Part shown: piece by piece, positions 1-64,000 of the stretch
Layout of the letters: every line of letters starts with the position of its first letter
Numbering within the stretch: position 1 is the first letter of the stretch
Assembly: GCF_028993555.1 (NCBI RefSeq)
Contig: NZ_CP118611.1
Span: forward strand, 1,110,001-1,174,000
From: Ensifer adhaerens
Lineage (GTDB): Bacteria; Pseudomonadota; Alphaproteobacteria; Rhizobiales; Rhizobiaceae
Length of the DNA: 64,000 nt
Direction: 5' to 3'
The notes under the pieces: generated by a model
The model's database searches: none
Told to the model about the DNA's origin: nothing
What the model saw: only the letters and a program-made list of their open reading frames with translations
Translations under genes and position numbers: made by a program

Positions 1-589
1 TACGCAACCCGGTATAGAGTGCTGTCCACGAACCGCAGGCGCCTTCGGGCAAGGAAAGTCCGTGGGTGAGATGCTCGATCTTTCTCAGATGTTCCACCTC
101 GTCGTCGTGCTCCCGGCGCATCTGCGCGATCGGATAGGAAATCGTCGCGTCGTCGCCGCGCTGCATCATCGGGAACAGCACAAGCTCTTCCTTCAGCATG
201 TGGCTTTCGAGCTCCTCCCGGAGCGCTTCCAGGGCTTGAGAAAGCCCAACCGGCGCCGACGGATGGCCGCCGTGCACACGTTCCACCTTCTGAGCCAGCG
301 GGATCAACCATGTGAGTTCGGCACGGTGCGTCTGGTGGTACCTGTGGAGGAGATGGGCGATAAGGTCGGCAGTCTCCTCGGGTGCATCTCGACTTGCGGC
401 CCGCTCCAGCGTTTCCAGTTCTGTCAACAAGGCCGAAGGGACGATGCCAGCCTTGAGCGCGGCTTCCGACAGCAACATCTTGCCGCCGCAACAGAAGCTG
501 ATGCCGTAGCGGCGGAAGAGTTCCGCGGCTCCCGGCAATTCGGCTGCGATCGTTGCGACTGTGCTTTCGAGGCTGAGGTTGGTCATCAT
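1..589 (-). CDS. ytfE: YtfE/RIC-family iron-sulfur cluster repair protein, 3' end cut by the window edge
   Basis: Di-iron hemerythrin-like protein of the RIC family (YtfE, ScdA, DnrN), which repairs iron-sulfur clusters damaged by nitric oxide or oxidants. Read on the minus strand from the ATG at 589, the product begins MMTNLSLESTVATIAAELPG. It has the N-terminal ScdA-type domain with the paired cysteines of FRRYGISFCCGGK, then a helical domain with the conserved histidines of HRYHQTHR, ELESHMLKEE and REHDDEVEH, and the LPEGACGSW motif just before the window edge. About 196 codons are visible; I estimate that 25 or so C-terminal residues are missing. An AGGAA ribosome site sits just upstream of the two tandem ATGs (589 and 586). 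No clear FNR/NnrR dyad was seen upstream. Confidence 0.93.
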   Translation of the reverse strand, partial: MMTNLSLESTVATIAAELPGAAELFRRYGISFCCGGKMLLSEAALKAGIVPSALLTELETLERAASRDAPEETADLIAHLLHRYHQTHRAELTWLIPLAQKVERVHGGHPSAPVGLSQALEALREELESHMLKEELVLFPMMQRGDDATISYPIAQMRREHDDEVEHLRKIEHLTHGLSLPEGACGSWTALYTGLR

Positions 590-1074
590 CTGTTCCTTGT
601 TGGATGCTTGCAGACGGGATCCACGCGGCGCCTGGAAAAAGTCGGACGCATTGAACCGACTAGAATTGAGCGCAACGCATGACGGTCGCCCCGGCGCCGG
701 CGACCTCCGGACTGCCGTGCAGTGCTGGGATCTTTCTTGACTAGGCGAGGGGAGGATTTTGGTCTTTGTGCTTGCGCAAACAACCAGAACCGCGCGTGCT
801 TCCGTCGTGATCTGACTGCCTCTTAGGCGCAGGCGTCAGGCATCCACGAGGCCGGCAAAGCCAGGTCGAAATCGTGTCTGTCTGGTTGGCACCAGCGCGG
901 TGAACAGTGATGATGCTTAACATAGAGCAACTGTCACGCTCGGGTCACGCGACAAGCAGACGAGGTCGCGCTAGGCTGCAGGGTCATTTCAAACCCTGCA
1001 ATGCCGCTCACAGCGCCTTCGCTTCCTTCAGCATGGCCAGCGCCGACACGGCATCCCGTATGGAGTGGAATATC
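590..1074. other. Intergenic region, no gene recognised
   Basis: This stretch separates the divergent ytfE-like gene and the DUF6894-like gene and must hold both promoters. I looked for an FNR/NnrR-type TTGAT-N4-ATCAA dyad, expected for a nitric-oxide-responsive repair gene, and found none. The short ORFs here have no recognisable sequence. Confidence 0.5.
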
Positions 1075-1332
1075 ATGCGCCGCTATCTGTTCAATATCTA
1101 TGCAGCAGGCGTCGTTAGCCGCGACGAAGTTGGCCGGAAATACCCATCAGACGGACCCGCAGTTGCCTATGGTCAAAGGATCGTCGACGAACTGACCAAG
1201 GACGACGATTATCGCGACGCCGTCATCGATGTGATCACGGCGTCGGGGCGTCTGGTTGCGCGACTGATCTCGAGCGAAGCACCGCTCGTGTATCATGTGG
1301 GGCAACCGACGCGACAGGTTTCGCTGCATTGA
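1075..1332 (+). CDS. Small DUF6894-like protein
   Basis: An 85-residue protein beginning MRRYLFNIYAAG. The pattern of an aromatic-rich first strand (RYLFNIY), an acidic turn (SRDEVGRKYPSD), a helix with alanine and Asp-Glu (VAYGQRIVDELTKDD) and a later strand with GRLVARL resembles the DUF6894 family, small proteins of unknown role common in rhizobia. The open frame extends upstream to 907, but 1075 is preferred: a GGAG ribosome site lies 9 bases before it, and family members begin M-x-RY. It stands alone and converges on the HPP-CBS gene. Function unknown. Confidence 0.7.
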   Translation: MRRYLFNIYAAGVVSRDEVGRKYPSDGPAVAYGQRIVDELTKDDDYRDAVIDVITASGRLVARLISSEAPLVYHVGQPTRQVSLH

Positions 1333-1353
1333 GCCAGCGCTGATCTTTTCGTC

Positions 1354-1384
1354 CCCGGGACGGACACCGTGGCTTGATCCCGGG
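1354..1384. terminator. Possible bidirectional terminator hairpin
   Basis: Inverted repeat CCCGGGA / TCCCGGG with a 17-base loop lies between two convergent genes. There is no T-run, so this is only a candidate. Confidence 0.3.
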
Positions 1385-1400
1385 TGGGGCGAAGTAGAGC

Positions 1401-2522
1401 TTACGCAGCCTGTTCGCGGCCTGAGTTGTGATCGAACAACGTCCGTGCTGCCGCGGCCAGCAGATCCGTTTGCGAAATCAGCCCCAGAACGCGATCATCG
1501 TCGTCGACAATGATGACTGCGTGAATTGATCCGCTGGTCAGCGCCGGGAGCAGGCTCATCGCCCGGTCGTCTTGGCGCGCAACCACTGGCGTCGCAACGT
1601 CGCCCCCGACGGTGGCGCCGGGTTCAGTCAACTCCCTCAGGCCGACAGTACCGACAAGCCTCTCGTTCCCATCCTTTACAGGTATGGTCCGGATATTGTG
1701 CTTGAGAAGCAAGGCGCGCGCGACCTCGCTGCTGTCGTCCTGATGGACGCAGATGACGTCGCGCGACATGATATCCCGGCACAGGATGTGGGGTGTCGCC
1801 CGTATTGCGGCCTGCAATTCCACCTGGCGCAGCACGCGATCAAGATCCTCCCGGCTGATATCGAACGTTTCATCCAACGCCTCGAGCGCAGCATCGACAT
1901 CCGCGCCAGTAAAGCCGACCCGACGACTGGCGGGCGGATCAATGGTCGCGTGCGTGTTTGCGGGCGGAGCGACGACGTGAGGGTAGTTGCGTCTCGCGAG
2001 CTTGTGAAAAAGGATCCCGAGGGCCACCAGCAGGCATGAATTGAGTGCGACGGGTACCAGCGGGAAGAGCAGGCCCCAACTCGCCACGACCGGGCCGCCC
2101 AGCACTGCCGTCAACGCAGCAGCGCCGCCGGGCGGATGCAGACAGCGGGTGAAAGACATCGCCGCAATCGCCAGCCCCACGGCGATACCGGTTGCGATCA
2201 GCGGATCCGGTACGAACATCGCTGAAAGCACACCCACGAAAGCGGAGATCGTATTGCCGCCGACGATTGACCACGGCTGGGCGAGCGGGCTTGCGGGAAC
2301 AGCAAATAGTAAAACCGCGGACGCGCCCATCGGCGCGACGATCAAGGGGAGGCTGGGACCGCCGCCAAAGATGCTACCGCTGATCATGCCGGTCAGGAGG
2401 ATACCAACCAATGCACCGAGACACGCAATCAGGCGCTCCCTCAATGTCGCACCAGCCAGGATCGGCGCGAAGAAACGACGGCCCGTCGGTTGCGGCGGCG
2501 GCTGATTGGGCGAATTGGTCAT
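1401..2522 (-). CDS. HPP-family membrane protein with C-terminal CBS pair
   Basis: A 373-residue protein. Residues 25-180 form an HPP domain of four or five membrane helices with the signature LHPPGGAAAL (HPP at 129-131) and the MGASAVLLFAVP segment. Residues about 245-372 form two CBS motifs (CRDIMSRDVICV... and VATPVVARQDD...VLGLISQTDLL). HPP proteins are inner-membrane proteins, and some act in nitrite transport; CBS pairs usually bind adenine nucleotides and gate the attached transporter. The open frame runs 45 codons further upstream into the LysR gene, but the ATG at 2522 has an AGGTGA ribosome site and begins only 4 bases after the LysR stop, so the two are probably co-transcribed. Substrate unknown. 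Confidence 0.88.
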   Translation of the reverse strand: MTNSPNQPPPQPTGRRFFAPILAGATLRERLIACLGALVGILLTGMISGSIFGGGPSLPLIVAPMGASAVLLFAVPASPLAQPWSIVGGNTISAFVGVLSAMFVPDPLIATGIAVGLAIAAMSFTRCLHPPGGAAALTAVLGGPVVASWGLLFPLVPVALNSCLLVALGILFHKLARRNYPHVVAPPANTHATIDPPASRRVGFTGADVDAALEALDETFDISREDLDRVLRQVELQAAIRATPHILCRDIMSRDVICVHQDDSSEVARALLLKHNIRTIPVKDGNERLVGTVGLRELTEPGATVGGDVATPVVARQDDRAMSLLPALTSGSIHAVIIVDDDDRVLGLISQTDLLAAAARTLFDHNSGREQAA

Positions 2523-2526
2523 GCAG

Positions 2527-3438
2527 TCACCTGTGCTTGGCAGTGCGTAGCTTAGAATTCTCAGTGGACCCGGCGTCAGCGAGCAATGCGTGGCGCAGGA
2601 TTTCGATCGCAGGGGAGCTGGCCGCCCTACGATAGATGAGCAGTGTCTGAATTTCACCCAACGAATGGGTTTGGGGGGAGCCTGGCCAGTCCATCAGTTC
2701 GAACACGGAGCGTGGCACTACACCGATTGCATCACCCGCGGCAACGCTCGCCAGTATGGCGTGATAGGAGGAAACCTCTTTGGTCGCAATCGTTGGCGAA
2801 GGACGAGCCCACTGTTCCGCGACACGACGATAGGTGCATCCAGGTTCAAGCGCCGCTAGCCAGTTCACGCGCACGTCCAGTGCCGTTGTGATCGGCGGAT
2901 GCGACGCGGGCAAGACGATCAATATGTCTTCGCGGTAAATCGCTTCGCCATCGAGGTCGGCGACCAGCTCGGGTCGCGGGATCGCAAGATCGCTTGGCAA
3001 ACGAGCGATCAGCGCACAGTCGATCTCCTCCGCAAGCACTGCCCGGGTCAGTTCCGCCGTCGAACCTATGGTGAGCCTCAGCGCCAATTCCGGGTGCGTT
3101 CGATTGATCGTCTGCAGGACCGGCGGAAGGCGGCTGGCAGCGGTACTCTCCATGCTGCCAAGCCGCAAGGCTTCAGGCACCGTCGTCGGCTTCAGCGCGT
3201 TGCAGGCTTCGTCACGGAGCGCCACCAGCCGGGTGGCATAGGAGCGGAAAACACGTCCCTCGCGCGTCAGCGTCATCTTCTTGCCGTCGCGGTTGAACAG
3301 GCCGACGCCCAGTTCTTCCTCAAGTGCGCGAATACGGTTGGTGACGTTGGACGGCGCACGGCCAATTTCGGCGGCGGTATGGGTCACGCTGGTGCGCTCG
3401 GCTACCAGCAGGAAGATCTCAAGGCTCGTGAAGTCCAT
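2527..3438 (-). CDS. LysR-family transcriptional regulator
   Basis: A 303-residue LysR regulator. The N-terminal winged helix is residues 1-60 (MDFTSLEIFLLVAERTSVTH, then AAEIGRAPSNVTNRIRALEEELGV with the typical LF-R continuation). The rest is the periplasmic-binding-like effector domain, with RLGSMEST opening the first lobe. It precedes the HPP-CBS gene by 4 bases on the same strand, so it may control that transporter and itself. It is divergent from the folate cyclo-ligase gene, with 117 bases between the starts. Effector unknown. Confidence 0.92.
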   Translation of the reverse strand: MDFTSLEIFLLVAERTSVTHTAAEIGRAPSNVTNRIRALEEELGVGLFNRDGKKMTLTREGRVFRSYATRLVALRDEACNALKPTTVPEALRLGSMESTAASRLPPVLQTINRTHPELALRLTIGSTAELTRAVLAEEIDCALIARLPSDLAIPRPELVADLDGEAIYREDILIVLPASHPPITTALDVRVNWLAALEPGCTYRRVAEQWARPSPTIATKEVSSYHAILASVAAGDAIGVVPRSVFELMDWPGSPQTHSLGEIQTLLIYRRAASSPAIEILRHALLADAGSTENSKLRTAKHR

Positions 3439-3555
3439 TTCATCTACTATAGGGAATGAAGCTGCGTTATTGTTCTCGAATAGGAAATGATAATCAAGGT
3501 GAGGTCGTGAAACTGCGTTCGAAACATTTCCCGAAACGGAGAAGGGCCATCGACC

Positions 3556-4269
3556 ATGTGCACGTCTGATGAGGATGATATTCCCCCACGCTTTTCGTCA
3601 CCGCCGTGCCTGATGCACGAGGTGGATCCAGCCTATATGGGGCTGGCGTTTCCGGAGGCGCTCTCGATCGCGCAGTGGCGGGAGCAGGAAAGAAAGAGAT
3701 TGATACCCGCGCGACAGGGCATTCCGAGTGTAGAACGGTCCGCACGGACAGACGCGATCGTCTCTGCGCTCGACCAACTTCTGGCCAACGTTCGAGGCGA
3801 AACGATCTCGCTATACTGGCCGTTCCGTGGGGAGCCGGATCTACGCGCCTGGATGAACACGCTTATTGCCCGGGGCGCTGACTGCGCGTTGCCGCTGGTC
3901 CTCGCCAAGGGCAAGCCTCTCGGCTTTAGATCCTGGCGCGCGGGCGAAGCGATTGAGCGAGGGGTTTGGGGGATCCCCTTTCCGTCGAAGGGGCGGGATG
4001 TTCGGCCAACGATCGTCATCGCACCCGTCGTCGGTTTCGATGAAAGCGGTTATCGCTTGGGTTATGGCGGCGGCTATTACGATCGCACACTCGCCGTCCT
4101 TCAGCCGAAGCCGTTCGTGATCGGTGTCGGCTTCGAACAGCAAAGAATGGAGAGCATCAGACCGCAATGGCACGACATCGCGATGGATGCGATCGTGACC
4201 GAAGGACGAACGGTTTCATGCGCCCGAGCTCAAACGCCCGACGGTGCGAGTTCTGCGAACTGCAGATAG
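3556..4269 (+). CDS. 5-formyltetrahydrofolate cyclo-ligase family protein
   Basis: A 237-residue member of the family that converts 5-formyl-THF to 5,10-methenyl-THF using ATP. The family signature GYGGGYYDR is at residues 169-177, preceded by the conserved APVVGFDESGYRLG strand-loop. The N-terminal half carries the ISLYWPFRGEPDL strand and an R/K-rich helix (WREQERKRLIPARQ) that contacts ATP in the family. The first 30 residues are an unusual N-terminal extension. The ATG at 3556 has a GGAGAAGGG ribosome site, but a start nearer residue 28 cannot be excluded. Its 3' end overlaps the convergent membrane-protein gene by 40 bases. Confidence 0.88.
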   Translation: MCTSDEDDIPPRFSSPPCLMHEVDPAYMGLAFPEALSIAQWREQERKRLIPARQGIPSVERSARTDAIVSALDQLLANVRGETISLYWPFRGEPDLRAWMNTLIARGADCALPLVLAKGKPLGFRSWRAGEAIERGVWGIPFPSKGRDVRPTIVIAPVVGFDESGYRLGYGGGYYDRTLAVLQPKPFVIGVGFEQQRMESIRPQWHDIAMDAIVTEGRTVSCARAQTPDGASSANCR

Positions 4270-4559
4270 ATGCCGAGCGAAAGGATAGCGACGGCAAGCG
4301 CAACGCTTCGTGAGGCGAACCGCGCCGCCAGCCATGAGAGCGCTATGCCGACAATGACTGCCATTGCACCGAGCGATGGCCCCTGATGACTGAAAGCCAA
4401 TCCTAGAGCGGTCAATCCAGCTGACATCGCGAGCGTCATTCGCACCGCATCGCCGCCCGATTGCTGGCTGCGGTCAATGCGCGCGAAACTCAGCTCCGTC
4501 AGGCTGAAGGCCATTGAAACGCTCAGCAGCAGCGATAGCAGCACCCCACTCAACATCAT
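4230..4559 (-). CDS. Small integral membrane protein, unknown function
   Basis: A 109-residue protein that is almost entirely hydrophobic, with about three or four membrane helices (residues 2-22, 42-60, 65-82 and 86-104). It has a short polar loop with FARIDRSQQSGGD after the first helix. AGGGGAA lies 7 bases before the ATG pair at 4559. I do not recognise a named family. It overlaps the cyclo-ligase gene tail to tail. Confidence 0.65.
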   Translation of the reverse strand: MMLSGVLLSLLLSVSMAFSLTELSFARIDRSQQSGGDAVRMTLAMSAGLTALGLAFSHQGPSLGAMAVIVGIALSWLAARFASRSVALAVAILSLGIYLQFAELAPSGV

Positions 4560-4891
4560 TCGACATTCCCCTGGTTGGATGTTTCAGACGATGTGAAGCA
4601 AGAGTTGGGCCATCTGAAATGGCGTTGCATTTGCGCGACCGCGCGCCCGATCTGCGGCAAAGACCGGGCATTCCCAGGCAAACTGCACGTTCGTTGTGCA
4701 AATCAAGCTGGCGCGGCGGTCCGGACATGATCCGCTTTTGGTCACGCCCGCCTTGCCGTCAGACGGACATGCGAAGCAAGTCGTGGCGATACCTGCAGTT
4801 CAGCGTCGCGCTCGATGCAAGGGTCAGGTGCTGTTTTCGTGTTTTGCGTGTAGGCTTGTGGTTCGCTTCTAGAGGCAACCGGGAGGGTGTC
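4560..4891. other. Intergenic region before the dodecin gene
   Basis: About 330 bases with no supported gene. It must hold the promoter of the membrane-protein gene to the left and of dodecin to the right. An open frame runs through it into dodecin, but its translation is arginine- and cysteine-rich noise and lacks a ribosome site. Confidence 0.4.
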
Positions 4892-5101
4892 ATGAGTGAC
4901 CATGTCTACAAGAAGGTGGAACTTGTCGGCAGTTCAAAGTCTTCCGTCACGGAGGCGATCGAAACGGCGATCGCGCGGGCTTCGAAAACCATGAGAAATC
5001 TCGAATGGTTCGAGGTCGATCAGATCCGGGGCCACATCAAGGATGGCGAAGTGGCCCACTACCAGGTGGTCATGAAGGTCGGTTTCCGGATCGACGACTG
5101 A
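4892..5101 (+). CDS. Dodecin, flavin-binding storage protein
   Basis: A 69-residue dodecin. These proteins assemble as hollow dodecamers that bind flavin pairs and buffer free FMN/FAD/riboflavin. The sequence fits the family closely: MSDHVYKKVELVGSSKSS, a helix EAIETAIARASKTMRNLEWF with the flavin-stacking Trp, then EVDQIRGHI and the last strand YQVVMKVGFRID. The open frame extends upstream, but the ATG at 4892 has a GGGAGGG ribosome site and gives the standard family length. Confidence 0.95.
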   Translation: MSDHVYKKVELVGSSKSSVTEAIETAIARASKTMRNLEWFEVDQIRGHIKDGEVAHYQVVMKVGFRIDD

Positions 5102-5283
5102 CCCACGACCGGGCTGGTCTGCGGCGCTTGCCAGTTACTTGGATCTGTCGACTCTGCTAATCGGGTCGGACAACGCGTTGGCGCTCGCCCGAAACGAGGT
5201 CGTGCCGGTGTCGTGAATTGTTGCCCGGTCGAACAGGATGACGGAATGGAAGCCGTCCGCGGTCAAACGCGCTCCATGGATGG

Positions 5284-5910
5284 ATGAAGATGGCTGAACG
5301 ACGATACGGCGAAGCGCCGCCGAAGACAGAGATTACGATTGCCGGTGCGGACTGGTACGGCCGGCAGATCGATCGCGAGCGTCATCAGAACACTCTGTTC
5401 GTCGATCTTGACCTGACCGAAGCGCAGACCGTTGGCATCGTCTTTCAAGAATGCACTTTCCGGCGGGCGCGTTTCAATGCCTCGTCGCATCAGGCGGGGG
5501 CCTTCGTAAACTGCACCTTCGTGTCCTGCAAATTCTTCGACAGCCGGTTTACCGAGTGCAAGTTCGTCGGCAGCATGTTCGATGCATGCGACCTCGACCA
5601 GATGCAGGTGTCAGGCGGCGACTGGTCTTTCGTGGGTTTGCCCGGCGCCGGTCTCGGCCGCGCATCCTTCAAGGAAACCCGCTTGCGGGAGGCAGACCTA
5701 ACCGGTGCCTCCTGCAAGGGTGGCTCGCTGAGAGACGCCGATCTCTCCGGCGCGTGGCTGCACGGTGTCGATTTTTCAGCCTGTGACCTCAGGGGCAGCG
5801 ACCTCAGTGCGATCGAACCGGAGAACGTGCACCTCAAAGGCGCGATCATCACAATCGACCAAACCATCACCATCGCCGAAGCATTGGGCCTCGACGTGCG
5901 AAGGAAATGA
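5284..5910 (+). CDS. Pentapeptide-repeat protein
   Basis: A 208-residue protein. From about residue 40 to 195 it contains runs of the A(D/N)LXX pentapeptide type, for example CTFRRARFNAS, CKFFDSRFTECKFVGSMF, DLTGASCKGGSLRDADLSGA and CDLRGSDLSAIEPENVHLKGA, which fold as a right-handed quadrilateral helix. Many such proteins have no known role; a few protect DNA gyrase from quinolones. Nothing here shows which applies. It has no signal peptide, so it is probably cytoplasmic. Confidence 0.85.
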   Translation: MKMAERRYGEAPPKTEITIAGADWYGRQIDRERHQNTLFVDLDLTEAQTVGIVFQECTFRRARFNASSHQAGAFVNCTFVSCKFFDSRFTECKFVGSMFDACDLDQMQVSGGDWSFVGLPGAGLGRASFKETRLREADLTGASCKGGSLRDADLSGAWLHGVDFSACDLRGSDLSAIEPENVHLKGAIITIDQTITIAEALGLDVRRK

Positions 5911-6119
5911 GCCTGCCAACACTGGATGCGTTGATGGAGGACTGGTGCGAACACTTGCGTTCAGGCCGACGTGAAGGCCGATTTGTGGCAGGCGTAAGGT
6001 GGGCCCTTCAGGCCGCGAACCACATGCCAGATCTGCGGCGGATCGCGAGCAATCACCCTTCATTTAAATATGCGGCGCACGCCGTTCTCGCGAAACCGGC
6101 AGCACCCCGGCGGCTCAGG

Positions 6120-6326
6120 TCACTCCTCGGTCAGGCCGTCAAAAACTTCGAGCATGGCATCGCTAATCGCTTTGCCGAGCGCGGCCGCCGTTTCGCCGAG
6201 CGTTTGCTCATTCATGTCGCGCGCTGCCATAGCAAAGGCGGCGCCCTCGGCCGTAACAATTTCCTGGGCGCGCTGGATTGCCCAGAGTGCGAAGTCGCTG
6301 CGACCGCTGATCTCGACGGTTTCCAT
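6120..6326 (-). CDS. Small acidic conserved-looking protein
   Basis: A 68-residue protein beginning METVEISGRSDFALWAIQ, rich in Ala and Glu, predicted as mostly amphipathic helices, with no membrane segment or cysteine. A perfect AGGAGA lies 6 bases before the ATG, which makes this frame much more likely than the 143-codon open frame on the opposite strand (5907-6338). Family not recognised. Confidence 0.6.
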   Translation of the reverse strand: METVEISGRSDFALWAIQRAQEIVTAEGAAFAMAARDMNEQTLGETAAALGKAISDAMLEVFDGLTEE

Positions 6327-6589
6327 GATTTCTCCTGATTGGATTGAGTGAATGACTTATAGCCGATCTAGCAAACATTGGGGCCGCGCGCAGGGGCCGG
6401 TTCGAAAGATCCACATCCGTCTCGCCACGACGTGATCATTTCGGCCGAGAAGAAGCAGGGCAGTCGGCACTCCGTCGTCTCAAGGACGGAGAACGGGCGA
6501 TCGCACAACCAACCAATAGGCACAAACTGCGACACCGAGATCAGCACCGCCTAGCCCAAGTTGAGGGGTTCGCCACCCGGCCGCGTGCG

Positions 6590-6760
6590 TCACTTTCCGA
6601 TTGCCTGTGGGATGTAAACGACAACCCGATCACCACCGTCCGAAAATGCGCCCCCGACGGCGAGATAGGCGGTTAAGGCTAAGGCTGAAAGGAGCATGAT
6701 TCCGACCGGCAGTCCGGTTGATGCCCTTTGTTCCGGCCAACGCTCCCTGTCATACATCAT
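6590..6760 (-). CDS. 56-residue single-pass membrane protein
   Basis: A small ORF with tandem ATGs at 6760 and 6757 and an AAAGGA ribosome site just upstream. The product has a charged N-terminus (MMYDRERWPEQRAS), one hydrophobic helix at about residues 18-38 (VGIMLLSALALTAYLAVGGA) and a short polar tail ending VVVYIPQAIGK. The layout of charged start, one TM and short tail is what a real small membrane protein would show, but I know of no family match. Confidence 0.5.
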   Translation of the reverse strand: MMYDRERWPEQRASTGLPVGIMLLSALALTAYLAVGGAFSDGGDRVVVYIPQAIGK

Positions 6761-7218
6761 CGGTTCCTTTCATGGCGCTTCAGCATCGGGCGATGGCGCC
6801 CCGCGCAGTAGGAACGCCGAACGACGGGGAGGGTTCCCGACCCGCCGTAATTGAACGGAAACAGGGGGCCATCGGGCACTCGAGACCGGCCGCGCCCCAT
6901 CAGGTCGGCCTTGCTTTCGTCTGTTGAGGACCAAAGGATCAATCAGCGCCGGCGACTGCTTGGGAAGCGCTGCTGCGCGTGTGTCTCATCGACAGGGTGA
7001 CATCCGGTATCGAATCGCTTCTTTTCGGCGGCGGTTGTTGGCGGCGCGCTGATGGCCACGAGATGGACCGGAAAGCTGCTGTCGGCGAACCGGCTATCCC
7101 GATTTGGAGCATTTTTCTTGGAAAGCTCGTCCACTGCATAAAGTTGTAGGTACCCAGGAAATGGAATATCCATAAACTCGCGCTAGACCGATCGACATTG
7201 GTGAATCGGGAGCGGTGG
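6761..7218. other. Intergenic region upstream of the degenerate GGDEF gene
   Basis: About 460 bases with no convincing gene. A 76-codon frame on the minus strand (6943-7173, starting MDIPFPGYLQLYAVDELSKK) has moderately protein-like composition but no ribosome site, so I leave it uncalled. Confidence 0.35.
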
Positions 7219-7980
7219 ATGCGAAGAGAAGTGCAATTCAACGGGCAAAGGGACTGGCGAATCGCGCAATATGTCATCGGTGGCATTATTGGTTTCGCCG
7301 TACTCGCCCAGGTTTTGGTCTATCTCAGCCTCGTCGCTCTCGTTGATCGGCCCTATGCCGCCGCCGTAGTTGGCGCCGCGTTGATCTCCCTGTTGATGGG
7401 CGTGCCGCTGATCGTCGTGGCGGCGACCCAGTTTCGCCGGGCACAGCGCCTTCGCAACCAGATCAATCATGTCGTCGCCCACGACGCCACGACGGGCTGC
7501 GTAACCGGCCGCGGGCTGGTCCAGCAGGTCAACGGCCTCGAGCGCCGCCGGCAACGCGCCGGCGAAGAGCTCCACGGAGCACTCATCCATCTCAGGATCA
7601 ACAACCTCGATGATGTCGGTGCGGCTTTCGGCCCGGCCTGGAGCGAGGAACTGCTCCAGTTCGTCGCGTCCACGATCAGCACCTCGGTGCGGCGCGACGA
7701 CATCGTTGCGCGAACCGGCCCTGCGAGCTTCGACGTCCTTTTGGTCGGCGCCAGCGAACAAGATGCCGAGCAGGTCTCCATCCGCCTGACGAAGGCTTTG
7801 GCTTCGGCACACTTCTCGGCAGACGGCAGCAAGGTCGATCTGGCCCTCAGCGTCGGCGGCGCATTGTTCGACGGCAGCGTCGACCTCGAACGGTTGCGCC
7901 GTGCGGCAGCATCCGAGACTGTCCTGGTTGCCGGCGAGGGAACCCAAACCGTCGATTTCGTCCGGCTCCCCTCCGCCTGA
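7219..7980 (+). CDS. Two-TM protein with degenerate GGDEF domain
   Basis: A 253-residue protein with two adjacent membrane helices (about residues 18-42 and 46-70) and a cytoplasmic GGDEF-fold domain from about residue 87 (HDATTGCVTGRGL, the usual opening of the fold) to the end. The catalytic signature is lost: where an active diguanylate cyclase has RxGGDEF, this protein has ARTGPASFDVLL (167-171 = GPASF). It therefore should not make c-di-GMP but could sense, scaffold or bind nucleotide. The open frame begins at a TTG at 7198, but the ATG at 7219 has GGGAG six bases upstream. It lies directly before the secretion operon on the same strand, across 355 bases. Confidence 0.8.
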   Translation: MRREVQFNGQRDWRIAQYVIGGIIGFAVLAQVLVYLSLVALVDRPYAAAVVGAALISLLMGVPLIVVAATQFRRAQRLRNQINHVVAHDATTGCVTGRGLVQQVNGLERRRQRAGEELHGALIHLRINNLDDVGAAFGPAWSEELLQFVASTISTSVRRDDIVARTGPASFDVLLVGASEQDAEQVSIRLTKALASAHFSADGSKVDLALSVGGALFDGSVDLERLRRAAASETVLVAGEGTQTVDFVRLPSA

Positions 7981-8335
7981 TTTGGCGGGCGCCAGGGTCA
8001 GTGCCGAAAAGACGGGTAATCTCCGCTCGCAGCGGCTGAGGCTAAACTATTGTATCGCGCAGACGTTGAGTCGTCGGCAACGTTGCAGTCGCCTGATACT
8101 TCTTGCGGCCCAGAGCACTTGCCGCCGATTTATTTATTTCAATAGGTTACGGTTTCGTTGACTGGCGTACGGATGTTCCATTTTTGCAACATAGCCGTGC
8201 GAAAGCTTGGGACGCTACGGAACCACCCCAAAATTGGTGACCGCCATATATTACCTCTGTATTATCTATCAATAAATTTAGGCAGTTCTAGCGCACGCTC
8301 GGATTAACCAGCATGACGTACTGATTGCGAGGGGG
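7981..8335. promoter_or_regulatory. AT-rich promoter region of the type I secretion operon
   Basis: This region turns strongly AT-rich toward its right end (CCATATATTACC, GTATTATCTATC, AATAAATTTA), in contrast to the GC-rich genes around it. That suggests a regulated promoter, possibly a target of an AT-preferring regulator such as MucR or H-NS-like proteins. It contains the 14-bp sequence shared with the adhesin promoter at 8227-8240. Confidence 0.5.
8227..8240 (+). promoter_or_regulatory. Candidate operator shared with the adhesin promoter
   Basis: The sequence CCCAAAATTGGTGA occurs here, 96 bases before the TolC start codon, and as its exact reverse complement at 15368-15381, 105 bases before the adhesin start codon. 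Its core CCAA-N2-TTGG is symmetric, as protein-binding sites often are. That it is an operator is inferred. Confidence 0.45.
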
Positions 8336-9787
8336 ATGGCATTGAAAGTGGGGAAGAATTTTAAGGGCGGGCTTTTTTCCGTTCTGCTCGCGACAACCGT
8401 ATTTGCAAGTGGCGCCGCGGAAGCGATGACGCTGAGGGAAGCGCTTCAGATTGCGATGGAATCGAATCCGGAAATCGGGCAGTCGATCGAGAATCGCGAG
8501 GCAATCGAATTTGAACTGCGGCAGGCGCGCGGTCTCTATCTGCCGAGCATCGACGTCGAAGCTTCGACGGGTGTTCAACATCTCGAGGACGAGGCCCGCC
8601 GCCTTGGTTCAATCGAGAATGATCCGCTCTATCCTTCCGACGTCGGCCTGACCATCACGCAGAAGCTGTTCGACGGCGGTGGTCGTCGCGCTGAGCTGGA
8701 GCGTCAGGCGGCGCGCGTCGACAGCGCCTCCTTCCGCGTTCTCGAACGGTCAGAAACGATCGGTCTGCAGATCGTCCGCGAATATTTCGAGTATATTCTC
8801 CAGCAGCAAATCGTCGCCGAAGCACGCAAGAACGTCGGCGTGCACCAGTCGATCCTGTCGGATATCAGTTCGCTGATCTCAGGCGGCGCGCTGACCGATG
8901 CCGACCGACAACAGGCGAGTGAACGCCTGTTGTCGGCCAAGGCGCGTCTGCAGGAAGCGGAGGAAGCGCTCGAAACCGTCAAGATCAGCTTCAACCGCCT
9001 GGTCGGCCAGCCGATCACGAAGCCGTCCATGCCGAAGTCGGTGGCCGGCGTCCTGCCAAAGACGCTGGAGACGGCAATCGGTATTGCCCGCGGCAACAAC
9101 CCGCGCATCAAGGCCGCCGATTCCGACATCAGCGCTGCCGACTCGCAGGTGAAGGCTGCGCGCTCGAACATGCTTCCGGAAGTCTTCGCGGAAGGGCGCG
9201 TGCGCACGGGCAACGATATCGGCGGCGAGACCGGCAACAGCTGGGATGCTCAGGCGCGGATCGTGGCGAAGTGGAACCTCTATCGTGGCGGTATCGACAT
9301 CGCCAACGAGCAGGAGCAGATGCGCCGTGCAAGCGAGCAGCGGCTGGTCTTCCACCAGGCGCATCGCGAAGTCGAGGAAGCCGTCCGCATTTCCTGGGAA
9401 CGCCGCAACAGCCAGTACGAGATCTCCCGTACGCTGAACGCGCAGGCGCAGATGAACGTACAGCTCGTCGAATCCTATCGTGAACAGCTCAAGGTCGGAC
9501 AGCGTTCACTGCTTGACGTGCTCGGTGCGCAGAATTCGCGTTTCAATGTCAGCGTTCTGGCGAAAACCTCGCAGTACGCCGCTCTGTTTGCCGAGTACCG
9601 CCTGCTTGCGGCGACCGGCCAGCTCCTGTCGACGATGCAGATCAAGGCGCCGGCCCAGGCCGAAGCCTATGCCCGCAACGAGTTCAATGTCCCGGATACG
9701 CCGCCCACGGAGACCTATCGCCGTGTACCGTCGCGCCAGACGAACGACTTGCCGCTCGATTTGTTGGCGCCGATCCGGCAGAAATGA
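8336..9787 (+). CDS. TolC-family outer-membrane channel of type I secretion
   Basis: A 483-residue outer-membrane efflux protein. A signal peptide occupies residues 1-30 (hydrophobic GGLFSVLLATTVFASGAAEA), followed directly by MTLREALQIAMESNPEI, the usual first helix of TolC proteins. Two repeats of coiled-coil hairpins follow; the second begins near LETAIGIARGNNPRIKAADSD. The C-terminal tail is proline-rich and polar. It is the exit duct for the adhesin encoded 6 kb downstream. The next gene starts 27 bases after it on the same strand, so TolC, the ABC exporter, the adaptor and the RHH protein form one operon. Confidence 0.94.
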   Translation: MALKVGKNFKGGLFSVLLATTVFASGAAEAMTLREALQIAMESNPEIGQSIENREAIEFELRQARGLYLPSIDVEASTGVQHLEDEARRLGSIENDPLYPSDVGLTITQKLFDGGGRRAELERQAARVDSASFRVLERSETIGLQIVREYFEYILQQQIVAEARKNVGVHQSILSDISSLISGGALTDADRQQASERLLSAKARLQEAEEALETVKISFNRLVGQPITKPSMPKSVAGVLPKTLETAIGIARGNNPRIKAADSDISAADSQVKAARSNMLPEVFAEGRVRTGNDIGGETGNSWDAQARIVAKWNLYRGGIDIANEQEQMRRASEQRLVFHQAHREVEEAVRISWERRNSQYEISRTLNAQAQMNVQLVESYREQLKVGQRSLLDVLGAQNSRFNVSVLAKTSQYAALFAEYRLLAATGQLLSTMQIKAPAQAEAYARNEFNVPDTPPTETYRRVPSRQTNDLPLDLLAPIRQK

Positions 9788-9814
9788 TAGTCCTCGTCAG
9801 GGTGGACACAATCG

Positions 9815-11998
9815 GTGGTAGTGCAAAGCATTGACAGGCATTTCCAGATCGGCCCGTCTTTGACTGGCTTTTCCGAGGCGTTCAAGGAGATCTGCATCTT
9901 CTTGAACCGCCCGTCGTCGGATAGCGTACTCTATTCCGACGTTCCTTTCGACGCGCGGTTGCCGAGCGCCGAAGACGTTTCACGCATTGCGGAGCGGGTT
10001 GGCCTGGAAACGGAAATCGTTTCCGGGCGCGAGATCGGCAACCGTGATTTCGTGTACCCGCTGCTGCTCGTCTTCCGCGACGGCAGCGCCATGGCGCTTT
10101 TGGAAGAGGCGCCTGACGGGACGTTGAGCCTTTCGAACAGAGCCGCGGCACTCGGCGATGCGGCGGTGAGACTGTCTGAACTGCAGCTCGGCAATCTCGC
10201 CTATGCTGTGTCCTTCTCGGCTACCTATCTCAATACGGCTTCCGGCCGTGGCGTCGGCGAGGCCCGCAACATCGACCGCAGGCATTGGCTGACAGCCACG
10301 GTCAAGCCCTTCTGGCAGGCCTATGTGCAGGTGGCGATCGCCGCCTTTTTCATCAATGTGCTGGCGCTGGCCGCTCCGCTCTTTACGATGAATGTCTACG
10401 ACCGGATTCTCCCGAACAAGGCGATCGCCACGCTTTGGGTGCTGGCGCTCGGCATCAGCACCGCCATTCTATTTGACTTCCTGCTGAAGACGGTTCGTGC
10501 CGCACTGATCGATTTTGCCGGACGGAAGGCCGATCTGAAGCTCTCCTACATGCTGTTCGAGAAGATCCTGCATGCGACGATGGCATCGCGGCCAGCTTCT
10601 ACCGGCGAGTACGCCAACAGAGCGATGCAGTATGAATTCGTTCGCGAGTTCTTCACGTCGAATACCCTGAGCACCCTCATCGATAGCCTTTTCGTCTTCG
10701 TTTTCATCGCGGCGGTCTACGCGGTCGCAGGCTGGATCGCGCTTATCCCGGCGGTTGCGTTCCTCTTGAGCCTCCTGATCGGTTACGTCGCGCAATACAA
10801 GATCGGCAACCGAGTTGCCGCTGCCTCAAATGAATCTGCCCAGCGTCAGGCGCTATTGGTCGAGACGATCAGCGCCATCGAGACGGTGAAGACGCTGCAT
10901 TCGGAAAAGCAGCTCTTGCGCCGCTGGAACGAACTGGCCAAGCATTCTTCGAACACGGCCGAGCAGATCAAGGAAATCTCCTCCTGGGCCTCACACGCGA
11001 CCCAGTTCGTGCAGCAATTGGTGACGGTCTGCATTGTCGTCGCCGGCGCCTACGAATTCACTGAGGGCAACATCTCCTCGGGTGCGATCATTGCAGCCAG
11101 CATGCTTGCCGGCCGGGCCGTCGCACCGTTAGGGCAGATCGCAATGACGCTGGCCCGACTGCGTCAGGCTATTCTGTCGCTCAAAATCCTGAATGCGGTC
11201 ATGGAGCAGCCCGAGGACCGGCCGGACACGATCGGTTTCGTCAACCGCGAGATCCGCAACGGCAGCATCACTTTCACCAATCTCGACTTCGCCTATCCGG
11301 GGACCGACCACAAAGTCGTCAGCGGCATGAATGTAACGATAAAAGCGGGCGAGCGTGTTGGCATCATTGGCCGCATCGGTTCGGGCAAGACCACGATCGG
11401 ACGGCTCCTCGCAGGCCTCTATGCGCCAAGCGCCGGACGTATTCTGCTCGATGGCGTCGACATCCGGCAGTTGCACCCCTCCGTCGTCCGCTCGGCGGTC
11501 TCCTTCGTATCGCAGAATTCCGACCTGTTTTCCGGCACCATCAAGGAAAACCTGCTGATGGCGAACCCGACCGCCAGCGATGAAGAGGTGGTCGCGGCAG
11601 CGCGACTTGCCGGCGTCGACGACTTCGTCTCCCATCATCCGCGCGGCTACGACATGCCGGTCGGCGAGCGCGGGTCCCAGCTTTCGGGCGGGCAACGACA
11701 GGCGGTTGCCATAGCCCGGCTGTTGTTGCGCAAGCCGAAGGTGGTGTTCCTCGACGAACCGTCCGGGGCCATGGATCTCGCCAGCGAGCGTGAGCTGATC
11801 AACAAGCTCTCCAATGTCTTCAGCAGCGACGTAACCCTTTTGATCTCGACGCACCGCCACAGCATGCTGAGCCTTGTCGATCGCCTGCTTGTTCTCGACC
11901 GCGGGCGCCTCGTCGCCGATGGCCCGAAGGCCGCCGTCATCGAACAGTTGCAACGACGCTCCGGGCCCACCGGACCGGCGGAGGGAGCGGGGCTATGA
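9815..11998 (+). CDS. Type I secretion ABC transporter, LapB-like, with C39-like domain
   Basis: A 727-residue fused permease-ATPase that powers export of the adhesin. Residues 1-130 resemble the C39 peptidase fold but show no catalytic Cys-His arrangement, as in the C39-like domain of HlyB/LapB that only binds substrate. Six membrane helices span about 165-450. The nucleotide-binding domain has Walker A GRIGSGKTT (about 519), signature LSGGQRQ (about 623) and Walker B VVFLDEPSGAMD (about 643). The start is a GTG at 9815, with AGGGTGG 9 bases upstream; a second GTG two codons later is possible. Confidence 0.95.
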   Translation: MVVQSIDRHFQIGPSLTGFSEAFKEICIFLNRPSSDSVLYSDVPFDARLPSAEDVSRIAERVGLETEIVSGREIGNRDFVYPLLLVFRDGSAMALLEEAPDGTLSLSNRAAALGDAAVRLSELQLGNLAYAVSFSATYLNTASGRGVGEARNIDRRHWLTATVKPFWQAYVQVAIAAFFINVLALAAPLFTMNVYDRILPNKAIATLWVLALGISTAILFDFLLKTVRAALIDFAGRKADLKLSYMLFEKILHATMASRPASTGEYANRAMQYEFVREFFTSNTLSTLIDSLFVFVFIAAVYAVAGWIALIPAVAFLLSLLIGYVAQYKIGNRVAAASNESAQRQALLVETISAIETVKTLHSEKQLLRRWNELAKHSSNTAEQIKEISSWASHATQFVQQLVTVCIVVAGAYEFTEGNISSGAIIAASMLAGRAVAPLGQIAMTLARLRQAILSLKILNAVMEQPEDRPDTIGFVNREIRNGSITFTNLDFAYPGTDHKVVSGMNVTIKAGERVGIIGRIGSGKTTIGRLLAGLYAPSAGRILLDGVDIRQLHPSVVRSAVSFVSQNSDLFSGTIKENLLMANPTASDEEVVAAARLAGVDDFVSHHPRGYDMPVGERGSQLSGGQRQAVAIARLLLRKPKVVFLDEPSGAMDLASERELINKLSNVFSSDVTLLISTHRHSMLSLVDRLLVLDRGRLVADGPKAAVIEQLQRRSGPTGPAEGAGL

Positions 11999-12059
11999 TC
12001 CATGCTCTCGACATGACGGCGAAGCAATATCGGTGCGCAAGCGGTGGGGAGGGGCCAGC

Positions 12060-13340
12060 ATGACTGAGAAACCGCCGCTTGCTGCGCGCGCTGGGCTGCT
12101 TGTCATCGGCTTGCTGATCAGCTGCTTCGTCGCCTGGGCAGCGATTGCCGAGGTCGATGAGATCGCACGCGGCGAAGGCAAGGTCATTCCGGTCTCAAAG
12201 ACGCAGATTATCCAGTCGAGCGAGCCCGGAATCGTACGCGAGATCGCGGTGCAGCCCGGTCAGGTCGTCCGCCGTGGCGATCTGATCCTGCGGCTAGACG
12301 ATACGGCCAGTGGTTCCTCGCTGGGCGAACTCGAGGCCAAAGCACGGTCACTGCAGGCGCAGATCGCGCGCCTGGAACTGGAAGAGACCGGGGCCTACGA
12401 CGCAAAATACAATTGTCCCGAAGACATCGCCAAGGCCGCACCTGAAATCTGCGCCAACGAAGAGCAACTGCTTCAGGCGAAGGCCGGCAACTTCAACAAC
12501 AAACTCTCGGTCATGCAGGCACGCGAAGGCCAGCGCCAGAAGGAACTGGCGGAAGCGCAGGCCAACATCACCCGGCTGAGCGAGAGCCTCAAGGTCACCG
12601 AACGGGAACAGGGGCTCATTGAGCCGATGGCCAAGCGCAAGCTTATCGCCCAGACGGAGCTGCTGCGGGTCGAAAAGGAACTGACCGACACGCGGGGCCA
12701 GCTCGCACTCTGGAAGGAGTCCGTCGGCAAGCTTGAGGCAGCGCTCAAGGAAGCGTCGCTGCAGGTGACCGAACTCTCCTTGCAATTGAAACAGGAAGCA
12801 CTCGCAGAAAAGACCGAGGCGCTCTCACAGCTTTCCGTGATCGAGGAAACGATCCGCGGGGCGAGCAGCCGGGTCGCCAACACCGATATCCGTTCTCCGG
12901 TCGACGGCATCATCAACACGCTGGATGTCAACACGGTCGGCGCCTATGTGACGCCGGGCGCGGTGATTGGCGGCGTCGTGCCGACATCGGAGACACTGCT
13001 TGTCGAGGCGCGGCTTTCACCGCGAGACGTCGCCTTCGTGCGCGCGGGCCAACCGGCTTTGATCAAGATCTCCGCCTATGACTTCTCGATCTATGGTGGC
13101 CTGGGCGGGATTGTCGAAACCGTCAGCGCCGACAGTCTCGTCGACCAGAACAATGGCGAGACCTATTATCTCGTGCGCGTCAAAACCGACACGGCTGCGC
13201 TTGTGAAGGACGGACGGGAATTTGCGATCATGCCGGGCATGATCGCATCTGTCGACATCATGACGGGCAAGAAGACGATCCTTACCTATCTGATGAAGCC
13301 GATCAACAAGGCGCGTGAGGAAGCTCTGCGGGAGCGCTGA
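12060..13340 (+). CDS. HlyD/LapC-family periplasmic adaptor
   Basis: A 426-residue membrane-fusion protein linking the inner-membrane exporter to TolC. It has one N-terminal membrane helix (residues 10-28), a lipoyl/barrel half near GKVIPVSKTQIIQSSEPGIV, a long coiled coil (about 95-280, with QARE, QKELAEAQANITRL and EKELTDTRGQLALWK), the closing half RSPVDGIINTLDVNTVGAYV, and the beta-barrel domain. The open frame reaches back into the exporter gene, but the ATG at 12060 follows a GGGGAGGGG ribosome site and matches the family start. Confidence 0.94.
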   Translation: MTEKPPLAARAGLLVIGLLISCFVAWAAIAEVDEIARGEGKVIPVSKTQIIQSSEPGIVREIAVQPGQVVRRGDLILRLDDTASGSSLGELEAKARSLQAQIARLELEETGAYDAKYNCPEDIAKAAPEICANEEQLLQAKAGNFNNKLSVMQAREGQRQKELAEAQANITRLSESLKVTEREQGLIEPMAKRKLIAQTELLRVEKELTDTRGQLALWKESVGKLEAALKEASLQVTELSLQLKQEALAEKTEALSQLSVIEETIRGASSRVANTDIRSPVDGIINTLDVNTVGAYVTPGAVIGGVVPTSETLLVEARLSPRDVAFVRAGQPALIKISAYDFSIYGGLGGIVETVSADSLVDQNNGETYYLVRVKTDTAALVKDGREFAIMPGMIASVDIMTGKKTILTYLMKPINKAREEALRER

Positions 13341-13343
13341 TGG

Positions 13344-13952
13344 ATGAACGATACGCAGCTTCCACCGTCCGCTGAGGACTTGAGCGCGCTGCGGTTCCGC
13401 GTCGTCAGCGTCGGTGGCCAGCGTCGCGGGATCAAGCTCGAAGAAATCTACTGGCAGTGTCTTGGTGAACTTGCCGCACGGCAGGGGCAAAAAATTGCCG
13501 ACATCGTTGCGGCCTGCGAAAGGGAGCTTGAAGGCGAAGGCAATCTCACGGCGCGCTTGCGCTATGTCGCAACGCGCTACATGCGCGACGAGCTTATGAT
13601 TGCCGGGCAACGCAGCAATCTGGCGATCGTCGCCGGCCAGGTTCGCGCCAGCCCGACGCCTGCCTTTGCGCTCACCGGAAACAAGAACATCGTCGCCTTC
13701 AACCCAGCGTTCCTCTCCTTTGTTCAGTCGCGGGTGCTGCCGTCGCAGCAATCGCAGCCAGCGCGCGGCCTGAGGCTCGCATTCGATGTTCAGTTCGTCG
13801 ATCTTGTTCGCCGCTTGAAGGCCGCTCCAGGCGAGCCGCAGCCTGCGGGCTTCACGATCGGCGTGCAGGGGCAGGTGACGCGCGGCAAGCTTAACGCCGC
13901 ACTGGCTCCGCTTGCCGACCAGGACGTGATCATCGGCTTTATCCTGGGGTGA
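13344..13952 (+). CDS. Ribbon-helix-helix (RHH_4-like) protein in the secretion operon
   Basis: A 202-residue cytoplasmic protein starting 3 bases after the adaptor stop. Residues 17-60 (RFRVVSVGGQRRGIKLEEI, then YWQCLGELAARQGQKIADIV) match the RHH_4 pattern: a basic beta strand, then two helices, usually a DNA-binding fold. Residues about 105-200 have a possible PAS-like layout (PAFALTGNKNIVAFNPAFL... and a late GFTIGVQGQVT strand), which is inference only. RHH proteins are not standard parts of a type I secretion system, so this may be an operon-specific regulator of exporter or adhesin expression. Confidence 0.75.
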   Translation: MNDTQLPPSAEDLSALRFRVVSVGGQRRGIKLEEIYWQCLGELAARQGQKIADIVAACERELEGEGNLTARLRYVATRYMRDELMIAGQRSNLAIVAGQVRASPTPAFALTGNKNIVAFNPAFLSFVQSRVLPSQQSQPARGLRLAFDVQFVDLVRRLKAAPGEPQPAGFTIGVQGQVTRGKLNAALAPLADQDVIIGFILG

Positions 13953-13962
13953 ACGTACAGAC

Positions 13963-13995
13963 GCGCCGCCCCCCGCGATGGCGGCAGGGCGGCGC
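13963..13995. terminator. Strong GC hairpin between convergent genes
   Basis: A perfect 9-bp inverted repeat, GCGCCGCCC / GGGCGGCGC, lies between the end of the secretion operon and the end of the LapG-like gene. It lacks a T-run, but its placement suggests a bidirectional transcription stop. Confidence 0.5.
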
Positions 13996-14042
13996 CGGTG
14001 AATAGGCCTGATCGGTTGAGACGTCTCAGTTGGAGCCGACGT

Positions 14043-14969
14043 TCAGCGAACAGCAATGCCTTCGCCGGGCATGACATCAGCGAAAGGTGCGGCAGACGCG
14101 ACCTTGTCACCGGTTGTCTTGATGCCATGGATCCAGGACCGATCGGCGCTGACCGAAAAGAGCGCCTGATAGCTCGGAAGCGCGCGATCGAGCTTCACCT
14201 CGTCGCTCAGGTTATCGAGAATGAAGTGGCCCTGGCTGGTCGTGATTGCGAGCACCGCGTGATAGAGGTTGCGCCGGACATCGCGCAGGACCACGATCGA
14301 CATGGCCTCCGATGGCAGGCCAGCCGCTTTCAGGGCAGCCATCTTCAGGATGGCATAGTCTTCGCAGTCACCCTTGCCGCGGGCGAGAATTTCATCCGGC
14401 GTCGCCCAGTAGTCCTTTGAACCGTAGTTCTCCGTATCCGGCAGGTAGCGCACGATGCGGTTGACCGTGCGGTTGATGCCGCCGAGCTTCTGGCGGAATG
14501 CAAGGCCGCTGGCATTTTCGATCGCCTTGCCGAGAATGCCGCGGGCGGCACAACCGCTCTCTTGTGCACAGCGATTGAAGTCCGCCGCCACGACCGCCGG
14601 ATAGACGGTCTTCCATTTGCGTGCCACCGGGATTGAAGAGACGCGGAAAGCGACCGAATGAAACACGGCGGAGGGTTCCGACTCTGCCGCCGCCTGGCCG
14701 CCGAGGCTCGGGCGAACGCTCACCGCCACCTTTTGCACCTGCCGGCTCGTCAGCGCTTCGGAAGCTTGCTTCGACCAGGTGTTGATCGTCTCCGTCGCGA
14801 CCGCTGCCAGAGGGCTTGCCATGCTCAGCATCTGCAGGAAGAGACCGGGGTGGAGCATGCCGGATTGGCCTGCCTGAACTGATGACGTCGCGGTTAGCGA
14901 CACCAGGCCGATCGCGACCGCCGAAGTCTTCAGGAATTTTCCGCAGTGCTTCCAGCTGTTCTTGTTCAT
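14043..14969 (-). CDS. LapG-like periplasmic transglutaminase-type cysteine protease (BTLCP)
   Basis: A 308-residue protein of the bacterial transglutaminase-like cysteine proteinase family. In Pseudomonas, LapG cuts the N-terminus of the surface adhesin LapA and so releases biofilm cells. A signal peptide ends near residue 33 (VSLTATSSVQA). The triad is visible: Cys202 in GDCEDYAILK, His237 in YHAVLAI and Asp252 in ILDNLSDE. The H-D spacing is 15, and Asp201/Glu203 beside the cysteine match the calcium-binding acids of LapG. The gene is divergent from the giant adhesin, its likely substrate. No LapD-type (HAMP-GGDEF-EAL) inhibitor is encoded in the window. Confidence 0.92.
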   Translation of the reverse strand: MNKNSWKHCGKFLKTSAVAIGLVSLTATSSVQAGQSGMLHPGLFLQMLSMASPLAAVATETINTWSKQASEALTSRQVQKVAVSVRPSLGGQAAAESEPSAVFHSVAFRVSSIPVARKWKTVYPAVVAADFNRCAQESGCAARGILGKAIENASGLAFRQKLGGINRTVNRIVRYLPDTENYGSKDYWATPDEILARGKGDCEDYAILKMAALKAAGLPSEAMSIVVLRDVRRNLYHAVLAITTSQGHFILDNLSDEVKLDRALPSYQALFSVSADRSWIHGIKTTGDKVASAAPFADVMPGEGIAVR

Positions 14970-15367
14970 TGCCGTGTCTCTCGGTTTCGTGAGGACACTG
15001 TACGAATGAAAAGAAAAACGCCGGTAAAGCGGTATGTATTATTTAGTATGTCCCGACTTAATACGCTTTTCGTAAAATTTTATTCAAATTTTATACTTGT
15101 GTATTCTTTCAGAACACGTCACTAGCCACTTTATGGGCGCGCGCCGGAAAAGGCATAGTTGACGGCATGACCCGCGGATTGCCGATCTTGACCGCATGTC
15201 TCGCCGCTCTTCTTGATGCTCCCGCCTCGATAAGCCTGCACGCCGAATCTATCGAAGGGTTCAGATGTGGTGGCGCACGATTTGTGGGACAACTTCATCG
15301 AGCGTCGCGTGCCCGTGTGTAAGATGGTTTCGCACCGATGACTAGAAATACTAAAATTGTACTAAGC

Positions 15368-15381
15368 TCACCAATTTTGGG
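15368..15381 (-). promoter_or_regulatory. Candidate operator shared with the secretion-operon promoter
   Basis: Exact reverse complement of 8227-8240. Here the left part also forms an inverted repeat with an upstream AAAATTG (AAAATTG, 12-base spacer, CAATTTT), so the adhesin promoter may hold two half-sites. It lies 105 bases before the adhesin ATG. Confidence 0.45.
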
Positions 15382-15385
15382 TATT

Positions 15386-15403
15386 AGCATAACATATTAT
15401 GCT
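15386..15403. promoter_or_regulatory. Perfect dyad in the adhesin promoter
   Basis: AGCATAA-CATA-TTATGCT, a 7-bp perfect inverted repeat with a 4-base spacer, 83 bases before the adhesin start and 5 bases from the shared 14-mer. It could be a regulator site; the AT content also suits a -10 region. Confidence 0.4.
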
Positions 15404-15485
15404 GTTTTTCGTTTATCTCTCCGGGAGCGATTGCGATCCAAAAAACTTGGTGTTTTCTTGCCCGCAAAGGTCGAGGGGTATTTCT

Positions 15486-18400
15486 ATGGCAACCGAAGGC
15501 ACCGTAAATTCCAACGAAGCTGTTGCTGCGCAGGCAGAGGCAATCGAGTTCCGCAACGCGCCGGATGGCAAGGCTGACCGACTGGTGGCGCAGGCGGCGA
15601 CAGGAGCCGAGGGAGAGCCCCAGCTCATCGACCCGGCGACCGGAGCCCCTGTGAAAGGTGCTGAAACTGCGCCGCAGACGCCGCCCATGCCCACGACGGT
15701 CACTGCCGATGCTTCGAACGTGGTGCACCTACCCGCAGGCGCGTCGATCGAAAATATCAAGGTCGTCGGTACCGATATCGTTTTGGAACAGCCGGACGGC
15801 TCTACGATCACCATTCACAACGCCGCATTGAAGGTTCCGACCTTCGTCATCGGCGATGCTGAAATCCCGCGCGAAACCCTCGTGGCCGTGCTCGGCGAAA
15901 ACGGCATCAACGTTGCAGCGGGTCCGGACGGGACCATCAGCGTCGTATCAAACCAGAGCAGCGGCGGTGGCTTTGGTGACGCCAACGCGGACATCGGCCA
16001 CGCGGGCCCGGTCATCGATCTTCTACCACCGACGTCCTTGCAGTTCCCGACGCTTGAGGCGACCGAGCTTCTTCCCTTCACACTTGACCCCAATGACAAC
16101 CCCTCGATCATCCCCGATGGCGGCGGCAGCGATCCCAGTGGCATCGTCGTCAGTGATCGGCAGGTCGATGAAGCCGGCCTCGCCAGCGGATCTCGCGCCG
16201 GCGATGGCAGCGCTTCCGTCAGCGGCGTCTTCACGATTTCCGACCCGGATGGCCTCGGCGATATCTCCAGCCTGACGATCAACGGCCAGACTTTCGCAAT
16301 CGGCGGTTTTGTCGGCCAGTCGGTCGCAGGCATCTTCGGCGTGCTGACCATCACCGCGTACGACCCGGTCACCGGCGTGGCGCAATATACCTATGAACTG
16401 ACAAGCCCCGTTGCCGGTGCGGGCCCGGGTGCAAACGTCGAACAGGACCGGGACACCTTCAATCTGACAGTCACAGACGGTGACGGCGCGACGGGGACGG
16501 CGACGCTGCGCATCGACGTCGTCGACGACATTCCGGTGATCGGCATCACGGATCCGGCCTCCTCGAACGTCGTCGAAGGTCAGTCGCTTGCCGGCAACTG
16601 GACGCTTTCGGCCGGTGCTGACGGTGTCAGCACGGTCAACGTCACGGTCGGCAACACCACGCAGACCCTGGCGCTGACGGCCGGCCAGAAGGTGGTGTTT
16701 GCCCTTGCTGAAGGCGCGCTGACTGTCAATGCCGACAAGACCTGGTCGTTTGCTGCGGCCAGCAACCTCAACAATGCCGGTGGCGTCAACGTCACCTTCT
16801 CGCTGGCGGCAACCGACGCCGACGGCGACACCTCCGGCGACAGCCAGACGATCACCGTCACTGATGGTGCCGGCCCGACCGTCGATCCGCTCGCGGCCTC
16901 CGCCTCGCTGACGCTCGATGACCAGAACCTTGCCGATGGCTCGACGCCGGCCGGTTCCGATACGAGCTCCGGCACGATCGGCTTCAACCCCGGTTCGGAC
17001 GCGATCGCGAAGATCGCCTTTGGTGACACCAGCGGCCTGAGCGGTTCGCTGACCTGGGAGCGGGTCTCCGACACGCAGATCGTCGGCCGTGCCGGTGGTG
17101 TGGCGATCGTTACCCTCGACCTGGTGCGCAGCGGCGACAGCGCCACGGTTACGGCGACGCTCAACGACAACTACGCCAACCACCCCGGCATCAATGCCGA
17201 CGATCTCGCGAGCCTTGGCTCGGTCAAGGTGATCGCCTCCGATACCGATGGCGACACGGCCGAGGGCACTGTCTCGGTTTCCGTCTCCGACGACGTGCCG
17301 GTGATCGGCATCACGGATCCGGCCTCTTCGAACGTGGTCGAAGGTCAGTCGCTTGCCGGCAACTGGACGCTTTCGGCCGGTGCTGACGGTGTCAGCACCG
17401 TCAACGTCACGGTCGGCAACACCACGCAAACCCTGGCGCTGACGACCGGCCAGAAGGTGGTGTTTGCCCTTGCTGAAGGCACACTGACGGTCAATGCCGA
17501 CAAGACCTGGTCGTTTGCTGCGGCCAGCAACCTCAACAATGCCGGTGGCGTCAACGTCACCTTCTCGCTGGCGGCAACCGACGCCGAGGGCGACACCACC
17601 AGCGACAGCCAGACGATCACCGTCACCGATGGTAGCGGTCCGTCGATCGCGGCGGAGGGGGGAAGCGCCTGGCTGACGCTCGATGACCAGAACCTCTCGG
17701 ACGGCTCGACGCCGGCCGGTTCGAACACGAACTCCGGCATGATTGGCTTTACCGCCGGTTCGGACGCGATCTCGACGATCGTGTTCGGCAACACCAGCGG
17801 CCTGACCGGGGCATTGACCTGGGATCGCATCTCCGACACGCAGATCGTCGGCCGTGCCGGCGGTGTGGCGATCGTCACCCTCGACCTGGTTCGCAACGGT
17901 GACAGCGCGACGGTCACCGCAACGCTCAACGACAACTACGCCAGCCATCCCGACATCAACGCCGACGATCTCGCGACCCTCGGCTCGGTCAAGGTGATCG
18001 CGTCGGACACCGACGGCGACACGGCTGAGGGCACGATCAACCTGTCGGTCTCTGACGACGTACCTTTGGCGTCGATCGAAGTCGGCGGGAACGTCTCGGA
18101 AGGCACGACGATCAGTGGCTCGTTCGACTTTGCGGCTGGCGCGGATGGAGCAACGCTGACACAGATCAACGGCGCGTCGGTCGGCGCTTTCGATGCGGTT
18201 TCCGGTTGGTCCGCATGGATCGATGTCGGTGCAGGCTCGATCCGGGTCAAGGCAGACGGCAGCTACGAGTTCCAGGCGGACACGCCGACGGTCGGAGCGT
18301 CTCTACCGGTCAATGGCACCTACACGGTGACGGACGGTGACGGCGATACGTCGACGGCAAACTTCGGCTTCTCGGTGACGGACGCCAACAAGCCGACCGG

Positions 18401-21400
18401 TGGCACGGCGTCTGCGAATGTCGACGACGACGGCCTGACCGGCGCCAACCCGGCCCCGGTTGCCGGTGCGGCGACCTTCTCCGGTACACTCGGCGGCAGT
18501 GTCGGTGCGGACGGCGCGGGTGCGAATGGCTTCTCGTTTGCCGGTTTGCATGGCACGAGCGGTACGGTCGGACAAGAGACAGTGAACTATAGCTGGAGCG
18601 GCAACACGCTGACGGCAACAGGTCCACGCGGTGTGTTGTTCACGGTGACCGTGACGAATGCGGCTACAGGTGCCTATACGGTCGAGCTCAAGGACAACGT
18701 GCTGCACACGGCCGGTCCGAACGGCGAGGACAATGTCTCGGTCGGTCTCGGCTACACCGTCACCGACGCAGACAACTCGGTTGCCAATGGCACACTGACT
18801 GTCGCCTTCAACGACGACGTACCTTTGGCGTCGATCGAAGTCGGCGGGAACGTCTCGGAAGGCACGACGATCAGTGGCTCGTTCGACTTTGCGGCTGGCG
18901 CGGATGGAGCAACGCTGACACAGATCAACGGCGCGTCGGTCGGCGCTTTCGATGCGGTTTCCGGTTGGTCCGCATGGATCGATGTCGGTGCAGGCTCGAT
19001 CCGGGTCAAGGCAGACGGCAGCTACGAGTTCCAGGCGGACACGCCGACGGTCGGAGCGTCTCTACCGGTCAATGGCACCTACACGGTGACGGACGGTGAC
19101 GGCGATACGTCGACGGCAAACTTCGGCTTCTCGGTGACGGACGCCAACAAGCCGACCGGTGGCACGGCGTCTGCGAATGTCGACGACGACGGCCTGACCG
19201 GCGCCAACCCGGCCCCGGTTGCCGGTGCGGCGACCTTCTCCGGTACACTCGGCGGCAGTGTCGGTGCGGACGGCGCGGGTGCGAATGGCTTCTCGTTTGC
19301 CGGTTTGCATGGCACGAGCGGTACGGTCGGACAAGAGACAGTGAACTATAGCTGGAGCGGCAACACGCTGACGGCAACAGGTCCACGCGGTGTGTTGTTC
19401 ACGGTGACCGTGACGAATGCGGCTACAGGTGCCTATACGGTCGAGCTCAAGGACAACGTGCTGCACACGGCCGGTCCGAACGGCGAGGACAATGTCTCGG
19501 TCGGTCTCGGCTACACCGTCACCGACGCAGACAACTCGGTTGCCAATGGCACACTGACTGTCGCCTTCAACGACGACGTACCTTTGGCGTCGATCGAAGT
19601 CGGCGGGAACGTCTCGGAAGGCACGACGATCAGTGGCTCGTTCGACTTTGCGGCTGGCGCGGATGGAGCAACGCTGACACAGATCAACGGCGCGTCGGTC
19701 GGCGCTTTCGATGCGGTTTCCGGTTGGTCCGCATGGATCGATGTCGGTGCAGGCTCGATCCGGGTCAAGGCAGACGGCAGCTACGAGTTCCAGGCGGACA
19801 CGCCGACGGTCGGAGCGTCTCTACCGGTCAATGGCACCTACACGGTGACGGACGGTGACGGCGATACGTCGACGGCAAACTTCGGCTTCTCGGTGACGGA
19901 CGCCAACAAGCCGACCGGTGGCACGGCGTCTGCGAATGTCGACGACGACGGCCTGACCGGCGCCAACCCGGCCCCGGTTGCCGGTGCGGCGACCTTCTCC
20001 GGTACACTCGGCGGCAGTGTCGGTGCGGACGGCGCGGGTGCGAATGGCTTCTCGTTTGCCGGTTTGCATGGCACGAGCGGTACGGTCGGACAAGAGACAG
20101 TGAACTATAGCTGGAGCGGCAACACGCTGACGGCAACAGGTCCACGCGGTGTGTTGTTCACGGTGACCGTGACGAATGCGGCTACAGGTGCCTATACGGT
20201 CGAGCTCAAGGACAACGTGCTGCACACGGCCGGTCCGAACGGCGAGGACAATGTCTCGGTCGGTCTCGGCTACACCGTCACCGACGCAGACAACTCGGTT
20301 GCCAATGGCACACTGACTGTCGCCTTCAACGACGACGTACCTTTGGCGTCGATCGAAGTCGGCGGGAACGTCTCGGAAGGCACGACGATCAGTGGCTCGT
20401 TCGACTTTGCGGCTGGCGCGGATGGAGCAACGCTGACACAGATCAACGGCGCGTCGGTCGGCGCTTTCGATGCGGTTTCCGGTTGGTCCGCATGGATCGA
20501 TGTCGGTGCAGGCTCGATCCGGGTCAAGGCAGACGGCAGCTACGAGTTCCAGGCGGACACGCCGACGGTCGGAGCGTCTCTACCGGTCAATGGCACCTAC
20601 ACGGTGACGGACGGTGACGGCGATACGTCGACGGCAAACTTCGGCTTCTCGGTGACGGACGCCAACAAGCCGACCGGTGGCACGGCGTCTGCGAATGTCG
20701 ACGACGACGGCCTGACCGGCGCCAACCCGGCCCCGGTTGCCGGTGCGGCGACCTTCTCCGGTACACTCGGCGGCAGTGTCGGTGCGGACGGCGCGGGTGC
20801 GAATGGCTTCTCGTTTGCCGGTTTGCATGGCACGAGCGGTACGGTCGGACAAGAGACAGTGAACTATAGCTGGAGCGGCAACACGCTGACGGCAACAGGT
20901 CCACGCGGTGTGTTGTTCACGGTGACCGTGACGAATGCGGCTACAGGTGCCTATACGGTCGAGCTCAAGGACAACGTGCTGCACACGGCCGGTCCGAACG
21001 GCGAGGACAATGTCTCGGTCGGTCTCGGCTACACCGTCACCGACGCAGACAACTCGGTTGCCAATGGCACACTGACTGTCGCCTTCAACGACGACGTACC
21101 TTTGGCGTCGATCGAAGTCGGCGGGAACGTCTCGGAAGGCACGACGATCAGTGGCTCGTTCGACTTTGCGGCTGGCGCGGATGGAGCAACGCTGACACAG
21201 ATCAACGGCGCGTCGGTCGGCGCTTTCGATGCGGTTTCCGGTTGGTCCGCATGGATCGATGTCGGTGCAGGCTCGATCCGGGTCAAGGCAGACGGCAGCT
21301 ACGAGTTCCAGGCGGACACGCCGACGGTCGGAGCGTCTCTACCGGTCAATGGCACCTACACGGTGACGGACGGTGACGGCGATACGTCGACGGCAAACTT

Positions 21401-24400
21401 CGGCTTCTCGGTGACGGACGCCAACAAGCCGACCGGTGGCACGGCGTCTGCGAATGTCGACGACGACGGCCTGACCGGCGCCAACCCGGCCCCGGTTGCC
21501 GGTGCGGCGACCTTCTCCGGTACACTCGGCGGCAGTGTCGGTGCGGACGGCGCGGGTGCGAATGGCTTCTCGTTTGCCGGTTTGCATGGCACGAGCGGTA
21601 CGGTCGGACAAGAGACAGTGAACTATAGCTGGAGCGGCAACACGCTGACGGCAACAGGTCCACGCGGTGTGTTGTTCACGGTGACCGTGACGAATGCGGC
21701 TACAGGTGCCTATACGGTCGAGCTCAAGGACAACGTGCTGCACACGGCCGGTCCGAACGGCGAGGACAATGTCTCGGTCGGTCTCGGCTACACCGTCACC
21801 GACGCAGACAACTCGGTTGCCAATGGCACACTGACTGTCGCCTTCAACGACGACGTACCTTTGGCGTCGATCGAAGTCGGCGGGAACGTCTCGGAAGGCA
21901 CGACGATCAGTGGCTCGTTCGACTTTGCGGCTGGCGCGGATGGAGCAACGCTGACACAGATCAACGGCGCGTCGGTCGGCGCTTTCGATGCGGTTTCCGG
22001 TTGGTCCGCATGGATCGATGTCGGTGCAGGCTCGATCCGGGTCAAGGCAGACGGCAGCTACGAGTTCCAGGCGGACACGCCGACGGTCGGAGCGTCTCTA
22101 CCGGTCAATGGCACCTACACGGTGACGGACGGTGACGGCGATACGTCGACGGCAAACTTCGGCTTCTCGGTGACGGACGCCAACAAGCCGACCGGTGGCA
22201 CGGCGTCTGCGAATGTCGACGACGACGGCCTGACCGGCGCCAACCCGGCCCCGGTTGCCGGTGCGGCGACCTTCTCCGGTACACTCGGCGGCAGTGTCGG
22301 TGCGGACGGCGCGGGTGCGAATGGCTTCTCGTTTGCCGGTTTGCATGGCACGAGCGGTACGGTCGGACAAGAGACAGTGAACTATAGCTGGAGCGGCAAC
22401 ACGCTGACGGCAACAGGTCCACGCGGTGTGTTGTTCACGGTGACCGTGACGAATGCGGCTACAGGTGCCTATACGGTCGAGCTCAAGGACAACGTGCTGC
22501 ACACGGCCGGTCCGAACGGCGAGGACAATGTCTCGGTCGGTCTCGGCTACACCGTCACCGACGCAGACAACTCGGTTGCCAATGGCACACTGACTGTCGC
22601 CTTCAACGACGACGTACCTTTGGCGTCGATCGAAGTCGGCGGGAACGTCTCGGAAGGCACGACGATCAGTGGCTCGTTCGACTTTGCGGCTGGCGCGGAT
22701 GGAGCAACGCTGACACAGATCAACGGCGCGTCGGTCGGCGCTTTCGATGCGGTTTCCGGTTGGTCCGCATGGATCGATGTCGGTGCAGGCTCGATCCGGG
22801 TCAAGGCAGACGGCAGCTACGAGTTCCAGGCGGACACGCCGACGGTCGGAGCGTCTCTACCGGTCAATGGCACCTACACGGTGACGGACGGTGACGGCGA
22901 TACGTCGACGGCAAACTTCGGCTTCTCGGTGACGGACGCCAACAAGCCGACCGGTGGCACGGCGTCTGCGAATGTCGACGACGACGGCCTGACCGGCGCC
23001 AACCCGGCCCCGGTTGCCGGTGCGGCGACCTTCTCCGGTACACTCGGCGGCAGTGTCGGTGCGGACGGCGCGGGTGCGAATGGCTTCTCGTTTGCCGGTT
23101 TGCATGGCACGAGCGGTACGGTCGGACAAGAGACAGTGAACTATAGCTGGAGCGGCAACACGCTGACGGCAACAGGTCCACGCGGTGTGTTGTTCACGGT
23201 GACCGTGACGAATGCGGCTACAGGTGCCTATACGGTCGAGCTCAAGGACAACGTGCTGCACACGGCCGGTCCGAACGGCGAGGACAATGTCTCGGTCGGT
23301 CTCGGCTACACCGTCACCGACGCAGACAACTCGGTTGCCAATGGCACACTGACTGTCGCCTTCAACGACGACGTACCTTTGGCGTCGATCGAAGTCGGCG
23401 GGAACGTCTCGGAAGGCACGACGATCAGTGGCTCGTTCGACTTTGCGGCTGGCGCGGATGGAGCAACGCTGACACAGATCAACGGCGCGTCGGTCGGCGC
23501 TTTCGATGCGGTTTCCGGTTGGTCCGCATGGATCGATGTCGGTGCAGGCTCGATCCGGGTCAAGGCAGACGGCAGCTACGAGTTCCAGGCGGACACGCCG
23601 ACGGTCGGAGCGTCTCTACCGGTCAATGGCACCTACACGGTGACGGACGGTGACGGCGATACGTCGACGGCAAACTTCGGCTTCTCGGTGACGGACGCCA
23701 ACAAGCCGACCGGTGGCACGGCGTCTGCGAATGTCGACGACGACGGCCTGACCGGCGCCAACCCGGCCCCGGTTGCCGGTGCGGCGACCTTCTCCGGTAC
23801 ACTCGGCGGCAGTGTCGGTGCGGACGGCGCGGGTGCGAATGGCTTCTCGTTTGCCGGTTTGCATGGCACGAGCGGTACGGTCGGACAAGAGACAGTGAAC
23901 TATAGCTGGAGCGGCAACACGCTGACGGCAACAGGTCCACGCGGTGTGTTGTTCACGGTGACCGTGACGAATGCGGCTACAGGTGCCTATACGGTCGAGC
24001 TCAAGGACAACGTGCTGCACACGGCCGGTCCGAACGGCGAGGACAATGTCTCGGTCGGTCTCGGCTACACCGTCACCGACGCAGACAACTCGGTTGCCAA
24101 TGGCACACTGACTGTCGCCTTCAACGACGACGTACCTTTGGCCGTTTTACCTGACCATGCGATCGTCACAAATACGGCAGGAAGTCCCGTTATCTTCGAA
24201 TTGGATCAGGACGGAACGCTCAGTAACAACTATGGCGCTGACGGCACTGGTACTGCGCGGTTCCCCAGTTCACTTGGAAGCCAAGCTAGCGGCCTAACGT
24301 CTAATGGCGTTCCGATTGTGTATCACGTCTCTCCAGATGGGCTCACCCTCACGGGCTTCGCAGGTGCGACCTCGATCTTTGTTATCAATCTCAATCCGAC

Positions 24401-25799
24401 GAATGCCACTTACTCGGTCGATATGAACGGGAAAGTTGACAGCACCACAAATGTTTCATTCAGCGGCAGCGGTTACGATTTCGTCGGTGGCAACGCTCCG
24501 TGGGCCGGTTTCATCGCTGCGGGCGAGACCGTCTCGCACCCAATTGACAATAACAGCCCGGACCTGCTGCTCACGCCCGCAATTAACGGTCTTCCGGCTG
24601 GCACCATCAACACCTCGGCCAACTCTGGGGGAGTCAGTGGGGGAGGAAGCGTCGGTAATGGCGAGACATTCCGAATTGACTTCGTGACTGACCTAAGGGG
24701 AGATCCAAGTGGCACTGGTGGTGGCGACTACGATGTTCTGTTGAAGCGTGACCATGTTTTCGATGGTCACTACACAGTCAACGGGTCAACCGCTAGCTTC
24801 ATCTCAGACGGCAGCACGGTCAAGATTACCGCATTTGACGACCCCGACGGGGACACGATAGTAGGTAACGGCAGTAAAGATGCTGTCACTGCCGTTGTCA
24901 TAGCTTACAACGGCGCGAGCCAAATCGTTGACCTGACGCCGGCGCTCCAGCAGAACTACACGATCACCGTCGGCGGACACACGTTCACGGTTAGCGAAAA
25001 TCTCGACGGTTCGGTCAGCGTCGGGAACGTGTACGGAGACAATAGCAAGTCAACGCAGATCGGTATTTTTACTGCCAACGGCTACAATAGCGTCGAATAT
25101 ACTTGGGCCGCAGGGGACCCCTTCAAACTTGGTCAATTCGGCGCTGCCGTACCAACCACCAAGCCAGTCTCCTTTGACGTGCCGATCGAAGTCGTTGATG
25201 GTGACGGCGATAGGGCGTCGAGTAGCATAGACGTCACGCTCACAGCGGCTGGGCAGGGCATCCAAGACTATTCGCTTGCTGCTAGTGGGCAAACTGCAAC
25301 CGCTACGTCACCAAGTCCGCACATTATCGGTTCGGATTTCGACGACACACTTAACGGGAATTCATCTGACAACGCGCTCGATGGGAATGCCGGAACGGAT
25401 TTTCTTTATGGAAATGGGGGCGATGACATCTTGTATGGTGGGACCGGCTCCGACCACATGAGTGGTGGTGCAGGGGCTGACACATTCGTGATCGACGCAG
25501 ACTCTCTGCAGATCGGCATCGATGACGTCATCACCGACTATAACTACGCTGAAGGTGATACGGTCGATCTGACCGCTCTGCTCGGCAATCTGCCCACGGG
25601 AACCACCCTGGACGGCAACTTTGTCCAGGTGGTCCAGGACGGACTGAATGCGAATCTGCAGGTGGACACAGACGGCAGTGCCGGCAATGCTTCGGCGTGG
25701 CACACAGTCGCGGTGCTGGAAGACTTCCAGGTTTCGACCGAGGTGGTGAAGATCCTCTTCACCGAAAACGGTGCGCCGAAGACACCGGACGTTTCATAG
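15486..25799 (+). CDS. Giant RTX/VCBS-type repeat adhesin secreted by type I system (LapA-like)
   Basis: A 3437-residue surface adhesin. Residues 1-160 form an N-terminal retention-like module (strand-rich VVHLPAGASIENIKVVGTD...EIPRETLVAVLGENG) with the sequence VAAG at 143-146, similar to the (T/A/P)AAG site cut by LapG. Residues about 235-345 match the T1SS repeat type SGVFTISDPDGLGDISSLTING. Two 255-residue repeats (347-856) and eight 253-residue repeats (857-2880) follow, then a unique region to about 3278. RTX nonapeptides (GNAGTDFLYGNGGDDILYGG) bind calcium, and the tail TFVIDADSLQIGIDDVITDY is a typical type I secretion target. The start ATG at 15486 has GAGGGG upstream; the open frame extends 29 codons further without support. 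Confidence 0.95.
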   Translation: MATEGTVNSNEAVAAQAEAIEFRNAPDGKADRLVAQAATGAEGEPQLIDPATGAPVKGAETAPQTPPMPTTVTADASNVVHLPAGASIENIKVVGTDIVLEQPDGSTITIHNAALKVPTFVIGDAEIPRETLVAVLGENGINVAAGPDGTISVVSNQSSGGGFGDANADIGHAGPVIDLLPPTSLQFPTLEATELLPFTLDPNDNPSIIPDGGGSDPSGIVVSDRQVDEAGLASGSRAGDGSASVSGVFTISDPDGLGDISSLTINGQTFAIGGFVGQSVAGIFGVLTITAYDPVTGVAQYTYELTSPVAGAGPGANVEQDRDTFNLTVTDGDGATGTATLRIDVVDDIPVIGITDPASSNVVEGQSLAGNWTLSAGADGVSTVNVTVGNTTQTLALTAGQKVVFALAEGALTVNADKTWSFAAASNLNNAGGVNVTFSLAATDADGDTSGDSQTITVTDGAGPTVDPLAASASLTLDDQNLADGSTPAGSDTSSGTIGFNPGSDAIAKIAFGDTSGLSGSLTWERVSDTQIVGRAGGVAIVTLDLVRSGDSATVTATLNDNYANHPGINADDLASLGSVKVIASDTDGDTAEGTVSVSVSDDVPVIGITDPASSNVVEGQSLAGNWTLSAGADGVSTVNVTVGNTTQTLALTTGQKVVFALAEGTLTVNADKTWSFAAASNLNNAGGVNVTFSLAATDAEGDTTSDSQTITVTDGSGPSIAAEGGSAWLTLDDQNLSDGSTPAGSNTNSGMIGFTAGSDAISTIVFGNTSGLTGALTWDRISDTQIVGRAGGVAIVTLDLVRNGDSATVTATLNDNYASHPDINADDLATLGSVKVIASDTDGDTAEGTINLSVSDDVPLASIEVGGNVSEGTTISGSFDFAAGADGATLTQINGASVGAFDAVSGWSAWIDVGAGSIRVKADGSYEFQADTPTVGASLPVNGTYTVTDGDGDTSTANFGFSVTDANKPTGGTASANVDDDGLTGANPAPVAGAATFSGTLGGSVGADGAGANGFSFAGLHGTSGTVGQETVNYSWSGNTLTATGPRGVLFTVTVTNAATGAYTVELKDNVLHTAGPNGEDNVSVGLGYTVTDADNSVANGTLTVAFNDDVPLASIEVGGNVSEGTTISGSFDFAAGADGATLTQINGASVGAFDAVSGWSAWIDVGAGSIRVKADGSYEFQADTPTVGASLPVNGTYTVTDGDGDTSTANFGFSVTDANKPTGGTASANVDDDGLTGANPAPVAGAATFSGTLGGSVGADGAGANGFSFAGLHGTSGTVGQETVNYSWSGNTLTATGPRGVLFTVTVTNAATGAYTVELKDNVLHTAGPNGEDNVSVGLGYTVTDADNSVANGTLTVAFNDDVPLASIEVGGNVSEGTTISGSFDFAAGADGATLTQINGASVGAFDAVSGWSAWIDVGAGSIRVKADGSYEFQADTPTVGASLPVNGTYTVTDGDGDTSTANFGFSVTDANKPTGGTASANVDDDGLTGANPAPVAGAATFSGTLGGSVGADGAGANGFSFAGLHGTSGTVGQETVNYSWSGNTLTATGPRGVLFTVTVTNAATGAYTVELKDNVLHTAGPNGEDNVSVGLGYTVTDADNSVANGTLTVAFNDDVPLASIEVGGNVSEGTTISGSFDFAAGADGATLTQINGASVGAFDAVSGWSAWIDVGAGSIRVKADGSYEFQADTPTVGASLPVNGTYTVTDGDGDTSTANFGFSVTDANKPTGGTASANVDDDGLTGANPAPVAGAATFSGTLGGSVGADGAGANGFSFAGLHGTSGTVGQETVNYSWSGNTLTATGPRGVLFTVTVTNAATGAYTVELKDNVLHTAGPNGEDNVSVGLGYTVTDADNSVANGTLTVAFNDDVPLASIEVGGNVSEGTTISGSFDFAAGADGATLTQINGASVGAFDAVSGWSAWIDVGAGSIRVKADGSYEFQADTPTVGASLPVNGTYTVTDGDGDTSTANFGFSVTDANKPTGGTASANVDDDGLTGANPAPVAGAATFSGTLGGSVGADGAGANGFSFAGLHGTSGTVGQETVNYSWSGNTLTATGPRGVLFTVTVTNAATGAYTVELKDNVLHTAGPNGEDNVSVGLGYTVTDADNSVANGTLTVAFNDDVPLASIEVGGNVSEGTTISGSFDFAAGADGATLTQINGASVGAFDAVSGWSAWIDVGAGSIRVKADGSYEFQADTPTVGASLPVNGTYTVTDGDGDTSTANFGFSVTDANKPTGGTASANVDDDGLTGANPAPVAGAATFSGTLGGSVGADGAGANGFSFAGLHGTSGTVGQETVNYSWSGNTLTATGPRGVLFTVTVTNAATGAYTVELKDNVLHTAGPNGEDNVSVGLGYTVTDADNSVANGTLTVAFNDDVPLASIEVGGNVSEGTTISGSFDFAAGADGATLTQINGASVGAFDAVSGWSAWIDVGAGSIRVKADGSYEFQADTPTVGASLPVNGTYTVTDGDGDTSTANFGFSVTDANKPTGGTASANVDDDGLTGANPAPVAGAATFSGTLGGSVGADGAGANGFSFAGLHGTSGTVGQETVNYSWSGNTLTATGPRGVLFTVTVTNAATGAYTVELKDNVLHTAGPNGEDNVSVGLGYTVTDADNSVANGTLTVAFNDDVPLASIEVGGNVSEGTTISGSFDFAAGADGATLTQINGASVGAFDAVSGWSAWIDVGAGSIRVKADGSYEFQADTPTVGASLPVNGTYTVTDGDGDTSTANFGFSVTDANKPTGGTASANVDDDGLTGANPAPVAGAATFSGTLGGSVGADGAGANGFSFAGLHGTSGTVGQETVNYSWSGNTLTATGPRGVLFTVTVTNAATGAYTVELKDNVLHTAGPNGEDNVSVGLGYTVTDADNSVANGTLTVAFNDDVPLAVLPDHAIVTNTAGSPVIFELDQDGTLSNNYGADGTGTARFPSSLGSQASGLTSNGVPIVYHVSPDGLTLTGFAGATSIFVINLNPTNATYSVDMNGKVDSTTNVSFSGSGYDFVGGNAPWAGFIAAGETVSHPIDNNSPDLLLTPAINGLPAGTINTSANSGGVSGGGSVGNGETFRIDFVTDLRGDPSGTGGGDYDVLLKRDHVFDGHYTVNGSTASFISDGSTVKITAFDDPDGDTIVGNGSKDAVTAVVIAYNGASQIVDLTPALQQNYTITVGGHTFTVSENLDGSVSVGNVYGDNSKSTQIGIFTANGYNSVEYTWAAGDPFKLGQFGAAVPTTKPVSFDVPIEVVDGDGDRASSSIDVTLTAAGQGIQDYSLAASGQTATATSPSPHIIGSDFDDTLNGNSSDNALDGNAGTDFLYGNGGDDILYGGTGSDHMSGGAGADTFVIDADSLQIGIDDVITDYNYAEGDTVDLTALLGNLPTGTTLDGNFVQVVQDGLNANLQVDTDGSAGNASAWHTVAVLEDFQVSTEVVKILFTENGAPKTPDVS
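16524..18053 (+). repeat. Two 765-bp tandem repeats in the adhesin (type 1)
   Basis: Two copies, 16524-17288 and 17289-18053, each encoding 255 residues beginning D-(I/V)-PVIGITDPASSNVVEG and containing VTVGNTTQTLALT and LTLDDQNL. They are similar but clearly diverged at the nucleotide and protein level (for example DPLAASASLT versus AAEGGSAWLT), unlike the block that follows. Confidence 0.9.
18054..24125 (+). repeat. Eight tandem 759-bp repeats in the adhesin (type 2)
   Basis: Exactly 8 x 759 bp = 6072 bp. Each unit encodes 253 residues beginning DDVPLASIEVGGNVSEGT and ending NGTLTVAFN. The copies are identical wherever I compared them, and their translations are identical in every frame inspected, including antisense frames, which points to recent duplication or ongoing gene conversion. 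Each unit holds two beta-sandwich-like segments separated by TDANKPTGGTASANVDDDGL. The frame is kept across all copies, so copy-number change would lengthen or shorten the adhesin without breaking it. Confidence 0.95.
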
Positions 25800-25882
25800 T
25801 TTCATAAACGTTACGTTTATCTCGACAGTGCAGCGGTTCTCGGTAATCATCCGGGGACCGCATTTCCAAGGGGAGCCTTTTC

Positions 25883-26248
25883 ATGATCAGAAGCATGCTG
25901 GTGGGGGCGATGGTAGCTCTTTTGCCCGTTACAGGTTTCGCGGCCGATCTCATCGTCGACTACGTGCCAACTGCGCGGCAGTGCGCCGAAGCCAGCCAGG
26001 CCTCGCTCAGCATTGACCAGGATGTCGCGACCCTGACCAAGGAGGTCGTATCGCGCATGGACGAAGCGATCGCTGTTGCCGACGATCCGCATTGGATCTC
26101 GTCGACCCGGCCGACCTTCGTCTGGGCATCGGAGACCAAGGTCGCCTGTGGCAAGGCCTACGGCTACCTGCAATCCAACTGGCGCGACGAGGACTACATC
26201 ACCAAGTGCGATTGCTTCTATTCCAAGATGCGGAATTTCATGAATTGA
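25883..26248 (+). CDS. Small secreted cysteine-containing protein
   Basis: A 121-residue protein with a clear signal peptide (MIRSMLVGAMVALLPVTGFA, cut near A-DLIVDY). The mature part is mostly helical and has four cysteines (CAEASQ, VACGKAYG and TKCDCFYSKM), which could form two disulfides in the periplasm. A GGGGAG ribosome site precedes the ATG. It starts 83 bases after the adhesin stop and 19 bases before the lipoprotein gene, so it may be part of the adhesin transcript. Family not recognised. Confidence 0.75.
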   Translation: MIRSMLVGAMVALLPVTGFAADLIVDYVPTARQCAEASQASLSIDQDVATLTKEVVSRMDEAIAVADDPHWISSTRPTFVWASETKVACGKAYGYLQSNWRDEDYITKCDCFYSKMRNFMN

Positions 26249-26267
26249 CGCAGGCGGTTTGAACGTC

Positions 26268-27476
26268 ATGTCGTACGCTGTCGTTTCACCGGCAAGGCGG
26301 GTGTCGTCCTGTTGGCAGTGGCTAGCCGTTGGCCTCCTCGCGCTCGGTACACTCACAGGCTGCCAGGGCGCGCCTACGCCCCAGGATGTTCTCGACGTGG
26401 AATCGCCGCAGGCGCGGCACGCCCGGCGCGCGGCCGAACATGCTGTGAAGCCGCAGGAGACCTTCGGCAGCGGTGCGACGCGGATAGCGCTCATCACCGC
26501 GTTGATGGCACCGTCGGGAGAGACGGTACGCGAACGCGATATCCGGGACGGCGCGGCGCTCGCCATTGATGAGGTGGGCGGCGGCCAACTCTCGTTGCTG
26601 GTCGAGAACACCGACGGTTCGCCACAGCAGATCCAGGAAGCGGCAAAGCGGCTCGCCGGCCAGAACGTCGCGCTCGTTGCACTGTCGGTTGCCGACGTAC
26701 CTGTCGCCACCGTGCGCCAGGGCCTCGGCTCTTCCCGGGCGCCGCTTTTGGCGCTGCGCGGCAACGCCGCCGAGCGACCGGCAGGCACTTTCGCGTTCGT
26801 TTCCGATCGTATCGACAGCGCCGTCGAGGGGGCGTCCTATGCGGTGGCGTCCGGACGCAAGCGGCTCGTCGTGCTCCTGCCGGCCGACGTCTCCGCCGCC
26901 GAGCGACAAAGGCTCGATCGCGGACTTGCCGGCTATGGCATCAAACCGGCGCTCGTCGCCGTAACGGGGACCACGGCATTTACCGACGACGCCGCCTCCA
27001 AGACCACGTTGAAAGACACGGACGGCGTGCTCCTGATCGGATCGGGAGATCCGGATGTCGGCGCTCTTTCGCAACTCAAGGCCAACGGCTACCTGAAACC
27101 GAACGCGATGGTCGTCGGAAGTTCCGGATGGGCGAATACCGCCTACAAGCGCCCTGAGCTCTCAGGAAGCCATCTGTGTCTGTTTGGTCCTGAAAATGGT
27201 TCGCGGATGACCTCACGCTATCTCGATCGATACGAGAGGGCCGCGGGCACCGATGCGGCCTACGGCTTCGACGTGATCGCGCTTGCCGCCGGCCTTGTGC
27301 GCAGCCAGGGCGAAACCGCCATCACGCAGGAGAGCCTTCGATCTCCAAACGGCTTCATCGGCGCGGCAGCAGCCTTCCGCTTCGGGAAGAACGGTTCCGT
27401 CGAGCGAACCTGCGCGATCTACCAGGTGACGTCGGGGAGCGTGAAACTCATGGATCCGGCGCCACGCTCGTTCTGA
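26268..27476 (+). CDS. Lipoprotein with type 1 periplasmic-binding fold (LpoA/branched-chain-BP-like)
   Basis: A 402-residue predicted lipoprotein: lipobox LTGC near residue 32, then a linker rich in Ala and Arg. A two-lobe fold of the leucine-binding-protein/PBP-activator type begins near TRIALITALMAPSGETVRERDIRDGAALA. Proteins of this fold either feed ABC importers or, like LpoA, activate penicillin-binding proteins. No transporter genes are adjacent, so a structural or cell-wall role is as likely. The frame also has a TTG at 26259; the ATG at 26268 is chosen. It follows the small secreted protein and probably shares its transcript. Confidence 0.75.
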   Translation: MSYAVVSPARRVSSCWQWLAVGLLALGTLTGCQGAPTPQDVLDVESPQARHARRAAEHAVKPQETFGSGATRIALITALMAPSGETVRERDIRDGAALAIDEVGGGQLSLLVENTDGSPQQIQEAAKRLAGQNVALVALSVADVPVATVRQGLGSSRAPLLALRGNAAERPAGTFAFVSDRIDSAVEGASYAVASGRKRLVVLLPADVSAAERQRLDRGLAGYGIKPALVAVTGTTAFTDDAASKTTLKDTDGVLLIGSGDPDVGALSQLKANGYLKPNAMVVGSSGWANTAYKRPELSGSHLCLFGPENGSRMTSRYLDRYERAAGTDAAYGFDVIALAAGLVRSQGETAITQESLRSPNGFIGAAAAFRFGKNGSVERTCAIYQVTSGSVKLMDPAPRSF

Positions 27477-27604
27477 AGTGGGCGCTGACCTAAAAAGCCC
27501 GTTTCCCAGACTGGCGTGCGGCGATCCGCAGGCTTGCCGCGCCTTTCCTGTTGCAGCCATGCCCGCGAGCGACCCGGGCCACGCATGGACAAGCATTGAC
27601 ATGC

Positions 27605-29164
27605 TCAAGCAGCCATTTCCAGCGCCCTGATCCTGACCTTGTCGATGTTGCGGCCATCCAGCGCGACAACCTCGTAGAACAAGCCGCCGAAACTCACGCT
27701 TTCACCCTGGTTCGGCAGATGTCCGAGCCGCCAAAGAATGAGGCCCGCCAGCGTCGAGTAGCGGTCGGCCTCATCGACGAGATCGACTTCCAGCAGCTTC
27801 GAGACATGCCGGATGTCGATCCATCCGTCGACAAGCAGCGCACCGTCCTCTTCATGTTCGACCGTCAACTGGTCGTCGTCATCGTCCGCAAAATCGCCCG
27901 CGATCGCTTCAAGCAGATCGGTTGGCGTCACCATGCCTTCCATCGAGCCATATTCGTCAAGGACGATCGCGACTTGCAATGGAGACTGGCGCAACTGTTC
28001 AAGCAGGCGGAGCGCACTGACGGTTTCGTGCACGACCAGGGGCTGGCGAAGGGAACGGTTGAAATCGATCTTGCCCGTTTCGAGCAGGTCTCTCAAAAGG
28101 TCCTTCGCCAGTGCAACGCCGAGGAACTCATCAAGATTGCCGCGCCCGATCGGGAAGCGCGAATGCCCGGTTTCGATAATCTTGCGGCGCAATTCGTCGT
28201 CGCTCTCCTCGATGTCCAGCCATTCGACATCGAGCCTCGGGGTCATGACCGACTTTGCGGACCGGTCTGCAAGTGTCAGTACGCTTTCGATCATTTCATG
28301 CTCGACCGGCGTAAACAGTTCGTCCTCGGTTGCCCGTTCCGCAATAACATCGGCCGTCTCCCCGAGAGATGTTTCGCTCTTGCGCCGGCCGAGCAGCGAA
28401 AGCACGGCATTCGCAGTGCGTTCCCGCAAGTCGCCTGTGGTCATGAACCGCTCGCGGTTTCGGCGCCCAACCTGGTTGAAAGCCTCAATCAGCACCGAGA
28501 AGCCGATCGCCGCATAGAGATAGCCCTTGGGGATATGGAAGCCAAAACCTTCGACGATCAGCGAGAAGCCGATCATCATCAGGAAACCGAGGCAGAGAAT
28601 GACCACGGTCGGGTGTTTCGAGACGAAAGCCATCAGCGGCTTCGATGCGAGCAGCATCACGCCGACCGCGACGATAACCGCGATCATCATGACGGAGAGA
28701 TGCTGAACCATGCCGACGGCGGTGATGACACTGTCCAGCGAGAAGACGGCGTCAAGGACGACGATCTGCACCAGGACCTGCCAGAACACCGCATGCTCCA
28801 CCTTGCCCTCCTTGTGACCGGAGTGGCCCTCAAGGCGCTCATGGAGCTCCATTGTCCCCTTGAACAGAAGGAACACGCCGCCGAACAGCAGGATCAGATC
28901 CCGGCCGGAAATTTCGGAGCCGAGCACGGTGAACAGGGGCGTTGTCAGCGTCACGATCCAGGCGATCGACGCCAGCAGGATGAGACGCATGCCAAGCGCC
29001 AGGCCAAGACCGATCAGGCGGGCTTTTTCCCGTTGATGCTCAGGAAGCTTGTCCGCGAGGATGGCGATGAAGACGAGGTTGTCGATACCGAGCACGATCT
29101 CGAGAACGATAAGGGTGGCGAGACCCGCCCAGGCGGCCGGATCAGACATCCATTCGAGCATCAT
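27605..29164 (-). CDS. TerC-family membrane protein fused to CBS pair and CorC-type domain
   Basis: A 519-residue protein. Residues 1-225 form a TerC domain with seven or so membrane helices (start [20 protein letters not shown], motif [12 protein letters not shown] with acidic residues, and [17 protein letters not shown]). Two CBS motifs (about 305-425: [17 protein letters not shown]... and [17 protein letters not shown]) and a C-terminal CorC/HlyC domain ([15 protein letters not shown] region to the end) follow. This is the YoaE/YegH layout, thought to handle metal ions such as manganese, although the exact role here is unknown. It is convergent with the lipoprotein gene. Confidence 0.9.
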
Positions 29165-29557
29165 TGAGTTTAAAGGCCAGCCTTCAGGGCAAGGCCAATC
29201 CTTCTATTGTTAAACGGAGAATACAAACCTCGCCCGGCACCCGATAGGCGGACACAAGCTGAAGGGCAGGCGACCTTGGGCCGCACGGCGGTGCGGTCAC
29301 AACGCAACTGTGTGAACTGTCAGGTTCGGCGTCGTCAGGCATTCCGCTCGGTCCGCTCTGTCGAAAAGGTCAGGGAAAATTCGGCAGGCAGCAGGCCGAA
29401 ATCTGCGTGCTCTTCAAATCCGAGAGCATGTCGGACCATTGCAACCGGACAGAAGGCAGAAAGTGGGCTTGGCGCAGGTGAGGTCATGAGAAAAGGCTGG
29501 CTCTGAGTGGATTGGCTTCCGGGGGAGGGGGATGATCCCCGGAAGCCAGAAGCGGCG
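29165..29557. other. Intergenic region, no supported gene
   Basis: About 390 bases upstream of the TerC-type gene and downstream of the DUF2076 gene. A 99-codon plus-strand frame (29207-29506) is arginine- and serine-rich and lacks a ribosome site. The region presumably holds the promoter of the TerC-type gene (AT-rich near 29200-29225). Confidence 0.4.
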
Positions 29558-30124
29558 TCAAATGTCTTCGTCGCCGCCGAAATCCATGTCGTCCGCAGGT
29601 TCCTCCGGCTGCGGAGCCGGAGCGTTGGCCTCGGCGGCTTGCGCTTCGTTTCCCCCAAACATGCCCCCGATCGCATTGCCGAGCAGGACACCGCCGGCAA
29701 CGCCCATTGCTGTCTGCGCGGCTCCGGCGAGGAAACCGCCGCCGGTCCGCTGTGCCATCGGCTGGCCGTAGGCCTGGTTCTGGTTGCCCCACGGCGAGCC
29801 GGGAGCGGTACCGCCATATCCGGGCTGTTGCGGCGCCGGGCGCTGAGGGGCGGCATTGCTGCCGAACATCGAGGAGAAGAAACCGCCGCGCTGTTGGCTT
29901 TGCGCGGACTGCGCCTCCAGTTCCTCGATGCGGCGTTGGGCCGCCTCCAGCGCCTGCTCTTGCACGACGATCGTCTGTGCCATGTAATAGGGGGCACCCG
30001 GCTGCTGGCCGATCCGCTCCTGGATGAAGCGATCGGATTGAGCGTCACGCGGGCCGGATTGGCGCTCGACATGGGCAAGCTTGGAGAACAGGCCGTCAAT
30101 GGCCTGCTGGTCGCTGCGATCCAT
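29558..30124 (-). CDS. DUF2076 protein with Gly-rich and acidic tail
   Basis: A 188-residue protein of the DUF2076 type: an N-terminal helical domain (MDRSDQQAIDGLFSKLAHVE ... FIQERIGQQPGAPYYMAQTIVVQEQALEAAQRRIEELE) with a short coiled coil, a Pro/Gln-rich linker, a Gly-rich hydrophobic stretch (GFLAGAAQTAMGVAGGVLLG) and an acidic end (DDMDFGGDED). The C-terminal layout is typical of the family, and its function is unknown. It follows the Bax-inhibitor gene by 20 bases and is the last gene of the sigma-factor operon. Confidence 0.85.
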   Translation of the reverse strand: MDRSDQQAIDGLFSKLAHVERQSGPRDAQSDRFIQERIGQQPGAPYYMAQTIVVQEQALEAAQRRIEELEAQSAQSQQRGGFFSSMFGSNAAPQRPAPQQPGYGGTAPGSPWGNQNQAYGQPMAQRTGGGFLAGAAQTAMGVAGGVLLGNAIGGMFGGNEAQAAEANAPAPQPEEPADDMDFGGDEDI

Positions 30125-30144
30125 GAGATGTCTTCCTGCGGGTG

Positions 30145-30861
30145 TTACTCTTCACGCTGGCCGGTGAAAGTCAGCAGCAGCTGGAAGATGTTGACGAAGT
30201 TCAGATAGAGCGACAACGCGCCGAAGACGGCGAGCTTCTGCTGGGATTCCTGGTCGAAGTTGTCGGCATACTGTTCCTTGATGTTCTGCGTGTCCCAGGC
30301 AGTCAGGCCGACGAAGACGACGATACCGATCACCGAGACGGCAAACTGAAGGGCGCTCGAACCAAGGAAGATGTTGACGATCGAGGCGATCATTACGCCG
30401 ATCAGGCCCATGATCAGGAACGAGCCGAATTTCGCCAGGTCGCGCTTAGTTACATAGCCGTAGAGGCTCGTCGCACCGAACATGGTGGCGGCGATGAAGA
30501 AGGTGCGGGCGATGCTGGCTCCGGTGAAGACAAGGAAGACGGAGGCGAGCGACAGTCCCATGACCGCGCAGAAGGCCCAGAATGTCATCTGTGCCGAGGA
30601 TGCCGACATCGTATGCATCTTGAAGGAAAAGAAGAAGACGAAGGCGAGCGGCGCCAGCATCACCACCCACTTCAGCGGCGTGGAAAAGATCGGCACGTAA
30701 AGCGCCGGTGTGGTGCCGACGATGAAGGCCACAAGGCCTGTCACAACGAGGCCGAGGCCCATGTAGTTGTAGACGCGCAGCATGTGCTGGCGAAGGCCCT
30801 CGTCAAGGGCCGCGGCAGAGGCCTGGCTCATGCCGCCGAAGCGGTTCTGGTTCGAATACAT
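30145..30861 (-). CDS. Bax inhibitor-1/YccA-family membrane protein
   Basis: A 238-residue protein with seven predicted membrane helices from about residue 34. It fits the family well, including GLTAWDTQNIKEQY near residue 187-200 and the FGALSLYLNFVNIFQLLL end. The family forms pH- and calcium-sensitive leak channels and includes YccA, which interacts with the FtsH protease. The open frame runs 41 codons further upstream, but the ATG at 30861 has GAGGAAA before it. It lies 10 bases after the anti-sigma gene and 20 bases before the DUF2076 gene. Confidence 0.93.
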   Translation of the reverse strand: MYSNQNRFGGMSQASAAALDEGLRQHMLRVYNYMGLGLVVTGLVAFIVGTTPALYVPIFSTPLKWVVMLAPLAFVFFFSFKMHTMSASSAQMTFWAFCAVMGLSLASVFLVFTGASIARTFFIAATMFGATSLYGYVTKRDLAKFGSFLIMGLIGVMIASIVNIFLGSSALQFAVSVIGIVVFVGLTAWDTQNIKEQYADNFDQESQQKLAVFGALSLYLNFVNIFQLLLTFTGQREE

Positions 30862-30871
30862 GATTGTTTCC

Positions 30872-31633
30872 TCAGTAAAGTGAGTTCTTGAGAAGCTCGG
30901 CCTCATCGCTGAGGCCGACGCCCGGCGTGCTTGAAACGACGGCATAGGCAACCTCGCCAACCTGCCACCAGGCAGCCTCGGCATTGGAAAGGTTGAGGTC
31001 CTTCACAGGTTCCACCGCGAAGTGACCTGGCCTGCCGGCGAAGAGTGAAATGAGTGTGCCCGCATCGGTCTTGACGCTCGTCTCGACGCTTGGCCCGAAA
31101 TCCGAGGGGAATACCTGGACGTCGACGACGTTCCAGTCCTTCGGAAGTTCCGGCATGACGATGGCGGTCGCCGCACGAATTTCGTCCCGGTCGTAGGTCT
31201 GAACTTCCGGCTGTGACGGCATACCCGCCCTGAGCAGCGAGGTCTGATGCGCACGGATAGCGTGCTCTACGAAAGCCGGCGGATGGGCCGACGCATTGAC
31301 TTCGCTCGGACCGACGGACGAATGGGCAATCCACCCCACCGAAACCATCAAGCCGACCGCCGCCACCTTCTGCAGCGCGTTCCACACGCGGGCATTCGCC
31401 AGTCCCGACGAAAGGCGGCGCGCCGCCTCGCGCGTCTCGGGGCGTCCGGCAACGACATCCGACGTCATCGCCAGCTTGAGCGTGGTTCGCATTCCGAGAT
31501 CGGCCATGACGCGAGCAGCCGCATCCGGGTTCCTGGCAAGCCAGGTCTCAACCCGCAACCGACCGGCCGCATCGAGCTGGTTGTCCACATAGGCGTCGAG
31601 ATCGGTATCGATAATCGCGCCGACATCAGTCAT
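30872..31633 (-). CDS. Anti-sigma factor, single-pass membrane protein
   Basis: A 253-residue protein. The N-terminal zinc-finger-like region of anti-sigma factors is present in form (DTDLDAYVDNQLDAAGRLRV, then ETWLARNPDAAARV) but lacks the HxxxCxxC residues, so it is of the zinc-free type. One membrane helix lies at about residues 88-105 (VAAVGLMVSVGWIAH) and a periplasmic domain follows. The ATG at 31633 with GGAGG upstream is preferred over the TTG at 31648. It overlaps the sigma-factor gene by 8 bases, the usual sign of translational coupling of an ECF pair. Confidence 0.87.
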   Translation of the reverse strand: MTDVGAIIDTDLDAYVDNQLDAAGRLRVETWLARNPDAAARVMADLGMRTTLKLAMTSDVVAGRPETREAARRLSSGLANARVWNALQKVAAVGLMVSVGWIAHSSVGPSEVNASAHPPAFVEHAIRAHQTSLLRAGMPSQPEVQTYDRDEIRAATAIVMPELPKDWNVVDVQVFPSDFGPSVETSVKTDAGTLISLFAGRPGHFAVEPVKDLNLSNAEAAWWQVGEVAYAVVSSTPGVGLSDEAELLKNSLY

Positions 31634-32156
31634 TGTCGCCTCCGACAAGCCTCAGGTGGTTGGGCTTTTTCGTTCCGCTTTCGAAGTCTCTCAGGGTCGC
31701 TCTTGCGCGGGAGACGCGCGACATCAACGTCCCGACGGGAATGTCGAGTATGTCGGCGGCCTCTTGATACGAGAGGTCCTCGACGGCCACGAGATGCAAG
31801 GCCTCGCGCTGCTCCTGCGGCAGCAGCATGAACGCCTCGCGGACCTGAGCCAGCCGGACGCTGTGTTCCTGGTGGGCGGGATAAGAAGAACCCGCCTCCT
31901 GCGCCGCCTGATCGTCACGCTGGCCGCGAGAGATCGTGGATCGCAAGCGATCGATGTGGGTGTTGCGAACGATCGCGAAAAGCCAGTTTCTAAGGCTCGC
32001 TCCCGACCGGAATGTCGAGCGCCGCTCATAGGCCCGCACCAGCGCATCATGAACGAGATCCTCGGCGTCCGGCGAATTGCGCGCAAGCGAGCGGGCATAG
32101 CGCCTCAGCGCAGCCAGTTGCCCAATCACGTCAAAGGCGCCCTTTTTCGAATCCAT
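31626..32156 (-). CDS. ECF-type RNA polymerase sigma factor
   Basis: A 176-residue sigma-70 family protein. Region 2 is residues 10-75 (LRRYARSLARNSPDAEDLVH, then DALVRAYERRSTFRSGASLRNWLFAIVRN). Region 4 is about 110-160 (LPQEQREALHLVAVEDLSYQ, then EAADILDIPVGTLMSRVSRARATLR). It has no region 1 or 3. The open frame extends upstream to 32480, but that part is arginine-rich noise; the ATG at 32156 gives the family length, although its ribosome site is weak (an alternative is 32189). I did not find a GGAAC-N16-CGTT self-promoter in the 298 bases upstream. Confidence 0.9.
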   Translation of the reverse strand: MDSKKGAFDVIGQLAALRRYARSLARNSPDAEDLVHDALVRAYERRSTFRSGASLRNWLFAIVRNTHIDRLRSTISRGQRDDQAAQEAGSSYPAHQEHSVRLAQVREAFMLLPQEQREALHLVAVEDLSYQEAADILDIPVGTLMSRVSRARATLRDFESGTKKPNHLRLVGGDND

Positions 32157-32454
32157 ACCCGCATATACGGAGCGGACGCAGCTTCTCATCCATCGCGACG
32201 AAAAAAAATCTGAAAAAACTGCGTGCCGAATTGGAACCCGGCTCCAGATGCGCCACCCGCCAGCGGATTCGGCCCGCCGAAACCCCTGAGTGGTGTCGGC
32301 TTTCACGCGTCGCGCCTCAGACGCGATATCGGGCCGCCGAGCAAAGCCGCGATGAGCCGATCGCAATTTCTCGTCCTGTCGAAAACCCGCAAGACGTGCG
32401 GTATCGCCGTATCTGTTTACGCAGACTGCGCGCCGGTAATCTTGTCTAAAGCGT

Positions 32455-33477
32455 TCACCGCCGCGTCGGCGGCGGCCCAACAGAGTTGCGGACCACCAGG
32501 TCGGGTCTCAGCAGGATCTCCGTTTCGGAGGGTGTGCGGTCCGAAAGCATCTCGAGGAGCAGCGCCATCGCGTGCTTGCCGATCGCGGTGCGCGGCTGAC
32601 GGATCGTGGTCAGGGAAGGGGTCATAAAGCTGGCTTGCGGGACGTCATCGAAGCCGGTGACAGAAAACTGATCCGGTATCTCGTAGCCGCGCGCCTTCAA
32701 GCCAAGCGCGACGCCAAGGGCCGTCTGATCGTTGACACACATGAAGGCGGTCGGAAGGTCATCGCGCATGAAGAGCTGCTCCAGCGCCAGCCTGCCGCTT
32801 TCCACCGTTCCGTCGCCCTCGAGGACAAGACGGCGGTTCGGGGGAATGCCAGCCGCAGCCAGGCCCGCCTCGTAGCCTGACCGACGACGGCCATAGGCAA
32901 GCCGCGTATGGGAGTCCCCGATGAAGGCGATCCGCCGATGCCCTTCGGCAATGAGAAGATCGACTGCCTTGCGTGCGCCTTCGACGTCGTCGACGCCGAC
33001 ATAGGGAATGCCTCCGTTGAAGACGGGCTCGAACACACCGACGGTCGGCGGCAGGCGCGGCGTCACCTCCTGATGGCCGAGAGGAAGAATGCCCGTAAAC
33101 AGGATCAGGCCGGCCGCCTGGTTCGAATTGAAGAATTTGAGATACTCCAACCCGCGTTGGGCATCGTTCTGGGTATGGCCGATCAGCACCCCATAGCCAT
33201 GGGCACGCGCTTCGTTTTCCAGGCCAACCAGAATGCTGGAGAAGTTCGGATCGCCGATATCGGGCGCGACCACGAGGATCATGTTCGACCGACCAAGCCT
33301 CAGGCTGCGCGCCATCGCATTGGTAGTGTAGCCCGTCAAAGCAATGGCCTGGTTGACCTTCAGTCGCGTGGACTTGGCAACCTTCTCCGGCATGTGGATA
33401 GCCCGCGAAACCGTCGCGATCGACACCTCGGCGATCCGTGCGACGTCTTCGATGGTTGCGGGGGTGGAATCGGACAC
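32455..33477 (-). CDS. LacI-family regulator of the adjacent sugar importer
   Basis: A 340-residue LacI-family repressor. The N-terminal helix-turn-helix is TIEDVARIAEVSIATVSRAI (residues 8-27), followed by the hinge helix and the RSNMILVVAPDIGDPNFSSI core opening. The C-terminal lobe has the usual DQTALGVALGLKARGYEIPD. It starts with GTG at 33477, with GAGG upstream. It is divergent from the sugar importer and the twin operator at 33564-33607 lies between them, so it most likely represses the importer until its sugar is present. Confidence 0.92.
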   Translation of the reverse strand: MSDSTPATIEDVARIAEVSIATVSRAIHMPEKVAKSTRLKVNQAIALTGYTTNAMARSLRLGRSNMILVVAPDIGDPNFSSILVGLENEARAHGYGVLIGHTQNDAQRGLEYLKFFNSNQAAGLILFTGILPLGHQEVTPRLPPTVGVFEPVFNGGIPYVGVDDVEGARKAVDLLIAEGHRRIAFIGDSHTRLAYGRRRSGYEAGLAAAGIPPNRRLVLEGDGTVESGRLALEQLFMRDDLPTAFMCVNDQTALGVALGLKARGYEIPDQFSVTGFDDVPQASFMTPSLTTIRQPRTAIGKHAMALLLEMLSDRTPSETEILLRPDLVVRNSVGPPPTRR

Positions 33478-33563
33478 TCGGTTGGCCTCGGGCTTTGTTG
33501 CGAGACACTACACAGACTTGCCTGACGGTCAAACGCGCCAGCAGAAAAAATTGTCGAACAAGC

Positions 33564-33607
33564 ATGATGTAAACCTTTACATCGCTCAGTGTAAAGGTTT
33601 ACATCAT
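33564..33607. promoter_or_regulatory. Double LacI-type operator before the sugar ABC operon
   Basis: A perfect 17-bp inverted repeat (ATGATGTAAACCTTTAC, 10-base spacer, mirror arm). Each arm holds its own LacI-like dyad, TGTAAA-CC-TTTACA at 33568-33581 and TGTAAA-GG-TTTACA at 33590-33603, centred 22 bp (two helical turns) apart. The TGTAAA..TTTACA form is the classic LacI/RbsR-type operator. It lies about 40 bases before the ATPase start and 90 bases from the LacI start, so it could control both. Confidence 0.85.
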
Positions 33608-33639
33608 TGAAAAAGCGGTGGAGGCCGCGGGGAGGGGAA

Positions 33640-35166
33640 ATGACCACGGAGGTTGTCGACGGGGCTCCCGTCGTGCTGTCTGCGCGCCGCATCAGCAAGT
33701 CATTCAGCGGCGTTCAGGTGCTTTTCAGCGTCGATTTCGAGTTGCGCCAGGGCGAGATTCACGCACTGATGGGCGAGAACGGCGCCGGGAAATCCACGCT
33801 CGTCAAGATATTGTCGGGCTTCGAGCAGCCGACTTCGGGCGACATCCTGCTCGACGGAAAGTCGGTGAAGCTTCCGGCAAACGGGGCGGCCGAAGCGCTC
33901 GGCATCGTCATCATCCACCAGGAATTCAATCTCACCGAACATCTCACCGTCACCGAGAGCCTGTTTCTCGGCCGTGAGGTGACCCGGTTCGGGGTCCTCG
34001 ACCGCAAGTTCATGCGCGCGGAAACCCGCCGCGTTCTCGATCTGCTCGGCTCTCATGTCGACGAGAACGCGATGATCGGCTCACTGTCGATCGCCGAAAA
34101 GCAGATGGTGGAGATTGCCAAGGCGATCAGCCGTGATGCGCGTGTCGTCTTCATGGACGAGCCGACCGCCGTGCTTTCCCGTGAGGAAACGAACTTCCTG
34201 TTCCGGTTGGTGCGCAAGCTGCGTGACAAGGGAACGAGCTTCGTCTTCGTGTCGCACAAGCTCGACGAGGTCATGGAACTTACCGATCGCGTGACGGTTT
34301 TGCGCGACGGCCAATGGATCAAGACGTCGCCGACCTCCATCCTCGACGGCGAGGCGATCGCCCAGTTGATGGTCGGCCGGGAGCTTTCAAGCCTCTATCC
34401 CGCCAAAACCGAACCCGACGTCGACGAAGAAATCGTGCTACGCGTCAGTTCAGTCTCTACGGGCTACGTGCGGGATGCAAGCTTCGAGGTCCGTCGCGGC
34501 GAAATCCTCGGCTTTTCCGGGATGATCGGTTCCGGCCGAACGGAATTAATGGAGGCGATCGTCGGGTTGCGCGCGCGTTTGGCCGGTGAGGTCCACGTTC
34601 GTGGCCAGCCGGTGGCATCCGGTGACGTGCATGCGGTCAACAATGCCGGCCTCGCCTACATGACCAAGGATCGCAAGGCAAAGGGCCTGCTGCTCAATGC
34701 CGGCATGATGGCGAACCTGACACTGCAATCGCTCGATCGGCACACCCGACTTGGTTACCTCGATCCCGGAAGTGAAGAAGCTGCACTCGTCAAGGCGCGC
34801 CGCCGGTTTGATATTCGCGTGAGGGATGACAGTGTCGTCGCCGGGCGCATGTCGGGCGGCAACCAGCAGAAACTGCTGCTTGCCAAGGTCATGGAGACCG
34901 ATCCGAGCATCATCATCATCGACGAGCCCACGCGCGGCATCGACGTCGGCACCAAGCAGCAGATCTACCACTTCATCTCCGCGCTCGCCCGGGACGGGCG
35001 CTCGATCATCGTCGTTTCGTCGGAGATGCCCGAAGTCATCGGCCTGTGCAGTCGGGTGGTGGTCATGCGCGAGGGCCATATCGCCGGCATCCTTGAGGGT
35101 GACGAGATCTCCGAGCAGGAGATCATGCGCTACGCCGCAGGCTTGAAGAAGAAAACGGCGGCTTGA
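33640..35166 (+). CDS. Sugar ABC importer ATPase (RbsA/XylG-type, two ATP-binding domains)
   Basis: A 508-residue tandem ATPase. The first domain has Walker A GENGAGKSTLV, signature LSIAEKQMVEIAKA and Walker B ARVVFMDEPTAVL. The second has the degenerate Walker A region GMIGSGRTELMEAIVG, signature MSGGNQQKLLLAKVM and Walker B IIIIDEPTRGIDVGTK. This is the ribose/xylose/fructose importer type. The open frame begins at a TTG inside the operator (33607), but the ATG at 33640 follows GGAGGGG and is preferred. It is the first gene of an operon with permease, binding protein and isomerase. Confidence 0.95.
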   Translation: MTTEVVDGAPVVLSARRISKSFSGVQVLFSVDFELRQGEIHALMGENGAGKSTLVKILSGFEQPTSGDILLDGKSVKLPANGAAEALGIVIIHQEFNLTEHLTVTESLFLGREVTRFGVLDRKFMRAETRRVLDLLGSHVDENAMIGSLSIAEKQMVEIAKAISRDARVVFMDEPTAVLSREETNFLFRLVRKLRDKGTSFVFVSHKLDEVMELTDRVTVLRDGQWIKTSPTSILDGEAIAQLMVGRELSSLYPAKTEPDVDEEIVLRVSSVSTGYVRDASFEVRRGEILGFSGMIGSGRTELMEAIVGLRARLAGEVHVRGQPVASGDVHAVNNAGLAYMTKDRKAKGLLLNAGMMANLTLQSLDRHTRLGYLDPGSEEAALVKARRRFDIRVRDDSVVAGRMSGGNQQKLLLAKVMETDPSIIIIDEPTRGIDVGTKQQIYHFISALARDGRSIIVVSSEMPEVIGLCSRVVVMREGHIAGILEGDEISEQEIMRYAAGLKKKTAA

Positions 35167-35242
35167 GGCAGGGCCGGCGCATCCTGTGCAGATGCCGAGA
35201 ACAATAAGATTCCCGAGAGCTGGGACGGAGGTTCAATTGGAC

Positions 35243-36253
35243 ATGAGCGTAAACGAGGAAGGCAGCCAGGGCGCAATTCGCCGTCGCAGCTGGCGCGACA
35301 TCGATCTGAGGGCCGTGGCGCCGTTCGTCGCGCTGGCGTTGCTGCTGCTGGTTGGCGCCCTGGTCAACCCCAACTTCATCAGCATCAACAACCTCGCCAA
35401 CGTCGCCACCCGCAGCGCCTTCATCGCCATCATCGCGGTCGGCGCCACCTTCGTGATTTCGTCGGGCGATCTCGATCTGTCCGTCGGGGCCATGGTTGCC
35501 TTCATCGCCAGTCTGATGATCCTCTTCATGAACTCCGGGGTCATCGCAGATCCGGCGCTTATGCTCCTGGCTGCGATCCTGTTCACCATCGTTGCCGGCG
35601 CACTCTGTGGTCTCACCAATGGCCTCATCACCACAGTCGGCAAGATCGAGCCCTTCATCGCGACGCTGGGCACCATGGGCATCTATCGCGGCTTGACGAC
35701 CTGGCTTTCGCAAGGCGGCGCGATCACGCTCAAGGAACCGGAACTCCAAGAGATCTATCGTCCCGCCTATTTCGGCACCATCTTCGGCGTGCCGGTTCCG
35801 ATCGTCGTCATCCTTGCGGTGACTGCCGTGGCGGCCTTCATCCTCTATCGCACGCGCTACGGCCGGCACGTGGTCGCCGTCGGCTCCAATCGTGACGTCG
35901 CGCGCTACTCCGGCATCTCCGTCAACCGCGTCCGCACCGTCGCCTTCGTGATCCAGGGTCTGTGCGTGGCGGCGGCCGTTCTTCTCTACGTACCGCGCCT
36001 CGGCTCCACCTCGGCGACAACGGGTATTCTGTGGGAGCTGCAGGCGATCACCGCCGTGGTCGTCGGCGGCACGGCGCTCAAGGGCGGCGCGGGCCGTGTC
36101 TGGGGCACGATCTGTGGTGCGTTCATTCTCGAACTGGTCGGCAACATCATGCTGCTCTCCAACTTCATCAGCGAATACCTGATCGGCGCCATCCAGGGTG
36201 CGATCATCATCATTGCGATGCTCGTCCAGCGTTCGCTGGTGCGGAAATCGTGA
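35243..36253 (+). CDS. Sugar ABC importer permease (RbsC-type)
   Basis: A 336-residue permease with about ten membrane helices. It has the family opening ANVATRSAFIAIIAVGATFV, then ISSGDLDLSVGAMVAFIA, and the later ITAVVVGGTALKGGAGRVWG motif of BPD-type sugar permeases. The start is uncertain: ATG at 35243 (GGAGG 11 bases upstream) or TTG at 35237 (GGAGG 5 bases upstream); the open frame continues further to a GTG at 35186. It follows the ATPase by about 75 bases. Confidence 0.93.
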   Translation: MSVNEEGSQGAIRRRSWRDIDLRAVAPFVALALLLLVGALVNPNFISINNLANVATRSAFIAIIAVGATFVISSGDLDLSVGAMVAFIASLMILFMNSGVIADPALMLLAAILFTIVAGALCGLTNGLITTVGKIEPFIATLGTMGIYRGLTTWLSQGGAITLKEPELQEIYRPAYFGTIFGVPVPIVVILAVTAVAAFILYRTRYGRHVVAVGSNRDVARYSGISVNRVRTVAFVIQGLCVAAAVLLYVPRLGSTSATTGILWELQAITAVVVGGTALKGGAGRVWGTICGAFILELVGNIMLLSNFISEYLIGAIQGAIIIIAMLVQRSLVRKS

Positions 36254-36316
36254 GACGGCCGGGTCCACAGGTCTCCCGGCCTGCAACAGGCTGACCTGAT
36301 ATTTGGGAGGAACTTA

Positions 36317-37270
36317 ATGCGTAATAAGCTATTCGGCCTGACCCTCGCGGCCATGACCGCCCTTGCTGGTGTGTCGCACGCGCAGGAAGAAAAGAAAGTG
36401 ACGATCGGTGTCTCGATCCCGGCAGCCGACCATGGCTGGACGGCCGGCGTGGTTTTCCATGCCGAGCGCGTCGCCAAGATCCTGATGGAACGCAATCCGG
36501 GCCTCAACGTCATCGTCAAGACCTCTCCCGATCCGGCAAGTCAGGCCAACGCCGTGCAGGACCTTGAGACGCAGGGCATCGACGCGCTCGTCATCCTGCC
36601 GACCGATCCGGATCCGTTGGTCAACGCCATCAAGGAAGTGAAGGGCAAGGGGACCTTCGTCGCTCTCGTCGACCGTGCGCCGAGCGTCAACGACAACTCG
36701 GTCCGCGATCTCTACGTCGCCGGTAACAACCCGGCTCTCGGCCAGGTCGCGGGCGAATACATCAAGGCCACCACGCCGGAAGCCGAAGTCGTCGTCATCC
36801 GCGGCCTGCCGATCCCGATCGATCAACAACGCCAGGACGGTTTCGACAAGGGCATCGAAGGCTCGAAGGTCAAGGTTCTCGACCGCCAGTACGGCAACTG
36901 GAACCGTGACGATGCCTTTAAGGTCATGCAGGACTACCTGACCAAGTACCCGAAGATCGATGTGGTCTGGTGCCAGGACGACGATATGGCCGTCGGCGTG
37001 CTGCAGGCCATCGAGCAGGCCAAGCGCACCGACATTCAGTATGTCGTTGCCGGCGCCGGCTCGAAGGAAATGATCAAGAAGGTCATGGACGGCGACAAGA
37101 TGATCCCGGTCGACGTGCTCTATCCGCCGGCGATGGTCGGTACGGCGCTCGAGATGACCGTGGCCAACTTCTACGGCCAGGTTCCGGTTCGTGGCGTCTA
37201 CACGATCGACGCGACACTGGTGACCAAGGACAATGCCAAGGACTTCTACTTCCCGGATTCGCCGTTCTGA
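36317..37270 (+). CDS. Periplasmic sugar-binding protein (RbsB-type)
   Basis: A 317-residue periplasmic binding protein. The signal peptide (MRNKLFGLTLAAMTALAGVS HAQ) is followed by a type I binding fold: KVTIGVSIPAADHGWTAGVV, the hinge-type VVIRGLPIPIDQQRQDGF, and VWCQDDDMAVGVLQAI. The D/R-rich pocket is that of pentose/hexose binders, but the sugar cannot be read from sequence alone. A GGGAGGAA ribosome site lies before the ATG. It probably supplies sugar to the permease-ATPase upstream. Confidence 0.94.
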   Translation: MRNKLFGLTLAAMTALAGVSHAQEEKKVTIGVSIPAADHGWTAGVVFHAERVAKILMERNPGLNVIVKTSPDPASQANAVQDLETQGIDALVILPTDPDPLVNAIKEVKGKGTFVALVDRAPSVNDNSVRDLYVAGNNPALGQVAGEYIKATTPEAEVVVIRGLPIPIDQQRQDGFDKGIEGSKVKVLDRQYGNWNRDDAFKVMQDYLTKYPKIDVVWCQDDDMAVGVLQAIEQAKRTDIQYVVAGAGSKEMIKKVMDGDKMIPVDVLYPPAMVGTALEMTVANFYGQVPVRGVYTIDATLVTKDNAKDFYFPDSPF

Positions 37271-37289
37271 TCCGGAAGTAAAGCCAAGG

Positions 37290-37316
37290 TGCGGCCCGCA
37301 ACTGATGCGGGCCGCA
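37290..37316 (+). terminator. Intercistronic hairpin after the binding-protein gene
   Basis: TGCGGCCCGCA-ACTGA-TGCGGGCCGCA: a perfect 11-bp stem with a 5-base loop and no T-run. Such hairpins after binding-protein genes protect the mRNA and lower expression of what follows, so it is more likely an mRNA stabiliser or attenuator than a full stop. Confidence 0.7.
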
Positions 37317-37440
37317 ATCAACGCCAGGTGCGTGCAGCCTGGCCCGGCCCACCCGGAAATCCTGGTTGTCCTGAGCCTCGGATGGCTCCGGCGAAGGCTT
37401 CCGATCGTCCGGAAAAGCATTCCAATGGAGGAGACGAGAC

Positions 37441-38493
37441 ATGAAGACGATCAAGGGGCCAGGGCTCTTTCTTGCGCAATTTGCCGGCGATGCGGCGCCG
37501 TTCAACTCCTGGGATGCGATCACCAAATGGGCGGCCGACTGCGGCTACAAGGGTGTGCAGGTTCCAAGCTGGGATGCACGGCTGATCGATCTCAGACAAG
37601 CCGCGACCTCCAAGACCTATTGCGATGAGTTTGCGGGTACTGCGCGCGACAACGGCGTCGAAGTGACCGAGCTTTCGACCCATCTGCAGGGCCAGCTGGT
37701 CGCCGTGCATCCGGCCTATGACGAAGCCTTCGATGGTTTCGCGGCACCCGAGGTGCGCGGCAATCCCAAGGCGCGGCAGGCCTGGGCGGTGGAGCAGGTG
37801 AAGCTGGCGCTGACCGCCTCGAAGAACCTCGGGCTGAACGCGATGGCGAGCTTCTCTGGCGCGCTTGCCTGGCCCTTCGTCTATCCCTGGCCGCAGCGGC
37901 CGGCCGGCCTTGTCGAGACCGCCTTTGACGAACTGGCGAAGCGCTGGAAGCCGATCCTCGATCATGCCGAGGAGAACGGCGTCGACATCTGCTACGAAAT
38001 CCATCCGGGCGAAGACCTGCACGACGGCATCACCTACGAGATGTTCCTGGAGCGCACCGGCAACCATGCCCGCGCCTGCATGCTCTACGACCCCTCGCAC
38101 TATGTGCTGCAGTGCCTCGACTATCTCGACAACATCGACATCTACAAGGATCGCATCCGGATGTTCCACGTCAAGGATGCCGAGTTCAATCCGACCGGGC
38201 GCCAGGGCGTCTATGGCGGCTACCAGGGCTGGGTCAACCGGGCCGGGCGCTTCCGGTCATTGGGTGATGGCCAGGTGGATTTCGGTGCGGTGTTCTCGAA
38301 GATGGCCGCCAATGATTTCTCCGGCTGGGCCGTGGTCGAGTGGGAATGCGCGCTGAAACATCCGGAAGATGGTGCGTGCGAGGGTGCCGACTTCGTCAAG
38401 CACCACATCATCCGCGTCACCGAAAAAGCCTTTGACGACTTTGCCGGTGGCGGCACCGACGAGGCGGCCAACCGGCGCATGCTGGGTATCTGA
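37441..38493 (+). CDS. Sugar phosphate isomerase/epimerase (xylose-isomerase-like TIM barrel)
   Basis: A 350-residue TIM-barrel protein of the AP-endonuclease-2/xylose-isomerase-like group, which isomerise or epimerise sugars with a metal ion. Metal-ligand candidates: Glu in CYEIHPGEDLHDG, Asp in MLYDPSHYVLQ, His and Asp in MFHVKDAEFNPTG and Glu in VVEWECALKHPEDG, arranged as in the family. It follows the importer and probably processes the imported sugar. The reaction is not identified. A clear GGAG precedes the ATG. Confidence 0.88.
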   Translation: MKTIKGPGLFLAQFAGDAAPFNSWDAITKWAADCGYKGVQVPSWDARLIDLRQAATSKTYCDEFAGTARDNGVEVTELSTHLQGQLVAVHPAYDEAFDGFAAPEVRGNPKARQAWAVEQVKLALTASKNLGLNAMASFSGALAWPFVYPWPQRPAGLVETAFDELAKRWKPILDHAEENGVDICYEIHPGEDLHDGITYEMFLERTGNHARACMLYDPSHYVLQCLDYLDNIDIYKDRIRMFHVKDAEFNPTGRQGVYGGYQGWVNRAGRFRSLGDGQVDFGAVFSKMAANDFSGWAVVEWECALKHPEDGACEGADFVKHHIIRVTEKAFDDFAGGGTDEAANRRMLGI

Positions 38494-38658
38494 CTGTCCT
38501 CGTCGGCGGCAAGTCGTACGAACGCGCTCTGCTCTTGATAGGCCGCCCGCGGTTAGGGGCGGTTGGCGACGAGACGTCCGGCCGTCCACTCAAATGGTGC
38601 GGGAACCCCACAGCGATAACCTTACACCCAAAGTGAGTTACTGCCGCGGTGCGTCGGT

Positions 38659-39603
38659 TCACCGAGACCTTGACCGACCCTCGTCCTTGAGCCAGCGGTG
38701 CATCTCTTCGGGGGTTGCCTTGCCGGCCCGTGGGCCGTGAATGGTGACGGAGCGGGAGGCGGCCGCGACGGAGAAGTCCAGTGCTTCTTCGATCGTATGG
38801 CCTTGCGACAGGCACCACGTCAACGTGCCGCCGAAGGTATCGCCGGCGCCGGTGACGTCAACGACGTCGACCGGGAACCCAGGTACGCGGAGGATCGTGT
38901 CGCCATTGCGGGCCTCGGCGCCCTCTGCGGCGAGGGTGCGCACGACCCAGTCGATCTCGTGCTGCTGCATCCAGTCGCCGATCATCATGATTTCGTCGTG
39001 GCCGAAAGCTGCACGGAAGCCGACCTGGTTGAAGATAACGACCGCAGCACCGGTCAGATACGGCATATCCTCCAGCGTGCAGCCGCCGACGTCGAGATCG
39101 AAGATCACGCGGCGGCCGTGCTGGCGCAGATCGGCAAGAAGGTTGGCCTGCTTGACGACGCCTTGATCCGTTCGCGCATGGAGACGACGGACACGGTATA
39201 GCGTGGTGTAGAGAAAGCCTGGTTGACGCAGCTCATCGAGAGCAGCAGGGGCAAGCCACATCGGCTGCTCGCCCATCTCGACCGTCAGAACGACATGTTC
39301 GCCGTCAACGAGGAAGATGAGATTGCGCGATTCCGGAATGGCGGGATCGATCAGCATGTGATCGACGCCGACGCCGTTTTCCTTCAAATCGGCAATCAAT
39401 CGTTGCGACAGGGGACTGTCGTTGAGGAGCGAGATGAACTGTGTCTTGCCGCCGAGCCCCGCATGTACGACTGCGGCGTTCGCGATGGAACCGCCCGCTT
39501 CGGCTGGAAGCTCCTTGACCATCCCCTTGTCGGCCCGGCCCGGCCAGCGATCGGCGGTGTAATACTCGTCGAGCGCGACGTCGCCGATGAAGAAGCTTGT
39601 CAT
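38659..39603 (-). CDS. PfkB-family carbohydrate kinase
   Basis: A 314-residue ribokinase-type sugar kinase. It has the N-terminal GGSIANAAVVHAGLGG substrate-binding motif (residues 37-52) and the C-terminal signature DVTGAGDTFGG with the catalytic Asp at 255. The ATG at 39603 overlaps the upstream stop as ATGA, so translation is coupled to the cupin gene. It is the last gene of an operon that also holds a polar-amino-acid-type importer, so the substrate is probably a sugar or sugar-like part of an imported conjugate. Substrate unknown. Confidence 0.9.
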   Translation of the reverse strand: MTSFFIGDVALDEYYTADRWPGRADKGMVKELPAEAGGSIANAAVVHAGLGGKTQFISLLNDSPLSQRLIADLKENGVGVDHMLIDPAIPESRNLIFLVDGEHVVLTVEMGEQPMWLAPAALDELRQPGFLYTTLYRVRRLHARTDQGVVKQANLLADLRQHGRRVIFDLDVGGCTLEDMPYLTGAAVVIFNQVGFRAAFGHDEIMMIGDWMQQHEIDWVVRTLAAEGAEARNGDTILRVPGFPVDVVDVTGAGDTFGGTLTWCLSQGHTIEEALDFSVAAASRSVTIHGPRAGKATPEEMHRWLKDEGRSRSR

Positions 39604-40118
39604 GCCACCGGTCCTTCGCTTTGAGCGGCTTGCACCCGCTTCGGACCACCGGCAACCGGAACCCAAGGGCTCTCGCCGAGGCCGCAAACGGCCATCCAGT
39701 AATAGGGTGTTGGACCGGAGACGCCCCGGCAGGCATCGTGCCAGACATTACGGTTCATCACCACGGCCTGTCCGGGCCCGACCACGAAGGCTTCGATATC
39801 ATCACGATGCGGCGCGTCGGCATCCGAGGCCGGCGCGACCGCGAGAACAACGGGTTGGGCGAGACAGAAGATTGCCTCCTCGGTCAGCGGGTGCCGCTCC
39901 ATCGCACTGCAATTCCAGGGCGCGCTTCCGCCACGGGTGACGCCGAGATGGCCGTGGCCATCGATCAACGGCGTTCTCGTGAAGCCATCGCGCCAGCCAT
40001 CGCCGACGGTCCAGATCGCCTTGGGGTCGGCGTCGCCGGTCAGGTCGTAGAGCCTGCCGTACCGTGAAAAATTCTCGGCCGTCACTGGCCGAGCCAAAAC
40101 AGTGTCAGCGGTGCTCAC
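39600..40118 (-). CDS. Ureidoglycolate lyase (AllA)-like cupin protein
   Basis: A 172-residue protein resembling the AllA family, which splits ureidoglycolate to glyoxylate and urea. The shape fits: an N-terminal RPVTAENFSRYGRL, a strand-rich cupin core and the motif AMERHPLTEEAIFCL, with AFVVGPGQAVVMNRNVWHDA. The true AllA reaction is not certain here because the neighbours are a BtpA protein and a kinase, not allantoin genes. It overlaps both neighbours by 4 bases (ATGA). Confidence 0.75.
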   Translation of the reverse strand: MSTADTVLARPVTAENFSRYGRLYDLTGDADPKAIWTVGDGWRDGFTRTPLIDGHGHLGVTRGGSAPWNCSAMERHPLTEEAIFCLAQPVVLAVAPASDADAPHRDDIEAFVVGPGQAVVMNRNVWHDACRGVSGPTPYYWMAVCGLGESPWVPVAGGPKRVQAAQSEGPVA

Positions 40119-40855
40119 GCGTCGCTCCTGATTGCGCGCACGACACGCATCAGCCCGGCGACATGGGCTACTTCAACGCGGCCGGTGTCCTTGTGGTCGT
40201 GCTTGAACCAGCTGCCGACGACGGCGCCATCGGCCTTCGCCAACTGCTTGGCGGCATTGGCTTCGGTGAGGCCAGCGCCGATCAGAAGCGGCGTCGCACC
40301 GCCGGTTGCTGCGCGGAAGCGCGCGACCTTGTCCAGGTCGGTCGGCTGGCCGGTGGCGTCCGACGTGACGACCAGACCGTCGCAGCGCGATGCACCGATG
40401 CGGACATCTTCCGACTCCGGCCTACCGGACAGCACCGGCTGGTACTTGAAACGCACGCCACCGAGCAGCAACGCCGAAACGTCCTCCCGGCGCGCCGCGA
40501 GTTCGGTCGCAAAGGGTTCGTCCGCATCTAGCGGCAGGTGCCCGGCGACGGAATCCACCTGGATGAAGGAAACGGGATATTGTTTGGCGAGTGCAAAAGC
40601 GCGCGCATCGTCTCGCAGCACATTGACCCCGATGCGGGTGCCGAGATCAAACCCGAATAGCCGGTCCAACACCCGCTCGACGTCTTCGGCACCGCCGAAA
40701 TAGTTCTCGACCACGACCCCGTCCACGCCTTCGCCGGCCATGATGCGGGCCTCTTCTTCGGCCTGGGCGAGCTTGGCCGCGGGGCCATCACCGGCGAGGT
40801 GCAGCATGCCGAGGATCGGTTTCTGTGTCGTGAAGGTCTCGCCGAAGCGGCTCAT
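40115..40855 (-). CDS. BtpA/SgcQ-family protein
   Basis: A 246-residue TIM-barrel protein of the BtpA/SgcQ family. Motifs include PILGMLHLAGDGPA, the EGVDGVVVENYFGGAEDVER strand-helix, GVNVLRDDARAFALA, and the C-terminal LLIGAGLTEANAAKQLAKAD/GAVVGSWFKHD phosphate-binding-like loop. BtpA was first linked to photosystem I stability; most members in heterotrophs sit in carbohydrate operons and their activity is not established. It is coupled by 4-base overlaps to the AllA-like gene and to the GntR regulator. Confidence 0.85.
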   Translation of the reverse strand: MSRFGETFTTQKPILGMLHLAGDGPAAKLAQAEEEARIMAGEGVDGVVVENYFGGAEDVERVLDRLFGFDLGTRIGVNVLRDDARAFALAKQYPVSFIQVDSVAGHLPLDADEPFATELAARREDVSALLLGGVRFKYQPVLSGRPESEDVRIGASRCDGLVVTSDATGQPTDLDKVARFRAATGGATPLLIGAGLTEANAAKQLAKADGAVVGSWFKHDHKDTGRVEVAHVAGLMRVVRAIRSDA

Positions 40856-41664
40856 GTCTTGTTCTCCTGCGTCGCGCTAGTCGGCGCGGTCTCGCGCCCC
40901 CAGCGCGTTGCGAATTTCATCTGGACTGCCGGCGAGTAGACGATCGACGTGCGCTCGACCAACCGGTCGTCGGCGTCGAGTACGTCTCCGCTGGCGCAAA
41001 GATAGCCCGGCACCTCAGGTGCCGGGACAAAGACCTCCCGCAGGCGCTCGGAAGCCGGAACGACAGTCAGCAGCAGTTCCGAACGCAAGGGGTGGCGGTC
41101 ATAGTCGCGGCGCAAGACCTCATAGAGCGATTGCGCCGCGAAATCGTAGCGCTCGATGCCCGGATAAAGGGAAAGATCGAGCTGCGATGTGTCGACGTTC
41201 AGCCAGGTCACAGTGTCGCCGTTGGCAAGCCCACGGGCGCGCACCAGGAGCAGCTCGCCGTTTTCCACCCGATGTTCGAGCACCCGGGTTACCGGGCGCT
41301 GTCCCTGTCTGCGGGCGAGTTCCGAGAAGCTGCCGAAGTTCCAGATGTTGTGGCTGATCGGGCGGTGCGACACGATCGTCCCGCGGCCGCGAACCTGCTG
41401 GACCAAACCCTCCGAAACCAGAAGCGCCATCGCGTTGCGCACGGTCGTTCGGGCAATGCCGAACTGGTCGCGCAACTGGTTCTCCGAGGGAATGGCTTCG
41501 CCTTCGGAGAAATCACCGCTCAGGATCGCGGCGCGCAGCGCCCGATAGAGCTGCCGGTAGAGCTGCTCACTCGAATAGAGATCGAGGCGCAGCCGGGACA
41601 GTCTGTCGTCCGGATTTCCGTTTGCTGCGATGGTGGAGGCGTCTGGCATGGAAGGATGGGTCAA
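40852..41664 (-). CDS. GntR/HutC-type (UTRA) transcriptional regulator
   Basis: A 270-residue regulator. Residues 32-105 form the winged helix (LYRQLYRALRAAILSGDFSE, then GEAIPSENQLRDQFGIARTT and VRNAMALLVSEGLVQQVRGR). The rest is a UTRA ligand-binding domain (VTRVLEHRVENGELLLVRAR...). A start at ATG 41649 (MPDAST) is also possible. It lies between the importer and the enzyme genes. The candidate operator at 44277-44296, before the permease, has the palindrome form expected for this family. Confidence 0.92.
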   Translation of the reverse strand: MTHPSMPDASTIAANGNPDDRLSRLRLDLYSSEQLYRQLYRALRAAILSGDFSEGEAIPSENQLRDQFGIARTTVRNAMALLVSEGLVQQVRGRGTIVSHRPISHNIWNFGSFSELARRQGQRPVTRVLEHRVENGELLLVRARGLANGDTVTWLNVDTSQLDLSLYPGIERYDFAAQSLYEVLRRDYDRHPLRSELLLTVVPASERLREVFVPAPEVPGYLCASGDVLDADDRLVERTSIVYSPAVQMKFATRWGRETAPTSATQENKT

Positions 41665-41686
41665 GGCAGGCTCCGGCGCGGTTCTG

Positions 41687-42547
41687 TTACTTCGTGGCTC
41701 CGTTTATCTTGAACTCTTCGACACCAGCCTGTTTCAAGCCGTAGCGATCGAGGATCTGTGCATAAGTGCCGTCAGCCTTCATCGCATCGAGGGCACCCTT
41801 GACCGCGTCGCGCAGCTGCCCGTTCGCCTTGGCGAAGGCGATGCCGTAGTGATTGATCTCGCCGACCTCGCCGATCTGGTAGAACTTGTTCGGCTCCTGC
41901 TTCATCAGGTCGAGAAGTCCTTCAAGGCCGATCACTGAGGCCTGGGCGCGGCCCTGGCGGATCTGCATGATGTGTTCGGCCTGGGTCGGGATCTGGATGA
42001 CGGTGATCAGCTTGTCGGCAGGGCAGATGGACTTGCCGAGGTTTTCTGCCCAGGTGACCCAGCTCGTTCCGGTCGCAACCGCCACGGTCTTGCCGCAGAG
42101 GTCGGCCTCGGTCTTGATCTCGCCCTGGTGATCGGCGGTCGTATAAAAGACGTTGCCGGTCTTGAAGTAGTCGATGAAGTCGAGCTGCGTCTGGCGCTCC
42201 ACCTTGTCGGAGAAGGCGGTCATGATCAGATCGGAGCGGCCGGTGACGACCTGCGGGATCAATTGCGGGAACTCGACGTTCTGGAACTCCGCGGTCAAGC
42301 CGAGCCGCTCGGCGATCGCCTTGGCCAGATCGATGTCGAAGCCCTTCAGTTCGGTAGAACCGGCGTCGCTGTATTCCATTGGCGGATAGGCAAGGCTGAT
42401 CGTCACGTTCAGCTTGCCGGTATCGCGCACGGCGTCCGGCAGAGCGGCCGCGAGCTTCTCGTCGGCGGCGTGCACAAGGCCACCGCCAGCAAGGCTGATA
42501 AAGGTGGCGGAGGCGAGCCCCAGAACCATTGGCAGCAGTTGTTTCAT
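41687..42547 (-). CDS. Polar-amino-acid-type ABC substrate-binding protein
   Basis: A 286-residue periplasmic binding protein of family 3. Signal peptide at residues 1-27 (MKQLLPMVLGLASATFISLA), then the classic opening LNVTISLAYPPMEYSD, the FDIDLAKAIAERLGLTAEFQ motif and the C-terminal AFAKANGQLRDAVKGALDAM. It delivers substrate to the permease and ATPase encoded upstream on the same strand. Substrate unknown; the kinase and cupin in the operon suggest it is not a plain amino acid. Confidence 0.93.
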   Translation of the reverse strand: MKQLLPMVLGLASATFISLAGGGLVHAADEKLAAALPDAVRDTGKLNVTISLAYPPMEYSDAGSTELKGFDIDLAKAIAERLGLTAEFQNVEFPQLIPQVVTGRSDLIMTAFSDKVERQTQLDFIDYFKTGNVFYTTADHQGEIKTEADLCGKTVAVATGTSWVTWAENLGKSICPADKLITVIQIPTQAEHIMQIRQGRAQASVIGLEGLLDLMKQEPNKFYQIGEVGEINHYGIAFAKANGQLRDAVKGALDAMKADGTYAQILDRYGLKQAGVEEFKINGATK

Positions 42548-42579
42548 TTTCAGTTCTCCCTCTTTTTGAACTCTTGTCT

Positions 42580-43344
42580 TCAGCCCAGCACACGGCTGAG
42601 GAAACTCCGCACGCGCGCGTCGCCGGGGTTGCTCAGAACTTGCGCGGGTACGCCCATTTCGCGGATTTCGCCGTCGATCATCACCACAACACGGTCGGCG
42701 ACCTCGCGGGCAAAGCCGATCTCATGTGTCACGACGATCATCGTCGTGCCGCCACGCGCGAGGCTGCGCATGACTTCCAGCACTTCGCCCACAAGCTCCG
42801 GGTCGAGCGCGCTGGTCGGCTCGTCGAAGAGCATGACGCGCGGCTCCATGGCGAGCGCGCGGGCAATCGCCACGCGCTGCTTCTGGCCGCCGGAAAGCTG
42901 CGACGGATAGCTCGACGCCTTGGCCGCCATGCCAACCTGCTCCAGCAGGCCCATGGCACTGGCCTCAGCCTCAGTGCGGCTCAGGCCGCGCACCACCATC
43001 GGCCCTTCGATGACATTGCCGAGTACGGTGCGGTGGGCAAAGAGATTGAAGTGCTGGAACACCATGCCGAGCTGGCTCTGCTGGGCGCGCAGCCGCTTGA
43101 CCGGCAATTCCTGAAGCGCGCCGCGGTTGAGCTCGTAGCCCATGATCGCGCCATCGACCCAGACGTAACCGCCATTCGGCGTTTCCAGATGGTTGATGCA
43201 GCGCAGGAAGGTGCTCTTGCCGCTGCCGGAGGGTCCGAGAATGCACAGCACCTCGCCATAGGCAACTTCCAGATCGAGACCCTTCAGGACCTCGTGGCTG
43301 CCAAAACTCTTGCGGATACCGACCGCCTTGACTGCGAGGCTCAT
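42580..43344 (-). CDS. Polar-amino-acid-type ABC importer ATPase
   Basis: A 254-residue ATPase with Walker [14 protein letters not shown], signature [15 protein letters not shown] and Walker [15 protein letters not shown], in the GlnQ/HisP style. The open frame starts at 43377, but the ATG at 43344 overlaps the permease stop as ATGA and gives the family start ([15 protein letters not shown]). Confidence 0.95.
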
Positions 43345-44267
43345 GCTGCACCTGTGGTGGCGGGACGACGCGCCCATCCTTTGAACCAGCGGCGCTCGCT
43401 GGTTGCGGTTACGGCATCGCGGCCGAAATGACGCTCGAGATAATATTGGCCGATGGAGAGAACCGTGGTCCCCGCCAGGTACCAGACGGCGCAGACGAAC
43501 AGCAGTTCGATGACGGCGCCATTGATGAAGTAGATGCGCTGCGCCGCGTTCAGCATTTCGCCCATGGCAATGGTGGCGGCGAGCGAGGAAAACTTCAGCA
43601 TGCCGATGGCGCTGTTACCAAGAACGGGAAGGATCAGGCGCAAAGTCTGCGGCAGGATGATGCGCCGCATGGTCTGTCCGGGCGTCATGCCAAGCGTGTG
43701 GGCCGCTTCCTTCTGGCCCTTGTCAACCGAAGAGATACCTCCGCGCACCACTTCCGTCAGGTAGGAGCCTTCGTTCACGCCGAGACCGAGAACGGCAGCG
43801 ACGAAGGGCGTCACCACATCGACCATGCGGGCATCAATGAGGCCGGGGATATAGAGGCGCGGGAAAACCAGAGCGATGTTGAACCAGATGAGAAGCTGCA
43901 GCAGCACCGGCGTGCCGCGGAAAACCCAGACGTATAGCCATGCGGCAAAGCGCAGGATCGGGTTTTCCGAAAGCCGCATGATGCCGAAGGCGAAACCGAG
44001 CAGGACACCGAGCACCAGCGCGCAGGCCGAAATCAGAAGCGTCCAGCCGAAGCCGGTGATGATGACGCCGGCGGTCAGGAACTCGCCGACCACCGTCCAC
44101 TGGATTTGCCCGACGGCAAAGGCACGTCCGATCACGGCCAACAGCAGGATGACGAGACCGCCGCTGATCCAGCGTCCGGGGTGGTTCAGCCGGCGAATGG
44201 CGACATCCGGACCGGGAAGATCCGTCAGCGACAGCGCGGGCGTTGGATTTGACTGAGACTGGTGCAT
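43341..44267 (-). CDS. Polar-amino-acid-type ABC importer permease
   Basis: A 308-residue permease. It has about 60 residues of N-terminal extension including one extra hydrophobic stretch ([20 protein letters not shown]), followed by the HisM/GlnP-type domain with the EAA loop ([20 protein letters not shown]). The start is unclear: the open frame begins at a TTG at 44276, and the ATG at 44267 has no good ribosome site, so the mRNA could be leaderless. The operator at 44277-44296 lies directly before it, which would block transcription. Confidence 0.9.
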
Positions 44268-44276
44268 GGCATCCAA

Positions 44277-44296
44277 TTGTAGGGTTAGGCCTACAA
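44277..44296. promoter_or_regulatory. Candidate GntR operator at the permease start
   Basis: TTGTAGG-GTTAGG-CCTACAA, a perfect 7-bp inverted repeat with a 6-base spacer, 10 bases before the permease ATG. It fits the GntR/UTRA regulator encoded in the same operon. No second copy was seen in the operon. Confidence 0.6.
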
Positions 44297-44691
44297 CTTG
44301 ATAGTGACACGCCTAAACAGAGTCAAGCTGGCGATCGGCGAATATTTCCGCCTGTGCATATTCGTGTTGAACGCGCTGCAGGCTTGGACCGTGTGATTGA
44401 AAAGCGAGGTCGCCGGCGCGTAGACAGGCAAGGGGGTTCCAGCTTCGGAAGCCACAAGCGTCGCGACGAGCTGGCACCCTCCGGGACGTACCCGCACGAA
44501 GGCTGCGGCGGACGACGGTATATCGGATCGTCTCTTGAGCAGAAAATGCGTAAGGGTGCAGCGCCCTTTAGGTGTTGCCGGTGTTTGCCCACGAGCCGGA
44601 CCGCTTCAGCGAGCAAAGCCTCGCTATTCGGCAGATGCTGCGCTTGCGCTGGGCCATCCAGCGTTCAAGCCGAATGGCCCAAGGGCACGAC
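44297..44691. other. Intergenic region, no gene recognised
   Basis: About 395 bases between the ABC permease operon promoter and the 3' end of the amino-acid oxidase gene. Apart from the operator just outside it, only noise-like short frames were seen. Confidence 0.4.
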
Positions 44692-45930
44692 CTACGCCCA
44701 GCCTCGAGCGGATGGCGTCAGGGACAGGGCGAGCGGATTGCCATGTCTCCCCTCGATCTGTTCCGCCAGGAGGAACGCGGTCGTCGGACCCAATGTGAAG
44801 CCCTGGTGGCCGTGGCCAAAATGGAACCACAGGCCCTTATGACGCGTCGGACCGACGACAGGCAGCATGTCAGGCATGCAAGGGCGGGTGCCCGACCACG
44901 GCGCGGTTTCGACAGGCTCGCGCAGGCCAAAAAGTTCGCGCGCGGCATTGGCGGCGTGCCGTATCTGTCGCGATGCAGGCGCAGTGCCCGGCGGTGCCAT
45001 ATGCGCACCGGTCAATACCCGCCATCCCGCGTTCATCGGTGCAACCAGCGTGGCATTGTCGACATCCAACATCGGCACGCGCGGCCCGTCATGGCCTGCA
45101 AAATGCCTGTGGTAGCCGCGCTTGAACACCATGGGTATGCGATAACCGAAGGTCTTCGCGAGCGTCGGCGACCATGGCCCCAAGGCAACGACCGCGTTTT
45201 CGGCGCACACCACACCATCCTCGGACGATACGCGCCAGGCGGCGCCATCTTGCCGCAAGGTCATGGCGTCACCGCGGACCAACGTACCGCCGCGCGCGAC
45301 GAAGAGTGCGGCGTAGCGCGCAACCAACTCTCCCGGATCACGGCAGGTCCAGGGTGAGGTCCAATGGACGGCACCGGCGAGCCGGCGCTGTAGCGCGGGC
45401 TCGCTTGCTGCGAGCTCGTCTGTCCCAAGCACGTCTGACGGCACACCGTAGACAGTCTTCAGCCGGTCCGCGGCGATGGCTGCCGCATCGAATGTCACGG
45501 GCGAACGATAGACCGCGCGCCAGCCCTGGCGGGCAATCAGGTCGCCAGCCCCGGCGGGTTCGATGAAGCGCGCGTGATCGTCGCTCGCACGCAACGCCAA
45601 CTGCGAATAGGCGGCGATGGTTCTCGCGTAGGGCGCAGGCGCAGACTGAGCGAAATAGCGCCAGAGTGGCTCCGCCAGCCGCGGCATATCACGCAGCCTC
45701 CAGTCGACGTCGTTGCCGCGCTTCAGCGCAACCCTCGCGATGTCGATCACAGAGCGAGGGAAGGCGTAGGGTTCGACGGCTTCGGTCTGGATGATGCCGG
45801 CATTGCCGAAGCTGGTTTCCCGCCCCGGCGCCTTGCGATCCAAGAGCACTACATGGTGCCCGTTTTCCTGCAATGCGAGCGCGGTCGAGACGCCGACCAT
45901 GCCGGCGCCGAGGACGATAGAGATAGTCAT
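44692..45930 (-). CDS. FAD-dependent D-amino-acid dehydrogenase/oxidase-like protein
   Basis: A 412-residue DAO-family flavoprotein. It opens with the FAD-binding dinucleotide fold MTISIVLGAGMVGVSTALAL, then HHVVLLDRKAPGRETSFGNA, and ends with the family-typical GLWFHFGHGHQGFTLGPTTA. Such enzymes oxidise D-amino acids (DadA type), glycine or sarcosine. It is 24 bases downstream of the M55 peptidase on the same strand. A D-aminopeptidase followed by a D-amino-acid dehydrogenase would form a simple pathway, but this is inferred from context. Confidence 0.85.
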   Translation of the reverse strand: MTISIVLGAGMVGVSTALALQENGHHVVLLDRKAPGRETSFGNAGIIQTEAVEPYAFPRSVIDIARVALKRGNDVDWRLRDMPRLAEPLWRYFAQSAPAPYARTIAAYSQLALRASDDHARFIEPAGAGDLIARQGWRAVYRSPVTFDAAAIAADRLKTVYGVPSDVLGTDELAASEPALQRRLAGAVHWTSPWTCRDPGELVARYAALFVARGGTLVRGDAMTLRQDGAAWRVSSEDGVVCAENAVVALGPWSPTLAKTFGYRIPMVFKRGYHRHFAGHDGPRVPMLDVDNATLVAPMNAGWRVLTGAHMAPPGTAPASRQIRHAANAARELFGLREPVETAPWSGTRPCMPDMLPVVGPTRHKGLWFHFGHGHQGFTLGPTTAFLLAEQIEGRHGNPLALSLTPSARGWA

Positions 45931-45954
45931 TGTTTGATTCCGCAGAAGGGCTCG

Positions 45955-46779
45955 TCAGAAGGTGAGGCGCGAGTTGTAGCCGACCACGAACTCGATGAAA
46001 CGCGAGACGTCGACCATATCGTCGCCCTGGTAGCGGATCGTATAGCCGTCGGTGCGCTCGACGCCCTTGAGGTAGGAGAGATACTCGGCCGGCAGGCGAT
46101 TTCGGAACACGATCTCCAGGACAGGGTTTTCCAGTTTGAACGGCTTGGCCGAACCCGCCCTGGACAAAGCCTTCTTGACGCCCTCGCGGATGCGGCGATG
46201 GGCGACGGCGGGTGTCAGCGTGATCGCCGACTGCGTGCTGTAGACCTGCTTCACCGGTACCGCAACGATGTCTCCGATGACCTGGTTTATCTCCTCCAAC
46301 GCCACATTGTCGCCCGAGGCGAGCAGCACCGGCACGTCAAAATGCCCGGCGATGGCGGCGTTGATCCCGGCCTCCGGCATGACAGTGCCATTGATCCTCA
46401 CTTCGGCAAAGGCTGAGCCGCCAATCGTGTGCGACAGCACACCGCCGATATGGCTTGCGCCGGCGTGATAGCCGAGAAGCATCGCGCCGACGAAGGAGCC
46501 GAGCTCGACGCCCTGCATCATCATCAGCGGGCGCGGCCAGCTGCGAACGATCTGCACATAATCGGGCAAGCGATCGATCAGGATGCTCTCGCCATTCCCG
46601 TGGGAATCGCTGAGGATGACCTCTCCCACACCCTCCTCATGCGCAGCCTCGCAGGCGTGAACCACGGTGTCCGTCATCCAGCGCCGGGCGTTCTCATATT
46701 CGAAACCTTCTGGCATCAGCTGGTCGCGGCTTACGACCCCGACGATCCCCTCGATATCTGCGGATATGTATAGGCGCAT
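45955..46779 (-). CDS. M55 D-aminopeptidase (DppA-like)
   Basis: A 274-residue M55 zinc peptidase. The family's metal ligands of Bacillus DppA are recognisable by position: Asp8 and Glu10 in SADIEGI, His60 in SDSHGNG, His105 in GYHAGA and Glu136 in PEAGINA. DppA-type enzymes release D-Ala and Gly from D-amino-acid dipeptides. The ATG at 46779 has GGAGGCAGGA before it and is chosen over the longer frame to 46806. It is divergent from the M81 gene, with a candidate XRE site between them. Confidence 0.92.
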   Translation of the reverse strand: MRLYISADIEGIVGVVSRDQLMPEGFEYENARRWMTDTVVHACEAAHEEGVGEVILSDSHGNGESILIDRLPDYVQIVRSWPRPLMMMQGVELGSFVGAMLLGYHAGASHIGGVLSHTIGGSAFAEVRINGTVMPEAGINAAIAGHFDVPVLLASGDNVALEEINQVIGDIVAVPVKQVYSTQSAITLTPAVAHRRIREGVKKALSRAGSAKPFKLENPVLEIVFRNRLPAEYLSYLKGVERTDGYTIRYQGDDMVDVSRFIEFVVGYNSRLTF

Positions 46780-46855
46780 TCCTGCCTCCCCGGTCAGCCG
46801 CGCCATGGCGCGGATAATGCATTTGACTTTCCGACGATAAACATAGTTTTATGAT

Positions 46856-46873
46856 TAGAAAATATCTTTCTTG
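46856..46873. promoter_or_regulatory. Weak XRE-type dyad between M55 and M81 genes
   Basis: TAGAAA-ATATC-TTTCTT is an imperfect relative of the GGAAA-N4-TTTCC palindromes further right. It ends about 20 bases before the M81 start. Low certainty. Confidence 0.3.
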
Positions 46874-46891
46874 AATGGCGAGAGGCAAAAA

Positions 46892-48349
46892 ATGAAACTG
46901 TTCATCGCGGGGCTCGACACTGAGACCAATACCTTCTCGCCGATGCAAACCGGCATCGAGGCCTTCCGGGAAAATCTGATCGCCTACGGCGACGCCACCA
47001 CCAAACCGCTCAACTGCTGCTCCTCGCAGATGTTCGTCTGGCGCAGCGCTGCGGAGGCAAAGGGCTGGGACGTCGTAGAAAGCCTCTGCGCCGTGGCCGA
47101 ACCCGGCGGCAGAACCACGCGGGCGGTCTATGAAAGCTTTCGCGCCACCATCCTCGATGACCTCAGGGCGGCCATGCCGGTCGACGCCATCATGCTTGCC
47201 CTGCATGGCGCCTGCGTCGCCGATGGTTATGACGATGTCGAGGGGGATCTGCTTGAACATGTGCGTCAACTGGTAGGGCCAAATGTGCCGGTTGCCGCCG
47301 AACTCGATCTGCATTGCCATATCACCGACCGCATGCTTGCCAATGCGACCATGATCGCCACCTACAAGGAATATCCACACACGGATATCGAGGAGGTTGC
47401 CGCCCAATTGTTCCGATTGATGGAGCGAACCCTGGCTGGTGAGGTACGACCGACCATGGGCGTCCATGACTGCCGCATGATCAACACATTCCATCCGCAC
47501 CGAGCGCCCTTGCGCGATATTGTCGACCGCATGAAAGCAATGGAGGGGCAAGATGATGTACTCTCGGTCTCCTTCGGCCACGGCTTTCCCTGGGGCGACG
47601 TCGAGGATGTCGGAGCCAAGATGCTCGTCGTGACCGACAATGCCCCGGAAAGGGCTGCTCGGATCGCCCGGTCCTTCGGCCGCGAGATATTCGATGCGCG
47701 CGAAGACATGCGGGGAGACTATCTCGGAATCGATGCCGCGCTGGATCGGGCCATCGCTGCGAAGAGCGGCCCGGTCGTACTGGCCGACGTCTCCGACAAC
47801 GCGGGTGGTGGAGCGCCTGGAGACTCGACCTTCATCCTGCGCCGAATCATCGAACGCGGCATCGAGGACGTGGCCGCCTGCCTCTACTGGGACCCGATTG
47901 CGGTGCGCATGTGCCGCGAGGCGGGAGAGGGGGCCACACTGGCGCTGCGGATCGGCGGCAAAGTCGGGCCTGCTTCCGGCGATCCGCTCGATTTGACGGT
48001 GACGGTCAGGCGCGTCGCCTCTGGTATCACGCAGCGCTTCGGGCCGACCCCGCTCGGCATCGGCGATGCCGTCTGGGTCAGTGCCGGCAGCGTCGACATC
48101 GTGCTGAACACCGTGCGCACCCAAACCTTCCACCCGGAATGCATGACCGCGCTCGGCCTGGACCCGGCGAAAAAGAAGATCGTCGTGGTGAAATCCAGCA
48201 ACCACTTCCGCGCGGGGTTTGCGCCTATCGCAGGCGACATTCTCTATGTCAGTGCGCCCGGTGCCTTGCAGCCCTCATTCGCCGAACTGGCGCTCACCAA
48301 GCTGAAGCGCCCCTATTGGCCCAGGGTCGCCGACCCATTCCAGGAGTAG
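46892..48349 (+). CDS. M81-family metallopeptidase (MlrC-like)
   Basis: A 485-residue protein of the M81 family, whose founder MlrC helps degrade the linearised microcystin peptide. It begins MKLFIAGLDTETNTFSPMQT, the family opening. Candidate metal ligands are in the ELDLHCHIT (residues 138-146) and YPHTDIEE (161-168) motifs and in VLADVSDNAGGGAPGDSTFI. It has no signal peptide, so it acts in the cytoplasm, probably on imported peptides. The ATG at 46892 is preferred over the TTG at 46871. Confidence 0.9.
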   Translation: MKLFIAGLDTETNTFSPMQTGIEAFRENLIAYGDATTKPLNCCSSQMFVWRSAAEAKGWDVVESLCAVAEPGGRTTRAVYESFRATILDDLRAAMPVDAIMLALHGACVADGYDDVEGDLLEHVRQLVGPNVPVAAELDLHCHITDRMLANATMIATYKEYPHTDIEEVAAQLFRLMERTLAGEVRPTMGVHDCRMINTFHPHRAPLRDIVDRMKAMEGQDDVLSVSFGHGFPWGDVEDVGAKMLVVTDNAPERAARIARSFGREIFDAREDMRGDYLGIDAALDRAIAAKSGPVVLADVSDNAGGGAPGDSTFILRRIIERGIEDVAACLYWDPIAVRMCREAGEGATLALRIGGKVGPASGDPLDLTVTVRRVASGITQRFGPTPLGIGDAVWVSAGSVDIVLNTVRTQTFHPECMTALGLDPAKKKIVVVKSSNHFRAGFAPIAGDILYVSAPGALQPSFAELALTKLKRPYWPRVADPFQE

Positions 48350-48437
48350 GAGCGCGGTTCGATCGATGGCGGCCGCGGGCGCCGCTGCCGGGAGAACGGA
48401 TTGCCTTCGAGGCAAATATTGATTTCGGCCTCGTATT

Positions 48438-48457
48438 ATAGGAAATGGTTTTCCTAT
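48438..48457. promoter_or_regulatory. XRE-cupin candidate operator, autoregulatory
   Basis: ATAGGAAA-TGGT-TTTCCTAT, a perfect 8-bp dyad with a 4-base spacer, about 85 bases before the XRE regulator start. Same form as the site before the dipeptide importer. Confidence 0.6.
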
Positions 48458-48541
48458 CATGCCAATCGGATTCTGCCGTTTTTCGGGCGCGCGGCCTGGC
48501 AGGCAAGCCAGATGGCTGCAGGCAAATTGGAGACGCCAACG

Positions 48542-49174
48542 ATGACAGACGCGAAATCCAGCCTCGGTGATATCCTGAAGGATATTCGTAACCGCAATCG
48601 CTGGACGCTGGCAGAGGTGAGCTCCATGACCGGGCTTGCGGTGTCGACCCTCTCCAAGGTCGAGAACAATCAGATGCAGCTCACCTACGACCGGCTGATC
48701 CAGCTTGCTCAGGGACTTGAGGTCGACATCGTCGAGCTTTTCGGCACCCCCGCGGCCTCCGGCGAGACTCAGAATTTGCTGGGGCGTCGCACATACACCA
48801 GAACCGGCGATGGCCGGGCGATCATCACCCGGAACTACGACTATCTCTACCTTTGCACGGAGATTTCGAAGAAATCGATGGTTCCCATCTTCGCGGTGGT
48901 GCGCGCGCGCACGCTGGAGGAATTCGGGCCGCTTATTCGGCATCGAGGCGAGGAGTTCTTCTATGTTCTCGAAGGCGAGCTGGAACTGCACACCGAAATC
49001 TACGCACCGCTAAGGCTCAAGAAGGGCGATTCCGCCTATTTTGACGCCATGACTGGCCACGCTTACCTCAGTGTGAGCGACGAGCCAGCCCAGATCATCT
49101 GCGTTTGCTCTACCCCGGAAACAGAGCTGGTTTCCACACTTGAGAGCACGCAGACGATTAAACACAGGGATTAG
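48542..49174 (+). CDS. XRE-cupin transcriptional regulator
   Basis: A 210-residue regulator: N-terminal helix-turn-helix (ILKDIRNRNRWTLAEVSSMT, then GLAVSTLSKVENNQMQLTYD) at residues 10-66 and a C-terminal cupin from about 115 (EEFFYVLEGELELHTEIY...). This class senses small metabolites and often controls amine or amino-acid uptake and catabolism. The frame extends upstream to 48401, but it would then span the dyad at 48438; the ATG at 48542 is preferred, with GGAG upstream. It probably controls the peptide cluster. Confidence 0.93.
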   Translation: MTDAKSSLGDILKDIRNRNRWTLAEVSSMTGLAVSTLSKVENNQMQLTYDRLIQLAQGLEVDIVELFGTPAASGETQNLLGRRTYTRTGDGRAIITRNYDYLYLCTEISKKSMVPIFAVVRARTLEEFGPLIRHRGEEFFYVLEGELELHTEIYAPLRLKKGDSAYFDAMTGHAYLSVSDEPAQIICVCSTPETELVSTLESTQTIKHRD

Positions 49175-49217
49175 CTCCTGTAAAAATAGCGTACGATAGG
49201 AAAAAATCTTGCGCTTC

Positions 49218-49231
49218 GGAAACTTCTTTCC
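49218..49231. promoter_or_regulatory. XRE-cupin candidate operator before the dipeptide importer
   Basis: GGAAA-CTTC-TTTCC, the same layout (5+4+5) as the core of the site at 48438. An extra GATAGGAAA half-site lies at 49195-49203. It is about 65 bases before the binding-protein start. Confidence 0.6.
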
Positions 49232-49296
49232 TAGTCTGCTGCTGCGGTGAATGCCGGGAGGGCATCATGCGCCGCAGTTCTGGGGAGGACTACGAG

Positions 49297-50838
49297 ATGA
49301 ATGGTTCCAAGTGGAAATCGATTGGCGTTGCATTGCTTCTGGCGTCGACGCCTCTTTCCGGCGTGATGGCAGCGCAGGACGTGCTGGTGCTGGCGCGAGC
49401 GGAAGATCCGCCGACCGCAGATCCCGGCGTTGAAATCAGCAACAGCGGATACACGCTGATTTACGCTGCCTATGAGAGGCTCGTCGCCTACAAGGGCGCA
49501 TCAACGGAGGTCGGGCCAGAACTGGCCGAAAGCTGGACCGCCGACGCGGCCGGTCTCGTCTGGACCTTCAAGCTCGCCAACGGCCACAAGTTCGACGACG
49601 GCACACCGGTCGATGCCGCAGCCGTCAAATTCAGCTTTGATCGACTGATTAAGCTGAAGGCCGGACCGTCCGACGCGTTCCCGGTGCTGAAAGAGGTGGA
49701 GGTCGTCGATCCGCAGACGGTGAGGTTCCACCTGACGGCGCCATTTGCGCCCTTCATCTCCACCCTTGCCGTCTCCGGCGCGGCCATCATCAATCCCAAG
49801 GTGATGGAACACGAGAAGGACGGCGATTTGGCAAAGGCCTGGCTTGCCGAGCACTCGGCGGGCAGCGGCCCATACCGCATCACCTCCTGGGAACGAAACC
49901 AGAGCATCGTGCTCGACCGAAACGAGCACTACGCAGGCAGCCAACCGGCGCTGAAGCAGGTCGTCATTCGCATCGTCGGCGACGTGTCGGCCCGCCGCCT
50001 TCAGCTGACAAACGGCGATGCCGACATCATCGAACAGATTCCGCTCGATCAGGCCGAGGCGCTGCAAAAGGATGCCTCCGTCGTGGTCGAGAGCAACCCC
50101 AGCATGTATGTGAACTACATATACATGAACAACCGCCAGCCGCCGCTCGACGACGCCAAGGTGCGCCAGGCGATTTCCTATGCGGTCGACTATCAAGGCA
50201 TCATCGACGGCATCATGCTCGGCCAGGCCAAGCAGATGCGCGGCGCGGTGCCGAGCGGCATGTGGGGCCACGACCCGCAGGGATTCCAGTACACCTACGA
50301 CATCGAGAAGGCGAAGGCGCTGCTCGCCGAAGCAGGCAAGAGCGACATTCATCTGACCTATACCTTCTCTCAGGCCGATCCGGCCTGGGAACCGGTTGGC
50401 CTTGCGCTGCAGGCCTCGCTCGCCGAAATCGGCATCAAGCTCGATCTTCAGGCGGTAGCCGACACGACGAAACGCGAACTGGTGGCCAACGGCAAGTTTG
50501 ACATGTCGCCCGGCGCCTGGACGCCCGATTTTGCCGACCCCTACATGTTCATGAACTACTGGTTCGACGCCGAGAAAATGGGCGGTCCGGGCAACCGTTC
50601 GTTCTATCGCAACACTGAGGTGACCGCGCTCGTGAAAGAGGCGGGATCGATCGTCGACGAGGCGAAGCGCAAGGCCCTCTACGTCGAAGCGCAGAAGCTT
50701 TCGACGCAGGACGCGCCCTATCTCTACATTATGGAAAAGAACGACATCTTCGCCCGCCGCGCCGCGGTTAAGGGCTATGTCTACAACCCGATGCTGATCC
50801 AGGTCTACAACTTTGGGACGATGTCGAAGACGGAGTGA
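49297..50838 (+). CDS. Dipeptide ABC substrate-binding protein (DppA/OppA-type)
   Basis: A 513-residue family 5 binding protein. Signal peptide about residues 1-26 (KSIGVALLLASTPLSGVMAA), then the family opening LVLARAEDPPTADPG, SYTLIYAAYERLV-like motif and a middle section LAESWTADAAGLVWTFKLAN. GGAGG lies before the ATG at 49297; the open frame begins earlier at 49267. It is the first gene of the importer. Confidence 0.94.
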   Translation: MNGSKWKSIGVALLLASTPLSGVMAAQDVLVLARAEDPPTADPGVEISNSGYTLIYAAYERLVAYKGASTEVGPELAESWTADAAGLVWTFKLANGHKFDDGTPVDAAAVKFSFDRLIKLKAGPSDAFPVLKEVEVVDPQTVRFHLTAPFAPFISTLAVSGAAIINPKVMEHEKDGDLAKAWLAEHSAGSGPYRITSWERNQSIVLDRNEHYAGSQPALKQVVIRIVGDVSARRLQLTNGDADIIEQIPLDQAEALQKDASVVVESNPSMYVNYIYMNNRQPPLDDAKVRQAISYAVDYQGIIDGIMLGQAKQMRGAVPSGMWGHDPQGFQYTYDIEKAKALLAEAGKSDIHLTYTFSQADPAWEPVGLALQASLAEIGIKLDLQAVADTTKRELVANGKFDMSPGAWTPDFADPYMFMNYWFDAEKMGGPGNRSFYRNTEVTALVKEAGSIVDEAKRKALYVEAQKLSTQDAPYLYIMEKNDIFARRAAVKGYVYNPMLIQVYNFGTMSKTE

Positions 50839-50882
50839 ACTGCGCGGGTCGAACCGATCCTTGCAGCTCCCATCGACGAAAC

Positions 50883-50917
50883 GCCTGCCGCGAGCCACAA
50901 CGGCTTTGGCGGCAGGC
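50883..50917 (+). terminator. Attenuator hairpin between binding protein and permease
   Basis: GCCTGCCGC / GCGGCAGGC, a perfect 9-bp stem enclosing a smaller AGCC-ACAAC-GGCT stem, followed by TTTCCTCATT. Such hairpins after a binding-protein gene keep it expressed more than its permeases. Confidence 0.65.
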
Positions 50918-50971
50918 TTTCCTCATTCCCAAAGCTAGGTCAGGGTTTCCCTGCCGAAAGGGCTGGCGTCC

Positions 50972-51985
50972 ATGGCAATCACCCGCATCATTCTTCCTCG
51001 TCTGATCCTTCTGCTTTTCGTGGTGCTGGGGGTCGCCGTCATCACCTTCACGATCTCTCACCTCATCCCCGGCGATCCCGCGCGCATGATTGCGGGCGAC
51101 CGGGCAAGCGCCGAAACGCTTGAGAACGTCAGGCGCAACCTGGGTCTGGATCGCCCGGTCGTCGAACAGTTCACCATCTATATCGGTAATCTCTTGCAGG
51201 GTGACCTGGGAACGTCCTTGCGGACCAACCGCCCGGTTGCAGCCGATATCCGCACCTTCCTGCCGGCGACACTGGAGCTCGGAACGGTCGCGCTGTTCAT
51301 CGCGATCTGTGTTGGCGTGCCGCTTGGCGTGCTGTCGGCTGTCTACAAGGACGGTCCGATCGACCAGATCGCACGGACGGTTTCCGTCTGCGGGATATCG
51401 ATGCCGGTGTTCTGGTTCGGCCTTATCCTGATCTACCTCTTCTACGCCAAGTTCCAGATCTTGCCCGGCAGCGGACGCCTGGCCATGGGCATCGTCGCAC
51501 CCGAACGCATCACAGGGTTCCTGCTGATCGACTCGCTGCTGCAAGGTCGCTTCGATGCCTTTCGCAGCGCCGTCTACCACATCATCCTGCCGGGCTTCGT
51601 GCTGGCCTTCGCCAATATGGGTGTGATCACACGCCAGATCCGCGCCTCGATGCTGGATGTGTTGCAGGAGGACTATATCCGCACCGCGCGCGCCAGCGGC
51701 CTGCGTAAGGGCATGTTCATCTTCAACTATGCGCTCAGAAATGCACTGATCCCATCGATCACCCTGTTGGGACTGGCGCTCGGCGATCTTCTCTATGGCG
51801 CAGTGCTGACCGAGACGATCTTCGCCTGGCCAGGCATGGGCACCTACGTCGTAACCTCGATCCAGACGCTCGATTTTCCCGCCATCATGGGGTTCACGAT
51901 CGTCGCATCCGTCGGCTATGTGCTGATCAACCTCCTGGTCGATCTCGCCTACATGCTCGCCGACCCGCAAATCAGGGAGGTCTGA
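50972..51985 (+). CDS. Dipeptide ABC permease (DppB-type)
   Basis: A 337-residue permease with six or so membrane helices. The N-terminal helix is RLILLLFVVLGVAVITFTIS, and the family's SHLIPGDPARMIAGDRAS follows. The EAA loop lies in ARASGLRKGMFIFNYALRNA. It starts 133 bases after the binding protein and ends 2 bases before the next permease. Confidence 0.95.
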   Translation: MAITRIILPRLILLLFVVLGVAVITFTISHLIPGDPARMIAGDRASAETLENVRRNLGLDRPVVEQFTIYIGNLLQGDLGTSLRTNRPVAADIRTFLPATLELGTVALFIAICVGVPLGVLSAVYKDGPIDQIARTVSVCGISMPVFWFGLILIYLFYAKFQILPGSGRLAMGIVAPERITGFLLIDSLLQGRFDAFRSAVYHIILPGFVLAFANMGVITRQIRASMLDVLQEDYIRTARASGLRKGMFIFNYALRNALIPSITLLGLALGDLLYGAVLTETIFAWPGMGTYVVTSIQTLDFPAIMGFTIVASVGYVLINLLVDLAYMLADPQIREV

Positions 51986-51987
51986 TC

Positions 51988-52893
51988 ATGTCAGCCGTCA
52001 TGCCGACAGAACCTGCTGCACGTGCAGCGATGCGCAGGACCAAGCCGATCTCCGAGCGGCTGCGCTATCTTTGGTACCTGAGCCGCCGCAGCCCACTGAC
52101 CCTGGTTGGCGCTGCCATCATCCTGCTCGTTCTCATCATGATCATCGCCGCGCCGGTGATCGCACCGTACAATCCGGACAAGGTCTCGCTGACAGCACGC
52201 CTGTTACCGCCGAGCGCTGCGCATTGGTTTGGCACGGACGAGGTTGGCCGTGACCTGTTCTCCCGCGTGATCTTTGGAGCGAGGGCGTCCTGTGGTGCCG
52301 CTTTCATGATCGTCCTGATTTCAACGGCAGTCGGCGTGTTGATCGGGTGTTTTTCCGGCGTGGTTGGCGGGCGGGTCGACACCGCCATCATGCGGCTCAT
52401 GGATGTCGTTCTCGCTCTGCCGGCACTGGTGCTGGCCATGGCGCTGGCCGCAGCACTTGGTCCGAGCCTCTTCAACTCCATGCTGGCCGTGGCGATCGTT
52501 CGTATTCCCGCCTATGTGCGCCTGGCTCGCGGTCAAACGCTTTCCTTGCGCGAGCAGGTCTTCGTGAAGGCGGCGCGCACCTTCGGCGCTTCGCCGATTT
52601 ACATTCTCCGCTGGCATATCCTGCCGAACGCGATGTCGCCCATCATCGTACAGGCGACGCTCGATCTTGGCGGCGTCGTGCTGATCGCAGCCGCCCTCAG
52701 CTTCATTGGCCTCGGCGCCCAGCCGCCGACGTCCGAATGGGGCGCGCTGGTCAGCAGTGGCCGCAGCTACATGCTCGATCAGTGGTGGTACGCGACCTTC
52801 CCGGGGCTCGCCATTCTGATCACGGCGATGGGATGCAATCTCGTTGGTGACGGCATCCGCGACATGCTCGATCCGCGCTTGAGGGGCAGATGA
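51988..52893 (+). CDS. Dipeptide ABC permease (DppC-type)
   Basis: A 301-residue permease with about six helices, DppC style: FGTDEVGRDLFSRVIFGARA and the EAA loop VKAARTFGASPIYILRWHIL. Its TGA overlaps the next ATG as ATGA, indicating translational coupling with the first ATPase. Confidence 0.95.
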   Translation: MSAVMPTEPAARAAMRRTKPISERLRYLWYLSRRSPLTLVGAAIILLVLIMIIAAPVIAPYNPDKVSLTARLLPPSAAHWFGTDEVGRDLFSRVIFGARASCGAAFMIVLISTAVGVLIGCFSGVVGGRVDTAIMRLMDVVLALPALVLAMALAAALGPSLFNSMLAVAIVRIPAYVRLARGQTLSLREQVFVKAARTFGASPIYILRWHILPNAMSPIIVQATLDLGGVVLIAAALSFIGLGAQPPTSEWGALVSSGRSYMLDQWWYATFPGLAILITAMGCNLVGDGIRDMLDPRLRGR

Positions 52894-53912
52894 TGACTGG
52901 AACGGCAGAATTACGCGGCCAGGCGCTGGCCATCCAGAACCTGTCACTGGAGTTTCCAACCTTCAGCGGCGCGATCAAGGCACTCGACGATGTGTCGATC
53001 AGTGTCGGCAAGGCCGAGATCGTCGGGATTGTCGGCGAGTCCGGCTGCGGCAAGTCGGTGACGACCATGGCCGCGACCGGGCTGCTGCCCAGGGGACGCT
53101 ACCGGATCACCGGCGGCTCGGTCAGGCTCTTTGGCCATAGCACCCTCGCCATGGATGACAGCCAACTGCAGGATGTGCGCGGCAAGGTGGTCTCGACCAT
53201 CTTTCAAGAGCCGATGAACGCGCTGAACCCCACGATCCGTATCGGCAAGCAACTGACTGACGTCATCATGCGTCACGAGGAGACGAGCTTGGCGGATGCC
53301 AAGCGCATTGCGCGCGATATTCTCGCCGACATGCTCATCGGCGAGCCCGAGCGGGTCATGAAGCTCTACCCGTTCGAGCTTTCCGGCGGCATGCGGCAAC
53401 GAGTGCTGATCGCCATGGCGTTCTCCTGCAATCCCGGCCTCATAATCGCCGACGAGCCGACGACGGCGCTCGATGTCACCGTGCAGGCTGTGATCCTGCG
53501 GCTGATCCAGAACCGCGCCCGCCGCACCGGGACGTCGGTCATCTTCATCTCGCACAATGTTGCCGTCGTATCGCAGCTCTGCGACCGGCTCTACGTGATG
53601 TATGCCGGACGGATCGTTGAGCATGGTGCGACCCGCACCGTCCTCGAGACGCCGCAGCACCCCTATACCCAGGCTCTGCTGCGCTGCCTGCCGGAGCGGG
53701 TAGCGCCAAAACAGGAGCTGGAAGCAATCCCGGGCGCGGTGCCGAATCTTCTGCACCCACCGGCGGGTTGCTACTTCCAGCCGCGATGCAAGGAATCGGT
53801 TGATCTCTGTCGATCCCAGTCTCCGCAATTGGCGGGGGCTGACAGCCAACAGGTGGCATGCTGGCGACGCGGTGTCGCGCCAGAAAAATCAGAGCAGGGG
53901 GGTCGGCAATGA
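52890..53912 (+). CDS. Dipeptide ABC ATPase (DppD-type)
   Basis: A 340-residue ATPase with Walker [14 protein letters not shown], signature [15 protein letters not shown] and Walker [17 protein letters not shown]. The C-terminal oligopeptide-permease domain has cysteines ([15 protein letters not shown]). It overlaps DppF by 4 bases (ATGA). Confidence 0.95.
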
Positions 53913-54901
53913 TCGCAGGCGTTGAAACGATGGCGCGGCCGGTTCTGGAGGTTTCCGATCTCCATGTCCGCTTCCCGGCGTCCCGCGACTGGCTCGGCCG
54001 GCCCACCTCGCATGTGCATGCCGTCAACGGCGTCACCCTTAGAGTCCGTGCAGGCAAAAGCCTTGGCATTGTCGGCGAGTCCGGCTGCGGCAAGAGCACG
54101 CTCGCCCAGGCGATCATCGGGCTTGCGCCTTACGAACAGGGCAGGGTGGCGATCGACGGTCAGGACTTTCAGGCGGCGCAGGGGAGAGAGAAGCGCCAAT
54201 TGCGGCAGAAGATGCAGATCGTTTTCCAGGATCCGCAAGCCTCGCTCGATCGGCGTCTGCCGGTCTGGCGGCTCATCAGCGAGCCGCTGCACATCCGCGG
54301 CGGACACAGCAAGGCTGAGTTGCATGCGAAGGCAGAGCAACTGGCTGCCGCCGTCGGCCTTCGGCCGGAACATCTCGATCGCCTGCCGCACGAGTTTTCC
54401 GGCGGCCAGCGCCAGCGCATCGCAATTGCCCGCGCAATCAGCACGGATCCCGACCTCATGGTGCTCGACGAACCGACATCGGCGCTCGACGTGTCGGTTC
54501 AGGCGCAGATCATCAACCTGCTCTTGAAGTTGCAGCGGGAGCGGGGGCTGACCTATCTCTTGATTTCGCATGATGTCGCACTGGTGCGCCACTTCTGCGA
54601 CGATGTTGCGGTGATGTATCTCGGCCAGATCGTTGAATCGGGCCCGGCCGACGAGGTGCTACGCCATCCTCGACACCCGTACACGCAAACGCTTCTGGCT
54701 GCGGCTCCGAGTTTCGCAAGTCCCTTGCCGACCATTGCCGAGGTGCGGACCGGTGAACTTCCAAACAACCGGAGACTGCCGACCGGTTGCTTCTACAAGG
54801 AACGCTGCGGCAAGGCTGCCGCCGGCTGCGAGGCGCCGCAGCTCCTCCAGCGCCTCGGCGAGGGCACGCGCTGCGCAAGGTGCCATCTGGCGCAGGGGTA
54901 G
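53909..54901 (+). CDS. Dipeptide ABC ATPase (DppF-type)
   Basis: A 330-residue ATPase with Walker [14 protein letters not shown], signature FSGGQRQRIAIARAI and Walker [17 protein letters not shown], ending in the Cys-containing oligopeptide domain (FYKERCGKAAAGCEAPQ). The frame runs upstream to 53858, but the ATG at 53909 sits in the ATGA overlap and gives [20 protein letters not shown]. Confidence 0.95.
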   Translation: MIAGVETMARPVLEVSDLHVRFPASRDWLGRPTSHVHAVNGVTLRVRAGKSLGIVGESGCGKSTLAQAIIGLAPYEQGRVAIDGQDFQAAQGREKRQLRQKMQIVFQDPQASLDRRLPVWRLISEPLHIRGGHSKAELHAKAEQLAAAVGLRPEHLDRLPHEFSGGQRQRIAIARAISTDPDLMVLDEPTSALDVSVQAQIINLLLKLQRERGLTYLLISHDVALVRHFCDDVAVMYLGQIVESGPADEVLRHPRHPYTQTLLAAAPSFASPLPTIAEVRTGELPNNRRLPTGCFYKERCGKAAAGCEAPQLLQRLGEGTRCARCHLAQG

Positions 54902-55224
54902 CACAGACGAGAGCTGCAGACGCGCTCCGCCGGCCGTGACTTGGGCGGCGGCGGAGCCGCTCAATGTCATTTGATGCGCTGTTCCGATATTTTAAGAAAG
55001 ATAATTTTCTTATCGGAAAAATAATTTGATTGATGTTTCCGGCTGTGCATATTTGGAGCGGATAGCGCTGCACCGACCTGCCGCTTGCCGGAGACGACAT
55101 TGACCTGACTCAACACCAGTTGGCGCCCTCCGACGACTGCCGCTTCCGTATCTTTCCCAATGGCGGTGGACGCGGTCGCACGCGGCGACCCGAAAATAGT
55201 TTGATCTGATGAAAGAGGCCTAGC
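54902..55224. other. Intergenic region before the creatininase-family gene
   Basis: About 320 bases, AT-rich around 54980-55040, which is probably a promoter. It contains a further XRE-like dyad at 54993-55012. No gene seen. Confidence 0.45.
54993..55012. promoter_or_regulatory. XRE-like dyad before the creatininase-family gene
   Basis: TAAGAAA-GATAAT-TTTCTTA, a perfect 7-bp dyad with a 6-base spacer, flanked by CCGATA and TATCGG that extend the symmetry imperfectly. It is about 215 bases before the next start. Related in form, but with a different spacer, to the sites at 48438 and 49218. Confidence 0.4.
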
Positions 55225-56049
55225 ATGAAGAAGGAAGTTGAATGGGCGCGCATGACCGCACCCAGCCTGCGCGAACTCGCCGGCAAGCCGGGGGCGCTTG
55301 CCGTCCTGCCGATCGGCTCTCTGGAGCAACACGGGCCGCACTTGCCGGTCATTACCGACACCGCCAGCGCATCGGCCGCCGCCATCCGCGCTGCACGTCT
55401 GGTTGCCGATGATGTTCCGATCGCAGTTCTTCCTGGCCTATGGCTCGGCATGAGCGAGCACCACCTGCCTTTCGGCGGCACCATCACGCTCGACTACGAC
55501 ACGCTCAGCCGTGTCATCCGCTGCATCGTCCGCTCGCTGAAGACGCTCGGCTTTTCGCGCCTGTTCATCGTCAACGGCCATGGCGGCAACATGGAACCGC
55601 TTGCGGTTGCCGTGCGCGAACTGGCAGTCGAGTTTGCCATGCCGATTGTCGCCACAACGCCATGGATGCTGGCTCCCGAGGACGCCAAGACGATTTTCGA
55701 GGTCGACACCGGCGCCCATCATGCCTGCGAGGGCGAAGCGTCGGTCATGCTGGCGATCGTTCCGGACGCGGTAAAAACCGAAATGTTCGGCCAGGCCTTC
55801 GGCAACCAGCAGCATCCTGTCGACGTGCCGGCGGACGTGTCGCGCTTCTATTCCTTCGCGGAGCGCGCTCCGGTCACCGGAACCTGGGGTGATCCGCGCA
55901 GCGCAACAGCGGAAAAGGGCGAACGCTTCCTCGATCTGCAGGCGGGCGAACTGGTGAAGCTGATCCGCAACGACGTGCTCTGGACCGCGCCGGATCCGGT
56001 CTGGACGCCCGGCCGCGGCCTCGGCACGACGGCCGGCAAAGCCGATTGA
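55225..56049 (+). CDS. Creatininase-family amidohydrolase
   Basis: A 274-residue member of the creatininase family, metal enzymes that open cyclic or acyclic amides. The ligand pattern is present: Glu34 and His36 in GSLEQHGPHL, Asp45 in VITDTASA, His119 in VNGHGGN, and Glu169 in HACEGEASV. The true substrate need not be creatinine. Context (peptide importer upstream, peptide-binding gene downstream) suggests a peptide- or lactam-like substrate. GAAAGAGG lies upstream of the ATG. Confidence 0.9.
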   Translation: MKKEVEWARMTAPSLRELAGKPGALAVLPIGSLEQHGPHLPVITDTASASAAAIRAARLVADDVPIAVLPGLWLGMSEHHLPFGGTITLDYDTLSRVIRCIVRSLKTLGFSRLFIVNGHGGNMEPLAVAVRELAVEFAMPIVATTPWMLAPEDAKTIFEVDTGAHHACEGEASVMLAIVPDAVKTEMFGQAFGNQQHPVDVPADVSRFYSFAERAPVTGTWGDPRSATAEKGERFLDLQAGELVKLIRNDVLWTAPDPVWTPGRGLGTTAGKAD

Positions 56050-56110
56050 CCTCAGCCGGGCAGACATTCGCCGGACATCGCACATTCCATTCCCAAGGGA
56101 GGACACGCCA

Positions 56111-57730
56111 ATGAACATGAAATTCGCGCGGACGCGCAAAACCCTTGTTTCCCTGTTTGCAGCGACGATGCTTTCGGGCGTTGCGTAGACGCCCGCGATG
56201 GCGAAGACGCTCGTCTATTGCTCGGAAGGCTCGCCGGAAGGCTTCGACGCCGCACTCTACTCGGCCAACAGCACGTGGGATGCTTCGGCCGAGACGATCT
56301 ATGACCGCCTCACCGAATTCGAACCCGGTACCACCAACGTCGTTCCTGGCCTCGCCGAAAGCTGGACCATTTCCGACGACAATCTCGAATATACGCTGAA
56401 ACTGCGCGCGGGCGTGAAGTTCCAGGCGACGGACGATTTCACTCCGACGCGTGATTTCAACGCCGACGACGTGCTCTTCACCTACAATCGCCAACTGGAC
56501 AAGGACGATCCGTGGAACAGTTATTTCCCAGGAGCCAACTGGGAAATGTTCAACGCAATGGAGATGCCGGCGGCCATCAAGGATATCGTCAAGGTCGATG
56601 ACAGGACCGTCAAGTTCGTGCTGAACCAGCCGGATGCGTCACTTCCGTCCAAGCTTGCCCTGAACTTCGGCTCGATCATGTCGAAGGAATATGCCGACAA
56701 GCTGGCGGCAGAAGGACGGCGCGAGGACCTCGACCGCAAGCCCGTCGGCACCGGGCCGTTCCGCTTTGTCGATTACCAGCAGGACGCGGCGATCCGCTTT
56801 GCGGCGAATGCAGACTATTGGGACGGTGCGCCGAAGATCGACACCCTCATCTTCGCGATCACCACCGATGCGACCACACGCATGCAGAAGCTTCAGGCGG
56901 GCGAATGCCATGTCGCACCGTATCCGGCGCCGGCCGACGTTGCCGGGCTGAAGGCAAACCCGGATCTGACCGTCCTGGAACAACCGGGTCTCAATGTCTC
57001 CTATCTCGCGATGAACACCTTGGTCGCGCCTTTCGACAAGCTGGAAGTGCGCCGCGCCATCAACATGGCTATCGACCGCAAGGCTATCGTCGATTCCGTC
57101 TATCAGGGCATGGGGCAGATCGCCAAAAGCGTGCTTCCGCCGACGATGTGGGGCTACAACGGCACCATTGAGGGCTACAACTACGATCCGGAAGCGGCAA
57201 AGAAGCTCCTCGACGAAGCCGGTGTCAAAGATCTGAAGATGAAAATCTGGGCGATGCCCGTCAGTCGTCCTTATATGCCGAATGCCCGCCGCGCGGCGGA
57301 GTTGATGCAGGCGGACCTTGCCAAGGTCGGCATCGGTGTCGAGATAGTTTCTTACGAATGGGGCGAATATCTGAAGAAGGTGCGCGACGAAGCACGCGAT
57401 GGCGCCGTCATCCTCGGCGGCACGAGCGACAACGGCGATCCGGACAACCTGCTCAGCTACTTCTTCAGTTGCTCCGGTGTCGGCGGCAGCAACAATGCCA
57501 ATTGGTGCCACAAGCCGCTCGACGAGATGTTCCAGAAGGCGCGTATGAGCGCGGATCAGAGCGAACGGACCAAACTGTATGAAGAAGCGCAGGCCCTGAT
57601 CAGCGATCAGGCCCCGTGGGTTCCGATTGCGCATTCCACGGTCGCACTGCCGATGTCGAAGAAGGTGAAGAACTACGTGATGGAACCCTTGGGTTCGCAT
57701 CGTTTCGACAAGGTTGATATCGACGAATAA
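56111..57730 (+). pseudogene. Peptide-binding protein gene with amber stop in the signal peptide
   Basis: A second family 5 peptide-binding protein (DppA/OppA type), 540 codons from the ATG at 56111 to the stop. Codon 26 (56186-56188) is TAG. Read through, the N-terminus would be a normal signal peptide (MNMKFARTRKTLVSLFAATM, then LSGVA-stop-TPAMA) with cleavage before KTLVYCSEGSPEG. The stop is one base away from CAG (Gln). The rest of the frame is intact (opening LVYCSEGSPEGFDAALYSAN). An ATG at 56198 gives a 510-residue protein without an export signal, probably useless. It has no permease genes of its own. Recent nonsense mutation, or a sequencing error. Confidence 0.85.
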
Positions 57731-57749
57731 CCCCACACGTTGGGTCTTG

Positions 57750-57782
57750 GCGCGCCTGTTCCGGCAGGCGCGCTGTTGTTGT
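57750..57782 (+). terminator. Rho-independent-like terminator
   Basis: GCGCGCCTG-TTCCGG-CAGGCGCGC, a perfect 9-bp stem with a 6-base loop followed by TGTTGTTGT. It lies 20 bases after the binding-protein frame. Confidence 0.75.
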
Positions 57783-57951
57783 CTGCGGCAAAGACCTCGC
57801 TGGCCGGAAAGGCCGCATCCGGCCCAAGGCAAGGAACGGAGCGCAATCTTCACGAACTCGGTGGCATCCACCCGTCGTTTGACCGAGATGTCGATCCGGC
57901 TGGCATCGCACGCGGCCAGGCCGTCGGCTCTGCTCCATTCTGTCCGATCAT

Positions 57952-59967
57952 TCAGGTCGCCAACCCGATCAAGCCAGCCGCTTCGCGATATCGGGCGATG
58001 ACGTCGGGTGTGAAATGGAACGTGTCGAGGAAGTTGTCCGTTCGATAGTTCGGGTTCTGGTGGCGGATGCGGGCGGCGTAGTTGCGGGCCTCACTGAGGC
58101 GCCCGGCAAGGGCGAGGCAGTGGGCGGCGATCGCAAGGATGTGGACATGTGCGTTCGGGCGGGCGGCCGCCTTGACCGCCCAGCTGGCGGCTTCCTCGAA
58201 GGCGCCCAACCGAATGAGGGCGATCGCCCTGGTGCCGAGCATACCGAAGAGAAGCGGATCGTAGGGGCTCAAGAGCCGTGAATGATCGGAAGCGGCGATC
58301 GCCGCCGCGGGATCGCCTGACTGCGAGTGAACAAAGGCGAGCGCGTAGTGCCCAAGCGCAAAGTTCGGGCTGAGATGGACGGAGTGCTCCAGTTCGCGCA
58401 CCGCCTGATCATGGTCACCGGTCAGCCAAAGGGCGCGCCCCATAGACCAGTGTGCGGCCGGATTCTGATCGTCGACCAACAGGCTCTGCCCCGCGGCTTT
58501 GAACGCCTCCCGGGTTTCGGCGTCGCGGTCGCCCCAGCGCTGGAACGCCTTTTGCCAGTGTGTGAAGGAAAGCCCCGCATGGGCGCGTGAGAAGGTCGGA
58601 TCGAGGTGGGTCGAGAGACGGAAGAACTCGGCGGCACGCGCGTTTTCCTCGGCGGTGAAACGAAACATGTGCCAGAGGCCGCGGTGATAGGCCTCCCAGG
58701 CGTCGAGCGAGTCAGGATGCTTCAGGATTGCCCGGTTACGCTCTTCGTTCTCAATTTCGGCGGCGATTGACGAGACGATGCTATTACCGACCTCGTCGAG
58801 GAGGGCGAAGCGCTCGGCGGAGCGTGCCTCGAAGCGCTCCGTCCAGACGATATGTGCGGTCGCAGCCTCGGCGACCTCCACGGTGACCCCGATCCCGTGA
58901 TCGTGTTGTTCCAGGAAGCCGGTCGCGATGTAATCGACGCCGAGCCGGCGGCCGATTTCCTGCAGTTCGAGCCCTTCGCCGGCGATCGCAAAGACGGACC
59001 CGCGAGCGATGACGAAGAGGCTGCGCAAGCGCGCCAGTTTGCTGATGACGTCATGTGCTATCGCGCCGCCGAGATCGGACCGTCCACCCGGGTCTGGCGC
59101 AAGTTCACGGAACGGCATCACCGCGATCGAGGCGCGGCGCGAGCCTACCATGCGTGCAGGTTCGACAGGTTCGCCGACGCTGTCAGAGATGATCGTCACG
59201 GGCGATTGCCGGGGCGGGCGCCGGAGGCGCTCCCATGCCTCGCGGATCGGTGCGAAATCCTCGCCCTCATCGGCAAAGAGGCGCGCCGCCGCATCGAGAT
59301 GCCGGTGGCCGGCGTCGATCATCCGCCTGTGGCACAGTTCCGCCAGGAAACGGATGTTCGCTCCGGCGTCGAGCGGTGCGAGGTCGAGCCATTGCCGGGC
59401 TGCCGGCATGCCATCATCCCCGCCGATGGGTGTCTTCTTGCCGATTTCCGCCGCGACCTCCAGACTGTACAGCCGAAACTCGCTCCTGAGCGATGTCAGC
59501 CAGTGTTCGAAGGCGGGGCAATTGCCGATGTCGGCGCCTTCAAGGAGATCGCCGCTGCTCCGCTCAGCGATCGTCCGCAGTTCCGACAAATCGAGATTGC
59601 GGACACCGCGCCGCCTTGCCTCTATGAGCTGCAGCGCGTCGACCTCACAGTCGTTGAGGTCGAGCGAAATCCGGTCGCCTGTGGCGATCACGCGCCGGCG
59701 AGCATCCGTGTCCATGAGCAAGCGGATTTTGCTCAAGCTCCAGCGCAATTCACCGCGCGGGTCGCTCGGCACTCCCCAGAGCAGATCGCAGAGCCGCTCA
59801 CGGGGAACGGAACCGGGCGCGAGCGCCAGATAGGCGAGCAGCCCGCGGACCTTGCGCGACGGCGGCAGGGGTATGGCCACGCCGCGGCGCATGAGCTTCA
59901 TCGGTCCGAGGAGCCGCAGTTCCAGCTCCCGCGCCGAAAAAACCACGTCCGGTCCATCCGTTCCCAT
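57952..59967 (-). CDS. SARP/BTAD-type regulator with TolB-like and TPR regions
   Basis: A 671-residue cytoplasmic regulator. Residues about 10-95 are an OmpR/SARP-type winged helix (LELRLLGPMKLMRRGVAIPL, then RKVRGLLAYLALAPGSVPRERLCDLLW). A BTAD-like helical domain follows to about 255, then a TolB-like/CadC-like beta domain (ASIAVMPFRELAPDPGG, ...RLGVDYIATGFLEQHD), then TPR repeats to the end (about 430-650). This layout occurs in alphaproteobacterial activators of uncertain signal. The ATG at 59967 has GGGAG upstream; the frame extends to a GTG at 59991. It is divergent from the cysteine-synthase and decarboxylase genes, which it may control. Confidence 0.87.
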   Translation of the reverse strand: MGTDGPDVVFSARELELRLLGPMKLMRRGVAIPLPPSRKVRGLLAYLALAPGSVPRERLCDLLWGVPSDPRGELRWSLSKIRLLMDTDARRRVIATGDRISLDLNDCEVDALQLIEARRRGVRNLDLSELRTIAERSSGDLLEGADIGNCPAFEHWLTSLRSEFRLYSLEVAAEIGKKTPIGGDDGMPAARQWLDLAPLDAGANIRFLAELCHRRMIDAGHRHLDAAARLFADEGEDFAPIREAWERLRRPPRQSPVTIISDSVGEPVEPARMVGSRRASIAVMPFRELAPDPGGRSDLGGAIAHDVISKLARLRSLFVIARGSVFAIAGEGLELQEIGRRLGVDYIATGFLEQHDHGIGVTVEVAEAATAHIVWTERFEARSAERFALLDEVGNSIVSSIAAEIENEERNRAILKHPDSLDAWEAYHRGLWHMFRFTAEENARAAEFFRLSTHLDPTFSRAHAGLSFTHWQKAFQRWGDRDAETREAFKAAGQSLLVDDQNPAAHWSMGRALWLTGDHDQAVRELEHSVHLSPNFALGHYALAFVHSQSGDPAAAIAASDHSRLLSPYDPLLFGMLGTRAIALIRLGAFEEAASWAVKAAARPNAHVHILAIAAHCLALAGRLSEARNYAARIRHQNPNYRTDNFLDTFHFTPDVIARYREAAGLIGLAT

Positions 59968-60046
59968 GCGCACTCCCACGCGGGCTCCCACGCCGGCAGT
60001 TTAGCATCCCTCGCGTAACCTAGCATCCGGAAGAGTGAGAGGATCC

Positions 60047-61135
60047 ATGCCCACGAATTCAGGACAGAGAACCACGAGCGGCCGCGGGCGGCTCTTTGAC
60101 AGCGTGCTGGAGACGATCGGCGATACGCCGGCGATCCGCATCAACAATCTCAGCGTCGGCAATGCGACCATTTATGTAAAGGCGGAGTTCTTCAACCCGG
60201 CTTCGTCGGTGAAGGACAGGCTGGCGGTTGCGATCATCGAAGACGCGGAACGCAGCGGTAAGCTGAAGCCCGGGCAGACCGTGGTCGAGGCCACCAGCGG
60301 CAATACCGGTATCGGGCTGGCGATGGTCTGCGCGCAGAAAGGCTACCCGCTCGTCGTCACCATGGCCGACAGTTTCTCCGTCGAGCGTCGCCGGCTGATG
60401 CGCATGCTGGGAGCCAAGGTTGTGCTTACGCCGCGCGCCGAGAAGGGTCTCGGCATGTATCGGAAGGCAGCGGAGCTCGCCGAGAAGAACGGATGGTTCC
60501 TCGCCCGACAGTTCGAGACAACAGCCAACGCTGCGATCCACGAAGCGACGACCGGCCAGGAGATCGTCAACGACTTCGCTGGCTCCCGCCTCGATTACTT
60601 CGTCACCGGCTACGGCACAGGCGGCACGCTCGTCGGCGTATCTCGCGTGCTGCGTCGTGAACGGCCGGAGACGAAGATCGTCCTTGCCGAGCCCGCCAAC
60701 GCTCAACTGCTCGGCAGCGGCCATGTGCAGCAGCGCGGCACGGGTGGTGCGCCGGTCGCGAGCCATCCCGCCTTCGAGCCGCATCCGATCCAGGGCTGGA
60801 CACCGGACTTCATACCGGACGTCCTGCAGGAAGCGATCGACAACCGCTACTACGACGAACTCATCCCGATTGCCGGTCCGAAGGCGATGGAATGGGCAAA
60901 GGCGCTGGCGCAGAAGGAGGGCATCTTCACAGGCGTTTCGGGCGGCGCGACTTTCGGCATCGCGCGTCAGATCGCGGAACGCGCACCGGCGGGCTCGGTG
61001 ATCCTCTGCATGCTGCCCGACACCGGCGAGCGCTATCTGTCGACGCCACTGTTCGAAACGATTCCTGCAGACATGGATGTCGAGGAGTTGGAGCTGTCGC
61101 GATCAACACCCGGCTTTCAACTCGCAGCCGAGTAA
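60047..61135 (+). CDS. Cysteine-synthase-family PLP enzyme
   Basis: A 362-residue fold-type II PLP enzyme of the O-acetylserine sulfhydrylase group. The PLP lysine is Lys56 in NPASSVKDRLA; the substrate loop is TSGNTG at 83-88 and the phosphate loop GYGTGGTLVG. It is about 50 residues longer than CysK (about 310), mainly a longer middle and tail, so a related beta-replacement with another nucleophile is possible. The ATG at 60047 has GAGAGGA upstream. The next gene starts 12 bases later, so the two are one operon. Confidence 0.85.
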   Translation: MPTNSGQRTTSGRGRLFDSVLETIGDTPAIRINNLSVGNATIYVKAEFFNPASSVKDRLAVAIIEDAERSGKLKPGQTVVEATSGNTGIGLAMVCAQKGYPLVVTMADSFSVERRRLMRMLGAKVVLTPRAEKGLGMYRKAAELAEKNGWFLARQFETTANAAIHEATTGQEIVNDFAGSRLDYFVTGYGTGGTLVGVSRVLRRERPETKIVLAEPANAQLLGSGHVQQRGTGGAPVASHPAFEPHPIQGWTPDFIPDVLQEAIDNRYYDELIPIAGPKAMEWAKALAQKEGIFTGVSGGATFGIARQIAERAPAGSVILCMLPDTGERYLSTPLFETIPADMDVEELELSRSTPGFQLAAE

Positions 61136-61147
61136 AGGAAGAGAGCG

Positions 61148-62650
61148 ATGGACGCGCAATCGCTGGACCGGAGCGAGGAATCGCTCAATCAGCCGGAACG
61201 CCTGATCCCTCCGGAAACCCTCGATCCGCCGGACTGGTCGTCCGTCGCGGCGCTCGCCCGTCGGATCGTCGACGATGCCGTCGACCACGTCGGCCGGGCG
61301 CGCGAGCGTCCGGTTTGGCGGCCGCTGCCTGCGGAGGTCGAAGCGCTGTTCCGGGCGCCGGTTCCAGAACAGCCGACCCCGATCGAGGATGTGTACGCAC
61401 TGGTCAAGGAAACGGTGCTGGCCTATCCGATGGGCAACATCCATCCGCGGTTCTGGTCCTGGTACATGGGCTCCGGCAACTTCACAGGGGCACTCGGGGA
61501 TTTCCTTGCCGCGATCCAGGGTTCCAATCTCGGGGGAGGGCGTCATGCCGCTGCGCTGACCGATCAGCAGGTCGTCGGCTGGCTTCGCGACATGATCGGC
61601 TTTCCCGAGACAGCGAGTGGTACGCTGGTCAGCGGTGGTTCGGTGGCTAATCTGGTCGGGTTGACGGTTGCCCGAAACGCCATGGCAGGGATCGATCTGC
61701 GCGAGGAGGGGGTTTCTGCCCTCAAGGAGCCCCTGCGTTTCTATGCCTCCGACCAGGTCCATTCCTGCCACCGCAAGGCGGTCGAGACGCTCGGCCTCGG
61801 CAACAAGGCGCTCAGGCGGATCCCGACCGATAGCCGCTACCGGATCGACCTTGCGAGCCTTCGCGCAGCGATCGAAGAGGATCGCGCGATCGGTTTCAGG
61901 CCGGCCTGCGTCATAGGCACCGCCGGTACGGTCAATTCCGGTGCAGTAGACGATCTCGCCGCCTTGGCCGAGATCGCCGCAGAGCAAGATCTCTGGCTCC
62001 ATGTCGACGGCTGTATCGGTGCGCTACTTTCGATCTCGCCTGCGAACGCCTGGCGTGTGAAGGGCATCGAGCGGGCGGATTCCGTCGCGCTCGACCCGCA
62101 CAAATGGCTTCATGCCCCGTTCGAGGTCGGTTGCGCGCTCGTGCGGGACCGGGTGAAGCACCGGGACGCGTTCGCCGTTTCGCCTGAATATCTCCAGGGC
62201 ATGTCGCGCGGCATCGCCTCCGGCGAGTGGCTCCACGAGTTCGGCCTGCAGACCAGTCGTGGCTTCGCGGCGCTCAAGGTCTGGATGGCGCTGATGGAGC
62301 ACGGCGTTGCCAAGTTTGGCCGCCTGATCGACCAGAACATCGCACAGGCGGCCTTCCTTGCGGACCTCGTGCGCTCGCATCCGCCGCTGGAACTCCTCAC
62401 GGAGCCTGAAATCAACATCGTCTGCTTCCGCTATGCGCCGGAAGGTCAAAGCGAGGAGCGGCTGAAAGAGATCAATGTCGAGATCATGTTGCGTCTGCAG
62501 GAAACCGGTGTGGCAGCACTTTCCGACACAACGATCCGAGGGAGGCATTGCCTGCGTGCGGCGATCTGCAACCACCGTACCCGCTTGGAAGACCTCAACC
62601 TGCTCATCTCGGAAGTATTGCGGCTTGGCAGCGAGGTTGCCCCGTCGTGA
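61148..62650 (+). CDS. PLP-dependent decarboxylase (group II, aromatic/glutamate type)
   Basis: A 500-residue group II decarboxylase. The PLP lysine is Lys319 in the signature LDPHKWLHAPFEVG. The VDGCIGALLSISP motif and MGNIHPRFWSWYMGSGNFTG N-terminal region are typical of DOPA/aromatic decarboxylases. It follows the cysteine-synthase homologue by 12 bases. The pair could make an amine from a beta-substituted alanine, but neither substrate is known. Confidence 0.9.
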   Translation: MDAQSLDRSEESLNQPERLIPPETLDPPDWSSVAALARRIVDDAVDHVGRARERPVWRPLPAEVEALFRAPVPEQPTPIEDVYALVKETVLAYPMGNIHPRFWSWYMGSGNFTGALGDFLAAIQGSNLGGGRHAAALTDQQVVGWLRDMIGFPETASGTLVSGGSVANLVGLTVARNAMAGIDLREEGVSALKEPLRFYASDQVHSCHRKAVETLGLGNKALRRIPTDSRYRIDLASLRAAIEEDRAIGFRPACVIGTAGTVNSGAVDDLAALAEIAAEQDLWLHVDGCIGALLSISPANAWRVKGIERADSVALDPHKWLHAPFEVGCALVRDRVKHRDAFAVSPEYLQGMSRGIASGEWLHEFGLQTSRGFAALKVWMALMEHGVAKFGRLIDQNIAQAAFLADLVRSHPPLELLTEPEINIVCFRYAPEGQSEERLKEINVEIMLRLQETGVAALSDTTIRGRHCLRAAICNHRTRLEDLNLLISEVLRLGSEVAPS

Positions 62651-63240
62651 TCCGCTTCGCCCATCGTCGCCAAAGCGCAGAGGTCCGAGTGTGCAATTTC
62701 AGCTTCACGCCGCTGCGCGATCGAACTCGGGTGTCTGCAATGGGCTGATGACGGAGGTGAAGCCTGACACGAGAGCCGTCGCCGCTATCAGCACCAAAGG
62801 CTTCTCCGTGTTTTCCTTCTGTTTCCCATCCCTGGTTCAAGCAGACCGATTTCACAGGAATAGTCGATCCCGGTTCTGGGCAATCGGCAGTTACGGTTGA
62901 GCCTATAGACGCACCGGCCTTTGACTGGTTGATCTCGATGAAAACATCAATCTCAACGCCTGCAGCACCGCTGACAGAGTGCCGTCGGCAATGGGGCCTC
63001 GGTTCGATGCGGTCGGCATCGATCTATGTATTCCGGCAAGTAAATAAGTTCCATAATCTATCTTATGTGATCTTTGTGTGTAGTGGCATTTTAGAAATGC
63101 GACACATAGGCCAGTTAGAGATGCGACAGTCGTCGCCTCTTGGGATGCTGGTCGAAGGTCAGCGTTGGGGAGCAAGATCGCGACTTGCATCATGGCCAAG
63201 GCCATCTGTGTTCGGAGTCGTCATGTCTTGTTTGATCGTC
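62651..63240. other. Region between the decarboxylase gene and the IS transposase
   Basis: About 590 bases with no gene. The part from roughly 63070 is likely the left end of the insertion sequence (see the repeats at 63091-63128). Around 63040-63075 the sequence is AT-rich (AAGTAAATAAGTTCC, ATAATCTATCTTATG), a typical IS target. Frames here lack ribosome sites. Confidence 0.45.
63091..63128 (+). repeat. Two 14-bp direct repeats at the IS left end
   Basis: TTAGAAATGCGACA (63091-63104) and TTAGAGATGCGACA (63115-63128), one mismatch, 24 bases apart. A short palindrome GCATTT-TAG-AAATGC overlaps the first copy (63086-63100). Transposase-binding repeats of this kind are usual near IS ends. Confidence 0.6.
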
Positions 63241-64000
63241 ATGTCGCAGAAAGAATTGCATCGCCTTGAACTCATTCAGCGGATTCGCGGTGGCAGCCTG
63301 AGTGTCGTCGAGGCGGCCGAGTTGCTTCGTCTTAGCCGCAGTCAGGTCCACCGGCTGTTGCGGGCCTATGACCTGGCCGGCGGCGACGGACTGGTCTCGA
63401 AGAAGCGCGGCCGTCCGAGCAACCGGCGCCACAGCGAGGATTTCCGCAACCTGGTGCTCGACCTGGTGCGTGAGCATTACGTGGATTTCGGTCCGACCTT
63501 GGCGGCCGAGAAGCTGATCGAACGCCATCGGGTTTCCGTCAGCAAGGAGACGCTGCGTCAGTGGATGATGGAAGCCGGACTTTGGCTATCACGCCGGGAG
63601 CGTAAGAAACGGGTCTTCCAGCCGCGCCGGCGGCGCGATTGTTTGGGCGAACTGGTTCAGATCGACGGCTCGCTTCATTGGTGGTTCGAGGGCCGTGGCC
63701 GCAAATGCGCCCTGCTCGTCTATATCGACGATGCGACCGGCAAGCTTCTGCACTTACGCTTTGCGGCTTCAGAGAACACCTTTGACTATCTGCACGCGAC
63801 GAAGGCCTATTTGCAGCAATGGGGCAAGCCGATTGCGTTCTACAGCGACAAGCACGGCGTTTTTCGCAGCACGCATGCGTCGGAGAAGGACCGCACGAGC
63901 GGTCTGACGCAATTCGGTCGGGCGCTTTATGAGCTCAACATCGACATCATCTGCGCCAACACTCCTCAGGCGAAAGGCCGTGTGGAGCGCGCCAACCAGA
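63241..64000 (+). CDS. ISNCY-family transposase, 3' end missing
   Basis: 253 codons are visible. The N-terminus is a helix-turn-helix (MSQKELHRLELIQRIRGGSL, then SVVEAAELLRLSRSQVHRLL), then a second winged region and a DDE/rve core: Asp in VQIDGSLHWWF, Asp in YSDKHGVF, and Glu in QAKGRVERANQ at the window edge. The ATG at 63241 gives the usual family start; an in-frame ATG at 63223 would add six residues. Confidence 0.9.
   Translation, partial: MSQKELHRLELIQRIRGGSLSVVEAAELLRLSRSQVHRLLRAYDLAGGDGLVSKKRGRPSNRRHSEDFRNLVLDLVREHYVDFGPTLAAEKLIERHRVSVSKETLRQWMMEAGLWLSRRERKKRVFQPRRRRDCLGELVQIDGSLHWWFEGRGRKCALLVYIDDATGKLLHLRFAASENTFDYLHATKAYLQQWGKPIAFYSDKHGVFRSTHASEKDRTSGLTQFGRALYELNIDIICANTPQAKGRVERANQ

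Follow-up and report, generated by a model that had tools for sequence, protein, structure and literature searches.

Within a 64,000-nucleotide stretch of Ensifer adhaerens DNA (the window), a type I secretion exporter operon lies beside the gene for a giant repeat adhesin, and the two promoters share a short word in opposite orientation. The question is whether this word marks a site through which a single protein could switch exporter and cargo together and, if so, which protein would read it. The genes of the module and the DNA elements discussed are collected in Table 1. A giant adhesin with a type I target domain and a BTLCP protease are both present (TIGR03660, TIGR03661, PF06035), which is the composition of a LapA/LapG system. 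For the adhesin an in-frame ATG also exists further upstream, at 15399; relatives conserve the start at 15486 (MATEGT).

Table 1. Genes and DNA elements of the exporter-adhesin module (window coordinates).
Feature	Position	Strand	Evidence
tolC-type outer-membrane exporter gene	8336..9787	+	PF02321
Type I secretion ABC transporter	9815..11998	+	PF00664, PF00005
HlyD-type membrane fusion protein (open frame, true start inside)	11874..13340	+	PF13437
RHH_4 protein, last gene of the exporter operon	13344..13952	+	PF13467
LapG-like periplasmic cysteine protease	14043..14969	-	PF06035
Giant repeat adhesin, LapA-like, with type I secretion target domain	15486..25799	+	TIGR03660 repeats, TIGR03661 C-terminal target, RTX repeat
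Operator-like near-palindrome CCCAAAATTGGT before tolC	8227..8238		sequence and Ensifer comparison
Same near-palindrome before the adhesin, reading ACCAATTTTGGG on +	15370..15381		sequence and Ensifer comparison
Predicted tolC promoter: weak -35 GTGACC (8237-8242), -10 TATTAT (8260-8265)	8237..8265	+	consensus scan alone
Second palindrome, adhesin only: GCATAACATATTATGC (CATA-N6-TATG)	15387..15402		promoter comparison
tolC-only conserved block TGTTCCATTTTTGCAACA containing TTGCAA	8174..8191		alignment of tolC promoters

The word shared by the tolC and adhesin promoters

The sequence CCCAAAATTGGTGA occupies positions 8227-8240 on the plus strand and its exact reverse complement occupies 15368-15381, as the first-pass annotation had reported. 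The distances given there, 96 and 105 bases, are each too large by one, the copies lying 95 bases before the tolC ATG (8336) and 104 bases before the adhesin ATG (15486). The concern that the motif might be frequent genome-wide was not borne out: the genome of 7,773,605 bases (7.77 Mb) holds these two exact copies only, together with 20 near-copies carrying exactly two mismatches and none carrying one, and CCAAAATTGG occurs nine times in it. When the two regions (355 and 517 bp, with 51% and 46% G+C) were shuffled with dinucleotides preserved, a word of at least 14 bases common to both, on either strand, arose in 8 of 5000 shuffled pairs (0.0016), which is near the earlier estimate of 0.001; a common word of at least 12 bases arose at a frequency of 0.025. 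When three mismatches were allowed, the window held 3 matches and 3.28 were expected, an absence of excess that counts against the motif.

Conservation in Ensifer and sites at c-di-GMP genes

Comparison across Ensifer shortened the element. The final two bases of the 14-bp word at tolC are not conserved (the bases after the core read GGTGG, GGTCA, GGTAG and so on in tolC relatives), and what the promoters have in common is the 12-bp near-palindrome CCCAAAWTTGGT, with the core CCA-N4-TGG. Because the element is near-palindromic, the opposite orientation of the copies, initially presented as a feature, means little. We found CCCAAAWTTGGT in the tolC promoter of 11 of the 12 module-bearing Ensifer genomes and likewise in 11 of 12 adhesin promoters, and CCA-N4-TGG in 12 of 12 at both places; the exceptions, G014 at tolC (CCCAAAAGTGGT) and G006 at the adhesin (CCCAAAAATGGT), retain that core. 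S. chiapasense also has a site at tolC and at the adhesin. Among 16 Ensifer genomes CCCAAAWTTGGT has 27 matches, comprising 11 tolC promoters, 11 adhesin promoters and 5 positions elsewhere, and it is absent from all four that lack the module. The candidate operator is thus kept before orthologous tolC and adhesin genes in Ensifer and is close to unique per genome, in agreement with the first-pass description of a rare, dyad-symmetric element upstream of both, with the symmetric core here being CCA-N4-TGG. In two of the searches the adhesin query was one base out of frame, and in one of them the HlyD query seemingly too, which made identities there too low, and match positions alone were used; a Perlucidibaca match (25% identity) was excluded from all counts.

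An open screen for gapped palindromes, which covered 8 of the 13 Ensifer-clade taxa, returned CCA-N4-TGG (and words nested in it) as the only one to reach 70% or more in each promoter set (8/8 and 8/8). Two non-palindromic 7-mers were also common to both sets, one of them being the ribosome-site word CGAGGGG. By conservation, the motif window ranked 24th of 319 at tolC, 11th of 159 at the adhesin and 38th of 139 at the MHYT gene described below, so other parts of the promoters are conserved too; for the adhesin the script covered 12 of the 13 taxa and missed the promoter of G014, whose site was read from a separate alignment. At the tolC and adhesin sites the immediate flanks vary while the CCA and TGG arms stay.

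The relaxed form MCCAAAWWTGGT gave 57 matches in the 16 Ensifer genomes, against 6 for the reversed control. These matches fall at tolC (11), at the adhesin (12), at a gene for an MHYT-GGDEF-EAL (c-di-GMP) protein (13), near another GGDEF-EAL gene (4) and at other positions (17). The operator-like element recurs as a conserved block before the MHYT gene, where CCA-N4-TGG is present in 14 of 16 genomes and mean identity is 0.93 over the site, 0.59 over the 40 bp upstream and 0.80 over the 20 bp downstream. In four genomes it is also found some 370 bp from the other GGDEF-EAL gene; a divergent gene for an ABC ATPase lies at some 300 bp from that site, and either could be the target. Several further sites were taken as chance. 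One lies 155 bp upstream of another gene of TolC type in E. adhaerens (G009) and is not kept in its three relatives; the others, with contexts named by inspection, fall within a frame resembling a transporter (G015, G002), within one resembling GntR/MocR (G010) and within a hairpin resembling a terminator (G014). A gene that looks like one for a membrane protein has a site about 101 bp upstream in G003, G015 and G002 only, which are close relatives (about 93% DNA identity).

Outside Ensifer, the shared operator is not kept in both promoters (19 tolC and 15 adhesin promoters). These were scored with a position weight matrix built from four distinct Ensifer variants with hand-chosen weights of 3, 2, 1 and 1; the p values come from 60 random sequences each, and the promoter ends are in part estimates. 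Some members of Rhizobium and Pararhizobium have weaker sites at tolC, the 19 promoters yielding sites in SL42, BG4, NXC24 and R. giardinii and an imperfect one in CB3090, and no site was found in 7 tolC promoters of the Sinorhizobium branch. The 15 adhesin promoters contained no strong site (the best was that of Aminobacter, p about 0.03). In 70 genomes of other genera MCCAAAWWTGGT gave 159 matches and its reversed control 118, compared with 57 and 6 in Ensifer. The c-di-GMP link was not seen at the 60 of these 159 sites that were examined, none of which lies near GGDEF, EAL or TolC and one of which has a weak ABC match; the 60 loci came mostly from genomes with low control counts, plus some AT-rich ones among the 29 listed by the search itself. 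A 50-kb stretch of S. meliloti pSymB, in which the galactoglucan genes apparently do not lie, held no site with two or fewer mismatches.

Promoter layout and candidate readers

The tolC near-palindrome overlaps the start of the predicted -35 by two bases. The consensus scan found one promoter there, with 0.4 expected, and in the Ensifer alignment TGTATTAT is conserved and GTGACC is not. At the adhesin, TATTAT (15395-15400), within GCATAACATATTATGC, is a possible -10; the consensus scan puts the promoter elsewhere, at TTCGCA/TAAAAT (15329-15357), upstream of the site, with one found and 0.8 expected. The second palindrome, CATA-N6-TATG, is present in all adhesin promoters examined (8/8 Ensifer, 7/7 Sinorhizobium branch). 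The spacing between the site and the favoured -10 differs, being 21 bases at tolC and 13 bases at the adhesin. All 17 aligned tolC promoters have a recognisable TGTTCCATTTTTGCAACA block, which reads TTACAA in R. giardinii and contains TTGCAA in the other 16. Rfam gave no match at E ≤ 0.5 in 7900-15700. A bound protein would touch the predicted -35 at tolC, and at the adhesin it would cover the expected place of the -35 or, with the promoter from the consensus scan, fall just after the start. Given these positions, a repressor blocking RNA polymerase would fit best, and we lean mildly towards a repressor operator, with an activator site as a serious contender.

The match could reflect chance together with general conservation of the two promoters, with no common reader. 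The 12 genomes are not independent because of shared ancestry, other blocks in both promoters are equally conserved, and a short palindrome is easily met. We nevertheless consider this explanation unlikely in view of the shuffle result and of the exact 14-mers being unique in the genome, since the element is kept at both places with its arms intact among changing flanks, and since two more conserved intergenic sites both lie by GGDEF-EAL genes. Far less probable still is that the complementary stretches sit in mRNA leaders and pair as RNA. That the copies are reverse complements some 95-105 bases before the start codons would suit such pairing, as would the adhesin promoter of the consensus scan, which lies upstream of its copy and could have it transcribed. 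The predicted tolC -10, however, lies downstream of the tolC copy, no Rfam match was obtained, and where tolC has CCCAAATTTGGT while the adhesin keeps ACCAATTTTGGG, symmetry within the site is preserved and pairing is broken without compensation.

Among proteins, the first-pass annotation had pointed to the RHH protein, whose gene closes the exporter operon. In favour of its being a dedicated local regulator of tolC and the adhesin, no other predicted DNA-binding protein was seen in the conserved module, it accompanies the module in 12 of 12 genomes, and the four genomes without it have no CCCAAAWTTGGT. At E ≤ 1e-5 a homologue was found in 12 of the 16 Ensifer genomes and not in G001, G003, G004 or G005, yet the first three retain the MHYT-gene site and G005 retains the one at the other GGDEF-EAL gene; the RHH protein therefore cannot be the sole reader. 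In addition, all 21 aligned sequences of this protein retain R-[RH]-G-I-[KR]-L-E, the putative DNA-reading strand; five of them come from the Sinorhizobium branch, where no site was found in either promoter. These observations make the RHH protein an improbable regulator. It is doubtful, though less so, that the reader is one of the known global regulators MucR, PraR, ExpR/WggR and VisN/VisR, a reading that refines the preferred explanation of a common regulator, so that confidence in the two overlaps. The reported targets of VisN/VisR in A. tumefaciens, diguanylate cyclase genes and biofilm or attachment functions, resemble those described here (PMC4018554), and the rap adhesin genes of R. 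leguminosarum are reported among PraR-bound promoters (PMC4149787) and to be repressed by PraR (PMC4149787, PMC5527310). The PraR consensus, given as CAAC-N5-GTTG or TTGCAA (PMC4149787, PMC5527310), does not match the shared site, TTGCAA occurring elsewhere in the tolC promoter, and PraR was set aside as the reader. For ExpR/WggR, likewise set aside, and for MucR and VisNR the literature search gave no site sequence for comparison. Consensus sites for a regulator of global reach would be expected in larger number than a handful. A search for the motif letters in rhizobia, over titles and the beginnings of abstracts, returned no paper on a rhizobial regulator.

A proposed adhesion and c-di-GMP regulon

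We consider it fairly likely that CCCA-(mostly A/T)4-TGGT is one type of near-palindromic operator for a dimeric DNA-binding regulator of the exporter, the LapA-like adhesin and c-di-GMP enzymes. We infer that one protein would switch both the exporter and the adhesin genes, and, because the same element precedes a c-di-GMP gene, that it probably adjusts attachment and the associated second messenger jointly. A core Ensifer regulator, independent of the RHH gene, would bind these sites, and exporter, cargo and c-di-GMP turnover would thereby change together. Since the adhesin is LapA-like and has a LapG-like protease beside it, c-di-GMP probably governs adhesin release as well.

Each known system is similar in part. 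A giant type I secreted adhesin adjoining a LapG-like protease recalls LapA-LapG-LapD of Pseudomonas, in which c-di-GMP is reported to inhibit LapG through LapD (PMC5026340), whereas the Ensifer protease scores 73.4 bits against the NCBIfam LapG equivalog model and does not reach its cut-off of 320. By analogy, the c-di-GMP-tied regulation of a LapA-type adhesin promoter would resemble that by FleQ, a c-di-GMP-tied DNA-binding regulator reported to control the lapA promoter of Pseudomonas putida directly; FleQ is described as a Pseudomonas regulator whose biofilm targets, in the text available, are lapA and cellulose genes, the adhesin's exporter going unmentioned there (PMC5026340). PraR shares a rhizobial host, a palindromic site with 4-bp arms and secreted adhesin targets (PMC4149787, PMC5527310), and differs in the consensus given above. 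VisN/VisR, compared by targets and not by binding sequence, are a rhizobial regulator pair affecting c-di-GMP genes and attachment, and the available text connects them with neither a type I exporter nor a LapA-like adhesin (PMC4018554). A literature search for Ensifer adhaerens adhesin and type I secretion returned nothing on this species and one item on another bacterium.

To our knowledge, little is understood of when rhizobia display their giant adhesins. We tentatively propose, at somewhat less than even confidence, that a core Ensifer transcription factor, not previously described, sets a small adhesion and c-di-GMP regulon through CCCA-N4-TGGT, comprising the type I exporter, the LapA-like adhesin, the MHYT-GGDEF-EAL protein and, in some species, a second GGDEF-EAL protein. 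If this is true, one switch would set both the supply of the adhesin and the second messenger governing its release, and a module found in only some species would be wired into a c-di-GMP circuit present in all. The proposal suggests how such a module may attach to an existing signalling circuit, and with a defined site of 12 bp and three or four predicted targets, the timing of adhesin display becomes testable.

The match between the tolC and adhesin promoters

The first-pass annotation had claimed that the exporter and adhesin promoters carry the same 14-bp sequence in opposite orientation, a match expected about 0.001 times by chance. The match is real, and the 7.77-Mb genome contains only two exact copies of CCCAAAATTGGTGA, one in each promoter. 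A word of at least 14 bases common to both intergenic regions, on either strand, occurred in 8 of 5000 pairs of dinucleotide-preserving shuffles, and the chance estimate was therefore fair. Alignment of the promoters showed that the conserved length is 12 bp, CCCAAAWTTGGT, rather than 14; the terminal GA that extends the match is not kept at tolC.

At limits of E ≤ 1e-3 for the adhesin start, E ≤ 1e-100 for TolC and E ≤ 1e-5 for the RHH protein, 12 of the 16 Ensifer genomes compared have all three, and G001, G003, G004 and G005 have none of them. The 12-mer CCCAAAWTTGGT was matched 27 times in the 16 genomes (11 in the promoter of tolC, 11 in that of the adhesin and 5 elsewhere), with zero matches in the four genomes that lack the module; as the genomes are related, these counts are non-independent events. 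The exceptions at tolC of E. canadensis, genome G014 (CCCAAAAGTGGT), and at the adhesin of genome G006 (CCCAAAAATGGT) both retain the arms CCA and TGG, and S. chiapasense, taken from a separate collection, has both sites.

An open screen for gapped palindromes covered 8 of 13 Ensifer-clade taxa and required presence in 70% or more of each promoter set; CCA-N4-TGG with its nested words was the sole pattern to pass (8/8 tolC and 8/8 adhesin promoters). The same screen of seven Sinorhizobium-branch species returned a single weak 3-base match only. Both Ensifer promoter sets also have two plain 7-mers in common, including the ribosome-site word CGAGGGG. Other stretches of each promoter are better conserved than the motif, whose window ranks 24th of 319 at tolC, where the alignment takes in the first tolC codons, and 11th of 159 at the adhesin.

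The order GGDEF-tolC-ABC-HlyD-RHH-lapG is kept in all 16 named relatives, a count that leaves out a seventeenth match, Perlucidibaca, at 25% identity. The adhesin start adjoins lapG in the eight relatives outside the Ensifer clade and in most Ensifer relatives, and in strain SD006, genome G013, the adhesin and tolC lie on different contigs. The adhesin gene contains near-identical long repeats, and its minus-strand frames recur word for word every 759 bases. A periplasmic-binding-protein gene follows the adhesin and is possibly a further module member; in E. canadensis and Rhizobium Q54, too, the module has neighbouring genes with the annotation ABC substrate-binding protein.

Features of the exporter-adhesin module in the window
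Feature	Position	Remarks
GGDEF protein gene		before tolC in the kept order
TGTTCCATTTTTGCAACA	8174-8191	block separate from the site, holds PraR-type TTGCAA
CCCAAAATTGGTGA	8227-8240	tolC promoter
Exporter operon tolC-ABC-HlyD		last gene RHH_4
RHH protein gene	13344-13952	
LapG-like protease gene		strand opposite to exporter operon
TTCGCA/TAAAAT	15329-15357	consensus scan, upstream of the adhesin site
Exact reverse complement of CCCAAAATTGGTGA	15368-15381	adhesin promoter
CATA-N6-TATG	15387-15402	palindrome, adhesin promoter only
Adhesin leader	15430-15485	directly before start codon
Adhesin gene		about 3,400 residues; T1SS-143 repeats, type I secretion target domain
Repeated frames in adhesin gene	18303-20225	minus strand
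Periplasmic-binding-protein gene	26259-27476	PF13458

Sites at c-di-GMP genes and beyond Ensifer

The E. adhaerens genome holds 17 matches to the 12-mer at no more than one mismatch, one of which sits 88 bp upstream of an MHYT-GGDEF-EAL gene. This gene is present in 16/16 Ensifer genomes, and CCA-N4-TGG lies upstream of it in 14, the two without it being G008 and G005. Mean identity in this promoter is 0.93 at the site, compared with 0.59 over the preceding 40 bp and 0.80 over the following 20 bp; the site window ranks only 38th of 139, since core promoter and leader are likewise conserved. With the relaxed pattern MCCAAAWWTGGT, the 16 genomes yielded 57 matches, compared with 6 for the reversed pattern. 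Of these 57, tolC promoters account for 11, adhesin promoters for 12 and the MHYT gene for 13. Among the other 21, 4 represent a single orthologous site, present in G005, G011, G013 and G014 where a GGDEF-EAL gene and an ABC ATPase gene diverge. The remaining 17 include some within coding sequence, one within a terminator-like hairpin and a site, shared by three close relatives, before a membrane-protein-like gene.

Among 19 non-Ensifer tolC promoters scored with a weight matrix, those of SL42, BG4, NXC24 and R. giardinii have clear sites, that of CB3090 has a site with an imperfect arm and that of CCGE531 has a weaker site (p about 0.02). The matrix found none in the tolC promoters of the seven Sinorhizobium-branch species, one of which is deposited as Ensifer sp. 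LCM 4579, and no strong site in 15 adhesin promoters from outside Ensifer, where Aminobacter scored best (p about 0.03). BG4 has an additional site before a gene adjoining lapG (p about 0.02). Across 70 genomes from other genera, the relaxed pattern matched 159 times against 118 for the reversed control; 60 of these sites were examined, and none had a GGDEF, EAL or TolC gene nearby. With the sites fading outside Ensifer, support for the predicted coupled circuit is confined to Ensifer.

Candidate readers and sign of regulation

The RHH protein, the obvious local candidate, is an improbable reader. No homologue of it was found at E ≤ 1e-5 in G001, G003, G004 and G005, yet sites are conserved there, at the MHYT gene in the first three and at the other GGDEF-EAL gene in G005; furthermore, its putative DNA-reading strand is kept also in Sinorhizobium-branch species in which neither promoter gave a site. 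These two observations suggest that the product of a core gene is the more likely reader. The C-terminal half of the protein, behind the RHH domain, had no Pfam match and may resemble a PAS domain (ALTGNKNIVAFNPAF).

VisN/VisR are an attractive candidate, because they regulate diguanylate cyclase genes in Agrobacterium (PMC4018554). PraR was rejected, since its published consensus, with TTGCAA reported for PraR-bound promoters (PMC4149787), does not fit the site. The separate block TGTTCCATTTTTGCAACA is the most deeply kept before tolC, being recognisable in 17/17 aligned promoters, with TTGCAA itself in 16/17.

At tolC, two bases of the site fall within a weak predicted -35, and a conserved TATTAT lies 21 bp beyond the end of the site. 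At the adhesin, the predicted -10 that we favour is a TATTAT within the CATA-N6-TATG palindrome, 13 bp downstream of the site, which would then occupy the -35 position. The consensus scan lists instead TTCGCA/TAAAAT (1 found, 0.8 expected), with which the site would fall just after the adhesin start. The latter promoter would allow the adhesin copy to be transcribed, as pairing of the two copies as RNA would demand, an explanation that we regard as very improbable. Either adhesin layout, with a spacing unlike that at tolC, is easier to reconcile with a repressor than with a polymerase-touching activator; thus, on these predicted starts, we lean slightly toward repression.

The CATA-N6-TATG palindrome is kept in 8/8 Ensifer and 7/7 Sinorhizobium-branch promoters examined. 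The adhesin leader is strongly conserved, and Sinorhizobium-branch leaders carry, near the ribosome site, inverted arms resembling CAAGAATT/AATTCTTG, possibly a leader structure; the window copy had no Rfam match.

A predicted regulon for adhesion in Ensifer

Overall, the comparisons make it reasonably probable that the site is a common operator for the adhesin, the exporter and c-di-GMP enzymes in Ensifer. In Pseudomonas, a c-di-GMP-linked regulator is already known to control a LapA-type adhesin (PMC5026340). The predicted Ensifer regulon is therefore not a new kind of control. The original finding stands in corrected form, and it points to a modest, testable regulon joining adhesin, exporter and c-di-GMP enzymes.
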